This document shows positions 1 through 64,000 of a DNA stretch of 64,000 bases, one piece after another. The position numbers and the translations under genes were made by a program. Numbering within the stretch: the stretch's first letter is position 1; each line of letters opens with the position of its first letter. The DNA comes from Nelumbo lutea (taxonomy: Eukaryota > Streptophyta > Magnoliopsida > Proteales > Nelumbonaceae): positions 55,888,422 through 55,952,421 of the forward strand of contig JAKGHH010000004.1 in NCBI GenBank assembly GCA_022828595.1, read 5' to 3'. Below the pieces are notes generated by a model. That model was given only the letters and a program-made list of their open reading frames with translations. It had not been told where the DNA came from and did no database searches.

Positions 1-242
1 GCTTGGTTGGTAGGTGCATTTTATGCTCCGTCCTACCAATTGAAGCAATGGTAAAATATTTACCCTATTTACTTAAACCTGGATTTAGGACTTGCTCAAA
101 AAGGGGATGGCTTCAGATGAATCCTGTATTCCCTAATCATATTTCTTTACTAAGTTCACAAGAGTTGTCCCAGAACACTATTTCAATTGATTCCAAAAGA
201 GTTGAGTTTTTTTTTTAGAAGAGCAAATGCAGAAAAACACAA
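1..242 (-). repeat. 3' untranslated fragment of an Athila-like element (Z)
   Basis: Left-edge fragment with no convincing coding frame. It carries one copy of the hairpin (positions 7-39) that otherwise occurs only in the 3' untranslated regions of elements A, D1 and E, in the same orientation. I infer that it is the 3' region of another minus-strand Athila-like element, cut off by the LTR of element A at 243. The rest of that element lies outside the window. Confidence 0.45.
7..39 (-). other. Hairpin with conserved core, arms TTGGTAGG/CCTACCAA
   Basis: Perfect 8-bp arms (7-14 and 32-39) around a 17-nt core that starts TGCATTTTATGCTCC. The same core occurs at 2246-2325, 22491-22586 and 48932-49108 with quite different arms. 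The core itself can form GCAT-TTT-ATGC. Confidence 0.8.
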
Positions 243-1803
243 TGACGGGTTGTCGAAGCCCTCAAAATTAATGCTAGTTCCACAATAAATTTGTAGTAGT
301 AGTGGTACTAGGTCGAATCCCACCGAGAGCTAGGTAAATAATTTCTTAGTCGAGTGTGCAATATAAAGAGTGAGAAAATTAAATAATTAAAATTCAAAAA
401 GAATCAAGAAAGCAATATCAACTTAAGAGAAATCAGTCTTACCGAATTCTGATTCAAGAGTTTGGATTTAATCAATTGGTATCAATCCTAGGTAGACTTC
501 GACAATCTTGCAATTCAAGCATTTAACCTTAGATTTATTAGGATAGACATAATAAACCTTGTGTTTTCCTAAATCAGCTAACCAAACCCAGCATTCAATC
601 AACACTTGTCACTAATCAACTGGGTACGATAGCACTCCATATTAACTAGTGATAGCATTAAACTTTGTGAAAACAGTTAAACCAAAATAAAAATAATTGA
701 GATAGCTGCAATTATCGAATCTTGTTCCATTAATTCCCTTTAGGTTAAAACATGTCAATACATTGGTCAAAGGTTGTCACGAACAATTGACCCAAAAAGA
801 TATTAACCTAATTGCTACTTGTACCACTATTTGTGACAATTACGGATCACCGAACCATGGATAACTATAGGAAAATCAATATTAATTAATTTGTCAGACT
901 AATTAGCATTAACATCCATAGAGAATAAGCACAAGAATCAATGAATACTTGAATTAAAAAGAAAGAACTTGAATTAAATACTAAACCTCACGATGACACA
1001 ATCGAACATCCCCCCTTGAACTAGAAAAGAAAAGCTTAACTGCTCATGATTTTCGAATCCTCCATGCTTTGCTTCTCAGAAGGCCGAACTGATCTTTCTT
1101 GATTGATCGAGTTGCTTGATGCTTGATTGATGGATTTTTTTGATTGATTGAGTGTTGGTGAGGATAGTCCGCCCCCCTTTATATAGTAGAGGAAGAGGGC
1201 TGTTTTCCAACTCCTTTTAGGAGATTAACCTCAATTAAGAAAGTCCTGATCTGTTTTGAACTAATCCTATTCTATCTTCTATCAAGTGATCTAATCTCAA
1301 TCATCTTATCTTTCTAGGATTACATTCAAAACATAAATCTAATAAGACTCTCTTTCTGGAGATTACATTTGAAATTGGGACTCTTGGCTTTTGAATTCGA
1401 GTTGGGATGCTTTAATAACTTGGGCTGATACAAGGCTCTTCTGCGAATTGGGCTTCAGTTGCGAAATGGGCTTTGCTGCGAACTTGCTCCAATTTTGGGC
1501 CGATTTCGTCTTTGATGTGGACCGAATCTGTCAAAACCCAAAACATAAATGTTGTGGGTCTATCCCTCATATTTCCATTACATATTGAATTATCCAAATC
1601 AGAGTCCGGAATAGAGAGTTATTCCCTAATTACTGAATGGTGTCGAAACTGTGCAGAATCATCCGATTAGCCTTGTTTTTTTCCAATCACCTTCTTGCTT
1701 GCCTTGAATCGAAATACAAGAGTAATGAGTCCAATTAAGTGCTAAATTAATGAAAAAGAGTGAATATTTGGGGATAAAAATATGGTACTTTTTAGTCTCA
1801 TCA
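243..1803 (-). repeat. 3' LTR of element A (Athila-like, E-type)
   Basis: Read on the minus strand it starts TGATGAGACT at 1803 and ends CAACCCGTCA at 243, about 1.56 kb. It is followed on its right by the polypurine tract of element A, which fixes it as the 3' LTR. It is clearly homologous along its length to the LTR at 46948-48470 (same ends, same order of blocks). A TATA-like CTATATAAAGG lies at about 1176-1186. It differs strongly from the other LTR of the same element (5670-6529). No matching 5-bp target duplication flanks the pair (CACAA on the left, CCTAC on the right). Confidence 0.85.
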
Positions 1804-1845
1804 AATCCCCCCACACTTAAACTTTGTCCATCCTCGGGCATGGCA
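1804..1845 (-). promoter_or_regulatory. LTR-proximal polypurine tract and stem-loop of element A
   Basis: On the minus strand the tract TTAAGTGTGGGGGGATT abuts the LTR start TGATGAG. It would prime plus-strand DNA synthesis. A stem-loop sits directly upstream: TGTCC (1825-1829) pairs with GGGCA (1836-1840), one pair being G-T. This is a decayed version of the perfect stem at 48490-48509 in element E. Confidence 0.75.
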
Positions 1846-2245
1846 AAACTCAAGCAAAACAAAAGAAACTACCTACTGATTTTTAATCTCTCTTTTTCTC
1901 AACATAAGGCCTGATCCATTGAATGCTTCAGTCCAGACTTGGTAATCTTCCCATTTTCATTTCTTTCTCCCTTTTATCTTGTCAAAGAGTGATCCCAAAT
2001 CACCATTCATCATGATCCCAGGTTAAATCAACAATAAAGAAAATAAGCCTTTCACTGACTGAACATTCTCAGACTAAACAAGCACTCATTGTTTTAACAA
2101 ACCAATGCAGCCAGATTCAAATACCTTCCTTTGTTTCTTAGGTCAAAATAGTGTATGTTATTGCCATAAGCTTGCTTATGTATCACATCTCCACCACTTA
2201 GCATGGAATTCAAGGATCTGAAGGTGAGAATGGGGTTGGGGTTCT

Positions 2246-2325
2246 AGGGTGAGTGCATTTAATGCTCCATCTCACCCTTTCCTTTCGCTTCTAGATGTGA
2301 GTGCATTTTATGCTCCATCTCACAT
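2246..2325 (-). repeat. Two tandem core hairpins in element A
   Basis: First copy: arms AGGGTGAG (2246-2253) and CTCACCCT (2271-2278). Second copy: arms ATGTGAG (2295-2301) and CTCACAT (2319-2325). Both enclose the 17-nt core TGCATTTNATGCTCCAT. Repeat spacing is about 48 bp. The outer arm bases differ between copies but remain paired. Confidence 0.85.
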
Positions 2326-2345
2326 TAGTCATGACTTTTTTTTTA

Positions 2346-2349
<4 letters not shown>

Positions 2350-2422
<73 letters not shown>
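2350..2422. repeat. (TA)n microsatellite
   Basis: About 36 uninterrupted TA units directly beside the hairpin repeats of element A. Element E lacks it at the matching place (49109 onward), so it expanded in A only. Confidence 0.95.
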
Positions 2423-2425
<3 letters not shown>

Positions 2426-2805
2426 ACACAAGAATCACAAGGGCATCACCATTCTGATCCATGAACTCATTAACGTGGCCTCAACATGTCTGACATAGCA
2501 AGTTCTAGAATAATCAAATCGAGTTTGATAGACATTTAAGAGAAACTTAAGCACACACTCGTGCGGGTTAAATTTGTATGCATCTTGCCTATTGATCATT
2601 TAAAATAATGAGGTACCTTATGCAGCCAAAAGTTCCAATTAGTCATGCTTGCATCCTATCCTGTCTATACAACCTAAGCACAAAATTCCTAATAGTTTGA
2701 AATAATTCAAGGATAAGTTTCTAGGGAGCAGAAACTTTAAAAGGCAAGGTTAAGAAGTGATGAATGAAGCATGTAGAGTTATCCCAAGAGTTATGAGTTT
2801 CCCCT

Positions 2806-2846
2806 AATCCCCCCACACTTAAGGTATACATTGTCCCCAATGTATA
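2806..2846 (-). promoter_or_regulatory. Internal polypurine tract and stem-loop of element A
   Basis: A second tract (2806-2822), the same 17-nt sequence as the one at the LTR, lies about 1 kb upstream of it and just after the integrase gene. Next to it is a perfect 9-bp stem, TATACATTG (2825-2833) and CAATGTATA (2838-2846), with a 4-nt loop. Elements D1, E and F have the counterpart at 23093, 49509 and 54503. Confidence 0.75.
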
Positions 2847-2989
2847 TGATTATGCATACGATAGAAGGATTTAAGGGAACTTCCCTGAATGCCTTGTTGA
2901 GATTCTTCGAATGTGAAATCAGCTACTAAACACGACCATGTTCCTAAAATTGAAAACAATAACTGAACAAAAAATAACCACACACAGTG

Positions 2990-4281
2990 GGTTGCCTCCC
3001 ACAAGCACAATTGATTAACGTCGTTATGCTCGACGGCCTCCTTTGCTTCCTTCAATCGATGCCCATTCACCTTGAAAATCTTTCCTATCTTGAGACTTTT
3101 GATCTCTACTGCACCATAAGGAAATACATTAGTAACAACAAATGGGCCCATCCACCTGGAACGCAACTTACTAGCATGAGTTGGAGTCAAGAATTGTATA
3201 ATAAAACCTTTTGTCCAATTATAAATTATTTTCTTAAAAGCAAATTATCATGGAACAATTTGGTTTTCTCTTTGTAGATTCTCAAATTCTCATATGCTTC
3301 TAACCGCAACTCCTCCAATTCTTGCAATTGGAGCTTTCTTGCCTTGCTAGTTTCTTCCATGTCCATATTGTAGCGTTTGATTACCCAATAGGCCTTATGC
3401 TTGATTTCGATTGGCAAGTGACAAGGTTTGCCAAAAATTAACCTACAAGGAGACATCCCTATTGGTGTTTTGTATGCGGTTCGGAATGCCCAAAGTGCGT
3501 CATCTAGACGTAGGCTCCAATCCTTTCTACCTGGGTTCACCGTCTTCTCTAAAATGGACTTAACCTCTCGATTGGAAACCTCAGCTTGTCCATTTGTCTG
3601 GGGGTGATCGGCAATGGTGATTTGGTGATGCACCCCATACTTTTTCAGCAAGACTTCAACAAATCTATTGCAGAAGTAGGTCCCTTGATCATTTATGATG
3701 GCTCGAGGAATACCAAACCTACTAAAAATGTTAGATTTGATAAAACCTACAACACACTTAGAATCATCAGTTCTGGTGGCTTTTGCTTCCACCCATTTTG
3801 AGACATAATCAATTGCCAAAAGTAGGTAAACAAAACCACAAGAGGGAGGAAAGGGTCCCATAAAATCAATACCCCAAACATCAAAGATTTCGCAAATAAG
3901 AATGGGGGTTTGGGGCATCTCGTTTCTGCGAGACAATGCACCTGTTTGTTGGCATCTTTCACACTTTTTACAAAACAAGTATGCATCACTAAATAAGGTT
4001 TCCCAATACAACCCACTATCTAAGACCTTTTGACCAGTTCTTTTTGGCCCAAAATGACCACCACAAGCATAATTATGAAAAAAAATTAAAATCGATATAT
4101 GCTCATTTTTAGGGACACATCTCTTAATCACTTGATCGGAGCAAAATTTCCACAGATAGGGTTCATCCCAAACATAATACTTTTCCTCATATCTGATTTT
4201 ATTCTTCATTGACTTGTTGAGATAATTAGGCAAAATTCCAGTGACCAAGTAATTCACGATATCAGCATACCAAGGGACCAT
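2990..4281 (-). pseudogene. Integrase of element A (Ty3/gypsy, Athila type), frameshifted
   Basis: The integrase inserts the cDNA into the genome. The 351-codon open frame 3226-4281 holds the HHCC zinc-binding region (HNYACGGHF, then CKKCERC), followed by the catalytic core with all three acidic residues in context: [17 protein letters not shown] and [11 protein letters not shown]. The C-terminal DNA-binding part ([21 protein letters not shown]) continues in another frame at about 2990-3190, so a frameshift lies near 3200-3230. The core thus looks intact and the tail is broken. RNase H lies directly upstream and the internal polypurine tract downstream. Similar integrases lie at 43959-45150 (D2) and 49690-51085 (E); the E copy is the nearest relative. 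Confidence 0.9.
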
Positions 4282-4635
4282 ACCTTTTATGTGGAACAGC
4301 TGCTCGTCCGGAAAAAAAACTCAGAGATGGGTGGGGAGTCTTCATCTTTTACCAACCTGCTTAGATGGTCTGCCACCAAGTTTTCAGCTCCCCTTCGATC
4401 CTTGATTTCCAAATCAAACTCTTGGAGAAAAAGTATCCACCTTATCAGCCTCGGTTTTGACTCCTTTTTCACCAGCATGTATTTCAAAGCTGCATGATCA
4501 GAAAATACAATCATTTAGAGCCAAGAAAATATGATTGAAATTTATCTAAAGCAAAAACAATTGCTAATAGCTCCTTTTCGGTGGTCGTGTAGTTGCGTTG
4601 TGCAACATTCAGTGTTCTCGAAGCATAGTAGATGA
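4282..4635 (-). pseudogene. RNase H fragment of element A
   Basis: RNase H removes RNA from the RNA-DNA hybrid during reverse transcription. Visible on the minus strand are [26 protein letters not shown], then after a frameshift near 4515 [14 protein letters not shown] and the end block [17 protein letters not shown]. The fragment starts abruptly at about 4635, where the sequence changes from gag to RNase H. The protease and the whole RT domain that should precede it are missing. Element E keeps the full RT-RNase H order at 51086-52137. Confidence 0.85.
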
Positions 4636-5390
4636 GAATTGGCCACTATATTTGCAATCAGATTTCTCACCGCCTCGGGAGTTTTATCTACTAAAGCTCC
4701 TCCACTAGCAACATCAATCATGCTCTTATCAGTGGATTGAAGACCCTCATAGAAATACTGGATAAGTAGTTGCTCACTGATTTGATGATGGGGGCAGCTT
4801 GCACATAATTTCTTAAAACGTTCCCAGTATTCATGTAGGGATTCCCCGTTGTATTGCCTTATACCGCAAATTTCTTTTCTGATATTGGCCACCCTTGAAG
4901 CTGGGAAGTACTTCTCTAAGAATAGCCTCTTCATCTCGTTCCATGTGGTAACACTCCAAGAGGGTAGATAATAGAGCCAATCCTTAGCCGAATCCTTCAG
5001 AGAAAACAGAAATGCTTTCAATTTGATTTGTTCTTCAGTCACCCCTGTGGGTTTCATACTTGTGCATACCACATGCATCTTCTTCAAATGCTTGTGAGGA
5101 TCCTCACCTACAAGACCGTGAAAAGTGGGCAAGAGATGTATCAGCTTAGATTTCAATTCAAAATTAGCATCAATATCTAAAGCAAGAAAAGTTATGCATA
5201 AGGGTTGCTAATTCAAATCAGGTGCAGCATGCTCTTTCAAGGTTCGATTTCCAACCATGATGTCCTCCTCTCTTAAATCAGAACCGTTAACAGACTGGGA
5301 CTCAAGATCTGGATCGTTCTCTTCAGAATGACTCCGAGCTTCCTTCCTTAACCTGCACAAAGTCCCCTCTATTTCTAGATCGTACTGCAA
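4636..5390 (-). pseudogene. gag of element A (Athila type), one stop, C-terminus deleted
   Basis: Gag forms the virus-like particle. The conserved retrotransposon gag region is visible in 4640-5156: FHGLVGEDPHKHLKKM, LKDSAKDWLYYLPSWSVTTW, FLEKYFPASRVANIRKEI and GESLHEYWERFKKLCASCPH. The N-terminal part (5208-5390) ends LKEHAAPDLN, where a TAG stop (5208-5210) stands in place of the expected glutamine; the frame continues beyond it. The end of gag, its zinc knuckle and the protease are lost at the 4636 junction. I cannot identify the true start codon. The leader between 5391 and 5640 is A-rich and has no clear frame. Confidence 0.85.
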
Positions 5391-5640
5391 TTCACCTTGC
5401 TTAGAGAATCAAGTTACAGGCATAAATCAAGGGAACCCTAATAAACTATGAACGACTAACCATAACACAAATAAAAAAAATAAAAAAAAAATCTAGAATG
5501 ATTAAATAAATAAATAAATGAATAAAACATAAAATACTCTACGCTAAAACACAAACAATCAAAGTGATCTCTAATTTTTTTTTCAAACGTTCAGAAATAA
5601 AATAATGATCACAAGAAGCACAAAAAACTGATTAGAAAAA

Positions 5641-5659
5641 CTCCCCGGCAACGGCGCCA
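5641..5659 (-). promoter_or_regulatory. Primer-binding site, tRNA-Asp type (element A)
   Basis: The minus strand reads TGGCGCCGTTGCCGGGGAG, complementary to the 3' end of plant tRNA-Asp. tRNA-Asp priming is typical of Athila-type elements. It lies 10 nt inside the 5' LTR end at 5670. Confidence 0.9.
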
Positions 5660-5669
5660 AAATTTGGCA

Positions 5670-6529
5670 TGCTGTCTTAGGAACCCAAAAATAAAACCTA
5701 TACTCATAAAAATTAAATGCACTAGTGTGAGTAAGGACCATTCCCATAGTGAGTATCTAACCTAATTTATGTGTTGCGTGAACAAAGATGGAGGGGGGGT
5801 TGAATGTAACTAAAACCATAACTAAACGAAAGAAAATCAGAATTAAAAAGAATGCGATTTAAATGGGAAACAAGGCGATTCAAAGTGCTAAGACTAATCA
5901 AAAGAATGAATCTTGGTCTAGGATAACATCCACCATCATTTCCTAATGGGATAATGATTAATTTGGATCTAATCTTATCCTTATCTCTAAACAAAAATCC
6001 TTAACTAAGATGGACTCTAACTCTTTCTTTCTTTTTTTTTTTATTTTTAAAAATACAACAAGAATTTGAATCTAATAAGACTCTTTGATGATTCAGCCTC
6101 TATCTCAGCCGAATCCTACACTCTCTTGCATTCTAAACTCGTGATGGGCTTCTTCAACGAACTAGGCTTTGCTACAGGCTTCTTTCAGCCCAAATCGTGA
6201 TTTCCAATGCAGTTGTAGAAAATTCGGGCCTGATTTTGACCTCGATGCAATCTGTATTTATCAAAACTAAAATGAGGTGTAGATATTTTCCTTATCTTTC
6301 CAAAGCATCTTGAATCATCTCAATCGGAGTCCGGATGGGAGAGTTATGCCCAAATTACCACGCGACGCTGAAACTATGCAAAATTACCCGATTAGCCTTG
6401 TTTTTTCACCTAACGCCTTCTTTCGTGCCCTAAATCGAAATATAAGAATAGTGAATCCAATTAGGAATTAAATAAGTATAAAAAACTATTTATTAAGGGA
6501 TAAAAATATGATAATTTTCATTCTCATCA
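5670..6529 (-). repeat. 5' LTR of element A (F-type)
   Basis: On the minus strand it runs from TGATGAGAAT (6529) to AAGACAGCA (5670), 860 bp. Its end and its start match the 3' LTR of element F (55993-57400), not the 3' LTR of its own element, and it is shorter than F's LTR by internal loss. It ends on the right directly against Tat-element sequence at 6530. The mismatch with the LTR at 243-1803 is discussed in the findings. Confidence 0.8.
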
Positions 6530-7401
6530 CCTACGCCAAGCAATTGAACATCTTGGGGCTAACCCCCAAGAAGCCGAAGTAGAATGAAACCCTTGCCTTC
6601 ACAGACGAGGACCTGAAGGGGGTCATGGTCCCCCATGAGGATGCGCTTGTGGTTTCAGCTGTCATTGCAAATTTTTGGTGAGGAGGATCTTTGTAGACAG
6701 TGGCTCCTCGACCGACATCTTTTTCTACAAAGCATTCAAGAAGATGAAACTAGCGCCCAAGTGCCTCCAACCTGCCGACGTCCCCCTCATTGGCTTCTCT
6801 CACAAAATAGTTCAGCTAGAGGGAAGAATCACCCTACCAGTCATGGTAGAGACAAAACCTCGGTAGGTGATGAGGATGACTAAGTTTATAATCATGAGGA
6901 TTGGCTGCCCCTACAATGCCATCGTTGGGAGACTGGCCCTTCATGTGCTCAAGGCAGCCATCTCCTCCTACCACCTCAACCTCAAGTTCCCCACTGAGCA
7001 CAGCGTCAGAGTCATTCAGGGGGATCAACAAGTAGCTCGTCGTGCTATGTGGCTGCACTGAAGGGAAAGAACAAAGAAACATTGACACTTGAGGGCCTTG
7101 ACCTCAGAGAATAGCCAACCGACCGAGGACCTCATCTTGGTTCCCCTAGACGAGGCCGAGCCCGAAAAAACAACCTGCATCAAGTCCAACCTTCCCCCAG
7201 AGGGCCTATCCGAACTGGTAAGTTACCTTAGAATTAATGCCGATGTCTTTTCTTGGTCTACCACTAAAATGCCTAGAATTGACCCTTCGGTCATTACTCG
7301 CAGGTTGAGTGTGGACCCAAGCTCTAGGCTAATTCAACAAAGAAAGAGGAACTTTGCACCGAAGCGTTGGAGGCCATAGGAGAGGAAGTTGACAAGCTAC
7401 A
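6530..7401 (+). pseudogene. Protease and RT leader of Tat-lineage element H1
   Basis: Plus-strand remnant of a Ty3/gypsy polyprotein. The aspartic protease active site is visible as FVDSGSSTDIFF (about 6687), followed by a typical protease C-terminal block, GCPYNAIVGRLALHVLKA (from about 6903). The linker to RT includes LVSYLRINADVFSW (7221-7262). At least two frameshifts and several stops break it. It ends at 7401 exactly where the LTR of B1 starts, and the same polyprotein resumes at 16162. The left end is cut at 6530 by element A. Gag is missing here. Confidence 0.85.
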
Positions 7402-8882
7402 TGGTGTGTCAGAAAACGTGTCGTTAACCACTTCGGAACACTAATTTTAATATTTATAATTTTATTCTAATTCTCAAACAAATACTAACATAGTAAATGG
7501 GTGAGAATGGGTCATATCCATAGGGAAGCAAGTGAAAAATTAATATATACATAGATCCAGACAAGAAATGCAATTGGAAATGGCAAAAAATATGAAAATA
7601 AAGTCTATTATTGCTAAAATTAAATGTTTTGAATTTAAAAAAGACAATAAATAAAACTAGAATTTAATAAAGTATGAGAATCAACAAAGGAAATAAAAGA
7701 AATAAATAAAAAAAACAACCCAGAATCCAGATCTGGTGGCGATAGCTGCAGATCAACCAAACAACTTGTCAAAACTCCTCCTGACAAGAACCGGGCGTTC
7801 GTCCTTTCTATAACCCTCGAACCCATCAAGACACCTTAGGCTTGAACCGAACAAATGTTTAGATCTACAAAACAGAGAAACAAACAAGAATTACATCTAA
7901 AAGATTGCAGAAATAATAAAAAAAAAAAGAAAAGAAAAGAATGGTTGATTAGATCCAGTGGCTGTAGTTGCAGAATGGTTGAATAACTTGCTGGAACCAA
8001 TCCTGACAAGATCTGGGCATCCTCCCCTTCTACAACCCTTGAAATCCTCAAAAAACCTTAGCCTTGTTAACTGAGTGAATTGACCAACCCCTTCTACAGG
8101 GCCCTTGTGACCCTTTTTATAGAGAAGGGTTGACACAACTGGAAATAAGGAGAAAAATGGGGGGTGGCAGCTGGGATTTAACAAAGTTAGGGATGCCCTA
8201 GGGTTTCTAATAGAGGGCTAAGATGGTTTTGAGGTGATCCTATGGCTGAAAATGGAAGGAGAGGGCACCCAATATTATGTATGGGTGAGATTTGGGCACC
8301 TAGAAATGGAGGGTGTAGATTAGAACATCTAGGGTTGAAGGGTTAAGATTAAAAGAATAGGTGGTGCCCTAGATTGAATGGTTGGGATATAAGATGGAGG
8401 GAGTGGCTGAGATTTGTAGGTGAGGGGCTGAATGGTGAGGATTAGTAGAATAGGTGGAGATTAAACACCTAAAATGAGTGGTTGAGATTAAAAGAGGTGA
8501 AGGGTGGAGATTAAACACCTAGGGGGGGCTAGGGTTTGCTAAGAGTGAAAAGATTAGGTTAAAAAGGCTCCCTAGGGTTTGCTAAGGAGAGGGGAGCATG
8601 GTAATACAATAGGATGGGCGCCAACTGGGTTTAGTAGATAAGAGGCTCCCTCCTGTTCTCAGTTCTTTACTAAAACACCCCCTCTCTCATCTGGTCTTCG
8701 CACCAACTCCCCAAAATTGCACTTCAGCCTAGAAAACTTCACAGTTTTCTTCATAATTTGCACAAAGACCCTCAAAGGTCACATAATTGATTTTAATTGG
8801 GAAAATGGTACACTTTGACTATTCTAAAGTTGAAAATACCCCTGAATTGATGTCCTTAAGGCATCAAACTACAGGGTTATCA
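7402..8882 (-). repeat. 3' LTR of element B1
   Basis: Minus strand TGATAACCCTG (8882) to TCTGACACACCA (7402), 1,481 bp. It keeps a block (about 8160-8640) that the other LTR of B1 has lost. A TATA-like CTATAAAAAGGG lies near 8110-8122. The same LTR family occurs at 13249-16161, 17445-19225, 38485-41923, 43165-43920 and 58454-61873. Confidence 0.9.
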
Positions 8883-8920
8883 CACCCCCTAACTTAAACA
8901 TTGCTAGTCCCTTAGCAATG
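8883..8920 (-). promoter_or_regulatory. LTR-proximal polypurine tract and stem-loop of B1
   Basis: Tract TTAAGTTAGGGGGTG (8883-8897) abuts the LTR. Right beside it is a perfect 8-bp stem, CATTGCTA (8899-8906) and TAGCAATG (8913-8920), loop GTCCCT. The arms share no sequence with the equivalent stems in D1, E or F, but the position and the purine-rich loop (minus strand AGGGAC) are alike. Confidence 0.8.
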
Positions 8921-9221
8921 CAGCCTTAAAATTACACTGAGTATATATATAGATCTTTTCCATTACAAGGTCATCCCTAACAGAATTAATCAAGCATCCT
9001 GATTCCAACATTCTCAAACTCTATATAGATCGGTATTGGGCTTTAGGGGTAAAACTGTCTTATTTTGAATATCACTGAAACATGTTTTAAAAATCTTATT
9101 TACCCTTCCATTTGCAAACTGTCTTGATAAGATGAGATTGATTTTAAAATCAAATAGGTATTCTTGTTATTTATAACAACAGATTTCTACCCTTGAACTT
9201 ATTTTTATTGTTAGCTTTCAC

Positions 9222-9361
9222 CGTTTTATGTGAATTTCGACACTTGACTTAGGTGAAGAGACCCAATTACTAAGTGTTAGGAAAGTGTCTTTAGCATTCC
9301 CTTTTCCGTTTGACGTGAATCTTGACACTTGAATTAGGTGAAGAGACCCGGTTACTAAGTC
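9222..9361 (-). repeat. Tandem duplication with unit of about 84 bp
   Basis: Two copies (about 9222-9278 and 9305-9361) share CGACACTTGA or TGACACTTGA, TTAGGTGAAGAGACCC and TTACTAAGT in the same order. Confidence 0.75.
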
Positions 9362-9381
9362 TAGGGTGTCCATTGACCTTT

Positions 9382-9384
<3 letters not shown>

Positions 9385-9421
<37 letters not shown>
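9385..9421. repeat. (TC)n microsatellite
   Basis: About 18 uninterrupted TC units in the 3' untranslated region of B1. Confidence 0.95.
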
Positions 9422-9428
<7 letters not shown>

Positions 9429-9765
9429 CAATACTGTTCAGGGTAGTCCACTATCTCTTAACACTTTGAAGAATTTTGTCTAATTTCTCAATCTTTCTTT
9501 TCCTATAATGACAGGGGCAAACTTGGGAGTATTTTCTAATTTCTAAATGGTTTCGACAATATTCAAACAAGACCAATTTTTGACTCCTATCACTTGTTAC
9601 CAATTTCTACAAAATTCAATATTCTTTTATCAGTTTCCTTAACTTTTTTTTTTGTTTAGGAATCTCTTTTAATGGAAAATTTTAAAAATTTTAGTGAAAT
9701 TTTAATTCTCCATCTTTAAAGGCTTAGCTTCACAATTTTTTTTTCATTTTTTCTCTCTCTTTCCT

Positions 9766-9797
9766 CACCCCCAACTTAAATTCCATTGTCCCTAATG
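9766..9797 (-). promoter_or_regulatory. Internal polypurine-like tract of B1
   Basis: Minus strand TTTAAGTTGGGGGTG (9766-9780) close to a short CATT/AATG stem with the loop TAGGGACA. It is placed after the gag-protease gene, as the internal tracts of A, D1, E and F are placed after their integrase genes. The stem is weak here (4 bp). Confidence 0.5.
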
Positions 9798-9957
9798 TCA
9801 TGACTAGAATGATGCAAAGAAGATTTGGGCTAAAGGGAACAACGGGTAGGGTTTTCCTAAGGGGTTTAAGGTATACCACCTGGTCTTGAATCAAGAAAAT
9901 AAAATAAAAAAACATCTAATCCTAAAATTAATTGAAAAAATTACATTGGGTTGCCTC

Positions 9958-11580
9958 CTAACCAATGCTAAGTTTAACGTCTTCAGCCAGATGCAACTAT
10001 TTATCTCTCTCATCCAAACTCTCATACTCACTTTCATTTTCATACCAACCAGAATTGGATCGGACTAACCAAGGGGTAGGTAGGTCATTCACGAGATTGT
10101 CCACTATGTCCACACTGCCTTCATCTTCCCCTAGGTTTGGATGCTTAGAGGCATTAAAAACATTCAATTGGATCTTTCACTCCCCAAATGAGATGTTCAT
10201 TTCGCCCGATTTACAATTGATATTTGCATTAGCTATTGCTAAAAATGGCTGTCATAAGATTTTCGAGTTGTGGTTCAGTGCTGCGGTTAGGGTCATGTCT
10301 AGGATAACAAAATCTATAGGGACATAATAGTTTTCTATCTTGACGATGACATCCTCGATGACACCTCAAGGAGTCTTGACCGACCAATCAACGAGTTGCA
10401 AAATTACTGGGGTAGGTTTCAACTTGCTGACCCTAAACCTTTCATAAATAATGGACGGAATCAGGTTCACACTAGCCCCTAGATCCAATAGGGCCCTATC
10501 AAAGGTGATTCTAGAAATTATACAGCTAATAAGATGAGCACCCAGGTCTTTCATTTTTTGGGGAAGTTGGTTCAAGAGGATCGCACTCACATCTGCTGAG
10601 AACATCACTTTTCATGGGGCCGATCGTGGATCCCTCTTTTGGGTGCATAGCTCTTTCAGAAACTTTGCATAAGCCAGGACATGTTGAATCGCATCGAGGA
10701 GTGGGATGTTAACGTATGCTTGTTTGAAAAGTTCCCTGATCTCCTCATTGCGAATCTCTTTCTTTTTCCATGATGGCCCGACTGTGAGCACGGTAGGAAA
10801 GGGGACTACAAATTGGTTTACTTTAGGCTCTTTTTCTAAGTTTTCCCTTTCTTCTTCTTCCCCCCCCCCAACTTAGGGTTTTCTGACTCCTTTTCTTCTT
10901 CTTTACTTTCTTTCTCATATGGGTCTTCCAAAATTCTCCCACTCCTTAAAGTTGTTATAGCTTTAGCATTTTCGAATTGGGGATTCTGGGGAGGTGGTTG
11001 AATTTGTCAAGAGAAACTCAATGGCTGATTCCTAGGGTTTGCAACCGGTTGACTCGGTAGTTGCCCCACTGCCCTCCTTGCATTAGCTTCAACTAGCTGT
11101 CCTACTGATCAGGATTGAGGGGGTTGTGGGTAGCCCTGATATGGTTGGGCCGATTGACTTCTAGGGTAAACCTACTGGAACCGGTTTTGTACTAATGGCC
11201 TCTAAAACTATTGGGCCATGGAGTTTGACGGATGCTGATGGGATTGTACATTGGGTTGATGTGTCCTTCAAGAAAAGTTAGGATGGTTTCTCCACCCAAG
11301 ATTATAAGTATTAGAATATGGATCATTATTGGGCCTTCATAAACTCTAGGTAACCTGAACTTGTTCTTGGATAAAAGGTGGAAACTGGGCCACAGTAGGA
11401 CAGTCATCAACCTAGTGGGCCAGGCTGGCACAAATGGAACATACTTCGGGATAAGAGGTAGATGGGCCCGATTGCTGGTTAAGAGAGAAAAATTGGTTGA
11501 GTTTTTGGGCTAGAAGGTCTACCCTATCCAACTTTCTAGAAATGGCATTCAAGTCCATCTTTCTATCCAAATTTTAAATT
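9958..11580 (-). pseudogene. gag C-terminus and aspartic protease of B1
   Basis: Read on the minus strand from about 11580: an end-of-gag stretch with a CX2CX4HX4C zinc knuckle (CSICASLAHQVDDC, near 11405-11450), a proline/glutamine-rich linker, the block ITTLRSG that marks the gag-protease boundary in Athila elements, then a retropepsin with the active-site motif LLDLGASVNLIP (within 10366-10608). The usual protease tail follows to about 9958 with several stops. The N-terminal capsid domain of gag is absent. No RT follows: after 9958 the sequence passes into untranslated DNA. Stops and frameshifts make this copy non-functional. The protease of element F (52964-54046) is the best-preserved relative in the window. 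Confidence 0.8.
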
Positions 11581-13224
11581 AGGGTTAGGGTGAACCTAAT
11601 GTGAATGGTGCTGATTTTTGGGCTAAGGAAGAGTGATGAAATCCCCACATTATCTTATTTAGGTTGGGTGCCCTTAAATGAATTAACGGAAATACAAAAT
11701 AAACAAAAAAAATGCAACTAATGACAATGCATGAACAATTATTTCTAAGATGTAATTCAGCAATTAAACATAAAAGAATAAAGCAAACAACTAAGCAAAA
11801 GGAACAATTAAAATAATAAAGAGAACACTTAACACATTCACAACTAACAATAATAATTTCAGCAAATAAATAAACCTATATGATGCATGCTCTAGAATAT
11901 CAAACCCTAAATAATGGAAGGAAAATGCAAGAGAAATATTCAATATTTTTTTTTATTTTTACTATATTTCTTTAATTCAAAATTTAATTTTTTTGGTGTT
12001 TAAATTCAAATTCAGATTTTGAGATTTAAAATCCAAAAATTTAAATTTATTATTTTTTAAAAATTAACTTTTTTATTTTTTTTTCTTTTCATTTTTTATT
12101 CGAAAATTTAAAATTTAAATTTCAAAATTTGAAATTCAAATCCAAATTCAGATTCGAATTAAAATTTAGATTTAAATTCAGATTTGAAATTTAACTCAAA
12201 TTAAAAAATTTCAACAATTTCCTATTTATCAATTAATTATTCAATTAAACAACTAAAGGAAAAAAAATTAAATAAAGCAACAAATAATAATTGAAAATAG
12301 AAAATAAAACAACAATTAATTGTGCCAAATAGAATTAACAACTACCAAAAATAAATTCTAACAAACTAAGCTAATGTAAAAATTAAACTGAAAATAAAAT
12401 GATCAAAAAGTAAATTATGCAAAAAATAGATAAAAGAAAAGAAAAAAAATACAAATCTAAAAAAATTAAAACAAAAATAAAATAAAGAAAAGGAAAAATA
12501 TGCTGAAAATTTATTTATTAATATTTTTTCGTTTTTTATAATAAAATAAAACACAAATCTAAAAATTAATACAAAACTAAAATTAACGAAAGAAAAATAC
12601 ACAACAAAAAATAAATAAAATAAGATAAACGAATTTTTTTATTGTTTTTATCTGAAATAAAAGAAAAAATGAATCTAAAATATAAACCGAAAATAAAATA
12701 AAATAAAATAAAATGAACAAAAGAAAATTATACTGCAAGAAATAAAATTAAATAGAATAAACGATTTTTTTGTTTTTTTTTTGTTTCTTTAATCTAAAAT
12801 AAAAGAAAAACACAAACCTAATAAAGCAAAAAAAAATTGAACAAGAAATTAAAATAAAGAAAGAAGAATAGATCTAGAAACAAAATGGATGCAAAATAAT
12901 ACTAAAAAAATAAATTAGATCTAGAAAAATTTAATTAAAAATTTAAAAATAACTATTCTATAAAAAAAAAGAGTTTGAAAATAAAAATAAGAAAATCAAA
13001 AATAAAATGGAACAACTACACCTGAAACACAATCCAATTTCTCTTCTCTTCTCTTTAGTCCCGCAATCCCGCAACGCTCCGATACTCCACCTTTTGCTAT
13101 TCCATCCGACAGAATCAAAGAGAAACAAGAACTAAACTGAGATAATGAATCAAGTAATAAAACAAAAAAAGAAAAGATAATGAAACAGATCTGGAAAAAG
13201 TAAATAAAAAATTTTCTCCGTACT
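11581..13224 (-). other. A/T-rich leader of B1
   Basis: About 1.6 kb between primer-binding site and gag with no real coding frame. Roughly 12250-13010 is built almost only of A-rich runs (AAATAAA, AAAGAAAA) and has very few G or C bases. A block of ATTCAAATTC-like words lies at 11990-12210. The same leader recurs at 37224-38460 and, shorter, at 57570-58429, so it is a fixed part of this family. Open frames predicted here are by-products of the base composition. Confidence 0.75.
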
Positions 13225-13242
13225 TCCCCGGCAACGATGCCA
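13225..13242 (-). promoter_or_regulatory. Primer-binding site of B1 (tRNA-Asp-like)
   Basis: Minus strand TGGCATCGTTGCCGGGGA, two mismatches from the site in element A. It is 6 nt from the LTR end (TGTCCGGACACACCA-type terminus at 13249). Copies lie at 38461-38478 and 58430-58447. Confidence 0.8.
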
Positions 13243-13248
13243 AAATCT

Positions 13249-16161
13249 TGGTGTGTCCGGAAGCGTGTCGTTAACTACTTTGGAACACCAGGTTTAATAT
13301 TTATAATTTTATTTTGATTCTCAAACAACTAATTGAAGGGATGAGAGATCCATCATATGGATGGCCGAACCCTGCGGGTAGATTGGGCGAAATTTCAAAA
13401 ATTTCTCTTTTTCCCATCTGGGAATAGCATTCCCTGTTTTAGAAAATCTACATTTTCAAGGATCAATCTTGAACCCTAAACCAAACCAGATCTGAAACCA
13501 AAAGGTAGGAGAAGGATATACCTGATACAGAGTAGTAGTAACTCCCAATGAAGGTGTTCACGCCCAAAGAAATCTCCGAAGACTGTTCCAACTGAAGATG
13601 ACACAGTGTAGGGTGGAGCAGAATCAATAGTGTTCTTCCCAAGAAGCGAATCCTTCAACAAGAATTCGATGGAGGTTGTGAGCACGACTTCCGATCAGCC
13701 TTTCTCCAAAGGCTGATATCAAGACCCTTCTTGACCACGCCTACAATGGAGATCGAACTGGCAATGGTGGCGGCAGGAGGAGGGCACAAGAGCAGAAGAT
13801 GGTGCAGTTACACTGTTGTTGTATACTCTCTTCTGTGATCTAAGATCTGATGATTTATGTGTTGTTGATGTCCACCCTTCTCCTCCTTTTATAGATTTAA
13901 AAAGTGCTCCAAATCTCATTAGGAGTTTCCTGATCCAAATCCTTATTTGGATCTGGACTCTCTTTAAGATATAAGGAAAACCCTTATCTTATCTATAGAG
14001 TAGATAAGCTTTCCTAATCTCATTAGGAGGTTTTCATATCCAAATCTCTATTTGGATCTAGACTCTCTGAGTGGATAGGGATAACTCCCTATCCTATATG
14101 CTAATCCAAATCCCAGATCCGCCCTTCTTTAACTAATCGAATTAGACCAGTTTGAAATGGGCTTTAGGCCCAATAAGTCTATGTGCTCAGTAACCTTCCA
14201 AACTGCTGCCTAGTTGGGTTTCTTTCTATGGCATGGGACGCAAACATTGATCTACACATCAGCCACATGGGTTTAGCCACATGTGCTCAGTAACCTTCCA
14301 AAATGAACCCTTGAACCCATCACCATAGGCTCTTAATGGGCCCAACACTTACACTAAGTGGTCTCTGGGTCAAGCCACCTTATAAAAACCCAGGGACTGT
14401 GGGCAGATGCAAGATTACCCCATCAGGTATTACCCTCAATGGTCTTACACTTAACCTCCCAGCCCATAATGATCAAACACTGCCCGACAAGGGAGGACCT
14501 CTCCCTCGGTTGCAAGGAACAGTGCTGCACTCTCAACTCACATGGATCTCGAGAATGAAAACCTTTGCAAATATTTTGAAACTTTGCAAAACAAATTTCA
14601 ACGATTGAAATTGGCTACCGGTAGTCTTGGTTTCCATCAGAAAGAGTGCATCCCCAATCATTACCTTTGTCCGACAAAGGGGCTGATTTTGTCACTATGA
14701 TCACTCACTCAGATGAATTCTCAGACTGTCCCAACATACACAGGTTTTGACCCCCTTTAAGGATCTCACTGATTGGCATATCAAAGACAACCCAATCCGA
14801 CACCTAGTGCAGTATCATAATCAAATCTAGGGGTCAATGTAACTTTTCAGTTTTGCCCATCAATCTCAAAGGTCCAAGGCAATACTGGAAATCTGGTTCT
14901 GTTCAGGGTTTCAAGTAAACCTACACTACATGTACCTCGGGTCTCACCCTAGCAGCTGAGATAGGCTACCCCAACCAACTTGGCATCACATCAGTGTCAG
15001 CCTTCGCAGGATAAATCTCCCTATACTTATCCAACAGCTATGAACATTGTAAACTAACATGAGTCTCATATGTGTCCAGTTTAATGGTATTACACAGAAA
15101 CACACCACAATAACATGAATCAAATATGTACTTTATTGATTTACAATAAATGTCACAATGTACATCATTTTGATTGGAGCTAAAGGCATACACTATCTAA
15201 CACTAATAACGTAGTAAATAGGTGAGTATGGGTCGTATCCACAGGGATGCAAGTGAAAATTTAATATATACTTAGATCTGGATAAGAGAATGCAATTGGG
15301 AATGGCAAAAAATATGAAAATAAAATCTATTATTGCTAAAATTAAATGTTTTGAATTTAAACAAGACAATATATAAAAATAAGAATTTAATAAAGTATGG
15401 GAATCAATAAAGGAAATAAAATAAATAAATAAAAAAAAATTGATCTAGAATCCGGATTCGGTGGCGGTAGCTACAGATCGAGCAGACAGCTTGTAGAAAC
15501 CCCTCTTGACAAGAACCAGGCGTCTGTCCTTTCTAGAACCCTCGAACCCCTTGAGACACCTTAGCCTTGAACCGAACGAATTCAGATCTAAAAAACAGAG
15601 AAACAAACAAGAATTAAATCTTAATGATTGTAGAAATAAAAATATCAGAAAAGAAAATAAAGAAAAGAAAAGAATGGTTGATCAGATCCAGTGACAGTAG
15701 TTGTAGATGGTTGAACAGCTTGCAGGAAGCCCTCCTAACAAGATCTAGGCGTCCTCCCCTTCTACAACCATTGAACTCCTCAAGAAACCTTAGCCTTGTT
15801 AACTGGGTAAATTGACCAACCCCTTCTACAGGGCCCCTAGGACCCTTTTTATAGAGAAGGGTGGACACAACTATAAATAGGGTGAAAGATGGGGGGCGAC
15901 AACTAGGTTTAGCAGATAGGAAGCGCCCTCCTGTTCTCAGTTCTTTACAAAATCACCCCCTCTCTCAACTGGTCTTCACACCAGCTCCCCAAAAACTGCA
16001 CTTCAGCCTAGAAAACTTCCTAATTTTCTATATAATTTGCACAGAGACCCTCAAAGGTCACATAATTGATTTTAACTAGGAAAAGGGTACACTTTGACTA
16101 TTCTTAGGCCAAAAATACCCCTGAATTGGTGCCCTTAAGGCATCAAAATGTAGGGTTATCA
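13249..16161 (-). repeat. 5' LTR of B1, split by a copia LTR
   Basis: LTR sequence occupies 13249-13333 and 15203-16161; the part between is a nested copia solo LTR. Compared with the 3' LTR of B1 it lacks about 490 bp around 15895, probably through a deletion between short similar words (CAACTAGG). It ends at TGATAACCCTA (16161) against H1 RT sequence. Confidence 0.85.
13334..15202 (-). mobile_element. Copia solo LTR nested in the B1 LTR
   Basis: Minus strand TGTTAGATAG (15202) to CATCCCTTCA (13334), 1,869 bp, flanked by the 5-bp duplication CTAAT (13329-13333 and 15203-15207). No internal region is present, so it is a solo LTR left by LTR-LTR recombination. It matches the 3' LTR of C1 (32756-34693) along its length. 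On the minus strand a TATA-like CTATAAAAGG lies near 13885. An identical nested insertion sits at 38570-40495. Confidence 0.92.
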
Positions 16162-17444
16162 CTACTCGATACCGGCTTCATTCAAGAGGTACACTACCCT
16201 AATTATTTGTCAAATATGGTTATGGTAAAGAAAGCTAATGGGAAGTAGTAGATCTGTATTAATTTCACAGACCTCAATCAAGTCTGCCCAAAAGATAGTT
16301 TTCCTTTGCCAAGGATAGACCACCTCGTCGACGCCACCACAAGGTACGAGCTACTCAACTTCATGGGTGCCTTATTCGGATACAATAAGATCAAGATGCA
16401 CCCCGAGGACAAGGAAAAGACCTCGTTCATTATCGAGCATGACACCTACTATTACATGGTCCTGCCCTTTGGCCTCAAGAACATTGGAGCCACCTATCAG
16501 CACCTTTTAAATAAAGTTTTTAAGAATCAGATGGGGAGGAACGTTGAAGCCTACATGGATTACATGGTGGTGAAAGGCCTGAAGGTTGAGGCACACACCT
16601 TGGACCTAGTCGATACCTTTGACATTGTATGAAGGTTCAGCATGAAGCTAAACCCCAATAAGTGTTCCTTCAGTGTCACCTTGGGCAAATTCTTGGTCTT
16701 CATCGTCACTCAACGAGGCATAGAGGCCAACCCAAAGAAGATATAGGCCGTATTGGATATGGCACCACTTCGATCGGTGAAGGAAACACAGAGACTGACC
16801 GGCCCAGTGGCCACTCTCAACCGCTTCATGTCGAAGTCAGTGGACCGCAACCTACCCTTCTTCCGAGCCATAAAAAAACTAAAGGACTTGAAGTGGAGTG
16901 CCTTTGAAGAATTGAAGACCTACCTTGCCTCACCTCCCCTCCTTACTCGTCCCCTCCCAGGAGACATTTTGTAGTTATACCTGTCAGTTGGGGACGAAGC
17001 CATCAGCTCGGTCCTGATCAGAGAAGATGGAGTGCATAGGTCAATCTACTATGTCAACAAGGTCCTCTATGACGCCGAGACCAAATACCCCGAAGTAGAG
17101 AAGCTAGCCTTCACCTTGGTGGTCTCAATCAAGAAGCTCAAACCGTATTTTCAAGCCCACACCATAACAGTCCTGACCAATCAACCTCTCAAAGCTGTCC
17201 TCACTAAGCCCAAGACCTTAGGATGCCTGACGAAGTGGGCCATTGAGCTCTTCGAGTTTGATCTTTAGTACCAGCTGAGGCCAACAATCAAAGCCCAAGC
17301 CTTGGCAGATTTTGTGGCAAAATGCACCTTCAATCGAGCCCCCGATGACAAAGTAGGAGAAGTACCTCAACCGGCCGAGGAAGCTCAGCTCACCTGGAAG
17401 CTTTTTGTCACCAGATCATCCAACTCTAAAGGAAGTGGAGCCGG
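16162..17444 (+). pseudogene. Reverse transcriptase, RNase H and start of second RNase H of H1
   Basis: Continuation of the polyprotein interrupted at 7401. Visible RT blocks: FPLPRIDHLVDATT, FGYNKIKMHPEDKEKTSF and VLPFGLKNIGATYQ. The catalytic box reads YMDYM (16552-16566) where YVDDM is expected, so one catalytic aspartate is lost. RNase H follows (IYYVNKVLYDAETKYPEVEK, LTNQPLKAVL). The stretch ending SSNSKGSGAG looks like the start of the additional archaeal-type RNase H known from Tat-lineage elements. Two adjacent stops lie at 16246-16251, and further stops and a frameshift follow. It is cut at 17444 by an inserted B-family LTR; integrase is missing. Confidence 0.88.
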
Positions 17445-19225
17445 TGATAACTGATAACTTTGCATTTTGATGCCTTAAGGGCATCATTTCAGCGGTATTT
17501 TCATCTTTAGAATAGTCAAAGTGTGCCCTTTTCCCAATGAAATTCCAGGTTGTGACCTCTAAGTGTCTCTATGGAAATTCTAGGAAAAACTAGGGAAAGT
17601 ACATGGCTGAATTACAGTTTTTGGGAAGCTGGTACGAAGTCCAGCTAAGAGAGGGGGTGTTTTTGTGAAAAACTGAGAATAGGAGGGCGCCTCCTATCTG
17701 ATAAACCCAGTTTGGCGGCTCTCCTACTGTATTAGCATGCTCTCCTCTCCTTAGCAAAGCATAGGGCGCCTTTTAACCCATTCTTTTCACTCTTAACAAA
17801 ACCTAGCCGCCCCTAATTGCTAAATCCTCACCTTCCATCCTTTCTAATCTCCACCATCCATTATAGGGAACTCTCTTTCTAGCATTCTAACCCTAGGAGC
17901 TACCTAACTTCTAATCTTCACCATTCAACCTTTAGCCATTAAATCTCAGCCTTACATAACATTGGGTGCCTTCTCCTTTTCTTCTCAGCTTTAGGATCAC
18001 CCTAGAACCATCCTAACCCTTCATTCTAAACCCTAGGGCACCCATATTTTTGCTAAAACCTACTTATCACCCCCTCTTTCTCTCTGATTCTAGTTATATC
18101 CACCATTCTCTATAAAAAGGACCCCAGGGCCCTGGAGAAGGGGTTGGCCAATTTACCCATTTAACAAGGCTAAGGTTTCTTGAGGAGTTCAAGGGTTGTA
18201 GAAGGGGAGGATGCCTAGTTCTTATCAGGAGGGGTTTCTACAAGCTGTTCAACCATTCTACAACTACCGCCACTGGATCTGATCAACCACTCTTTTATTT
18301 TCTTTATTTTTATTTCTATTATTTTTATTTTTGCAATCTTTTAGATTTAATTCTTGTTCGTTTCTCTGTTTTGTAGATCTGAAATTCATTCAATTCAAGG
18401 CAAAGGTGTCTCGAGGGGTTCGAGGGTTATAGAAAGGATGGACACCTGATTCTTATCATGAGGGATTTCTATAAGCTGTCTAGTTGATTTGCAGCTACCA
18501 CCACCGAATCCGAATTTTGAATCGTTTATTTATTTATTTCTTTTATTTCCTTTGTGGATGCCCATACTTTATTAAATTCTATTTTTTATTTATTGTCTTG
18601 TTTAAATTCAAAACATTTAATTTCAGCAATAATAGATTTTATTTTCATATTTTCTGCCATTCCCCCATTGCATTCTCTTCTTCGTATCTAAGTATATATT
18701 AATTTTTCACTCGCTTCCCTGTGGATATGACCCATTCTCACTCATTTACTACATTGGTAGTTGTTTGAGAAATGGTAAAAATTATAAATGTTGAAACTAG
18801 TGTTCTAGAGTGTTTAACGATGCACTTCCGGGCACACCAATAACTCTTTATTTTGATCCCTTAAGGGCATAATTTCAGGGGTATTTTTGGCCTTAGAATA
18901 GTCAAAATGTGCCATTTTCCCTATTAAATTCAATATTGTGACATCTGAGGGTCTCTGTGCAAATCTTGTAGAAAACTGGGGAAGTTTCAGGGCTGAAATA
19001 CAGTTTTTGGGAAGCTAGTGTGAAATCCAGTTGAGAAAGGGAGTGTTTTTGTGAAAAATTGAGTATAGGAGGGTGCTTCCTATCTGCTAAACCCAGAATG
19101 GCGCCCCTCCTACTATATTAGAATGCTCCCCTCTCATTAGAAAACCCTAGGGTGCCTTCTAACTCATTCTTTTCATCCATACTAAACCCTAGCCGCCCCT
19201 AGCTACTAAATCTCCACCTTCCATC
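17445..19225 (+). repeat. Older B-family LTR, truncated, with a second LTR nested in it
   Basis: Starts TGATAAC at 17445, is interrupted after 7 bp by another B-family LTR (17452-18839), and resumes at 18840 with ATAACTCTTTATTTTG. It is recognisable until about 19225, where it stops short of a normal LTR end and Tat LTR sequence begins. Confidence 0.8.
17452..18839 (+). mobile_element. B-family solo LTR inserted in another B-family LTR
   Basis: TGATAACTTTGC to CTTCCGGGCACACCA, 1,388 bp, flanked by ATAAC on both sides (17447-17451 and 18840-18844). The target is position 3-7 of the host LTR. Because the duplication repeats the LTR's own start, the left end reads TGATAACTGATAAC. The copy at 43172-43685 shows the same arrangement. 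Open frames called inside are short and unconvincing. Confidence 0.88.
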
Positions 19226-19980
19226 CCTTATGCTTGTGATTAGTCTGTAGTCAATCTTCCCTTTGTGATGAACCTTTAGAGCATCGCAAGTCTGTGATGA
19301 ACCCACAATGCTTCACAGGACTGCAATAAACCCATGGGTCATCGCAAGCTTGTGATGAACCTATTCCTATGCTCAAACCAAAGCAAACTCGGGTCAAACC
19401 CGCGATGAGGTTCGCACGCACTTAGCCCTACAATAAACTCTCAGTCACTACAGCACCCCAATTCACCAAGAACCGAGCCTAGATGTTACCTTCGTGCATA
19501 ACTTCGAAGGAACGAAAGTGACAGGGTGCCATGTAGGTCTAGTAAGACATTGCCTACCAGATGGTGACGTCATTAGCGCCACGTCAGTTAAGAAAGGTGG
19601 GTAGTAGTGCACGTGGGTTATGAGGATCTCTGAGTGAAAGGAAAGCCAATCCTCAAAGAGATCCCCATAGGGACATGTGGTGAAACCCTAGCAGTGCCCC
19701 TAATGATTGACAACACATCCAATATTCCCTTTCCTAATAGGAAATGATCACCTTCAGCTCCTTCCTTTTAGGATCTTGGGATCTCCCCCCATAAATAGAG
19801 ATCCTCTTCATAATGAAATTCATTCAACCATCAGACATCCTCATCATTGATTCCCGACTCTGACTTGATGCCCTAATCTCAGACTCAATCCCCTTTACCC
19901 ACGGTATTTCTCTGTCTTTCAAAGAGACTGCCTCCTCAATCTAGCCTCCACCTCACCTACAATAGAATCTCTGGTTCATC
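19226..19980 (+). repeat. LTR of a Tat-lineage element (H2), boundaries uncertain
   Basis: Non-coding promoter-like sequence followed by a gag start. It has GGTGACGTCA (19564-19573) and a TATA-like CCATAAATAGAGATCC about 230 bp further on. The part from about 19560 to 19860 resembles 63101-63421 block by block (TTTTAGGATCT, CATAAATAGAG). I could not define its exact ends or a primer-binding site. Its 5' part carries several TGTGATGAACC-like words. Confidence 0.55.
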
Positions 19981-19995
19981 TTTGATCATAGAGAA

Positions 19996-20373
19996 ATGGC
20001 TGCCCATAGAATCAACCTTACACCCATCTCCGAGGAACACAACAATGTCCTAGAGAATGCCAACCCAGGAGTAGAGAATCAATTCGAAATGGAAACATCT
20101 AATCAATTTGACATAGAAATACTCTCAAACAAAGTGTACGAGTTTGAAGCACATTCCGAACCTTGATTCCAGAAAATTGAACAGATGCAAGAGGAAACCA
20201 AGGAATGCCCTCTAGATCTTGCTTCAACGATCAAACCAAGCAGAGCAATCTCCCTTCACCCCAACAGCTGCTCCATCGGCATCCCTACTCGCGACCATGC
20301 CTGTAACTTGATCCCCATTGTCCCAGAGCAGCCTAACAAAGTCGATTATGTGCCAGCACAAACATGCCAATAA
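19996..20373 (+). pseudogene. N-terminal gag of H2 with one in-frame stop
   Basis: A reading frame from an ATG at 19996 is interrupted by one TGA (20164-20166) and stays open to 20373. The product is polar and glutamate-rich (ITPISEEHNNVL type start, then IEQMQEETKECP). It has no recognisable domain of its own. I call it gag only from its place directly downstream of a Tat-type LTR. The sequence 20374-20519 beyond it has stops in all frames. Confidence 0.5.
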
Positions 20374-20519
20374 CTGGTCAACCAACCCTAGACCTTTCCA
20401 TAAACAGATCTAGTGACAGAAACCCTACTTAGCTGAAATGAGCTGAGGGAATATGTCTAGGGATTAGTGGTGGAAAACCACAACTGGGCACAAGATTCTA
20501 CTATCCTATAGAAACCTTA

Positions 20520-20786
20520 CTTCAATCGAAGACTCAAATTCCTTGGCAACCCCAAGAAGGCCCTGGCAAGTGGCAACCCCAGGAGCTCTTACATTCCCTA
20601 GAAACCCCAGGAAGGTCCTGATAACCCCAGGTGCATTCAAATTCCCCGACAATCCGGGGATGCACTCAAATTCCCTGGAAACCCTAGGAAGGCCCTAGCA
20701 ACCCTAGGCACACTCAGATTCCCTAGCACCGGGAAGGCCCTGGAAACCCTAGGCATGCTCACATTCCTTGGCAACCCTAGGCGCAC
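20520..20786 (+). repeat. Minisatellite with unit of about 50-60 bp
   Basis: Five to six degenerate copies of a unit built of ATTCCCTGG, AAACCCTAGG, AAGGCCCT and GGCACACTCA-like words. It ends exactly where the D1 LTR begins (20787). It lies in what would be the early gag or linker region of H2. Confidence 0.8.
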
Positions 20787-22102
20787 TGGTGCGTAATTGC
20801 TTACACTAGCAAGTGCACTAGTCGATCAAGTAATAAAGTGATGAGTAGAGTATCGTTCCCACAAGGATTTATCCAATAATTACTAGTAATAAATCAGTCA
20901 ATTGTTATTTGATAAACCGAATTCTGATCCTAATCAAAATCTAAATTCCTAACTTGTAACCTATCATAACCAGTTTGGATCAAACACCTTTCACGCAATG
21001 AGAAAACAAGCTGTATGAGAACACTACAGATTCGGTCTAGCAATCAATTCCCTAGATTATTCAATTGAATTGTGATTCAACCATGGTTTGGTGAAACCCA
21101 CATGGCATGAACTGCCTCTCTCGAGCACATGCTCATTCTATCCATGAGTGATGATTCTTATATCTTTATTAAGAATCTAATCCCCATGCATGCATTAAGA
21201 TCAAGACATTCAAAGGGCATCAATTCAGATTTGATTGAACACCAACCGAATCATACAAGTTACCTCTAAATTGTATTAAATTCGGTTCTTGATTAGCATA
21301 TCAGATTATCTAAACTCTTTCTCAAGTAATTTAGACAGTCCAAGATTCAAGAACAGTTCGGCCAAAGCTATTCTAGAAATTAAAACCCTAATCAAGAAAC
21401 ATCAAGACTGCATCCAATCAATCGAATAACTCTAGAGAACTAATTACAAATCTAAAATATCATTAAATATTGTTCAACTACTAGCAAGAAAGAGAAATTA
21501 ATGGACAAAATTGCATGAAACCCTAGCTGAATTCGGTTACCACTTGTGCAGAACCAAAGAAGAAAACAACCTAGAGTTCTTGATTGATCTTCGATCTCCT
21601 TGAATGGCTTCTTCTCCAATTCGCTTTCAGCAATCTCCTATTACACTAGATCTTCTCTTCTCTTCTCGTGCCTCTCTTCTCAAATCTGCCTAAAGGGGTT
21701 CAAACCCTTTTCTCCCCTTTGTCTTCTCCTTTTATACTTTTCTCTTCAGCCCCCTCTCTTCTAAAAGGTAGCATCCTTTAGGACACCTTGGGTTGCAACA
21801 TGGGCTGCAATTGGGCCTCCCACTTGGTGGGCCGAAAGGTCTCCCTTGGTGAGTTTGGCTGGGCTCTCTTCTTGGTGTCCCCCATGAGGCTTTGCTTCTT
21901 TATGGGCCAAAAGTGCCCTCCTAGATGGGCCGAATTGCTTCCATTTCACCCTCTCAACATGGTTTCATGCTATCTTCCCCCTAATCTGGTCCACACTTTT
22001 GAATTCGTAAAATCATTCTAAATTAGGGTAAGAAATCATGAAAATAATCTTCAAAACCATGTATAAAACAATAGAAATGCTATGTATCTTGCGCACACAT
22101 CA
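20787..22102 (-). repeat. 3' LTR of D1
   Basis: Minus strand TGATGTGTGCGC (22102) to CAATTACGCACCA (20787), 1,316 bp. A TATA-like GTATAAAAGGAG lies near 21728. No second copy of this LTR occurs in the window, so age and target duplication cannot be judged. Confidence 0.85.
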
Positions 22103-22142
22103 AACTCCCCCACACTTAAGCTTTGCTTGTCCTCAAGGAAAG
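22103..22142 (-). promoter_or_regulatory. LTR-proximal polypurine tract and stem-loop of D1
   Basis: Tract TTAAGTGTGGGGGAGTT (22103-22119) abuts the LTR. Beside it CTTTGCTTG (22121-22129), loop TCCT, and CAAGGAAAG (22134-22142) form a 9-bp stem with a single G-G mismatch. The loop is the same as in element E, the arms differ. Confidence 0.8.
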
Positions 22143-22490
22143 ATATAACCCATAAACTAATCAGCCCCCATATTATTACCATCTACCAGATGAATTTTAG
22201 GATGAGAGTGCATTAAGTTGTCGGGAAGCCCATGTAAATATTCAGATTCATTCTTATGATTAGCCATTCTTACCACATACATAAGAGCAAAGGAAGGGGA
22301 GAATATGTGATCCATCATGCTCCAACATTCACTTCCATTCAATATGTATAGCAGCTCCTTGACCGCCAATATTAACCATTACTTTGAGCTTGGTCTCAAA
22401 TCTGTCAATGCACATAATTGAATGTTCAACCATATTTTGTCCCATTGAACCTCAGTCGTCACCAAATTCTTTTCTTTCCCCTTTTTTTTG

Positions 22491-22586
22491 GTGTGAGTGC
22501 ATTTTATGCTCCATCTCACACTAGGCACTTTCTTTTTTCTCTTTTTTTTTTGTGTGTGTGAGTGCATTTTATGCTCCATCTCACAC
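22491..22586 (-). repeat. Two core hairpins in D1
   Basis: Arms GTGTGAG and CTCACAC at 22491-22497/22515-22521 and again at 22556-22562/22580-22586, both around TGCATTTTATGCTCCAT. They are separated by a T-rich spacer, spacing about 65 bp. Confidence 0.85.
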
Positions 22587-22621
22587 TGGTCATAGGCTAG
22601 AGGCAGATAACAATACTCATA

Positions 22622-22720
22622 TTCCAAGTTACTAGTTTTACTATTTAGCTTGGAACAACGGAGTTGGGACTGAACTCATACCATAAACCGCTAGTTTTAC
22701 TATTCAGTTCATGACAGCGG
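22622..22720 (-). repeat. Second palindromic repeat type in D1
   Basis: The word CTAGTTTTACTATTTAG (or TTCAG at its end) occurs at 22631-22647 and 22691-22707. The first is flanked by TTCCAAG (22622-22628) and CTTGGAA (22649-22655). The second lies within CCGCT (22688-22692) and AGCGG (22716-22720). Fixed core, different paired arms, as in the other hairpins. Confidence 0.6.
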
Positions 22721-23092
22721 AGTCATTTGGACTTTGTACCTTTTTCTTCTCTTTTTCTTTTGCAAATGTTGAACTTCATGCATTAGCGGTTTATATGTGG
22801 ACTAATAGCTTGAATGATCATTAAGATGTCAATCAAGTGCATTATACACATGAAGAAAGTTATGGCTGGTCATGATGAAAGTCCTATTCGACTTCCTTAA
22901 CCTCATGCAATGTGATAAAATTGGATCATCGACAAGAATAAATCTGAACACTTACAGTGATTTCCCTCAACTCATTGCATTCCCTCTTAGAATTCACCTT
23001 ATAAACAACAATAATCTTGAAGGAATTTTCAGTTTATTTGGCCTATCAATGCATGTATGTGTTGGGGTGATTGAGGTGCATAGCTACGACCT

Positions 23093-23131
23093 AACTCCCC
23101 CCACTTAACATGAACATTGCCCTCAATGTTC
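23093..23131 (-). promoter_or_regulatory. Internal polypurine tract and stem-loop of D1
   Basis: Tract TTAAGTGGGGGGAGTT (23093-23108) next to a perfect 8-bp stem GAACATTG (23112-23119) and CAATGTTC (23124-23131), loop CCCT. It lies about 330 bp past the integrase gene. Confidence 0.75.
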
Positions 23132-23459
23132 CTAGTGATATAATGTGAATATGAGTACAACAATGGGGGTATTTTCCTGAAGAGCATATAAAGTAATGAG
23201 AGGGGTTTAGAGGACTTCCCTGAAGAGTGTTTGGAAATCTGGAATAGCTCGTTTGTTTGGAACCTCAAGCTGCTAAGAACCACAAGAAACTGAATGGAGA
23301 GAATGATAAACACTCAAAGAGATCAGCAATATACCAAGTTAACATCCTAGACAAGAAACTCGAATGATACAAAAAAGAAAAGCAAAAACACAAATAAAAA
23401 TAAAAACTACTCATCAGAATTGGGTTGCCTCCCAATAAGCATTTGTTTTCAGTCTGAAG

Positions 23460-24079
23460 CTCAATCTTCTAGTAGGATCACTAGTCATCTAGGTATACAA
23501 TGGATGGAGTAGGCAATGTTCCACCCACTATATATGGCTTGAGGCGTAGACCATTGACCTTAAATTTGCCTTGTGCTGGGTGAGTGACCTCTATGGCTCC
23601 ATAAGGGAAAACCTGTGTGATGGTGAAGGGTCCAGACCATTTCGATTTCAGCTTGCTCGGGAACAACCGGAGACGTGAATTATATAATAACACTTACTGG
23701 CCCACATGAAAATCATGTCTCAACAAGTTCTTATCATGCCATCTTTTAGTTCTCTCCTTGTAAATCTTGGCATTCTCATAGGCTGCAAGTCTGAATTCAT
23801 CCATCTCATTCAGCTATAGTCATCTTTTGGCTCCTGTGGCCTGTGAATCAAAATTCAATAACTTCAGTGCCCAATATGCCTTATGTTCCAGCTCAGCAGG
23901 TAAATGACATGCCTTACCAAAGACTAGCTTATATGGGGACATGCCGATGGGTGCTTTATATGCAGTCTGATATGCCTACAATGCATCATCTAATTTGATT
24001 GCCCAGTCCTTCCTAGAAGAGTCTACTGTCTTCTCCAAGATTCTTTTGAGCTCCTTATTAGCTAATTCGACTTGGCCAC
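23460..24079 (-). pseudogene. Integrase of D1, C-terminal half
   Basis: Minus-strand integrase from just before the third catalytic residue (ELANREL context at the C1 junction) through LDDAL, the [13 protein letters not shown] block and the C-terminal DNA-binding part ([21 protein letters not shown]) to the end VYLDD. Several stops interrupt it. The junction with C1 lies within 24075-24079 (GCCAC); the missing N-terminal part is at 34694-35340. The close copy in D2 (43959-44879) is open throughout. Confidence 0.88.
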
Positions 24080-24276
24080 TGTTAGACAGTTTTGTATGCC
24101 CTTAGCTTCAATCAAAATTAATGTACTTTATGAGTTTATTGTAAATGAATAAAAGTGCATATTTGATTCATGTTCCCTTGGTATGTTTCTGTGTAATACC
24201 CTTAAACTGGACACTTAATGAGACTCGTGTTAGTGTAGAATGTTCACAGCCAGTGGGTCGATCTTGGGAGACTCCT
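24080..24276 (+). repeat. 5' LTR fragment of C1
   Basis: The first about 197 bp are nearly the same as the start of the 3' LTR (32756 onward). Similarity ends at about 24276, where A/T-rich DNA begins. About 1.74 kb of this LTR is missing. Confidence 0.88.
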
Positions 24277-24399
24277 CATTAACGTCGTTTATTTAATAAT
24301 TATGATAATAAATATTAATATTTAATAATAAATGATAATATTATTAAATAAATAATAACATTATTTATTAGCTGGAGGCTTCTTTGTATAGATTTTTGT

Positions 24400-24990
24400 G
24401 GAGGGGTAAGGTATTTCTATCTACCCTCTAAGGTTTTATTGGAGATTAATAAAATTTTAATGGTGCCACCCCTCACCAGGGATATTTGAAAGGATGCATG
24501 TGGACTTTTATGTGATAGGCGGATATCACTAAAAGGAAAATTCTATAAAACAGTTATAAGGCCAGTTATGTTGTATGAAACAGAATAGTGGATAGTTAAT
24601 AAACAACATATTTAGAAATGAATGTGGCAGAAATGTGAATGCTGAGGTGAATGAGTAGAAAGCCTAGAAAGTATATGATTAGGTATATAGTTATCCGTTA
24701 AAACCTGCAATAACTCTGATAGATGATAAAATGAGAGAGAATAGACTAAGATGATTTGACCACATGCATAGAAGACCACCAACTGTGTCGGTTAGAAGAA
24801 GTGATTTTTTACACATTGAAGGGGCTAGAAGAGCTCAGGGTAAACCAAAACAGATATGGATAGAAATATTAAATGATTTAAGCACTAATAATTTAACAGT
24901 GGATATGGCTTTAAATATAATAGATTGGCGAAATAGGATTCATTTAATTGGCCCCATACAGTTGGGATAAGGCATGGATGATGATGATGA
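24400..24990 (+). pseudogene. RTE-type LINE, 3' end
   Basis: 5'-truncated non-LTR retrotransposon. Decayed RT C-terminal blocks are visible (KGKFYKTVIRPVMLYETE), then a 68-codon open stretch 24764-24970 with RRPPTVSVRRSDFL, ARRAQGKPKQIW and IDWRNRIHLIGPIQLG, the usual end of plant RTE proteins. It closes with the 3' signature CAGTTGGGATAAGGCATGG and a GATGAT repeat tail (24979-24992). The 5' boundary is uncertain. Confidence 0.8.
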
Positions 24991-25004
24991 TAATATTTTT
25001 ATTT

Positions 25005-25200
25005 TATTTAATAATAATAATTCATCGTCATCATTATTTCCATCCATGCCTTATCCCAACTATATGGGATCAACTACATAATAATAATATTATTATTATG
25101 AAATATTATTATTTAATAATATTGTGATTTATTTAAATAAATAATAAATTTCCTTTTATTTAATAATAAGCTTATTATTAAATAAAAACAAAAAACTTGA
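25005..25200 (-). repeat. Inverted RTE 3' end fragment in A/T-rich DNA
   Basis: 25021-25075 is the reverse complement of an RTE 3' end (TTGGGATAAGGCATGGATGG), facing the copy at 24950-24990. It is followed by TTATTATTAAA-type palindromic A/T-rich sequence to about 25190. Similar A/T-rich sequence precedes the first copy at 24283-24365. Confidence 0.7.
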
Positions 25201-26989
25201 ACTTTCTCAGCAGATCCATGCATTGTCACGGGCCTTGGCCATGTTCAATTTGTTGTGAACTATGACTCTGCATAATTAAGTTTTTGGGCATAAGACATTT
25301 TTAATAAAATTTTTGTTTCCAATGAAAGCACCTTATCACTGAAATAATGTTGGGGATTATGTGTACTACATGAATGACAAATATTCTAAAGATATACTTA
25401 TCATCTATCCATCACTCTTCTGAAGTGCTTCCCGCAAGAATTATTATTAGTTAAAAGTAATTAAGGTGCATGTTGGAGAAACAATGGATAACCTTTAATC
25501 ATATAATCACCAACAATATTCCATTTCAGACCTAGAACACTACCTTTTCAACATAGAGAGCAACTGGCCCCTGATCCATCTTCAATAGGATTCACACAAT
25601 AGTTCCTGTTTTCCTCTTCCGTAACATGAGAAGTGATAGAAGAAAAAGAATGCCTTCATCAAGGACACATCCATTTAATATAATATATTGATCAAAGAAA
25701 TCCTTCCCTTTTGTAATCATTTTGTCTTGATCTTCACTCCAACTGCCGTTCTCCCTTTTGATTTTATTGATTGTTTCTTATTTTTTGTTTAAGCCTAATT
25801 TCTAGGGTTGCAACTTGCAAATCGAGTTGCTGCATTATTAGAACTTCAATTACATTGGGCTTGGGTTAGGGCCCGGGCCCATTGAAAATTTAACAAATTC
25901 CCAACCCACAACCCAACCCAAGTTGCACCCCAGTTAATTCCAGACTTATATTCCTAATATCTTCAATATGGCGGTCATACTTAAGATTGCTCTTGTTGTT
26001 GTAATTTCTAAGGTATCTTTGCTTTCAACATTTAGATTATTATCTGAAACTCAATTTCATATTGGAGAATAATATCCTCTTCAATTTTAATATTCTGGGA
26101 CATTCGTTTTCTGGATTTTGAGAGGGTGGGGGCGTTCCTTATTTGGATTTTGAGAGGGGTGGGGGAATTGGTGAATGGGGTTTTTGTTCTCATTGACCAA
26201 GAAATTTATATTCTTTTCTTAGGTTTATGTGGGGATCAGGAAAATAAAATTTTCCTGGGTACTGCCAATACTTAGATGGGACAAAACTGTCCCTTTTAAT
26301 AATAAATTTTTATTGACTAAAATAGTCATTGTCTTATTTACTTGAGAAAAAAAACATGGGTAAATGCATTTACCTGAATAAGTGTATTTACTGGAATAAA
26401 TAACTTACCGAAAAATGAAAGAAACCTCTGAAATATATTTTCAAAGTGGGACATGTTTTGATCTCCATGAACAACTATCAGTCTCTTCAAATTTCACTGA
26501 GAATGAGAATGTGGCCATGGATTTCAAAACATAGTAAAGATCAATGTTTTAATAATTGGAATAAGGTCCTGGTTTTACCCAAGGTTCAACCGGCGTATTG
26601 GGCGTTTCGATACTTGTTTTTTTATCTTTTATTTATTTTTTAATTTTTTTCAAAATTGGTTCAGGGGAAACGGTCTAGAACCCCTCCATCCCCTGAACCG
26701 GTCAGACCCCTGATACACCTACTGAGCATTTTGTTGATTCAGCCCATAAAAAACTGTCAAAACCTTCATTTAAAGACCCACCAGTTCCTTATTTTCACAG
26801 TCCGACCATTCGATGGCTGAGTCTCTGATAAAGACCAACCATTACTATTAACAAGGGAACCATTGTACCTTGAGGCAATTCTCTAAAACCCAAAAAGTAG
26901 TTAGGATGTGAATGCATGGAGCTAGTAGTCGTAATCAATAACTAACATGGTATATTGAAACAATAATTTAGGCATCTATAAAAATTTAA
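25201..26989. other. Unassigned stretch inside C1
   Basis: No coding frame, LTR or repeat that I recognise. Base composition is more even than in the neighbouring elements. Two G/C-rich word groups occur: GGGCTTGGGTTAGGGCCCG near 25858 and GGGTGGGGG near 26120-26165. It might be old host intergenic sequence. Confidence 0.4.
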
Positions 26990-27380
26990 AGAGAGAGATG
27001 CGCTACCTTAAAAAGCAAAATGATGGATCCAACTACTAGCAATTATTAAGCGTCTACAAAGATAAGCCCAAACACAGTCCATCCCATCGCATTCTTCATT
27101 GGTCCAACCATATTTGTTGCCGCTGAACCAGAAACAAATAGACAATAGTTTTCCATGAAATTATTAACTTCATTAATAGCATGCCAATTGTTGACTGGCC
27201 AAAGCTAAGTTTCTTATCTGAATGACTCATAATATTGAAGTTTCGTGCTACCAACCACGTTCCAAAATTTTGATTGGATATAAGCTGAAGATCCTTCCAA
27301 AACTCCACATCTCTCGGATATATTGTACTTATCAGCAGATGGTAATAAGAAGAGATCATATTTAAGTCCGCGAATGCCAA
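26990..27380 (-). pseudogene. L1-type LINE endonuclease fragment
   Basis: On the minus strand STIYPRDVEFWKDLQLIS, GTWLVARNFNIMSHSDKK and, in another frame, FSGNKYGWTNEE with VWAYL match the order of blocks in the endonuclease domain of plant L1 ORF2. The usual GDFN motif reads RNFN, so the active site is damaged. No RT region of this LINE is present. The fragment is short and frameshifted. Confidence 0.7.
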
Positions 27381-27910
27381 AGGTGATGTTTTGATACTAA
27401 GTTGTCAAAGTTTAGCTATTACATTTCGCGTGAAAAAACGTGCGGAAACACATTAAATGGACTTCACTTTAATATGTCTTTTGACTAACAGAGTTATCAG
27501 AAGATCTTCCTAAAAGAAATTGTCAAACGGCCCCTATGTAAGCATTTTATTGAACAATGTTGTATTTCAATTTGTACATGTGGAGATCCCAAATTAACCC
27601 TTTATTTGACATATAGGAGATAAACGGATCTTGCTCACTTTCTTTGTATAGTTTGTACAATGATTTTGAAAACTAGATCAGAAACGGAATCACTTTGACC
27701 ATCGGTTCTTGGGTCAAATGGTCCAATTGTCTAATTTAGAACTTGATTGGACAGTTTTAGGGTCCAAAACCAAACCCCAACTCATGGCTGGTTCCCGAGT
27801 CAACTGTCTGACCATTTGGTCCCATCCCGTTTTCTTTGTACCTCTCTCTATAGAAAATTGGTACATAGTGGCCTTTCATGCTGAAGTTACAGGGTGTATC
27901 GTCACCCATA
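27381..27910. other. Unassigned stretch
   Basis: No supported gene, LTR or repeat. It ends at the MITE. Confidence 0.4.
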
Positions 27911-28175
27911 GGGTCTGTTTGATTCACAGGTAGAATTAGAATCAAAATCCTTTGAAATTGGAATTGGAATCAACAGGAATGGGAATGAAAATTGGAATCT
28001 ACAGGAATGAGATTTCTTTCCCAAGGGAGGGGCAGAGAATGGCTATTCCCTCAAATGGAAGAATGCCATTCCACAAGGAATGAGAATGGGATTCTGATTC
28101 TGCCCAACCAAATAATTGGAATCAAAATAGTCCATTCCGATTCCAGACCCCTATTCATGTGAACCAAATGAGGCC
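27911..28175. mobile_element. MITE of 265 bp, PIF/Harbinger-like
   Basis: Terminal inverted repeats GGGTCTGTTTGATTCACA (27911) and, at the right end, GTGAACCAAATGAGGCC (ends 28175), about 18 bp with four mismatches. The inside is rich in GGAATGGGAATG words and has no coding frame. Flanking trinucleotides are ATA and TTA, close to the TWA target of PIF/Harbinger; exact boundaries are uncertain by a few bases. Confidence 0.7.
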
Positions 28176-28510
28176 TTATTTTTTTAAGCAATAACAAAAC
28201 CAATAACAGCAGGATTTGATCCCAAGTTTTTGCTCTAACCAACCAGAGAACTTACCAAAATTGAGTCACCATCAGTTTTTTTTAATCTTTTTTTGGGAGC
28301 CCATTTTCATATACTCATTTTTTTTTAAGAAAATAGAAAAAAGATTATTAGAAAGAAGAAGGAAAAAGAAATATAAAGCCCCATCCCACGTAGCCCTATT
28401 CAAACAACTGTAATCATAAATGTGATAGCCAATCTGGTGTTATTTATGAGAATTCATAGGTGGGTTTTGATTGGTTAAAACTCTTACGATAACCCTAACC
28501 ACAAGAGAAC

Positions 28511-29065
28511 ATGCACCTTCACAAAGAAAAACCAGACCCAACTCGGAAAACAGGACCCTTAAGCCTACAACTTCACACTCTCACAAGGAACAAAGCCAGA
28601 CATCAAGACAGAAACCACCTAACATCAAAGAGCCTTGCCGCCTCTGCTCCCTCTACCTCGTCCTGTTACACTTTTCGAACCTCTCTTGTTTCCCTTAACC
28701 ATTACATCTCCATAGACACATCAGGTCCTTCAGTTTTCTGTAACCTTGTATTCCTCCAACTTTGTGAGCATTTACTACGTAATCCTCTAATTCAACCTTG
28801 TCCAACTCATCATCCACTACGAGATGTTCTTCCTTTAGCCCAACCAAGAGTTCTCAACCGGTTTCCGACCCATATACTCTCTTTTCTAGTGACAAATATA
28901 CCCCTGGCATGTCCTTCTAGTTCTCCTCCCATGAAAAACAGCCAGCAGTCTTACTCTTCTGACCATCTTGCTCTGCCTTCACCTCTGGGCCAAGCGAATT
29001 TGCAAGGAGCCCAAGGCCCACCTAATCCGAAACTCACGGTTCCTCACTTCTGGACACCCCGCTAA
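28511..29065 (+). CDS. Unrecognised open frame of 184 codons
   Basis: ATG at 28511, stop at 29063-29065. The product is rich in proline, serine and leucine, with no motif, signal peptide or repeat that I recognise. Nothing around it looks like a promoter with a clear relation to it, and part of it overlaps a minus-strand open frame. It could be chance, an exon piece, or part of a decayed transposon. I give it because it is the longest plus-strand frame in the non-LTR core of C1. Confidence 0.2.
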   Translation: MHLHKEKPDPTRKTGPLSLQLHTLTRNKARHQDRNHLTSKSLAASAPSTSSCYTFRTSLVSLNHYISIDTSGPSVFCNLVFLQLCEHLLRNPLIQPCPTHHPLRDVLPLAQPRVLNRFPTHILSFLVTNIPLACPSSSPPMKNSQQSYSSDHLALPSPLGQANLQGAQGPPNPKLTVPHFWTPR

Positions 29066-31080
29066 AGCTGTCAAACCCTCGTAAGTCGTAACCCCCCCAA
29101 CCCTAGTGACAGTAGAATTTGAGTTGGGATTTCCTACCAACAGAAATACGTTACAACACCCTACCAACTTCATCTCACACCACACATCTTATTATGAAAC
29201 TGAGACCCACCATGCATCAGATGCTGTTGGCACTGGCAGGTGATCTGGACTTGTGGAATTTGATGTTGTCTCCACTACACTACAACCAGTGAGAGAACCT
29301 ATCAAATGAACTACCATTAGTTGGTTATTGAGTTTCCTATATGTGAGTTTTACTGCAGTCATGAATAAGTAGAAAAGATTTTAAACAGTGGGGTAGCTCT
29401 AGTAATATATCCAAGTATACTATTACTATTCCTTGCAAAGGGCCGTACTCCAATATTATAAATGCATTTTGTTTTCTCTTCAGAGATGAATAAGTGGGAG
29501 AGAGTTTAACTTTTCAAACCCTAACTAGTAGAAAACCCTACAACAAAGGATCCCACACTGTTAAATATCCACGTTAGAAACAGAACGATGGACCCAGTGG
29601 TCCGTATAACCCCCTCAAAGTCCATAGTACCCTACATGGTGTGTGAATGCTTCCATAAAAGACGCCAGACCCAATCACGAGACTACAAACAAACGTTTAG
29701 CTGTCTGAGCATATATTATCTCCATTAAAACAAGATTATAGATGCTTTGCGTTGTGATTTATTTTATTCTTTTTCAATCCTTTATTCCTGACTTTTGTTT
29801 AACTAAGATATAATCCCGAAGGAAGATATTGTTGTTATGGTTTTATGCATTCTCGACCACAATATTCTGGAATTATATTAATGTAATTTGCATGTGAGAA
29901 TGTATTGGATTCCAACATAATCATATATTTTATGGAGTGAAACTTTTCTTGTTTCAGATCTGACCCGACCCAACCGATTCCACCCAAACCCCAATTTGGT
30001 TTCCCCACAATGAGGTTGGTTTAAGTCGACCCATTTCATTCGTTTACTGACATACTGGTCCGGGCTTTCCGGAATTCGATTGGTACAATTTTCAGCAGAT
30101 TAGAAAAAGGGTCGGGTAGCTACAGGTCCTTTTAGGACCCGAACCCAGTTTGTCCCCACAAAACCCGACACAGTGAATTATTAAGCATCTCATCTGACTT
30201 TAAGTGGCAATGTATCTATCAACAAAATAGCAAATGGGTACGTCGGGTTAGCCGTTTGAGGATCTTAGTTGTGTTGACCTGACCCGATCCATTACCACCC
30301 TATCAATAACAATTTATTTAATTATTTGCTTGTTGTTTTAAATAATATAAAATGAAGGAGAATGATGGCAACTTTTTGACAAATTGTTTTGGTACTTGGT
30401 CGTTGCTATGCAAGTGGGGCATGTAGGTCATAACGTACAAACGCATGGGACACCTAAAATAATAAGAGAATACTATCTTGATTAATTCAATATTTCAATA
30501 AAGTAATGTGGTATGGGAAGGGAAAAAAGATAAAAACAATTTAGAAAACAAAATTTTTCAAAAAAGAAAAAAAGTTTAAATAATTAATATAAAAGGGGCT
30601 AGCATGAGCATCTGAGGGATAAATCCAAAACGACAAAACTGCCACCGGAGTTTTACAATAATTACCACATCGAAAATTTAGGATTCCCTTTTTCTGCTGC
30701 CGTTTGCTGCTCTTCTCCATGAAATGCAGGCGTCTCTCACATGATTCCTGAGTAGTTTGGGAATCAAACAAAAGGGCAGAGGAGGTTGACAGGTCATCAG
30801 CAAAGAAACGTAGACAAGAGAGTGAGCGATGGACGTAGTTGCAATAGAGGATTGAAGGATAAGGTTGGGAGAAAGGAGTCAACGTAGGGGAGGACTTGGA
30901 GGAAAACAATGAGCGTGGAATTAATGGAATGTTCAACGGAATGTCAACCAAACCATGCAATTCCAGCACAGGATTTTCAAATTGCTAGAAAGTCGTGACT
31001 CGTGAGTAGAAGGAGACTAGCTACTAACAGTTGATAGCAGCCTAGAGTGTGGCTGTGGCCTGTGGGTAGGCAGATTAAAA
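29066..31080. other. Unassigned stretch with one minus-strand open frame
   Basis: No LTR or domain recognised. Words such as GACCCGACCCAACC and GGGTCGGGTAGC at 29950-30290 resemble a class of plant non-autonomous repeats, but I cannot place them. A 142-codon minus-strand frame (30541-30969) opens with GTG, not ATG; it has KSSKRQQKKG and a GT donor-like site after FRCG, so a captured exon is possible but unproven. Confidence 0.35.
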
Positions 31081-32700
31081 TTAAGAAGACTCTTCGAGAA
31101 AGGTCCCTAGACACCCATCGTCAGGAAATTGTTCTTGATGAGGAGAGCTCAGGAGCAGTGGGAGATGTCCCACAAGTTCCAGGTAGTGACTAACCTAGAA
31201 GATCTACTCGGGTATCCAGACCACCAGTCCGTTATGGTTATGACCAGGATAGTTACCTGGTGGAAACCTTGACTAGTGAGGAGGATCCCGTGACTTACGC
31301 GGAAGCTATATTGGACATAGATTCCCAGAAGTGGGTGGAGGCCATGAGAGCAGAGATGGATTCAATGGAGACCAATGGAGTCTGGACTCTAGTAGATCCG
31401 CCCTCTGGGTAAAAGTAATTGGTTGCAAATGGATTTACAAGAGGAAGAAGGGCCTCGATGGTAGGATTGAGACCTTCAAAGCTCGTTTGGTGGCGAAAGG
31501 GAACATTCAGAAAGAGGACATCAATTATGAGGAAACATTTTCGCCTGTGGCCATGCTTAAATTCATTAGGATCCTGCTACTTGTAACAGCATATGAATGT
31601 CAAAACTGCATTCCTGAATGGATATCTTACTGAACATATCTATATGCAACAGCCACAAGGCTTCATAGCTGCGGGTCAGGAAAACATGGTATGTAAACAT
31701 AATAGATCCATTTATGGATTTAAGAAAGCTTCTAGAAGTTGGAACATCCGTTTTGACTCTGCCGTGAAATTGTTTGACTTCTAGCAGAATCCAGATGAAC
31801 CCTGTGTTTAAAGGAAGTACAGTGGAGATAAGGTTACCTTCTTGGTTCTGTATGTAGATGACATTCTACTCATTGGAAATGATGTAGGAATGTTGACTAC
31901 GGTAAAAGTATGGCTTTCACAGCAATTCTCCATGAAAGATCTTGGAGAGGCCTCCTATATATTGGGTCTTCGACTCTATAGAGATAGATCGAAGCGGATA
32001 ATAGGATTATCCCAATCTGCCTACATTGACAAAATAGTCAAAAGATACAGCATGGAAAACTCCAAGAAAGGAAATGTTCCTTTCAGGCACGGAGTCACTC
32101 TCTCCAAGAAGATGTCTCCCAAGACTTCTGAGGAGATTGATGGCATGAAGGACGTTCCCTATGCCTCTGCCATAGGGAGCATCATGTATGCCATGCTGTG
32201 CACTCGCCCTAACATTGCTCAGGCAATGAGTGTAGTAAGCAGATTTCACGCCAACCCAGGGCAGGAGCACTAGACTGCTGTGAAAAACATACTTAAGTAC
32301 CTTTGAAAGACAAAAGAGTTTTGTCTAGTATTCGATGGTAATTCGCTACAGATCCAAGGGTATACAGATGCCGATTTCCAGTCGGATCCAGATGATAGAA
32401 AGTCTACATCTAGATATATTATCATGATAGGGTCGTGTGTTGTTTCCTGAGTGTCAGCGAACAGGGGTCCTAAGTTGCAAACTAATAGTCCACAACCCAA
32501 GCCGAGCGCATTGCCGTAAGTGAGGCTGCCTTATGAATGAAGGTGTTCATTCCTGAATTTAGAATTCAACACATCACCCATTCCATTGTTGTATGACAAC
32601 ACTGGACCTACGAGAGGATGATAGTAAGAGGTAGCATCAGCGGAGAATGTGGTAGACCCATTGACTAAGCCACTGACACAGAAAGTGTTTATGAAACACG
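31081..32700 (+). pseudogene. RT and RNase H of copia element C1
   Basis: Ty1/copia polyprotein C-terminal half. In order: the integrase-RT linker (RSTRVSRPPVRYGYDQD), RT blocks KWIYKRKKGLDGRIETFKAR and EETFSPVAM, IYMQQPQGF, the catalytic box VLYVDDILLIGND (about 31842), MKDLGEASYILGLRLYRD, the block YASAIGSIMYAMLCTRPNIA, then RNase H GYTDADFQSDPDDRKSTS. Block style is that of the Angela/Tork group, in line with the LTR length of about 1.9 kb. At least one frameshift (near 31590) and several stops break it. Gag, protease and integrase should lie upstream but are replaced by unrelated DNA. Confidence 0.92.
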
Positions 32701-32744
32701 TGGAAAGTATGGGACTCCGGCTAGTACCTGATTGGACCTAAGTG

Positions 32745-32755
32745 CAAGTGGGAGC
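32745..32755 (+). promoter_or_regulatory. Polypurine tract of C1
   Basis: CAAGTGGGAGC directly before the 3' LTR start TGTTAGACAG, the usual form in copia elements. Confidence 0.8.
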
Positions 32756-34693
32756 TGTTAGACAGTTTTGTATGCCCTTAGCTTCAATCAAAATTGATGT
32801 ACTTTATGAGTTTATTGTAAATGAATAAAAGTGCATATTTGATTCATGTTCCCTTGGTATGTTTCTGTGTAATACCCTTAAACTGGACACTTAATGAGAC
32901 TCGTGTTAGTTTAGAATGTTCACAGCCAGTGGGTCGGTCTGGGGAGACCTATCCTGACAAGGCTGACACTGTGGTGCCACCAAGTCGGTTGGGGTGGCTT
33001 GTCTCAGCTACCGGGGTGAGACCCTAGGCACATACAATGTGGGATTAATTGAATCTTTGAACTGGACCAGATTTCCAGTATTGCCCTGGACCTTGGAGAT
33101 TGATGCGAAAAACTGGAAAGTTACACCCGAAGCACATACAGTGTCGGATTGGGCTGTCTTTGATATACCAATCAGTGAGATCCTTAGCGGGGGTCAAAAC
33201 CTGGGAATGTTGGGACAGTCTGAGAATTCATCTGAGTGGGTGATCATAGTGACAGGATCAGCCCCTTTGTCGGACAAAGGTAATGATCGAGGATGCACTC
33301 TCACTAATGGAAACCAAGACTGCCGATAGCTGATTTCAATTGTTGAGATTTGTTTTGCAAAATATATTTTATATGAGATATAAAAAGTATATATATATTA
33401 TGGTTTTGAAATGTTTGCAAAAGGTTTTAATTCCCGGGATCCATACTTGAGAGAGTGCAACACTGTTCCTTGCAGCCGAGGGAGAGGTCCTCTCTTGTCG
33501 GGTAGTATATGATCATTATGGGCTGAGAGGTTAAGTGTAAGACCATTGAGGATAATACCTGATGGGCTAATCTTGCATCTGCCCACAGTCCCTAGGTGTT
33601 ACAAGGTGGCTTGGCCCAGGGACGACTTAGGGTAAGTGTTGGGCCCATAGAGTCCATCTGATGGGTTTCAGGGGGTGCATTGTCCATAACAGTGTATTCG
33701 GCCAGGCCTTGTAACAAAGGCTGGGCTGAACCCATGTGGCTGATGTGTAGATCAATGTTTGGGTCCCACGCCATACAAGGAAGCCCAACTGAGCAGCTGT
33801 TTGGAAGGCTTAATGAATACATAACCCTTAATGGGCATTAAGCCCATTTCGAACTGGGCTAATTTGATTAGTCTTTAAGGGGCGAATTCTGAAATAAGAT
33901 CAGCTGATAGGATTGGGCCCACACCCCATCCACTCAGAGAGTCCAAGATCTAAATGAGAGTTAGATTTGGAACTTCCTAATTAGATTAGGAGCTGGTTGA
34001 TCTAATCTGCAGATAAGATAAGGATTATCCCTTATCTTAAAGGGACTTTTAATCCAGATATGATTTGGGCTAGCAACTCCTAATGGGATTAGGAGTTGAT
34101 CCCTTTAAGTCTATAAAAGGAAGAGGGGCGGCAACCTTTAGACATCCAGACACACAATCACCAACAACATTCTTGTCTTCAGAGCTGAGATCACAGAGGA
34201 GAGAATTCTGCACCCTGCAAATTCTCTCTAGCCGCCTCCTTCCTGCAGCCGCCACCTATAGCAGTTCGATCTCCATTGCTTGGGAGAAATCAAGATCAGA
34301 TCTTGATTCCAATCTTTTGGAGAAAAGATTGGTAGGAGTTGTATTCACTAGCCGCCCAGGTGATTCTTGGGAAGAATCAAGTTCTTATGAAGGACACTAC
34401 TGATTCTGCTCCACCCTGCACTGCGCCATCTTTAGTGGGAGTAGATTTTGGTTTCTACCTTGGGCGTGAACACCTCCGTTGAGAGATATTATTTCTCTGT
34501 ATCAGGTATTATCTCTCTCTCCTCCTTTTGGTTCAGATTTGGTTCAGTTTATGGTTCAAGAATGATCCTTGAAAATATGATTTTCTAAATAGGGAATTCG
34601 ATTCCCAATTGAAGGGAAAGAAAAATTTTTGAAATTTGTCCCCCCTTTATTCCGCAATCTTGGGCGTCCATATGATGGTTTCCTATCCCTTCA
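32756..34693 (+). repeat. 3' LTR of C1, reference copy of the copia LTR family
   Basis: TGTTAGACAG to TATCCCTTCA, 1,938 bp. It is the best copy for comparing the solo and truncated LTRs at 13334, 35584, 38570, 52138, 59613 and 63422. TATA-like CTATAAAAGG lies at 34111-34120 and an AATAAA at about 32823. Open frames inside are short and overlap on both strands; I do not consider them genes. Confidence 0.93.
34111..34120 (+). promoter_or_regulatory. TATA-like box of the copia LTR
   Basis: CTATAAAAGG in the C1 3' LTR, followed by a purine-rich GAAGAGGGGCGG. The same box is kept in the solo LTRs (minus strand near 13885, 36155 and 39125). Confidence 0.6.
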
Positions 34694-35340
34694 GCCACTG
34701 GTTTGAGGGTGATATGGGGTAGCTAATTTGTACGTAACACCATATTTTGGCATCAGCCATTCAAATTGGGTTTACAGAAATGAGTTCCCGCATCACTAAT
34801 TATAGGTCAAGGTGTGCCGAATCGGGTGAATAGCTTTTTAAGGAAGTGTACTACCCTCCTAGAGTCATTTGTGGGTAAAGTCGTGGCTTCACCCATTTGG
34901 ATACATAATCAACAGCAACTAGGATGTACTTATTACCAAAAGAATTCAGGAAGGGTCCCATGAAGTTTATACTGCATACATCAAAAATTTCACAAATTAA
35001 AATATTAGTGAGGGGCATTTCATTCTATCGAGAGATGTTAACTGTTCTCTGGCATTGGTCACATGCGGACACATACCTGTTAGCATCCTTGAATAAGGTT
35101 GGCTAATAGAAACATGATTGCAAAGCCTTGGCTGCTGTGTAGTTAGCTCCGAAGTGGCCACCCGCTTCTCTATCATGGCCTCGAGCACCAACTCCATCTC
35201 CTCATCGGGGACACACCTCCATATGATTTGATCTACACATAGTTTGTACAAAAAGGGATCCTTCCATAAATAATGTTTCAAATCAAAAAGAATTTCTTTC
35301 TCTACTGATATGAAAGATGAGGAGGGATAATATGTCTAGC
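34694..35340 (-). pseudogene. Integrase of D1, N-terminal half
   Basis: Minus-strand integrase front: the zinc-binding region (35000-35281, frameshifted, so the H and C residues are split over frames) and the first two core blocks. The first catalytic aspartate context reads INFMGPF where D2 has IDFMGPF, so the residue is changed to asparagine. Stops and a frameshift follow before the C1 junction at 34694-34698, after which the gene continues at 24079. Confidence 0.85.
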
Positions 35341-35583
35341 TAGATAATTTGCAAAATCAGCATACTAAGTTAATGCATCTACCTGAATGGAGTAGAGTTG
35401 GTCATCTGGAAACTCCTCTCAGATGGGGCTGATTGTCTCTTCTAAATCTGCATTATCTAACCGGGAAAGATGATCAACAACTAGGTTCTCAGTACCTTTC
35501 TTGTCACGGATCTCAACATCAAACTCTTGTAGTAGTAGGATCCACCTAATCAGTCTCGGTTTTGCATCCTTCTTTATGAGTAG
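35341..35583 (-). pseudogene. RNase H remnant of D1
   Basis: [20 protein letters not shown] and [20 protein letters not shown] mark the end of the RNase H domain and its linker to integrase. The front of the domain is replaced by a truncated copia LTR. Confidence 0.85.
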
Positions 35584-36459
35584 TGAAGGGATAGGATATC
35601 CATCACATTGACGCCCAAAGATTGTGGAATAAAGGGAAAATTTCAAAAAAATTTCTCTCCCTTCAACTGGGAATCACATTCCCTATTTGGAAAATCAAAT
35701 TTTCAATGATCATTCTTGAACCATAAACTGAACCAGATCTGAATCAAAAGGAGTAGGGAGGAATTATACCTGATACAGAGAAACAGTATCTCCCAATGGA
35801 GGTGTTCACGCCCAAGGAAGGATCCAAAATCTACTCCCACTGAAGATGGCGTAGTGCAGGGTGGAGCAAAATCAATAGTGTTCTTCCAAAAGAACTTGAC
35901 CCTTCACAAGAATCAACTGAGTGGCTTGTGAATATAGTTGCAACCAATCTTTTCTCCAAAAGATTGGTATCAAGATCGAATCTTGATTACTCCTGTAGAG
36001 AAGAGGAGATCCAACTGCTGGAGGCGGCGGCTGTAGGAAGGATGCGGCAAGAGAGTATTTGCAGGGTGTAGAATTCTCTCTTCCTGTGATTTCAGCTCTG
36101 AAGACAGGAGTTGTGTGTTGCATGTCTAAAGGCTGCCACCCCCTCCTCCTTTTATAGACTTAAAGGGATCAACTCCTAATCCCATTAGGAGTTGTTAATC
36201 CAAATCATATTTGGATAAGAAGTCCCTTTAAGTGATAAGGGATAACCCTTATCTTATCTGCAAATCAAATCAGCCATCTCCTAATCTAATTAGGAGGCTT
36301 CCAGATCTAAATCTTATTTAGATCTTGGACTCTCTAAGTGGATAGGGTCTGGGCCTAATCCTATCAGCTAATCCATCTCAGAATTCACCCTTTAAGTGAC
36401 TAATCAAATTAGCCCAGTTTGAAATGGGCTTAAGGCCTAATCCTATCAGCTAATCCATC
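35584..36459 (-). repeat. Truncated copia LTR replacing part of D1 RNase H
   Basis: Starts TGAAGGGATAGG (35584), which on the minus strand is an LTR end, and matches the copia LTR to about 36437. The other about 1.1 kb of the LTR is missing. At the broken end 36435-36459 is an exact 25-bp repeat of 36353-36377. D1 sequence resumes at about 36460, with part of RNase H lost, so this is an insertion followed by a deletion. TSDs are not recoverable. Confidence 0.85.
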
Positions 36460-37223
36460 AGCTGAAAGTGTTTGTTCATTCTTTGCCCTAGAATAGCTTC
36501 CATTGCTAAATCACTCGCATCACACATCAGTTCAAAAGTTTCCAATCTGGTGCTATAATGATTGGGGCATTGATCAGCTTGTCCTTCAGGATGTTGAATG
36601 CTTGTAGGCATTCGTTTGTGAACTTGAAGGGCACATCTTTCTAAAGCAAAGTGGACAATGGCTTATCTATCTTGGAGAAATCATTGATAAATCTTCTATA
36701 GAACCCAACATGTCCCAAGAAGCTTTTCAAAGATCAGACTGATGTTGGTGGTGGCAACTTCTCAATTGTCTCCACCTTAGCTCTATCAACCTCAATACCT
36801 CTCTATGAAATCTTATGCACAAGCACAATGCCCTCTTGCACCATGAAATGACACTTCTCCCAATTCAGCACTAGATGTGTGTCCTTGCACCGCTTTAGTA
36901 CCTTCTCCAAGTTGTTCGAACATGCATCAAAGGAAGAACCCAAGACTGAGAAATCATCCATGAAGACCTCCATATACTTTTCAACCATATCAGAAAATAT
37001 TGCATTCATACACCTTTGAAAAGTTGTTGGAGCACTGCATAACCCGAATGACATCCTTCTATAGGCAAAGGTACCATAGGGGCAAGTGAAGGTGGTCTTC
37101 TCTTAATCCTCTAGTGGGATTGGAATCTGATTATAACCCGAATACCCATCCAAGAAACAATAATACTCATGTCCGGCCAACCTCTCTAGCATTTGGTCAA
37201 TGAAAGGGAGAGGGAAAAGATCC
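36460..37223 (-). pseudogene. Reverse transcriptase of D1
   Basis: Minus-strand RT with FPLPFIDQMLERLAGHEYY, FLDGYSGYNQIPIPLED, TFTCPYGTFAYRRMSFGLC, the catalytic box VFMDDF (near 36953) and LVLNWEKCHFMVQEGIVL. A stop follows PLED, and others lie further on. It is cut at 37223, just upstream of the FPLPF block, by the duplicated block. D2 lacks this very part, so D1 and D2 are complementary fragments. Confidence 0.9.
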
Positions 37224-38460
37224 TTGGTGTTTAAATTCAAATTCAGATTTTGAGATTTAAATTCCTAAAATTTAAATTTGATTTATTTTTAACTTAACTT
37301 TTTTTTTGTTTTTTTCTTTTCATTTTTTTATTCGAAAACTTAAATTTAAATTTTCAAAATTTGAGATTCAAATTCAAATTCAGATTCGAATTAAAATTCA
37401 AGTTCAAATTCAGATTTGAAATTTAACTCAAATTTAAAAATTTCAGCAATTTCCTATTTATTTATTAATTATTCAATTAAACAACTAAAAGAAAATAAAT
37501 TAAATAAAGCAACAAATAATAATTGCAAACAGAAAAAAAAAAACAACAATTAATTGTGGAAAATAGAATTAACAACAACCAAAAATAAATTCTAACTAAG
37601 TAACCTAATCTAAAAATTAAAGTGAAAATAAATTGATCAAAAAGTAAATTATGCAAGAAATAGATAAAAGAAAAGAAAAAAAATACAAATATAAAAAAAA
37701 AAATAAACCACAAATAAAATAAAGAAAAGAAAAAATAGGCTGAAAAATTTTTTATTAATATTTTTTTTGCTTTTTTAAATAAAAGAAAACACAAATCTAA
37801 AAATTAATACATAAATAAAATTAACAAAAGAAAAATATGCAGAAAAAAATAAATAACATAATTATTTTATTGTTTTTTATCTGAAATAAAAGAAAAAAAT
37901 TAATCTAAAATTTAAACCAAAAATAAAATAAAATAAATTAAACAAAAGAAAATTATGCTACAAGAAATAAAATAAAATAGAATAAACGATTTTTTTTAGT
38001 TTCATTAATCTAAAATAAAAAAAAAAAACACAAACCTAATAAAGAAAAAAAAAATTGAACAAGAAAGAAGAATATATCTAGAATATATTAAAATAAAGAA
38101 AGAAGAATAGATCTAGAAACAATATGGGTGCAAAATAATACTAAAAAAAATCAGATCTTGAAAAAAATTAATTAAAATTTCAAAAATAAATATTCTATAA
38201 AAAAAGAGTTTGAAAATAAAAAAAAAAGAAAATTAAAACTAAAATGGAACGACTACACCTGAAACACAATCCAATTTCTCTTCTCTTCTCTTCTGTCCCG
38301 CAGTCCCGCAATGCTCCAATACCCCACCTTTCGCTATTCCGTCCGACAGAATCAAAGAGAAATAAGAACTATACTAAGATAATGGATTAAGTAATAAAAT
38401 GAAAAAGAAAAGATGATGAAACAGATCTAGAAAAAGTTAATAAAAAATTTTCTCCGTGCT
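37224..38460 (-). other. A/T-rich leader of element B2
   Basis: Copy of the B1 leader (11993-13224), slightly shorter, with the same ATTCAAATTC words and A-rich runs. Predicted frames inside reflect base composition only. Confidence 0.8.
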
Positions 38461-38478
38461 TCCCCGACAACGATGCCG
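38461..38478 (-). promoter_or_regulatory. Primer-binding site of B2
   Basis: Minus strand CGGCATCGTTGTCGGGGA, a decayed tRNA-Asp-type site, 6 nt from the LTR end at 38485. Confidence 0.75.
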
Positions 38479-38484
38479 AAATCT

Positions 38485-41400
38485 TGGTGTGTTCGGAAGC
38501 ATGTTGTTAACCACTTTGGAACACTAGTTTTAATATTTATAATTTTATTTTGATTCTCAAACAACTAATTGAAGGGATGAGAGATCCATCATATGGATGG
38601 CCAAACCCTGCAGGTTGATTGGGCGACATTTTAAAAATTTCTCTCTCTTCCATCTGGGAATCACATTCCCTGTTTTAGAAAATCTGCATTTTCAAGGATC
38701 AATCTTGAACCCTAAACCAAACCTGATCTGAAACCAAAAGGTAGGAGAGGGATATACCTGATACAGAGTAATAGTAACTCCCAATGAAGGTGTTCACACC
38801 CAAAGAAATCTCCAAAGACTGTTCCCACCGAAGATGACACAGTGTAGGGTGGAGCAGAATCAGTAGTGTTCTTCCCAAGAACCGAATCCTTTAGCAAGAA
38901 TTCGATGGAGGCTGTGAGCATGACTTCAGATCAGCCTTTCTTCAAAGGATGATATCAAGACCCTTCTTGATCGCTCCTACAATGGAGATTGAACTAGCAG
39001 TGGCAGCAGCAAGAGGAGGGTGCAAGAGCAAAAGATGGCGCAGTCACACTGTTGTTGTCTTCTCTCTTTCTGTGATCTAAGATCTGATGATTTGATGTGT
39101 TGTTGATGTTCGCCCTCCTCCTCCTTTTATAGATTTAAAGAGAGCTCATAATCTCATTAGGAGTTTCCTTATCCAAATCCTTATTTGGATCTGAACTCTC
39201 TTCAAGAGATAAGAAAAACCCTTATCTTATCTATAGATTAGATCAACTCTTCTAATCTCATTAGGAGGTTTCCAGATCAAAATCTCTATTTGGATCTAGA
39301 CTCTCTGAGTGGATAGAGATAACTCCCTATCCTATCTACTAATCCAAATCCCAGATTTTCCCTTCTTTAACTAATCAAATTAGACCAGTTCGAAATGGGC
39401 TTTAGGTCCAATAAGTCTATGTGCTCAGTAACCTTCCAAACTACTGCCCAGTTGGGCTTCTTTGTTTGGCGTGGGATGCAAACATTGATCTACACATAAG
39501 CCACATGGGTTTAGCATAGCCTCTGTTACAAGGCCTGGCCAAATTCACTGTTTTGGGCAGTGAGCGCTTGAGCCCATCACCATGGGTTCTTAATGGGCCC
39601 AACACTTACACTAAGTGGTCCCTGGGCCAAGCCACCTTATAAAAGCCCAGGGACTATGGGCAGATGCAAGATTACCCCATCAGGTATTACCCTCAATGGT
39701 CTTACACTTAACATCTCAGCCCATAATGATCAAACACTGTCCGACAAGAGAGGACCTCTCCCTTGGTTGCAAGGAATAGTGTTGCACTCTTTAATCACAT
39801 GGATCACAGGAATTAAAACATTTTGCAAACATTTTGAAACCATAATATATATGTATATCTCTATAAAAACATATTTTGCAAAACAAATTTCAACGGTTGA
39901 AATCGGTTGGCAGTAGTCTTGGTTTCCATCAGAGAGAGTGCATTCCCGATCATTACCTTTGTCCAACAAAGAGGCTGATTCTGTCACTATAATCACCCAC
40001 TCAGATGAATTCTCAGACTATCCCAACATACCTAGGTTTTGACCCCTTCTAAGGATCTCACTGATTGGCATATCAAAGATAACCCAATCCGACACCTAGT
40101 GCAGTATCATAATCGAGTCTACGGGTTAGGTGTAACTTTCCAGTTTTTCCCATTAATCTCCAAGGTCCAGGGCAATACTGGAAATCTGGTCCAGTTTAGG
40201 GTTTCAAGTAAACCTACATTGCGTGTACCTCGGGTTTCACCCTAGCAGTTGAGATAGGCTATCCCAACCAACTCGGCGGTATATCAGTGTCAGCCTTGGC
40301 AGGATAAATCTCCCCAGACTTATCCAATGGCTATGAACATTCTAAACTAACATGAGTCTCATATGTCTCTAATTTAAGGGTATTACATAGAAACACACCA
40401 CAATAACATGAACCAAATATGTACTTTATTCATTTACAATAAATGCCATAATGTACATCATTCTGATTGGATCTAAGGGCATACACTATCTAACACTAAT
40501 AATGTAGTAAATGGGTGAGTACGGGTCGTATCCACTGGGAAGCAAGTGAAAAATTAATATATACTTAGATCTGGACAAGAGAATGCAATTGGGAATGGCA
40601 GAAAATATGAAAATAAAATCTATTATTGCTAAAATTAAATGTTTTGAATTTAAACAAGACAATATATAGAAATCAGAACTTAATAAAGTATTGAAGTCAA
40701 CAAAGAAAATAAAAGAAATAAATAAAAAAAATGATCCAAAATCTGGATCCAGTAGCGGATGCAGATCGGCCAGACAGCTTGCAGAAACCCCTCATGACAA
40801 GAATTGGGCATCTGTCCTTTCTAGAGCCCTCGAACCCCTCAAGACACCTTAGCCTTGAAATGAACGAATTCAGATCTGCAAAATAGATAAACAAACAAGA
40901 ATTAAATCTAAAAGATTGCAGAAATAAAAATAATAGAAAAGAAAATAAAGAAAGGAAAAGAATGGTTTCAGATCCAGTGGTAGTAGTTGCAGAATGGTTG
41001 AACAGCTTGCAGGATACCCTCTAGACAAGATCTAGGTGTCCTCCCCTTCTACAACCCTTGAACTCCTCAAGAAACCTTAGCCTTGTTAATTGGGTAAATT
41101 GACCAACCCCTTCTACAGGGCCCCTGGGACCCTTTTTCTAGAGAATGGTGGAAACAACTGTAAATAGGGAGAAAGATGGGGGGCAGTAGCTGGGATTTAG
41201 CAAAGTTAGGGATGCCCTAGTTTTTCTAATGGATGGCTAAGATGCTTTTGGAGTGATCCTATGGCTGAAAATAGAAGTAGAGGGCACCTAATATTATGTA
41301 AGGCTGAGATTTGGGCACCCAGAAATGGAGGGTGTAGATTAGAACATCTAGGATTGAAATGTTGAGATTAAAAGAATAGGTAGTGCCCTATATTGAATGG

Positions 41401-41923
41401 TTGGGATAAAAGATGGAGGGAGTGGCTGAGATTTGGAGATGAGGGGCGGAATAGGGAGGATTAGCAGATTAGGTGCGCCCTAGGGTTTAAAAACTATAAA
41501 GGAGAGCCCTAAAATGAGTGGTTGAGATTAAAAGAGGTGGAGGGTGGAGATTAAATACCTAGGGGCGGCTAGGATTTGCTAAGAGTGAAAAGATTATGCT
41601 TAAAAGGCTCCCTAGGGTTTGCTAAGGAGTGGGGAGCATGGTAATACAATAGGATGGGTGCCAACTAGGTTTAGTAGATAGGAGGCGCCCTCTTGTTCTC
41701 AATTCATTACAAAATCACCCCCTCTCTCAACTGGTCTTCACACCAGCTACCCAAAAACTACACTTCAGCCTAGAAAACTTCCCAGTTTTCTACATAATTT
41801 ACACAGAGACCCTCAAATGTCACATAATTGATTTTAACTGGGAAAATGATACACTTTGACTATTCTTAGGCCAAAAATACGCCTGAATTGATGCCCTTAA
41901 AGCATCAAAATGTAGGGTTATCA
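38485..41923 (-). repeat. 5' LTR of B2, split by a copia LTR
   Basis: LTR sequence at 38485-38569 and 40496-41923. It keeps the central block lost from the B1 5' LTR. Ends TGATAACCCTA at 41923 against H1 RT sequence, the same junction as at 16161/16162. Confidence 0.88.
38570..40495 (-). mobile_element. Copia solo LTR nested in the B2 LTR
   Basis: 1,926 bp, flanked by CTAAT (38565-38569, 40496-40500). Same site and same target duplication as 13334-15202, so it was copied together with its surroundings. Confidence 0.92.
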
Positions 41924-43164
41924 CTACTCGATGCCAGCTTCATTCAAAAGGTACACTACCCTAACTATTTGTCAAATGTGGTTATGGGAAAGAAAGCTAA
42001 TGGGAAGTGGTAGATCTGTATTGATTTCACAGACCTCATCCAAGCCTGCCCAAAAGGTAGTTTTCCTTTGCCGAGGATAGACCACCTTGCCAACGCCACC
42101 GTAGGGTACGAGCTGCTCAGCTTCATGGATGCCTTCTTTGGATATAATAAAATCAAGATGCACCCCGAGGACAAGAAAAAGACCTCATTCATTACCGAGC
42201 ATGACACCTACTATTACAAGGTCTTGCCTTTGGCCTCAAGAACATTGGAGCCACCTACCAGCACCTTGTAAACAAAGTTTTTAAGAATCAGATGGGGAGG
42301 ATCATCGAAGCCTACATGGATTACATGGTGGTGAAAGGCTTGAAGGCTGAGGCACACACCTTGGAACTAACCGAGACCTTTGACAATCTGCGGAGGTTCA
42401 ACATGAAGCTAAACCCTAGCAAGTGTTCCTTCAGTGTCACCTTGGGCAAATTCTTGGTCTTCGTCGTCACTCAACGAGGCATAGAGGCCAACCCAGAGAA
42501 GATACATGTTGTATTGGATATGGCACCACCTCGGTCAGTGAAGGAAACACAGAGACTGACCAGCCCAGTGGCCGCTCTCAACCGCTTCATGTCGAAGTCA
42601 GTGGACCGCTGCCTACCCTTCTTCCGAGCCATAAAAAAACTAAAGGACTTGTAGTGGATGGAAGAGTATCAGCGTGCCTTTGAAGAATTGAAGACCTACC
42701 TTGCCTCACCTCCCCTCCTTACTCGTCCCCTCCCAGGAGACATTTTGTACTTATACCTGTCAACTGGGGACGAAGCCATCAGCTCGGTCCTGGTTAGAGA
42801 AGATGGAGTGCAGAGTAGAGAAGCTAGCCTTTGCCTTGGTGGTCTCAATCAGGAAGCTTAAACCGTATTTTCAAACCCACACCATAACAGTCCTGACCAA
42901 TCAACCTCTCAAAGCTGTCCTCACTAAGCCCAAGACCTCATGATGCCTGACGAAGTGGGCCGTTGAGCTCTCCAAGTTTGATCTTTAGTACCAGCTGAGG
43001 CCAGCAATCAAAGCCCATGCCTTGGCAGATTTTGTGGTAGAATGCACCTTCAATTGAGCCCCCGATGACAAAGCAGGAGAAGTACCTCAACCGGCTGAGG
43101 AAGCTCAGCCCACCTGGAAGCTTTTTGTCACTGGATCATCCAACTCTAAAGGAAGTGGAGCCGG
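41924..43164 (+). pseudogene. RT and RNase H of the second H1 copy
   Basis: Same Tat-lineage RT as 16162-17444, including the damaged YMDYM box (near 42314). Here the PFG part of the fingers-palm region is frameshifted by a small deletion near 42228, and about 56 bp of RNase H is missing near 42815. Only one of the two adjacent early stops of the other copy is present, so that second stop arose after the duplication (or was lost here). Ends at SSNSKGSGAG before the B LTR at 43165. Confidence 0.88.
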
Positions 43165-43920
43165 TGATAACTGATAACTCTGCATTTTAATGCATTAAGG
43201 GCATCATTTTAGGGGTATTTTCATCCTTATAATAGTCAAAGTGTGCCCTTTTCCCAATGAAATTCAAGGTTGTGACCTCTGAGGGTCTCTATGGAAATTC
43301 TAGGGAAAACTAGGAAAGTTGCATGGCTGAATTATAGCTTTTGGGAAGCTAGTGTGAAGTCTAGCTGAGAGAGGGGGTGTTTTTGTGAAAAAATGAGAAC
43401 AGGATGGCACCTCCTATCTGATAAACCCAGTTTGGCGACTCTCCTACTGTATTAGCATTGCTCTCCTCTCCTTAGCAAAGCTTAAGGCGCCTTTTAACCC
43501 ATTCTTTTAACTCTTAATAAACCCTAGCCGCCCCTAATTGCTAAATCCTCACCTTCCATCCCTTCTAATCTCCACCATCCATTCTAGGGAACTCTCTTTT
43601 TAGCATTCTAACTCTTAAGGTTGAAAACTATAAATGTTTAAACTAGTGTTCCAGAGTGTTTAACGATGCATTTCCGAGCACACCAATAACTCTTTATTTT
43701 GATCCCTTAAGGGCAAAATTTTAGGGGTATTTTCAACCTTAGATTAGTCAAAATGTGCCCTTTTCCCTGTTAAATTCAATATTGTGACATCTGAGGGTCT
43801 CTGTGCAAATCTTGTGGAAAACTGGGGAAGTTTCATGGCTGAAATGCAGTTTTTGGGAAGCTAGTGTGAAATCCAACTAAGAGGGGGTGTTTTTGTGAAA
43901 AACTGAGTATAGGAGGGCGC
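43165..43920 (+). repeat. Nested B-family LTR pair, second copy
   Basis: Host LTR starts TGATAAC (43165). The nested LTR is 43172-43685 with ATAAC on both sides (43167-43171, 43686-43690), reduced to 514 bp by an internal deletion near 43615. The host LTR continues to 43920, where it passes abruptly into D2. Confidence 0.88.
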
Positions 43921-45150
43921 TGGTTTTTAGTCTGAAGCTCGACCTTCCAATAGGATCACTAGTCATCTAGGTATAGAGTGGATGGAGTAGGCAATGTTCC
44001 ACGCACTATATATGGCTTTAGGCACTGATCATTGACCTTAAATGTGCCTTGTGCTTGGTGAGTGACCTCTACAGCTCCATAAGGGAAAACTTGTGTGATG
44101 GTGAAGAGTCCAGACCATCTCGATTTCAGCTTGCCTGGTAACAACCAGAGACATGAATTATATAATAACACTTGCTGGCCCACATTAAAATCATGTCTCA
44201 ACAAGTTCTTATCATGCCATCTTTTAGTTCTCTCCTTGTAAATCTTGGCATTCTCATAGGTTGCAAGTCTGAATTCACCCATCTCATTCAGTTGTAGTCG
44301 TCTCTCAGCTCCTGTGGCCTGTGAATCAAAATTCAATAACTTCAGTGCCCAATATGCCTTATGTTCCAGCTCAGCAGGTAAATGACATACCTTACCAAAG
44401 ACTAGCCTATATGGGGACATGCTGATGGGTGCTTTATATTCAGTCCGATATGCCCACAATGCATCATCTAACTTGATTGCCCAGTCCTTCCTAGAAGAAT
44501 CTATCGTCTTCTCCAAGATTATTTTGAGCTCCCTATTAGCTAATTCGACTTGGCCATTGGTTTGAGAGTGATATGGGATAGCTAATTTGTGTGTAACACC
44601 ATATTTTCGCATCAACCACTCAAATTGGGTGTTACAGAAATGAGTTCCCCTATCACTAATTATTGCTCGAGGTGTGCCGAATTGGGTGAATAGCTTTTTA
44701 AGGAAGTGTACTACCCTCCTAGGGTCATTTGTGGGTAAAGTCATGGCTTTCACCCATTTGGATACATAATCAACAACAACTAGGATGTACTTATTACCAA
44801 AAGAATTCAGGAAGGGTCCCATAAAGTCTATACCCCATACATCAAAAATTTCACAAATTAAAATATTAGCGAGGGGCATTTCATTCTGTCGGGAGATATT
44901 ACTTGTTCTCTAGCATTGGTCACATGTGGATACATACTTGTTAGCATCCTTGAATAAGGTTGGCTAATAGAAACCTGATTGCAAAACCTTGGCTGCAGTG
45001 TAGTTGGCTCCGAAGTGGCCTCCCGCTTCTCTATCATGGCAGTACTGGAGCACCGACTCCATCTCCTCCTCGGGGACACACCTCCATATGATTTGATCTG
45101 CACATAGTTTGTATAAAAAGGGATCTTCCCACAAATAGTGTTTCACATCA
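43921..45150 (-). pseudogene. Integrase of D2, one frame with two stops
   Basis: The best-preserved integrase of the window. The frame runs from LWEDPFLYKLCADQII (45146) through the zinc region (CHDREAGGHFGANY, then STCDQC) to the core with [17 protein letters not shown] and [12 protein letters not shown], and the C-terminal part ([21 protein letters not shown]), ending LYLDD at 43959. All in one frame; only two TAG stops, between 44879 and 44964, interrupt it, each one base change from the residue expected (W and Q). The 306-codon part 43959-44879 is open. It is cut at 43921 by the duplicated block, so its untranslated region and LTR are missing. Confidence 0.92.
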
Positions 45151-45560
45151 GAGAAAATTTTCTTCCTCTGCTGATATGAAAGATAAGATGAGGAGGGATA
45201 ATATGTCCAGCTAGATAATTTGCAAAGTCAGCATACCAAGGTGATGCATCTACCTGAATGGAGTAGAGTTGTTCATCTGGAAACTCCTCTCGGATGGTGC
45301 TGATTGTCTTCTCTTCTAAATCTGCATTATCTAACCGGGAAAGATGATCAACAACTAGGTTCTCAGTACCTTTCTTGTCACGGATCTCAACATCAAACTC
45401 ATTACCTTTCTTCTATATACACAATGACATTGGACAAAATCAGATATGAACAAAACTTACCAAAAGCAAAGATTACCGCTAGTAGTTCCTTTTCGGTTGT
45501 GGTGTAATTCTGTTGAGCTCCATTCAAGGTTCTACTAGCATAATAGATCGGTTGAAAGTG
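45151..45560 (-). pseudogene. RNase H of D2, internally deleted
   Basis: Minus strand [20 protein letters not shown] and ELLAVIFAFGKF, then a jump to a short piece of the RNase H-integrase linker ([17 protein letters not shown] region). The central part with [11 protein letters not shown], present in D1 at 35530, is missing. Confidence 0.8.
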
Positions 45561-46440
45561 TTTGTTCATTCCTTTCCCTAGAATAGCTCACACTACTAAA
45601 TCACTCGCATCACACATCAGCTCAAAAGGAAGTGTCTAATCCGGTGCTATAATGATGGGGGCATTGATCATCTTGTCCTTCAGGACGTTGAATGCTTGTA
45701 GGCATTCATTTGTGAACTTGAAGGGCACATCTTTCTGAAGCAAAGTGGACAATGGCTTAGCTATCTTGGAGAAATCCTTGATAAATCTTCTATAGAACCC
45801 AACATGTCCCAAGAAGCTTCTCAAAGATCGGACTGATGTTGGTGGTGGCAACTTCTCAATTGTCTCCGCCTTAGCTATATCAATCTCAATACCTCTCTAT
45901 GAAATCTTATGCGCAAGGACAATGCCCTCTTGAACCATGAAATGACACTTCTCCCAATTCAGCTCTAGATGTGTGTCCTTGCACTGCTTTAGTACCTTCT
46001 CCAAGTTGTTCAAACATGCATCAAAGGAAGAACCAAAGACTAAGAAATCATCCATGAAGACCTCCATATACTTTTCAACTATATCAAAAAATATTGCCAC
46101 GATTCAATTTTCTATAATCAATGCACACTTTATTCACCACTCGGTGATGGTCCTAGTCAGTATGAGTTCATTCCTTGCATTCGGTACTACGGTCATGCAA
46201 CCTTTCTTTGGCACTACTTGCATGGGCCCCCCTCATGAGCTATCAGAGATAGGATAAATGATCCCAGCATCTAGTAGCTTGATGACTTCAGCCTTCACTA
46301 CATTTTTCATATTCGGGTTTAGGCATCTTTGGGGCTGAACCAAGGGCTTGTTTCCATCTTCCATCAAAATTTTGTGTGTGCATATAGATGGGTTGATGCC
46401 CTTGATGTCGGCTACCTTCCAAGCCAAAGCTGTCTTGTGT
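45561..46440 (-). pseudogene. Reverse transcriptase of D2 with core deletion
   Basis: The start (AWKVADIKGINPSICTHKIL, from 46427) and the block after the catalytic site (VEKYMEVFMDDFLVFGSSFD, LRSFLGHVGFYRRFIKDFSK) are present. Between them, at about 46095, the sequence jumps from CIDYRKLN to just before FMDD, removing the fingers and much of the palm (FPLPF to TFQRC). Confidence 0.85.
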
Positions 46441-46947
46441 TACCATAACACCCGCAACAATTTTTCTTTTTGCAATCGGGTCAAGGCTGCTGATATGATC
46501 ACCGGTAGGGCTGACGGTGCCTCTAAGAAAGCATACTCCAAGTGCGGTGGGAGTTGTTTCAGCTCAAGGGTGGGTAGCTCTTGGATTGAAGGCTTCTTTT
46601 TGGCATTGGTGGTCTATCCAAGCTCTCCATCTTGAGGAATCCTTTCCCTTAAAACTGTGGATTGGCATTCAGGTATGCTTCCATGCTTTGAATCTCTTCA
46701 TTTTCTCCCCTTGTAGCTTTTCCATTTTGTATGCATAGCTCAAGGGGATCGGCCAGCCTGCTAATCTAAAAGCAATCATCAACCGGATAATCAATAACAT
46801 CAATCATGTAACAAGAATCATTACTAGAAGGTGCATGTTTCATAGTATTAAACATTTTAAAAATTATTTCCTCATCTTGAATCCTAAGGCTGAATTGCCC
46901 TTGTTGGACATCAATCATTGTCTTTCCCATAGCTAGGAAAGGTTACC
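46441..46947 (-). pseudogene. Protease-RT linker of D2
   Basis: Minus-strand linker with IQELPTLELKQLPPHLEYAF, a block that precedes RT in Athila polyproteins, and further upstream a decayed protease tail (TMIDVQQGQFSLRIQDEEI near 46920). Several stops and shifts. Cut at 46947 by the LTR of E. Confidence 0.75.
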
Positions 46948-48470
46948 TGATGGGTTGTCGAAGCCCTCAAAATTAATTCTAGTCCCACCTTACTATAAAC
47001 TTGTAGTAACAGTGGTACCAGGTTGAATCCCACAGGGAGCCAATAATTAATTTCTCAGTCGAATGCATAATATAAAGAGTGGGATATTTGAATAATTAAA
47101 AATTCTAAAATAACAAAAGAGCAATTAACAACTAACAAGGAAAATTCAGTCTTACCGAATTCTAATCCAAGGGGTCAGATTGAGTTAATTGGTCATCGAT
47201 CATAGGTAAACTTCAGCAGTCTTGCAATTCAAGTATTTAACCTTATAATTTATTAGGATAGCCATAATAAACCTCATGTTTTCCTGAATTAGTTGACCAA
47301 ACCCAGCATTCGATCAACACTTGTCATTAACCGATTGGGTACGATAGCGTTCCATATCAATTGATGAGCAATAACCTTTGTAAAAATAGTTAAACCAAAA
47401 TAACAATAATTGAGATAGCTGTAATTATCGAATCTTGTTCCATTGATTCCCCTTAGGTTAAAACATACCCATACATTGGTCAATGGCTGTCATAAACAAT
47501 TGACCCATGTAGGATAATAACCTAATTGCTACTTGTACCACTATTCGTGACAATTATAGATCATCGAACCATGGATAGCAGTAGGAAGATAAACATTAAT
47601 TAATTTGCCAGACTAATTAACATTATCATCTATAAGAACATGCATAAGAATCAACAAATACTTGAATAAGAAAGCAAGAATTTAAATTAAACGCAAAACC
47701 TCACAATGACACAATTGAATCAAAAATCCCCCTTGAATCGGAAAAGAAAAGCTTAGCCGCTCATGATTGTCGACTTCCCTCTTGCTCTGCTTCCCAGATG
47801 GATGAACTGATCTTCTGAATTGATTGAGTGCTTGAGTGATGGATTCATTGATGCCTAAAGCTGGTCACCCCCCCCCCCACTTTATATAGCTTTAGGAGGA
47901 GCGGCTCTCTCCAACTCCTCTTAGGAGATTATCCTCAAAAATAGAAACTCCTAAATCAGTTTTGATCTAATCCTATCCTATCTCTTATCTAGTAATCTCA
48001 ATCTTCCTTATCTTTCTAGGATTACAATTGAAATTTAAATCTTATAAGACTCTTTATTCTTGAATTCGAAGTGGGCTTCTTTAATAGATTGGGTTGCTAT
48101 AAGTCTTTTCTACGAATTGGGCTTCAGCTATGAATTGGGCTTTACTGCGAATCTCTTCCACTTCGGGCCCGATTTTAACCTCGATTCAGACCAAATATGT
48201 CAAAACCCATAATATGAGAGTTGTGTATTCTCCCTTGTCTTTCCAGTTCATCTTGAATCATCCCAATTGGAGTCCGGGTTTGAGAGTTATGCCTAGATTA
48301 CTGAATGATGCCGAAATTGTGGAAAATCATCCAATTAGCCTTGTTTTCCTCCTGTAGCCTTCTTGCTTGCCCCGAATCGAAATACAAGAGTAATGAGTCC
48401 AATTAAGTGCTAATTTAATGTAAAAGAATGAATATTTTGGGATAAAATATGATACTTTTTATTCCTATCA
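46948..48470 (-). repeat. 3' LTR of element E
   Basis: Minus strand TGATAGGAAT (48470) to CAACCCATCA (46948), 1,523 bp, same family as 243-1803. TATA-like CTATATAAAGTGG near 47878. Confidence 0.9.
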
Positions 48471-48509
48471 AATCCCCCCACACTTAAACCTTGCCCGTCC
48501 TCGGGCAAG
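48471..48509 (-). promoter_or_regulatory. LTR-proximal polypurine tract and stem-loop of E
   Basis: Tract TTAAGTGTGGGGGGATT (48471-48487) next to a perfect 8-bp G/C-rich stem CTTGCCCG (48490-48497) and CGGGCAAG (48502-48509), loop TCCT (AGGA on the element strand). It is the clearest case of this module. Confidence 0.85.
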
Positions 48510-49508
48510 ACAAAACTCAAGCAAAAACAGTCTAACTACCTATTGATTTTTAAAACTCTCTCTTTCTCTCTCAACATGATGCTTGGCCTCTTGCATGCTT
48601 CAATCCAGACTTAATAATCTTTTCATTTTCCACTTCTTTCTCCTCTTTAACTTGTTAAAGAGTAATCTCAACTCACCATTCCTCATGAACCCAAATTAAT
48701 TCAACAGACAAGGAAAACAAACATTCCACCAGCTAAACATTTTTGGACTAAAATAAGCACTCATTGTTTTAACAATTAAATGCAGCACATTCAAATATCT
48801 CTCTTTGTTTTTGAGGTATCATTAGTCTCTCAGGTCAAAACAAGGTATGTTATTACCATAAACTTGCTTATGAATCACATCTCCTCCACTTAGCATGAGT
48901 TCAATGCATCAAAAATTGAAATGGAGTGCTAGGGGTGAGTGCATTTTATGCTCCATCTCACCCTTTTCTTCCGCTTATAAATGTGAGTACATTTTATACT
49001 CCATCTCACATTTTTCTTTCGCTTCTAAATGTGAGTGCATTTTATGCTCCATCTCACATTTATCTTTTGCTTCTAAATGTGAGTGCATTTTATGCTCCAT
49101 CTCACATTTGTCATGAGTTTTTTTTAGCGCAATAGTAGACATCACCATTTCCATTCCGATCCATGAACTCATTGACGTGGTCTCAACATGACTACAAAGC
49201 AAGTTCTTGAATAATCAAACTGTGTTTGACAGGCTTTTGACAGGCCTTTAGGCAAAAAAAAATGCTCATAAGGGTTACATTTGTATTGAATCTAGCTTAT
49301 TCCAAAATAATGAGGTACCTTACGTAGTCAAAAAGTTTAGTTAGTCATGCTTGCATCCTGTCTTGTCTATCAAACCTAAGCACATAATTCATGATAGTTT
49401 GAAACTATTCAAAGATAAGTTTCTAAGGGACATAAACCTCAAAAAGCAAGGTTAAAAAGTAATGATTGAAGCATGCTAGAGTTACCCCAAAAATTATCAA
49501 ATTCCCCT
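48510..49508 (-). other. 3' untranslated region of element E
   Basis: About 1 kb, no coding frame supported. Contains the four-copy hairpin array and matches element A 1846-2805 outside it. Confidence 0.7.
48932..49108 (-). repeat. Four tandem core hairpins in element E
   Basis: Copies at 48932-48965 (arms GGGTGAG/CTCACCC), 48981-49013, 49028-49060 and 49076-49108 (arms AATGTGAG/CTCACATT). Unit about 48 bp with spacer TTTCTTTCGCTTCTA-like. In the second copy the core reads TACATTTTATACTCC, two G-to-A changes. Short frames on both strands across the array are due to the repeat. Confidence 0.9.
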
Positions 49509-49549
49509 AATCCCCCCACACTTAAGGTATACATTGTCCCCAATGTATA
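49509..49549 (-). promoter_or_regulatory. Internal polypurine tract and stem-loop of E
   Basis: Tract TTAAGTGTGGGGGGATT (49509-49525), identical to the LTR-proximal tract, and a perfect 9-bp stem TATACATTG (49528-49536) and CAATGTATA (49541-49549). Confidence 0.8.
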
Positions 49550-49689
49550 TGATCGTGCATATGTTAAAAAGATTTAAGGGAACTTCCCTGAATGCCTTGT
49601 TGAGATCCTTCCAATGTGAAATCAGCTGCTAAAAACAACCATGTTCCTAAAATTGAAAACAATAAAAATAACTGAACAAAAATAACTAA

Positions 49690-51085
49690 ACACAATGGGT
49701 TGCCTCCCACAAGTGCAATTGTTTAACGTCGTTATGCTCGACGTCCTTCCTTGCTTCCTTAATTCGATGAATAATGAGGAATATCCAACGAGATCTCTAC
49801 CAAGGAGGAGACATTTGCATCCTCATGGAACAACTTTAATCTATGCCCATTCACTCGGAAAACCTTATTTGTATCAAGACTTTTGATCTCCACTATACCA
49901 TAAGGAAACACATTAGTAACAACAAACGGACCCATCCACCTAGAACGCAACTTACCTGGCATGAGTTGAAGTCAAGAATTATATAATAACACCTTTTGAC
50001 CAACCATAATCCATTTCCTTAAAAGCAAATTATCATGGAACAACTTGGTCTTATCTTTGTAGATTCTCGAATTCTCATACGCTTCTAACCGCAACTCCTC
50101 CTATTCTTGTAATTGGAGCTTTCTTGCCTTGCTAGCTTCTTCTATGTCCATATTGCAATGTTTGATTGCCCAATATGCTTTAAATTTCAACTGGTAAATG
50201 ACAAGATTTTCCAAAAAGTAACCTATAAGGTGACATCCCTATTGGTGTTTTATATGCGGTTCGGTATACCAAAAGTGCGTCATCTAGACATAGACTCCAA
50301 TCCTTCTTGCCCGGGCTCACCGTCTTTTCTAGAATGGACTTGACTTCTCGATTGGAAACCTCAACTTGTCCATTTGTCTGGGGGTGATAGGCAATAGCGA
50401 CTCAGTGATGCACCCCATACTTTTTCAGTAAGGCTTTAATGGCTTTATTGCAGAAGTGGGTCCCTTGATCACTTATGATGACTCGAGGAATACCAAACCT
50501 ACTAAAAATGTTAGGTTTGATAAAACCTACAACACACTTAGAATCATCAGTTTTGGTGGCTTTTGCTTACACCCATTTTGAAACATAATCAACTGCCAGA
50601 AGTATGTAAACAAAACCACAAGAGGAAGGGAAGGGTCCCATAAAATCAATACCCCAAACATCAAAAATTTCACAAATAAGAATGGGGGTTTGGGGCATCT
50701 CATTTCTATGAGACAATGCACCTACTCGTTGGCATCTTTCACTATTTTTACAGAACAAGTATGCATCTTTAAATAAAGTTGCCCAATACAACCCACTATC
50801 TAAGACCTTCCTAGTAGTTCTTTTTGGCCCAAAATGACCACCACAAGCATAATTATGACAAAAATTCAAAATCGACATATGTTCACTTTCAGGGACACAT
50901 CTCCTAATCACTTGATCAGAGCAAAATTTCCACAAATAAGGGTCATCCCAAACATAATATTTTGCCTCATACCTGATTTTATCCTTCATCGACTTGCTAA
51001 GATAACTAGGCAAAATTCCAATAACCAAGTAATTCACGATATCAGCATACCAAGGGACCATACCTTTTACTTGGAACAGTTGCTC
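49690..51085 (-). pseudogene. Integrase of element E, several stops and shifts
   Basis: Blocks in order from 51070: [19 protein letters not shown], zinc region [14 protein letters not shown] with CKNSERC (first cysteine pair damaged), [15 protein letters not shown], then after a stop [28 protein letters not shown] and the C-terminal [18 protein letters not shown] (49759-49962). At least four stops or frameshifts. Very close to the integrase of A. Confidence 0.9.
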
Positions 51086-52137
51086 ATCAGGAAAAAGCAT
51101 AGAGAAGGGTGAGGAGTCTTCATCTTTTACCAACCTGCTTAGATGGTCCACCATCGAATTTTCAGCTCCCCTTCGATCCTTGATTTCTAAATCAAACTCT
51201 TGGAGAAAAAGTATCCACCTTATCAGCCTCAACTTTGACTCCTTTTTCGCCAATAAGTATTTCAAAGCTGCGTGATCAAAAAACACAATCACTTTAGAGC
51301 CAAGCAAATATAATCGAAATTTATCTAAAGCAAAAACAATTTCTAATAGCTCCTTTTCGGGGGTTGTGTAGTTGCATTGTGCAGCATTCAGCGTCCTCGA
51401 AGCATAGTAAATGACATAATCTTCCCATCAATCCGTTGACCTAGAACAACTCCTACCACATAGTTGCTTGCATCGCTCATGATTTCAAAGGGCAAGTTCT
51501 AGTCTGGTGGTTGAATAATGGGTGCAATCGTCAGCAAATTCTTGAGCTTATCAAATGCTTCCTTGCAATCATCCCCAAAGTCGAAAGGCACATCTTTTTG
51601 AAGCAATTTGGACAATGGCAGGGCAATTTTTGAAAAGTCCTTAACAAACCTACGATAAAAACCTGCATGTCCAAGAAAAACACGCACTTCCCTAACATTT
51701 GTAGGGTAAGATAAGCTCACAATTAAATCAACCTTTGCCTTATTGATCTCTATGCCTCTTGCAGAGATAACATGTCCCAGCACAATGCCTTCCTTTACCA
51801 TAAAGTGGCACTTTTCATAATTCAAAACCAAATTAGTTTCAACACATCTATCCAGAATTTTACTCAAATTATCTAAACAATCATCAAACGAATCACCATA
51901 GACAGTAAAATCATCCATGAACACTACAATGCACTTCTCAATAAAGTCAAAAAATATACTAATCATGCACCTTTAAAAAGTACCTGGAGCGTTGCACAAA
52001 CCAAAAGGCATCCATCTGTAGGCAAAAGTGTCAAATGGGCAAGTAAAAGTCGTTTTCTCTTGGTCCTCTTGAGCAATAACGATTTGATAATAACCTAAAA
52101 ATCCATCGAGAAAACAAAAGAGTGCCTTGCCGATAGA
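51086..52137 (-). pseudogene. RT and RNase H of element E
   Basis: From 52137: FCFLDGFLGYYQIVIAQEDQ, TFTCPFDTFAYRWMPFGLC, one stop, then the 155-codon stretch 51499-51966 with the catalytic box VFMDDFTVYG, LVLNYEKCHFMVKEGIVLGH and FLGHAGFYRRFVKDFSKIAL. RNase H follows ([50 protein letters not shown]). A few stops. RT is cut at 52137 upstream of FLDG. Confidence 0.9.
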
Positions 52138-52431
52138 AAAAATAATATGAAGTCGTGCTCACTAGCCCTTCATCACATCACATTCTTGTTGAAGAATTTA
52201 GTTTCTTGCAAAAGAGCTATCCTGTTGATTCTGCTCCACCTCACACTGTGTCATCTTAAGTGGGAGCAGTATTTGATTTTTCTCCTTGGGCGTGAACAAG
52301 TTCGTTGGGAGTTACTGTTACTCCGTATCTGGTATATCCCTCTCCTACATTTTGGTTTAAGATCTGGTCCGGTTTGGTTTCAAGATTTTTGTAGGGTTCG
52401 GCCATCCATATGATGGATCTCTCATCCCTTC
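52138..52431 (+). repeat. Copia LTR, 3' fragment
   Basis: The last about 290 bp of the copia LTR, ending CATCCCTTCA at 52431. Unlike the solo LTRs it is on the plus strand. It is not followed by a primer-binding site, so it does not simply start an element. Confidence 0.8.
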
Positions 52432-52469
52432 AACCAAAACAACATTGGAAATAATCCCCAAGAAGTGAA

Positions 52470-52953
52470 CTCATTATACAATTAATCCCACGTGCCTGTG
52501 GCATTACCAACTTGGCCATGTTAATGTAGATCGTATCACAACATTGGTAAAGGATGGTCCTTTGGATTTTTTAACTGTATAAGATCTCCCAACCTGTGAA
52601 CCTTACCTTCAGGGTAAGATGACGAAGTGGCCATTTACCGGTAAGCCTGAAATATCTACAAGCACACTTGAGCTTATACATACTGATGTATGTGGTCCCC
52701 TGATTGTTAAGACATGTAACCAGCATATTTATTTCATAACCTTTATAAATGATTTCTCACGGTATGGTTAAGTGTACCTAATGACACACAAGTCTAAATC
52801 TTTTGAAAAGTTCAAAGAATTCAGACAAGAAGTTGAGAAACAGTTACAGAGCGAAATTAAGACCCTTTGATCAGATCGATGTGGCAAGTATCTCTCTAAT
52901 GAATTCAGAGACTACTTAAAGGACAATGGGATAGTATCACAACTAGCTTATCC
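52470..52953 (+). pseudogene. Copia integrase fragment (C2)
   Basis: Zinc-binding start LWHYQLGHVNVDRI and CEPYLQGKMTKWPF (second cysteine changed to tyrosine), then the core front ELIHTDVCGPL, FITFINDFSRYG, and the second catalytic region SDRCGKYLSNEF with DYLKDNGI. Three stops. It could be part of the integrase that C1 lacks, or of a related copy. It ends at about 52953 against element F. Confidence 0.88.
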
Positions 52954-54046
52954 TGCAATCATTTTGAGAAGTGGTAAGGAGGTTGAGACTCCAGCAGAGG
53001 CAGCCCCTGCATCGTCAAAGCAAGAAAAGGAGAACATCATTGCCAATGATGACGAAGTACCCAAGCGTAAGTTTCCACCTCTTTCTGATTATAAACCAGT
53101 ACCTCCTTTTCCTCATGCTTTAGTAGGTTCGAGGAAAGATGAGCAGTTCAAAGATTTTTATGAAACTTTTCATAGATGCAAGGTAAACATTCCACTTTTA
53201 GATGCTATTAAACAACCACCTCATTATGCTAAATTCCTGAAAGAATTATGTACACATAAGAGGAAACAAAAACTAAAAGAATGTGAAAATGTGAGAATAG
53301 GGGAGAATGTTTCTACAGCTATTCAAAGAAAACTCCCTACAAAGTGCAAAGATCCAGGTATGTTCACTATCCCTTGCATGATAGGTAACACTAGAATTGA
53401 GAAGGCCATGTTAGACTTAGGAGCTTCTATTAATGTCATGCCATATTCTATATATACTTCTTTGAAACTTGGACCTTTGAATAAGACTGGTGTTGTGATT
53501 CAATTAGCTGATAGATCTAATGCCTATCCTAAGGTTGTAGTTGAGGATGTTCTTGTGAAATTTAATGATTTGGTTTTCCCTATTGATTTTTATGTGCTTG
53601 ATATGGATAATGGTGATCAAACCACTCCTATTTTGCTAGGGAGACCATTCTTAAAGACATCCAAGACAAAGATAGATGTTTATAGTGGCACACTCACCAT
53701 GGAATTTGAGGGTAAGATTGTTAAGTTTAATATTTATGATGCCACAAAATATCCTACTGATGATAATCATGTTTATTCTGTTGATGTGATTGATTCTTTA
53801 GCACAAGAAGTTTTTGAACTTGGTGGGAAGGATAGATTCGGAATTACCATTAGTAAGCATCCTAAGAAAGAGGAGTTAACCTTGAATTCTAAATTGCAGG
53901 AAACTATTGCAGCATTGAATGACTCTCCAGAGTTACAACAGACAAGTAATGTTCCTTGTATTAAGTTACCAATTTCTAATGGGAGATCGTTACCCTCTGT
54001 TTTGCAGGCCCCTATTCCAGATTTGAACCCACCCATGATAGATTAA
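52954..54046 (+). CDS. Gag end and aspartic protease of element F, open frame of 360 codons
   Basis: Longest uninterrupted frame in the window. It opens inside gag at the gag-protease boundary block (LRSGKEVETPAE), then a linker (KRKFPPLSDYKPVPPFPHAL), a conserved region (FYETFHRCKVNIPLLDAIKQ), the retropepsin with active site LDLGASINVMPYSIY (about residue 150) and flap and C-terminal blocks (VLDMDNGDQTTPILLGRPFL). The protease tail and pre-RT linker follow, ending PDLNPPMID. The first methionine is not a true start: the frame is 5'-truncated by the copia fragment. After the stop the RT, RNase H and most of integrase are missing and the integrase tail follows within 10 bp. Confidence 0.9.
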
Positions 54047-54055
54047 AGGGGAGAG

Positions 54056-54421
54056 CACCGGAAGTTGCAACTACAAGAGCTAGAGGAAATCCACAATGAG
54101 GGCTATGAGAGTGCAAGGATTTACAAGGAAAAGACGAAGGTTTGTCATGACAAGATGATCTCTAGGAAGGTGTTTAAAGTTGGTCAAAATGTCTTTCTTT
54201 ACCATTTACGGCTTCGTCTATTTCTGGGTAAGTTGCATTCTCGTTGGATTTGACCCTTTGTTGTTACTAATGTTTTTTCTCATGGTGCAGTTGAAATTCA
54301 ATGTTTAGCAACCTCCAAAGCGTTCAAGGTGAATGGCCATAGATTCAAGCATTTCCATGAAGGCTTCCAAGTAGAGAATGTGGAACAATTGGGCCTTGAG
54401 GATCCGATTTATGTTGATTAA
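54056..54421 (+). pseudogene. Integrase C-terminal tail of element F
   Basis: Starts [20 protein letters not shown], then [19 protein letters not shown], one TGA stop (W expected, 54251-54253 region), then [15 protein letters not shown] and KVNGHRFKHFHEGF to a stop at 54419-54421. These are the last about 120 residues of an Athila integrase. They are joined directly to the protease frame. Confidence 0.88.
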
Positions 54422-54502
54422 AAAAGGGAAGTTTATTTTTTCTTTTTCTTCTTATTTTCACATTTATGTTTTAGCTATTTCTGCCTTTTCTTTGCATTTT
54501 AC

Positions 54503-54545
54503 CTTACACTGGGGACAATGTAAGTTTTAAGTTTGGGGGAGGAGA
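54503..54545 (+). promoter_or_regulatory. Internal polypurine tract and stem-loop of F
   Basis: CTTACACTG (54503-54511), loop GGGA, CAATGTAAG (54516-54524), a 9-bp stem with one mismatch, then TTTTAAGTTTGGGGGAGGAG (54526-54545). Confidence 0.7.
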
Positions 54546-55952
54546 TTTAGGTTGTGTTTTAAGTTTGATTTAGGAAGTGTTTTAAATTTGATTTAGGTTG
54601 TGTTTTAATTCTGCATTTTTTTGAAAAAAAATATAGTTTTGGTCTTTGTTTTGTGGTTTTTTTTTTGTGATTTTCAACGATTTTTTTTAGGTTGTGTATG
54701 CCATAAGCAAGATTCAATTAAGCTTGAAAAGATCATAACATGATTGGATAAATAATCTTCCAACTTAGAATTAATTAATCTAGTTATTTTCCTTGAGAAT
54801 GGTAGTGACTAAATTTAGTAGACAAAAGCTGGTGAGATTTTGAGCCTTTGGACTGACACATTCACATCAGTCCCACTATTTTCTTTCATGTGAGATATTC
54901 TTCCATAGATTTGTTTCTCTATAACTTTCCTTGATTCTCTTCAAGATCACATTTACACATGCATGCATGAATAAGATTAAGGCCCTTTTTGTTATAAGCT
55001 ACATAAGCCAAATAACCTACCCTTTGATAAATTATCCCCTTTGTTGAATCCCTTTGAGCTTTATTGACCTTTGTCGTTCATTGCAACCCCATGTTACAAG
55101 CTTTAAACCTGAAAAAAACAATGCCCTTACCCAAACCGTAGACTTAGTGGAGCATTACTCATCATTATGATATGCATGGATATGCAAGTTTCAAGGTGGG
55201 GGTGTTTGGATTCATGGTATGGTTATGAATGGTGAATCGGAACATGTTTTCATTCTCAATTCGTGAGTTCCATTGATTGATATTCTTTGAAAGGAAGGAA
55301 TGGAGGAAATTGCTTTTGATGTCACAAACTATCCATGTCCTTCTTAAATTCCAAGAAAAAGGGGCTATTTATACTTATAAAGGTGGAAGTTGTTGTGAAG
55401 AATTGTTCCCTACTGCAAACAAAAAGTGTTCATTTGAATGATCTCTTTTACAATGCAGGAGTTTTACATGCTTTAAATACATTAAAAAAAATTGAAGAAG
55501 TTGCTGAATGAAGTGATTGGTTTTACATGTCTAATGCATTCGAGCTTCAGATGATTCAGTTTTGCTCTACCAGTTTCGATGGCTTTTCAGCTACATTCCC
55601 AAATATTTCCCACCTTAATCCTAAGCCCCATTACAACCCTTGAAAAGTCCTTTTGATTTGTGTTATGCATGTGATCCCAGTGGTGGAGAATGAAGATATG
55701 CAAGCCTATGGTAGATCATTTCCATTGGAATGAACTTGAGCAAAACACATACCCTTCAAACATGAGAGTTGAGTGTTTATTTCTGTGAGGGTCTATTATT
55801 TAGTTTATTCTATATTCGAGTGAAAATGCTTACTAAAGTAATTGAAAGTTGTTAAGAATGTTTGTTCATGATGTGTCTTGAGTATTGAAGAGCTTGGTTG
55901 TTCTCTGTTGATGGCATTGTAACCGTAGTGTTTTTGAGAAAGTGAATTTGAG
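54546..55952 (+). other. 3' untranslated region of F
   Basis: About 1.4 kb with no supported frame. Unlike A, D1 and E it has no TGCATTTTATGCTCC hairpin that I can find. Confidence 0.65.
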
Positions 55953-55992
55953 TTTTGCCTGAAGACGAGCAAAAGCTAAGTGTGGGGGGATT
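55953..55992 (+). promoter_or_regulatory. LTR-proximal polypurine tract and stem-loop of F
   Basis: TTTTGC (55953-55958) and GCAAAA (55969-55974) form a 6-bp stem, followed by TAAGTGTGGGGGGATT (55977-55992) directly before the LTR start TGATGAG. Confidence 0.75.
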
Positions 55993-57400
55993 TGATGAGA
56001 ATGCAAAATATCATATTTTTCTCCTTTAATATTTATTCTTTTATACTTATTTAGTGCCTAAATGGACTCATTATTCTTATATTTAGGTTTAGGGCACGAA
56101 ATGAGGCGTTAAGTGAAAAACAAGGCTAATCGGGTAATTCTGGACAGTTTTGGCATTGCGTGGTAATTTGGCCATAACTCTCTCATATGGACTTTGATTG
56201 AGATGATTCAAGATGAATTAAAAAGATAAGGAAATTTCTACAACTTTACTGTTTTGAGTTTTGATAGATACAAAATGTATCGATGTCAAAATTGGGCCCG
56301 AATTATCTACAACTACACTACTGACGTGCTGGAAACATTCCTTCGCCTGCAACTTTTCATATGCGAAATCACCATTCTCGCACTTGCATTAGAACTTTGT
56401 TTTATCCCATTTTCGAATTTTTTTCTTAACAAGTCAGACTTGGAGACTGTTATCTAGAGAAATTTTAAGAGATTTTTTAGGCTTCTTTTGGGGGAAGTAG
56501 AGAGAAAGAAAGAAGAGAAAGAAAATCAAGAAAGCAATCAGACTTAGGTTGTCGCACCTCTCTTCTCTGATTTTTCTTGAGTTTTCACCATAACCATGCA
56601 TGGCCAATTCTGATACTTGGTCGAGGGAAACAAAAGCCTTAGAATCAACAAAACTGTGAGATTTAATTTTACTTTTATTGTTTGATTTATACTTTGAATA
56701 TCGAATGTTCTTCTATGTTTATGTTCATGATTGTTTCGTCTGATTTCTAGGAGGCCTACTAGTTTATTATTCGTAGCAATCTACTGCTAGGTTAGATATC
56801 ATATCCGTAACTGTTTGATCCCTCTAATCTGTGAAGCAACTAGGATTAAATGATTTGCTGCGTCAGAAATTGTTAGATCTTAGGAAGAACACTCGACTGA
56901 ATTAAACGCAACCGCTTGTGCTTGTGTTGTTTAGCTTCACAGATCTCTAATGCTTAAGGCTACTGCTGGATTAAATCTTTAACGCTTGTTTAGGGGTTGT
57001 TCAGTAGTAAGGGTTAAGAGGATCGCTTGTTTTCTGATTAACTAGATTAGGGAGATGCAGGAAAATAATTTTTACGATGAATATTTAAAGTCTGAATTGA
57101 TTTATCTTTGCATCGATGAGCAGTAGTGAAATTATGATGGTGGATGTTGACTTAGACCAAGACTCATTCTTTTGATTAATTTCAGTACCTTGAATTGCAT
57201 TGTTTCTCATTTAATTTCCGTTCTTTTTATTTCTGATTTTCTTTCATTTTAATTCTGGTTCATTGCATAAACCCCCCCTCCATCTTTGTTCACGTAGCAC
57301 ACAAACTAGGTTAGACACTCTCTGTGGGAACGATCCTTACTCGCAATATTGCATTTATTTTTAGGAGTATAGGTTTTATTTTTGGGTGCCTACAATAGCA
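55993..57400 (+). repeat. 3' LTR of element F
   Basis: TGATGAGAATG to TACAATAGCA, 1,408 bp. Same family as the 5' LTR of A (5670-6529). The 5' LTR of F is missing. Confidence 0.88.
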
Positions 57401-57569
57401 CGTCACTCTCCTTGCTCTTGTAAGGACCTAACTAACCACAAAACCCGATTAGGCTTAGTCGGTTAATCTCTTTCCTTAGACACCAACCGCCGGTTATGGA
57501 AAGTAATAACAAGCTTCAAAAAAAATCAGCACACTTTTGAACCAATTGTGTGGGAACCCCTAAAGGATC
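57401..57569. other. Unassigned junction piece
   Basis: 169 bp between the F LTR and the leader of G, not recognised. Confidence 0.4.
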
Positions 57570-58429
57570 TTACTATTCAAATTTTAAATTAAGGTTTAGG
57601 GTGAACCGTGCATGAAAGGTTGGTGGTTTTTAGGCCAACGAAGGGTGATGAAATCCCCACCTTATCTTGTTTGAATTGGATTGCCCTTAAATCGATTAAT
57701 GACAAAACACAATAAAATAAATAAATGCAACTAATTACAATGCATGAATAGTTATCTCTAATATGCAATTCAGCAATTTTACATAAACTAATAAAACAAA
57801 TGAAAAACCTTAACACATTAACAACTACCAAAATGATTTCAGCAATTAAATAATCTGATATGATGCATGCTCTAGAACATATCAAACCCTAAATGTTGGA
57901 ATGCAAATGCAAAAAATTTTAAATATTTTTATTTATTTACTTACTTATATATATTTTTGAAATTCAAAATTTGAAATTTAAATTCAAATTCAAATTCAAA
58001 TTTTGAAATTTAAACTCAATTTCGAAATTTGAACAATTTCCTAATTAACAATCAATTATTCAATTAAACCACTAATTAAGGGAGCAATTAATTATGGAAA
58101 CAACTAATCACAAAAAACAGAAAAACAAAGGAACTAATTTTGTAAAAAAAATAACACTAAAGAAATGAAGATTAAGAAGAGAGTACGCTACTCTAAAAAG
58201 ATTAAATAGAAATAAAAACAAAAAAGCAGGATTAAATTGGGATGACTACACCCGAATCCCAATCCCAATTTCTCTTCTTTTCTCTTTTCTTCAGCAATCC
58301 GGTAACGCTCTGGTACCCCACCTTTTGCTATTATGTCTTGCAAAATCAAAGAGAAACAAGAATTAAAATGAGAAAGGGGTGTGTCGGGAAGCATGTCTGG
58401 AAGCAAATAAATTTTTTTTCTCCATTGCT
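57570..58429 (-). other. Leader of element G (B family)
   Basis: Similar to the B1 leader next to gag (from 11565 on, sharing TTTAGGGTGAACC-like and GATGAAATCCCCACCTTATC-like words), but only about 860 bp because much of the A-rich part is absent. It is cut at 57570, so gag-protease and 3' LTR of G are missing. Confidence 0.75.
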
Positions 58430-58447
58430 TCCCCGACAACGGTGCCA
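58430..58447 (-). promoter_or_regulatory. Primer-binding site of G
   Basis: Minus strand TGGCACCGTTGTCGGGGA, tRNA-Asp type with two changes from the site in A; 6 nt from the LTR end. Confidence 0.8.
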
Positions 58448-58453
58448 AAAACT

Positions 58454-61400
58454 TGGTGTGTCTGGAAGCGTGTTGTTAACCACTTTGTAACACTAGTTTC
58501 AATATTTATAAATTTTTTGATTCTTAAAATAACTACAAAATGCAATTGTTGGTGAGAAAGGGGTCGTATCCACAGGGAAGCGAGGGAAATTTGTTATGTA
58601 CTTCAATCCGGACAAAATAACAACATTTGATATTGCAAAAACACAAAATTTAATTAACTGAACTAGAATCCATTAAAATAAAATTCTAACAATGTTGAAA
58701 GTAAAATTGCAGAGAAAGAAATAAATAACAGAAATAAAAAAAAAAAACAAAATAAAAAATCTACAACTCGGTCAGAGGTAGTAGTCTCCAGATCTATCCT
58801 TTGACCCTCGAACTCCTCGAGCTGGGCCTTCCATTTTACCTGGCCGAATTTCAAATCTGGGGGTAGAATGCAACCCAAAAGAAAATAAAGAAAACAAAGG
58901 TACGGCTGATCAAATCCAGTGGCAGTAGTTCCAGGTTGGCTAGACTACTTGCAGGAACCCCTCTTGACAAGTTCTAGACATCCTTCCCTTCTACAACCCA
59001 TGAACTCCTCAAGAAACATTAGCCTTGTGAACTGGGTGAATTGACCAACCCCTTCTCCACGGCCCTTGGGCTCCTTTTTATAAAGAAGGGTAGACAAAAC
59101 TGGGATTAGAGAGAAAGAGAGGGTCAACTAGTGGGTTTATGCAGAAAATGGGTGCCCCTTGGGTTTAAGAATGGAGGGTTAGGATTAAACTAGAGGGATC
59201 CTATGGATAGAGTGAAAAGAAGAGGGCACCTATAAGTATGGAGGGCTGGGATTTAAGCTCCTAGGATTGAATGGTGGAGATTTGGGCACCTAGGGCTGAA
59301 AGGTAGAGATTAAAAGGAGTGGGTGGTGCCCTAGGGTAAGTGGTTGAGATAGAGAGTGAAATAGAGGGCTGAGATCTAGTGGCTAAAGGCTGAATGGTGG
59401 GGATTAGGAGTTAGGTGGCGCCCTAGGGTCAAAATGCTAAAGAGATGGCACCCTAGAAGGGACGATGGAGATTGCAAGGTAAAGATCTAAGGGTATGAGA
59501 GGCTGCTAAGGCTTGAATGGTTGAGATTAGATGGTAGGGAGGAGTGGAAGGTGAAGATTTAGTAGTTAGGGGAGGCTAGGGTTTTCTACAGGTGAAAAGA
59601 ATGAGTGGGGAATGAAGGGATAGGATATCCATCACATGGATGCCCAAAGATTGCGGAATAAGGGGGCGAATTTCAAAAAACTTTCTCTCCCTTCCACTGG
59701 GAATCAAATTCCCGATTTAGAAAATCATATTTTCAATGATCATTCTTGAACCATAAACTGAACCAGATCTGAACCAAAAGGAGTAGGGAGGGATTATACC
59801 TAATACGGAGAAATAGTATCTCCCAATGGAGGTGTTTACGCCCAAGGAAGGATCCAAAATCTGCTCCCACTGAAGATGGCGCAATGCAAGGTGGAGCAGA
59901 ATCAGTAGTGTTCTTCCAAAAGAACTTGACCCTTCGCAAGAATCAACTAGATGGCTTGTGAATACAGCTCCAACCAATCTTTTCTCCAAAAGATTGGTAT
60001 CAAGATCGAATCTTGATTACTCCTATAGAGAGGAGAAGATCGAACTATTGGACGGGGTTGCTGCAGGAAAGAGGCGACAAGAGAGTACTCACAGGGAACA
60101 TATGTCTCTCTTCTTGTGATTTCAGCTCTGAAGATAAGAACGTGTTGGTTGCATGTCTAAAGGCTGCCGGCCCCTCCTTTTATAATCTTAAAGGGATCAG
60201 CTCCTAATCCCATTAGGAGTTGCTAATCCAAATCATATTTGGATAAGAAGTCCCTTTAAGTGATAAGGGATAACCCCTATCTTATTTGCATATTAGATCA
60301 GCCATCTCCTAATCTAATTAGGAGGATCCCAGATTTAAATCTTATTTAGATTTTGGACTCTCCAAGTGGATAGGGTCTAGGCCCAATCCTATCAGTTGAT
60401 CCATCTCAGAAATCGCCCATTTAAGTGACTAATTAAATCAGCCCAGTTCGAAATGGGCATAAGGCCCTTTTAAGGTTATGTATTCACTTAGCCTTCGAAA
60501 CTGCTACCCAGTTGGGCTTTCTTGTATGGCGTGGGATCCAAACATTGATCTAGACATCAGCCACATGGGTTCAACCCAGCCTTTGTTACAAAGCCTAGCC
60601 AAATACACTGTTATGGACAGTGCACCCCCTGAAACCCATCTCATGGGCTCTATGGGCCCAACACTTACCCTAAGTGGTCCCTGGGCCAAGCCACCTTGTA
60701 ACACCCAGGGACTGTGGGTAGATGCAAAATTAGCCCATCAGGTATTATCATCAATGGTCTTACACTTAACCTCTTAGCCCATAATGATCATACACTGCCC
60801 GACAAGAGAGGACCTCTCCCTTGGCTGCAAGGTACAGTGTTGCACTCTCTGCTTACATGGATCCCGGGAATTAAAACCTTTTGCAAATCATTTTGGAAAC
60901 TATAATATATATAATTTCATATCTCATATAAAATATATTTTGCAAAACAAATCTCAATGATTGAAATTGGTTGCCGGCAATCTTGGTTTCCATCAGTGAG
61001 AGTGCATCCTCGATCACTACATTTGTCAGACAAAGGGGCTGATCCTGTCACTATGATCACCCACTCAGGTGAATTCTCAGATTGTCCCAACATACCCAAG
61101 TTTTGACCCCTGCTAAGGATCTCACGGAATGGTATATCAAAGACAGCCCAATCCGACACCTAGTGTAGTATCATAATCGAGTCTAGGGGTCGACTGTAAC
61201 TTTCCAGTTTTGCCCATCAATCTCCAAGGTCCAGGGCAATACTGGAAATCTGGTCCAGTTCAAAGATTCAATTAATCCTACACTACATGTGCCTAGAGTC
61301 TCACCTTGGTAGCTGAGACAGCCCACCCTAACCGACTTGGTGGCACCACAGTGTCAGCCTTGTCAGGATAGGTCTCCCCAGACCGACCCACTAGCTGTGA

Positions 61401-61873
61401 ATATTCTAAACTAACACGAGTCTCATTAAGTGTCAAGTTTAAGGGTATTACACAAAAACATACCAAGGGAACTTGAATCAAATATGCACTTTTATTCATT
61501 TACAATAAACTCATAAAGTACATCATTTTGATTGAAGCTAAGGGCATACAAAACTGTCTAACAGGGAAGCACCCTATGGTTTGCTAAGGAGAGGGGAGTA
61601 TGCTAATACAGTAGGAGGGGTGCCTTTCTGGGTTTAGCAGATAGGAGTCGTCCTCCTATGCTCAGTTTTTTAGAGAAACACCCCCTCTCTCAGTTGGACC
61701 TACTTCCCAAAATTTGTAGAAAACTCTGTAAATTTCCTAGTTTTTACCCAGAATTTGCATAGGGACCCTCAGAAGTCACAACATTGAATTTAAAAAGGGT
61801 ACAAATTAGTTAGTCTAAGGTCTAAAGTACCCTTAAAATTATGCCCTTACGGCATCAAAATACATAGTTATCA
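58454..61873 (-). repeat. 5' LTR of G, split by a copia LTR
   Basis: LTR sequence at 58454-59612 and 61564-61873, ends TGATAACTATG (61873) and CAGACACACCA (58454). A TATA-like TATAAAAAGGAG lies near 59070-59082. Confidence 0.85.
59613..61563 (-). mobile_element. Copia solo LTR nested in the G LTR
   Basis: TGAAGGGATA (59613) to CTGTCTAACA (61563), 1,951 bp, flanked by GGGAA (59608-59612 and 61564-61568). Its site in the B-family LTR differs from that of the other two nested copies, so this is a separate insertion. Confidence 0.92.
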
Positions 61874-63100
61874 GCAGCCAACCAAACTAGACAATCGACT
61901 GTGCGTAGGTCACTACTTCCTGCGTTACTAAAATCAGGTCCCCTAGATGCACATCCCTAATAGGAGATCCGTTAATGACTTCATACCCCAAAGGGGCTAT
62001 TGCATTCTCTTTACAATGCCGCACGAACATTTGATGGACCATAGCATATTCCAATGTCAGTGCCGACCCTACCAAAGATGGCGAATTAGAACCCATCGAT
62101 TCATTGACAACTAATTGAGCATTGTGGCGAACAAAGGCCATTGTTAACTTCAGAACATAGAAATATAACGAATGGACACTCAATCTAGAAAGCGCGAATC
62201 AGACTCAGACAACGCCATGGAGTATGGCATAAGTTCTATAAACTGTCACGGCCCGGTGAAAAGGGAGCCAAACACGCATGTCAGATGAATCATCACGGAC
62301 GACAACATGATACGACTCATAAATGGGACTCAAAAGAAGATGAGACGTTGCGCAACACTTACCAAGATTCAATTATGTACCCAACACCATCGCTTAAACT
62401 CTCAAAGCTCAATGCCACACGTGTCACTTCTCACATCCAAATCGAGGGCTATGATGATCAAGACTGTAGCCTAGCCACCATATACACCCTGGCACTAGAA
62501 TCCAATGCCTTTTCCCCTACAGAAATAAAATCAGCGATTGATTTAATTGTCTTTTGATGATTTTCTTCCTAACAGCACTAAAAGAGAGCGGGGAGCTAGA
62601 TCACACAAGCAGCACCGACTAGCATTCAAAATCAAATTACCAAAAGACAAGGGGGATAATTCTTAGATCATCATTAATTACCAAGCACAAACACAAGGAG
62701 CATGCAATTCACACAAAATCCTAAAACAAGTAGAAATGCTATACCCAACGCCAGCGCAAAAACGGAAGGACAAAAGGACAACATGCTTATCGACAAGTTC
62801 CCACTATCGATAAGCAAGGAGCTGATGTAGACATGTATAGCTCATGCAAACTTCCTAAGAATACTCTAACATCAGAGTAATACCACAAAATTGCTCATAA
62901 GTCACCTATAATTACCCCAAGCTGCAATGGACCCGTAGCGCATTAGATGATACCACGATAAACCCATGACACATAATTCAGCTCTGGGAAGCGGGTCCAA
63001 GGAGGACAATGGGCCAAGCCCATGGCGAGGCCCATATGTGCCGAAATAGATGCAAGCCCATTATGACAAAGCACTTTATAGATCGCCACAAGCCATTAAC
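61874..63100. other. Unassigned stretch, possibly Tat-element 3' region
   Basis: No domain recognised. Open frames of 98 codons on the minus strand (61887-62183) and 90 codons on the plus strand (62285-62557) have no known motif; the first starts with TTG. The place before a Tat-type LTR suggests it could be internal Tat DNA, but I see no direct proof. Confidence 0.35.
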
Positions 63101-63421
63101 AAATACTAACCTTTGGATGATGACATCATTGTTTCCACATAAGATTAGTTGTGGGCACAGGAGGGTAGTAGCAACGTGAATAGTGAGGGATCTTGAGGAT
63201 ACAAAAAGCTGATCCTCAAGAATATCTTCATGGAACACGTGGCGACACCTAGTAGTGTACCTAATAATTGCCAGCAAACAATATATTCCCTTCCCCAATA
63301 CGGAACGAAAATCCTGGTCCCCTACCTTTTAGGATCTCAGGATCTTCTTCATAAATAGAGGGTCCTCCCCACGTCAAGGGGCATCAAAATCATCAATATC
63401 CTAGCTACTGATACCCTATAA
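63101..63421 (+). repeat. Tat-lineage LTR piece (H3)
   Basis: Similar to 19560-19860: GATGACATCA, GGTAGTAGC, CTTTTAGGATCTCAGGATCT and the TATA-like CATAAATAGAGG. Cut at 63422 by a copia LTR. Confidence 0.6.
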
Positions 63422-64000
63422 TGAAGGGATGAGAGATCTATCATATGCTTAGATGAACCCTGCAGGAAGGTTGGGCGAAATTTCAAAAAAAAAATCTCTC
63501 TCTCCCATCTGAGAATCACATTCTCTATTTTAGAAAACTGCATTTTCAATGATCAATCTTGAACCAAAACCGGACCAAATCTAAAACCAAAAGAGGGGAG
63601 AGGGCTGTACTCAATATGAAATAGCAGTAACTCCCAATGAAGGTGTTCACGCCCAAGGAGAAGACCAAAACCCGCTTCCACTGAAGATGACACAGTGTGA
63701 CATGAAGCAGGATCAGCAGGATGGCTCTTCAGCAAGAACTATGATTCTTTAGCAAGAATCAAACAGGGGTTGGTGAGCATGACTTCAGATTGTTTTTTCA
63801 ACCAAGAAACAATATCAATAACCTTTCTTGATCAATTCCACAAGAGGAGATCGAACTGGGCAGGGATGGTAAGAATGGGAGAGAATTCTGCAGATTGTTG
63901 TGTCTTAGAACTGAGGAATTATCCCCTATTTAAAGTCTTCTTTAATCTAATTAGGAGAGAGTTTCTTGATCTAAAGAAGATATGTGGATCTGGACTCTTA
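63422..64000 (-). repeat. Copia LTR running off the window
   Basis: Starts TGAAGGGATGAGAG, which is the 3' end of the copia LTR on the minus strand, and follows the family to the window edge. It could be a solo LTR or the 3' LTR of a minus-strand element. Confidence 0.85.

Follow-up and report, generated by a model that had tools for sequence, protein, structure and literature searches.

The window, as we call the whole 64,000-nucleotide stretch of DNA analysed here, is plant DNA by content: it holds nested LTR retrotransposons, and the named relatives of its proteins are plant proteins. Several of these elements carry arrays of short hairpins in their 3′ untranslated region (UTR), in the order, on the element strand, integrase, upstream polypurine tract (PPT) module, hairpin array, downstream PPT module and 3′ LTR. 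In element E, which lies on the minus strand, the integrase region (50014..51100, two tblastn pieces, 82% identical to element A) is followed by the upstream PPT module (49509..49547; inverted repeat TACATTG-GGGA-CAATGTA, then TTAAGTGTGGGGGGATT), the array (48933..49107) and the downstream module (48471..48509; inverted repeat CTTGCCCG-AGGA-CGGGCAAG, then the PPT), which abuts the 3′ LTR (46948..48470). Element A, on the same strand, has the corresponding integrase (rve and Integrase_H2C2; 3229..4320), upstream module (2806..2844), array (2247..2325), downstream module (1804..1843, with an imperfect inverted repeat) and 3′ LTR (243..1803), and a primer-binding site, TGGCGCCGTTGCCGGGGA, lies at 5642..5659, again on the minus strand. 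A third array (22491..22586, minus strand) is flanked by an upstream module at 23094..23130 (coordinates read from the sequence) and a downstream PPT at 22103..22119. Three families were compared by blastn over 0.8–1.1 kb of UTR: family I (A, E and locus L157), family II (the 22-kb array) and family III (L158, L162 and L169); a 3′ UTR of a further family, IV, occupies 54505..55992 on the plus strand and contains both PPT modules but not the hairpin core, as judged with the covariance model R1 and by UTR comparison. The LTR beside the primer site of element A (5642–6529) is 83% identical to the family IV LTR (55993–57400) and 74% to the 3′ LTR of A itself (243–1803), so that element A looks chimeric or nested. 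Elsewhere the window contains an interspersed repeat pair (11993–15914 and 37224–41202, 87.7% alike over 4 kb) and a Ty1/copia reverse transcriptase (RT) at 31812–32270.

The core of the hairpin, TGCATTTTATGCTCCRT, is found in nine copies, all in the + orientation, at 15, 2254, 2302, 22498, 22563, 48940, 48988, 49036 and 49084 (at most three mismatches). Seven of the nine are exact, with one change at 2254 and two at 48988, and the expectation from 100 shuffles is 0.40 copies (largest 2), which rules out a chance palindrome. The first-pass annotation had described nine hairpin copies in four places, with paired arms and a copy number that differs between related elements, and this description is accurate. 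Element E carries four 31-nt units with a period of 48 (48933–48963, 48981–49011, 49029–49059 and 49077–49107), element A carries two (2247–2277 and 2295–2325) and so does family II (22491–22521 and 22556–22586), whereas the unit at 8..38 (minus strand) closes a family III array of four, the other three units of which lie to the left of the window (L193). The arms of the window units pair as they had been given. Overall, arrays consist of one to five units, with a spacing of mostly 42–49 bp, or 51–65 bp in family II. The covariance model R1, which was built from units including six of the nine window copies, recovers the same nine units in the window and no other up to E = 5.

No named feature was known to have this core, and the searches agree: the hairpins have no Rfam match at the gathering score, and the core letters were not found in literature text searches. 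The sole Rfam match at that score in the whole window is snoR71 at 4780–4886, away from the hairpins. This match (46 bits, with a cut-off of 40) runs antisense to the gag of element A and is probably retrotransposon sequence picked up by the model of that family.

The position of the arrays relative to the PPT modules was examined for 23 arrays, namely, the three lying wholly within the window and one each in loci L151–L170. Counting on the hairpin strand only, both modules are present within 1 kb of the array in 15 of the 23, one module in seven and none in one (L154), so that 22 arrays lie between or beside the two polypurine modules, much as the initial reading had it. When both strands were scanned, all listed PPT matches within 1 kb of an array shared the hairpin strand. 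An inverted repeat similar to those of element E precedes the tract in most other loci, in some imperfectly, but none was found at L159 (upstream module), L163 (upstream module) and L170. Within these inverted repeats (window positions 48490–48509 and 49530–49547, and most modules of L151–L170), the loop is AGGA or GGGA and the arms vary from module to module and from family to family, yet largely pair; the form ACATTG-AGGA-CAATGT recurs at ~8946 in L171, a locus outside this genome.

The host elements look like Athila-type Ty3/gypsy retrotransposons, a label taken from the form of the PPT and from the primer-binding site TGGCGCCGTTGCCGGGGA, which we take to be Athila-type. The site is exact at window position 5642, where it was also first read, and recurs within two mismatches at window positions 13225 and 58430 as well as in L152, L157, L166, L167 and L169. 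Besides the rve and Integrase_H2C2 of element A, neither a chromodomain nor a second (archaeal-type) RNase H, the latter a mark of Tat elements (PMC6317226, in the portion available), was found in the ten window open reading frames scanned, all of which are fragments. In an integrase tree of 26 rows, which contains no lineage-labelled references and in which two rows are less than half filled, elements with hairpins intermingle with those of other plants, and the starred branches require no fewer than three label changes. Among the other-plant elements in the tree, L171 was checked and is without the core. The Athila-like elements L171 and L172 come from assemblies that bear the names Solirubrobacter sp. 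and Geminicoccus harenae and probably represent plant contaminants in bacterial genomes; their contigs carry a plant-type element with an integrase 60% identical to that of A and PPT modules but no hairpin core, and end ~0.9 kb and ~0.1 kb, respectively, past the PPT module. The hairpin is thus not obligatory in the lineage: it is absent from family IV and from L171 and L172, and soybean Diaspora has no room for an array because its pol stop lies only 128 bp before the PPT, according to the part of PMC1142308 available.

The hairpin is abundant in the genome. Across the 843.66 Mb surveyed (63 contigs), the 15-mer TGCATTTTATGCTCC has 5,885 matches with at most one mismatch (3,096 and 2,789 on the two strands), compared to 12 (5 and 7) for its reversed control. 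We also considered, and rejected, a viral feature. The 15-mer occurs in at least 120 stretches of viral contigs, once each in the 80 listed, a frequency that we estimate, without formal calculation, to be close to chance; no viral match remains once two arm letters per side are included, and none of the four pattern stretches checked in viral contigs is related to the integrase of element A. Detailed comparison relied on a sample of 122 units from 41 arrays, drawn from the window and 37 loci in the first 6.5 Mb of contig C1. Left out before counting were an overlapping direct core duplication in L158 (two rows), a chance match on the other strand in L167, a unit of L170 that adjoins N and the duplicates L190–L192; a unit of L183 with an inserted base was further left out of alignment A1 and of the substitution count. 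R1 finds further weak units that the pattern missed, in L162 (33.4 bits) and L170 (29.5 bits). In L158 (7048–7080), the core is duplicated back to back within one hairpin, pushing the paired arms apart. On C1, nine hairpin pairs follow each other ~2.36 kb apart (5847710–5866636). Besides two PPTs and two hairpins, the one monomer read (L194, 5847400–5849800) includes the pre-PPT region and the initial ~735 bp of an LTR; this nine-monomer tandem is a satellite-like array grown out of a retrotransposon 3′ end.

The 17-nt core is well supported as a constrained sequence. Across 121 units compared to the majority letters of their unit type, 2.7% of core sites are substituted, or 2.1% when the T/C site is excluded, compared to 5.8% of arm sites on each side and to 17.0% and 15.9% at the seven outer sites. 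The earlier description of a nearly invariant core therefore stands, and in the sample the core is better kept than the letters around it, although discovery of the units via the core biases this measure in favour of the core. As a control, the first 28 sources were searched with the flanks of 92 units, the core being masked, allowing up to eight mismatches in 28. This search yielded 40 further matches, of which one is a real unit (L174, with one inserted core base), whereas the others, inspected by eye, represent known units (their opposite strand or a shifted copy) or are due to chance; young elements with free variation in the core were not found among the loci of this search. Fewer changes fall in the 3′ half of the core: 13 at positions 10–17 (eight of them at position 12), versus 24 at positions 1–8 without position 2.

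Pairing of the outer stem as a covarying stem-loop is likewise well supported. Across 77 distinct 31-nt units, pairing of the 7-bp outer stem reaches 91.7%. The first-pass annotation had proposed that both arms change together and named change on one side only as evidence to the contrary; in the sample both sides change, with 135 double-change cells over the whole structure versus a shuffle mean of 47.9 (sd 6.8; none of 500 shuffles as high) and 3–24 such cells in slid controls. The covariation score (0.397 versus 0.163 in shuffles) and the fraction of paired cells over the whole structure (93.2% versus 81.0%) were not reached in any of the 500 shuffles either, whereas two of the five covariation measures are without excess in these units (pairs changed on both sides, 4 versus 4.7; further pair types, 19 versus 18.6). 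The outermost pair varies between units (GC 20, UA 16, AU 14, CG 7, GU 7, UG 5, other 8), and RNAalifold, unaided, recovers the outer stem only, with six of its seven pairs. When right arms were swapped whole between the 83 distinct units of a previous set (1,000 shuffles, eight pairs per unit), mean pairing was 66.9% and the maximum 71.5%, compared to 85.7% observed. The arms fall into two main types, GTGAG/CTCAC (64 of the 121 units) and GTAGG/CCTAC (19), with other letters in at least one arm in the remaining 38, and mixed arms combining the GTGAG and CCTAC types are absent from all 121 sampled units. The GTAGG/CCTAC type has 1,371 genome-wide matches with up to two mismatches, and its control none. 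In family III (L153, L158, L160, L179 and L186), the arms seem position-specific, approximating TTGGTAGG, ATAGTAGG, CAGTAGG and AAGTGAG in order, so that unit identity in this family may be older than the single copies.

The inner part of the hairpin behaves differently from the outer stem. Two competing folds of the core, as initially suggested, are thermodynamically possible, but neither inner helix contains a double change: the GCAU/AUGC helix is paired in 95.8% of cases with zero double changes, and 14 of the 77 units lack the U9–A24 pair of the alternative fold. Hence, only the outer stem has covariation support. Its length also bears on whether the hairpin might be a source of small RNAs, one of the roles initially listed. 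Athila-derived small RNAs are known in Arabidopsis, and a dicer or miRNA precursor has a long, near-continuous stem of ~20 bp or more. With a supported stem of only 7 bp, too short for such a precursor, this role is unlikely, whereas an RNA protein-binding site or packaging signal, the other roles proposed at that stage, stays the best reading.

If the hairpin acts as RNA, the active form is likely to be the sense strand. The exact sequence GTGAG-core-CTCAC occurs 2,197 times in the genome; allowing C-to-T at the three right-arm C, which would give G-U pairs in sense RNA, adds 215 matches, whereas allowing G-to-A at the three left-arm G, which would give A-C, adds 101. Without pair 5, the figures are 98 versus 61. 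The respective p values of 1.3e-10 and 0.004 assume independent copies, whereas the copies are related, and part of the G-U excess is inherited CTCAT. Among the sampled units, the ratio of G-U to A-C (29:18, p = 0.14; 19:15 when every change is counted once) is not significant. The predicted probability of the cognate stem, taken over the 122 units, is higher in sense (0.525) than in antisense (0.356; Wilcoxon p = 4e-6, the units being related), a gap that comes partly from the same G-U pairs, and when whole arrays are folded, the cognate stem exceeds 0.5 in 66 of the 122 units in sense and in 45 in antisense.

The hairpin is shared between families that otherwise have little UTR sequence in common. 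The UTRs of families I, II and III resemble each other almost exclusively in the hairpin units and the two PPT modules, the exceptions being up to ~80 nt flanking the downstream module on its upstream side (I and III) and one 21-nt match (II and III). Integrase identity to element A is 71–82% within family I, 61–69% for family III pieces, 59.0% for family II's own piece (23.7–24.1 kb) and 55.7% for a family II relative in the window (44.2–45.2 kb). The LTR starts of five of six family III elements resemble those of family I (68–76% over ~280–660 bp; in L162, over only 28–29 bp), and L169 and L166 share 85% LTR identity over 1.5 kb although their hairpin units mostly belong to different arm types, so that 3′ ends seem to be exchanged between families. 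The family II LTRs have no match to those of families I or III at E 1e-5.

The array is also kept in elements without a recognizable pol. L152, L157 and L167 are 86–91% alike. Each has a primer-binding site, gag, the upstream PPT and the array, whereas the RT and integrase queries from the window gave no match in them at E 1e-4; a downstream PPT could be located in L157 and L167 but not in L152. L167 has both LTRs, 96.7% identical, with a 5-bp target site duplication, ATGGG, read by eye at its ends. Similarly, the family III loci L153 and L160 combine gag, the upstream PPT and the array, again with no match to RT or integrase. Of the 23 element-sense records, 10 show a readable CCHC motif; L153, L157, L160 and L167 are among them, whereas L152 is not. 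That the array is kept by RNAs dependent on mobilization in trans fits a cis-acting recognition element. PMC2410132 describes, in Arabidopsis, pol-less Athila families that have spread with enzymes supplied by others, as well as recombination among distantly related Athilas; the available part of that report gives no answer as to how the pol-less RNAs are recognized.

Taken together, these features lead us to propose, with about an even chance of being right, that the array is a protein-binding cis element of the genomic RNA, with packaging or trans-mobilization as the outcome. The array would act within the 3′ UTR of Athila-type Ty3/gypsy genomic RNA, presumably in sense form. Each unit would consist of a 7-bp stem, the letters of which are fairly free provided that pairing holds, presenting the near-invariant 17-nt loop AYGGAGCAUAAAAUGCA to be read by sequence, and one to five adjacent units would provide higher avidity for an RNA-binding protein. 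The reader may be a CCHC zinc-knuckle Gag or a shared host factor, which would choose the RNA for packaging, including pol-less RNAs in trans. Retroviral packaging stem-loops have GGAG-type loops that are read by the nucleocapsid and are located at the 5′ end. The hairpins described here resemble them in having GGAG in the loop and in that a CCHC Gag motif is present in many hairpin-bearing elements, but differ in being tandem, in lying in the 3′ UTR and in having a 17-nt loop.

Among functional outcomes, packaging or trans-mobilization appears most likely, followed by nuclear export. In the latter case, the loop would bind a host export or mRNP protein, akin to the constitutive transport elements (CTEs) that serve as the export route of simple retroviruses (PMC11379458, in part). 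The location in the 3′ UTR and the presence of several copies fit such a role, as does the sharing of the core by families with integrases as divergent as those between plants, which would suit a host reader; however, family IV, also Athila-type and in the same genome, manages without an array, and we consider an export or RNA-stability element possible but rather doubtful. Like CTEs, the hairpins would be structured RNA that acts in cis within an element's genome; the sequence and layout appear to differ. The close association with the PPT modules, both of them in 15 arrays, could instead point to reverse transcription, with the array assisting plus-strand priming or strand transfer, for example, by pausing RT or shielding the upstream PPT, all the more so as Athila4 and Calypso have an extra PPT of unclear role (PMC2829016, in the part available). 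Yet such a function would not need a 17-nt loop specific in sequence, and family IV has both modules without hairpins, making this explanation unlikely.

Two further explanations do without a functional RNA. A conserved core inside inverted repeats would suit a DNA-binding dimer or a cruciform, so that the array could provide a 17-bp protein-binding site in integrated or linear DNA; but arms that vary and nevertheless pair are unneeded for recognition of a duplex, and G-U pairs outnumber A-C in the sense reading, albeit not significantly in the sampled units. Accordingly, a DNA-level site seems quite unlikely. Alternatively, the array might be a functionless tandem repeat that arose by slippage and in which template switching across the palindrome preserved the complementarity of the arms. 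The 3′ UTRs of Tat/Ogre elements commonly contain hypervariable tandem repeats (PMC7004042, in part), and the arrays described here also vary, from one to five units. Template switching, however, mends arms without keeping a loop constant, and the core is the best-kept part and still shared where most of the UTR is unalignable; we regard neutral origin as very improbable.

Returning to the protein-binding element, a loop shared despite unalignable spacers, including by family II, whose LTRs show no detectable likeness to those of families I and III, leads us to a more tentative and, on balance, improbable extension, whereby the hairpin would serve as a shared RNA passport. One Gag or host factor would accept the RNAs of other families, pol-less ones included, and the tag may have spread by 3′-end recombination, as the L169 and L166 LTRs would suggest, or may be an ancient Athila feature yet to be found in other plants, in keeping with the mixed placement of hairpin-bearing families in the integrase tree.

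Some components of this arrangement are known already. The hypervariable 3′ UTR of Tat/Ogre/Retand elements is known to harbour tandem repeats (Macas 2009, as cited in PMC7004042), depicted in the excerpts available as short units arranged head to tail between pol and the 3′ LTR, variable in number and able to seed satellites (PMC7004042, PMC11963269); the nine-monomer 2.36-kb tandem with hairpin UTR on C1 is comparable. However, those repeats are described as family-specific (PMC11963269, in part), whereas the 17-nt core is common to several families with little else alignable in this region; moreover, the units form covarying stem-loops, and their host elements look Athila-type rather than Tat. 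The second PPT of Athila4 and Calypso is also known, as are the multiple PPTs with an inverted repeat of Sireviruses (PMC2829016, in part), which the two PPT modules before the 3′ LTR, each with an inverted repeat in most loci, resemble; the hairpin array between the modules is distinct from them, and the available portion of PMC2829016 mentions none. A covarying stem-loop with a loop common to several families goes unmentioned for those systems in the excerpts consulted and looks undescribed. Nor do such hairpins appear in titles or abstract beginnings among the literature matches listed by topic.

To our knowledge, no trans-mobilization signal of plant LTR retrotransposons has been described, and none is present among the literature matches listed. 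The combination of a constant loop with covarying stems provides a 31-nt probe for the protein that chooses plant retrotransposon RNA, and the hairpin offers a marker for tracing the exchange of 3′ ends between families. If the shared-recognition proposal is true, the hairpin would be a trans-mobilization signal of plant LTR retrotransposons.
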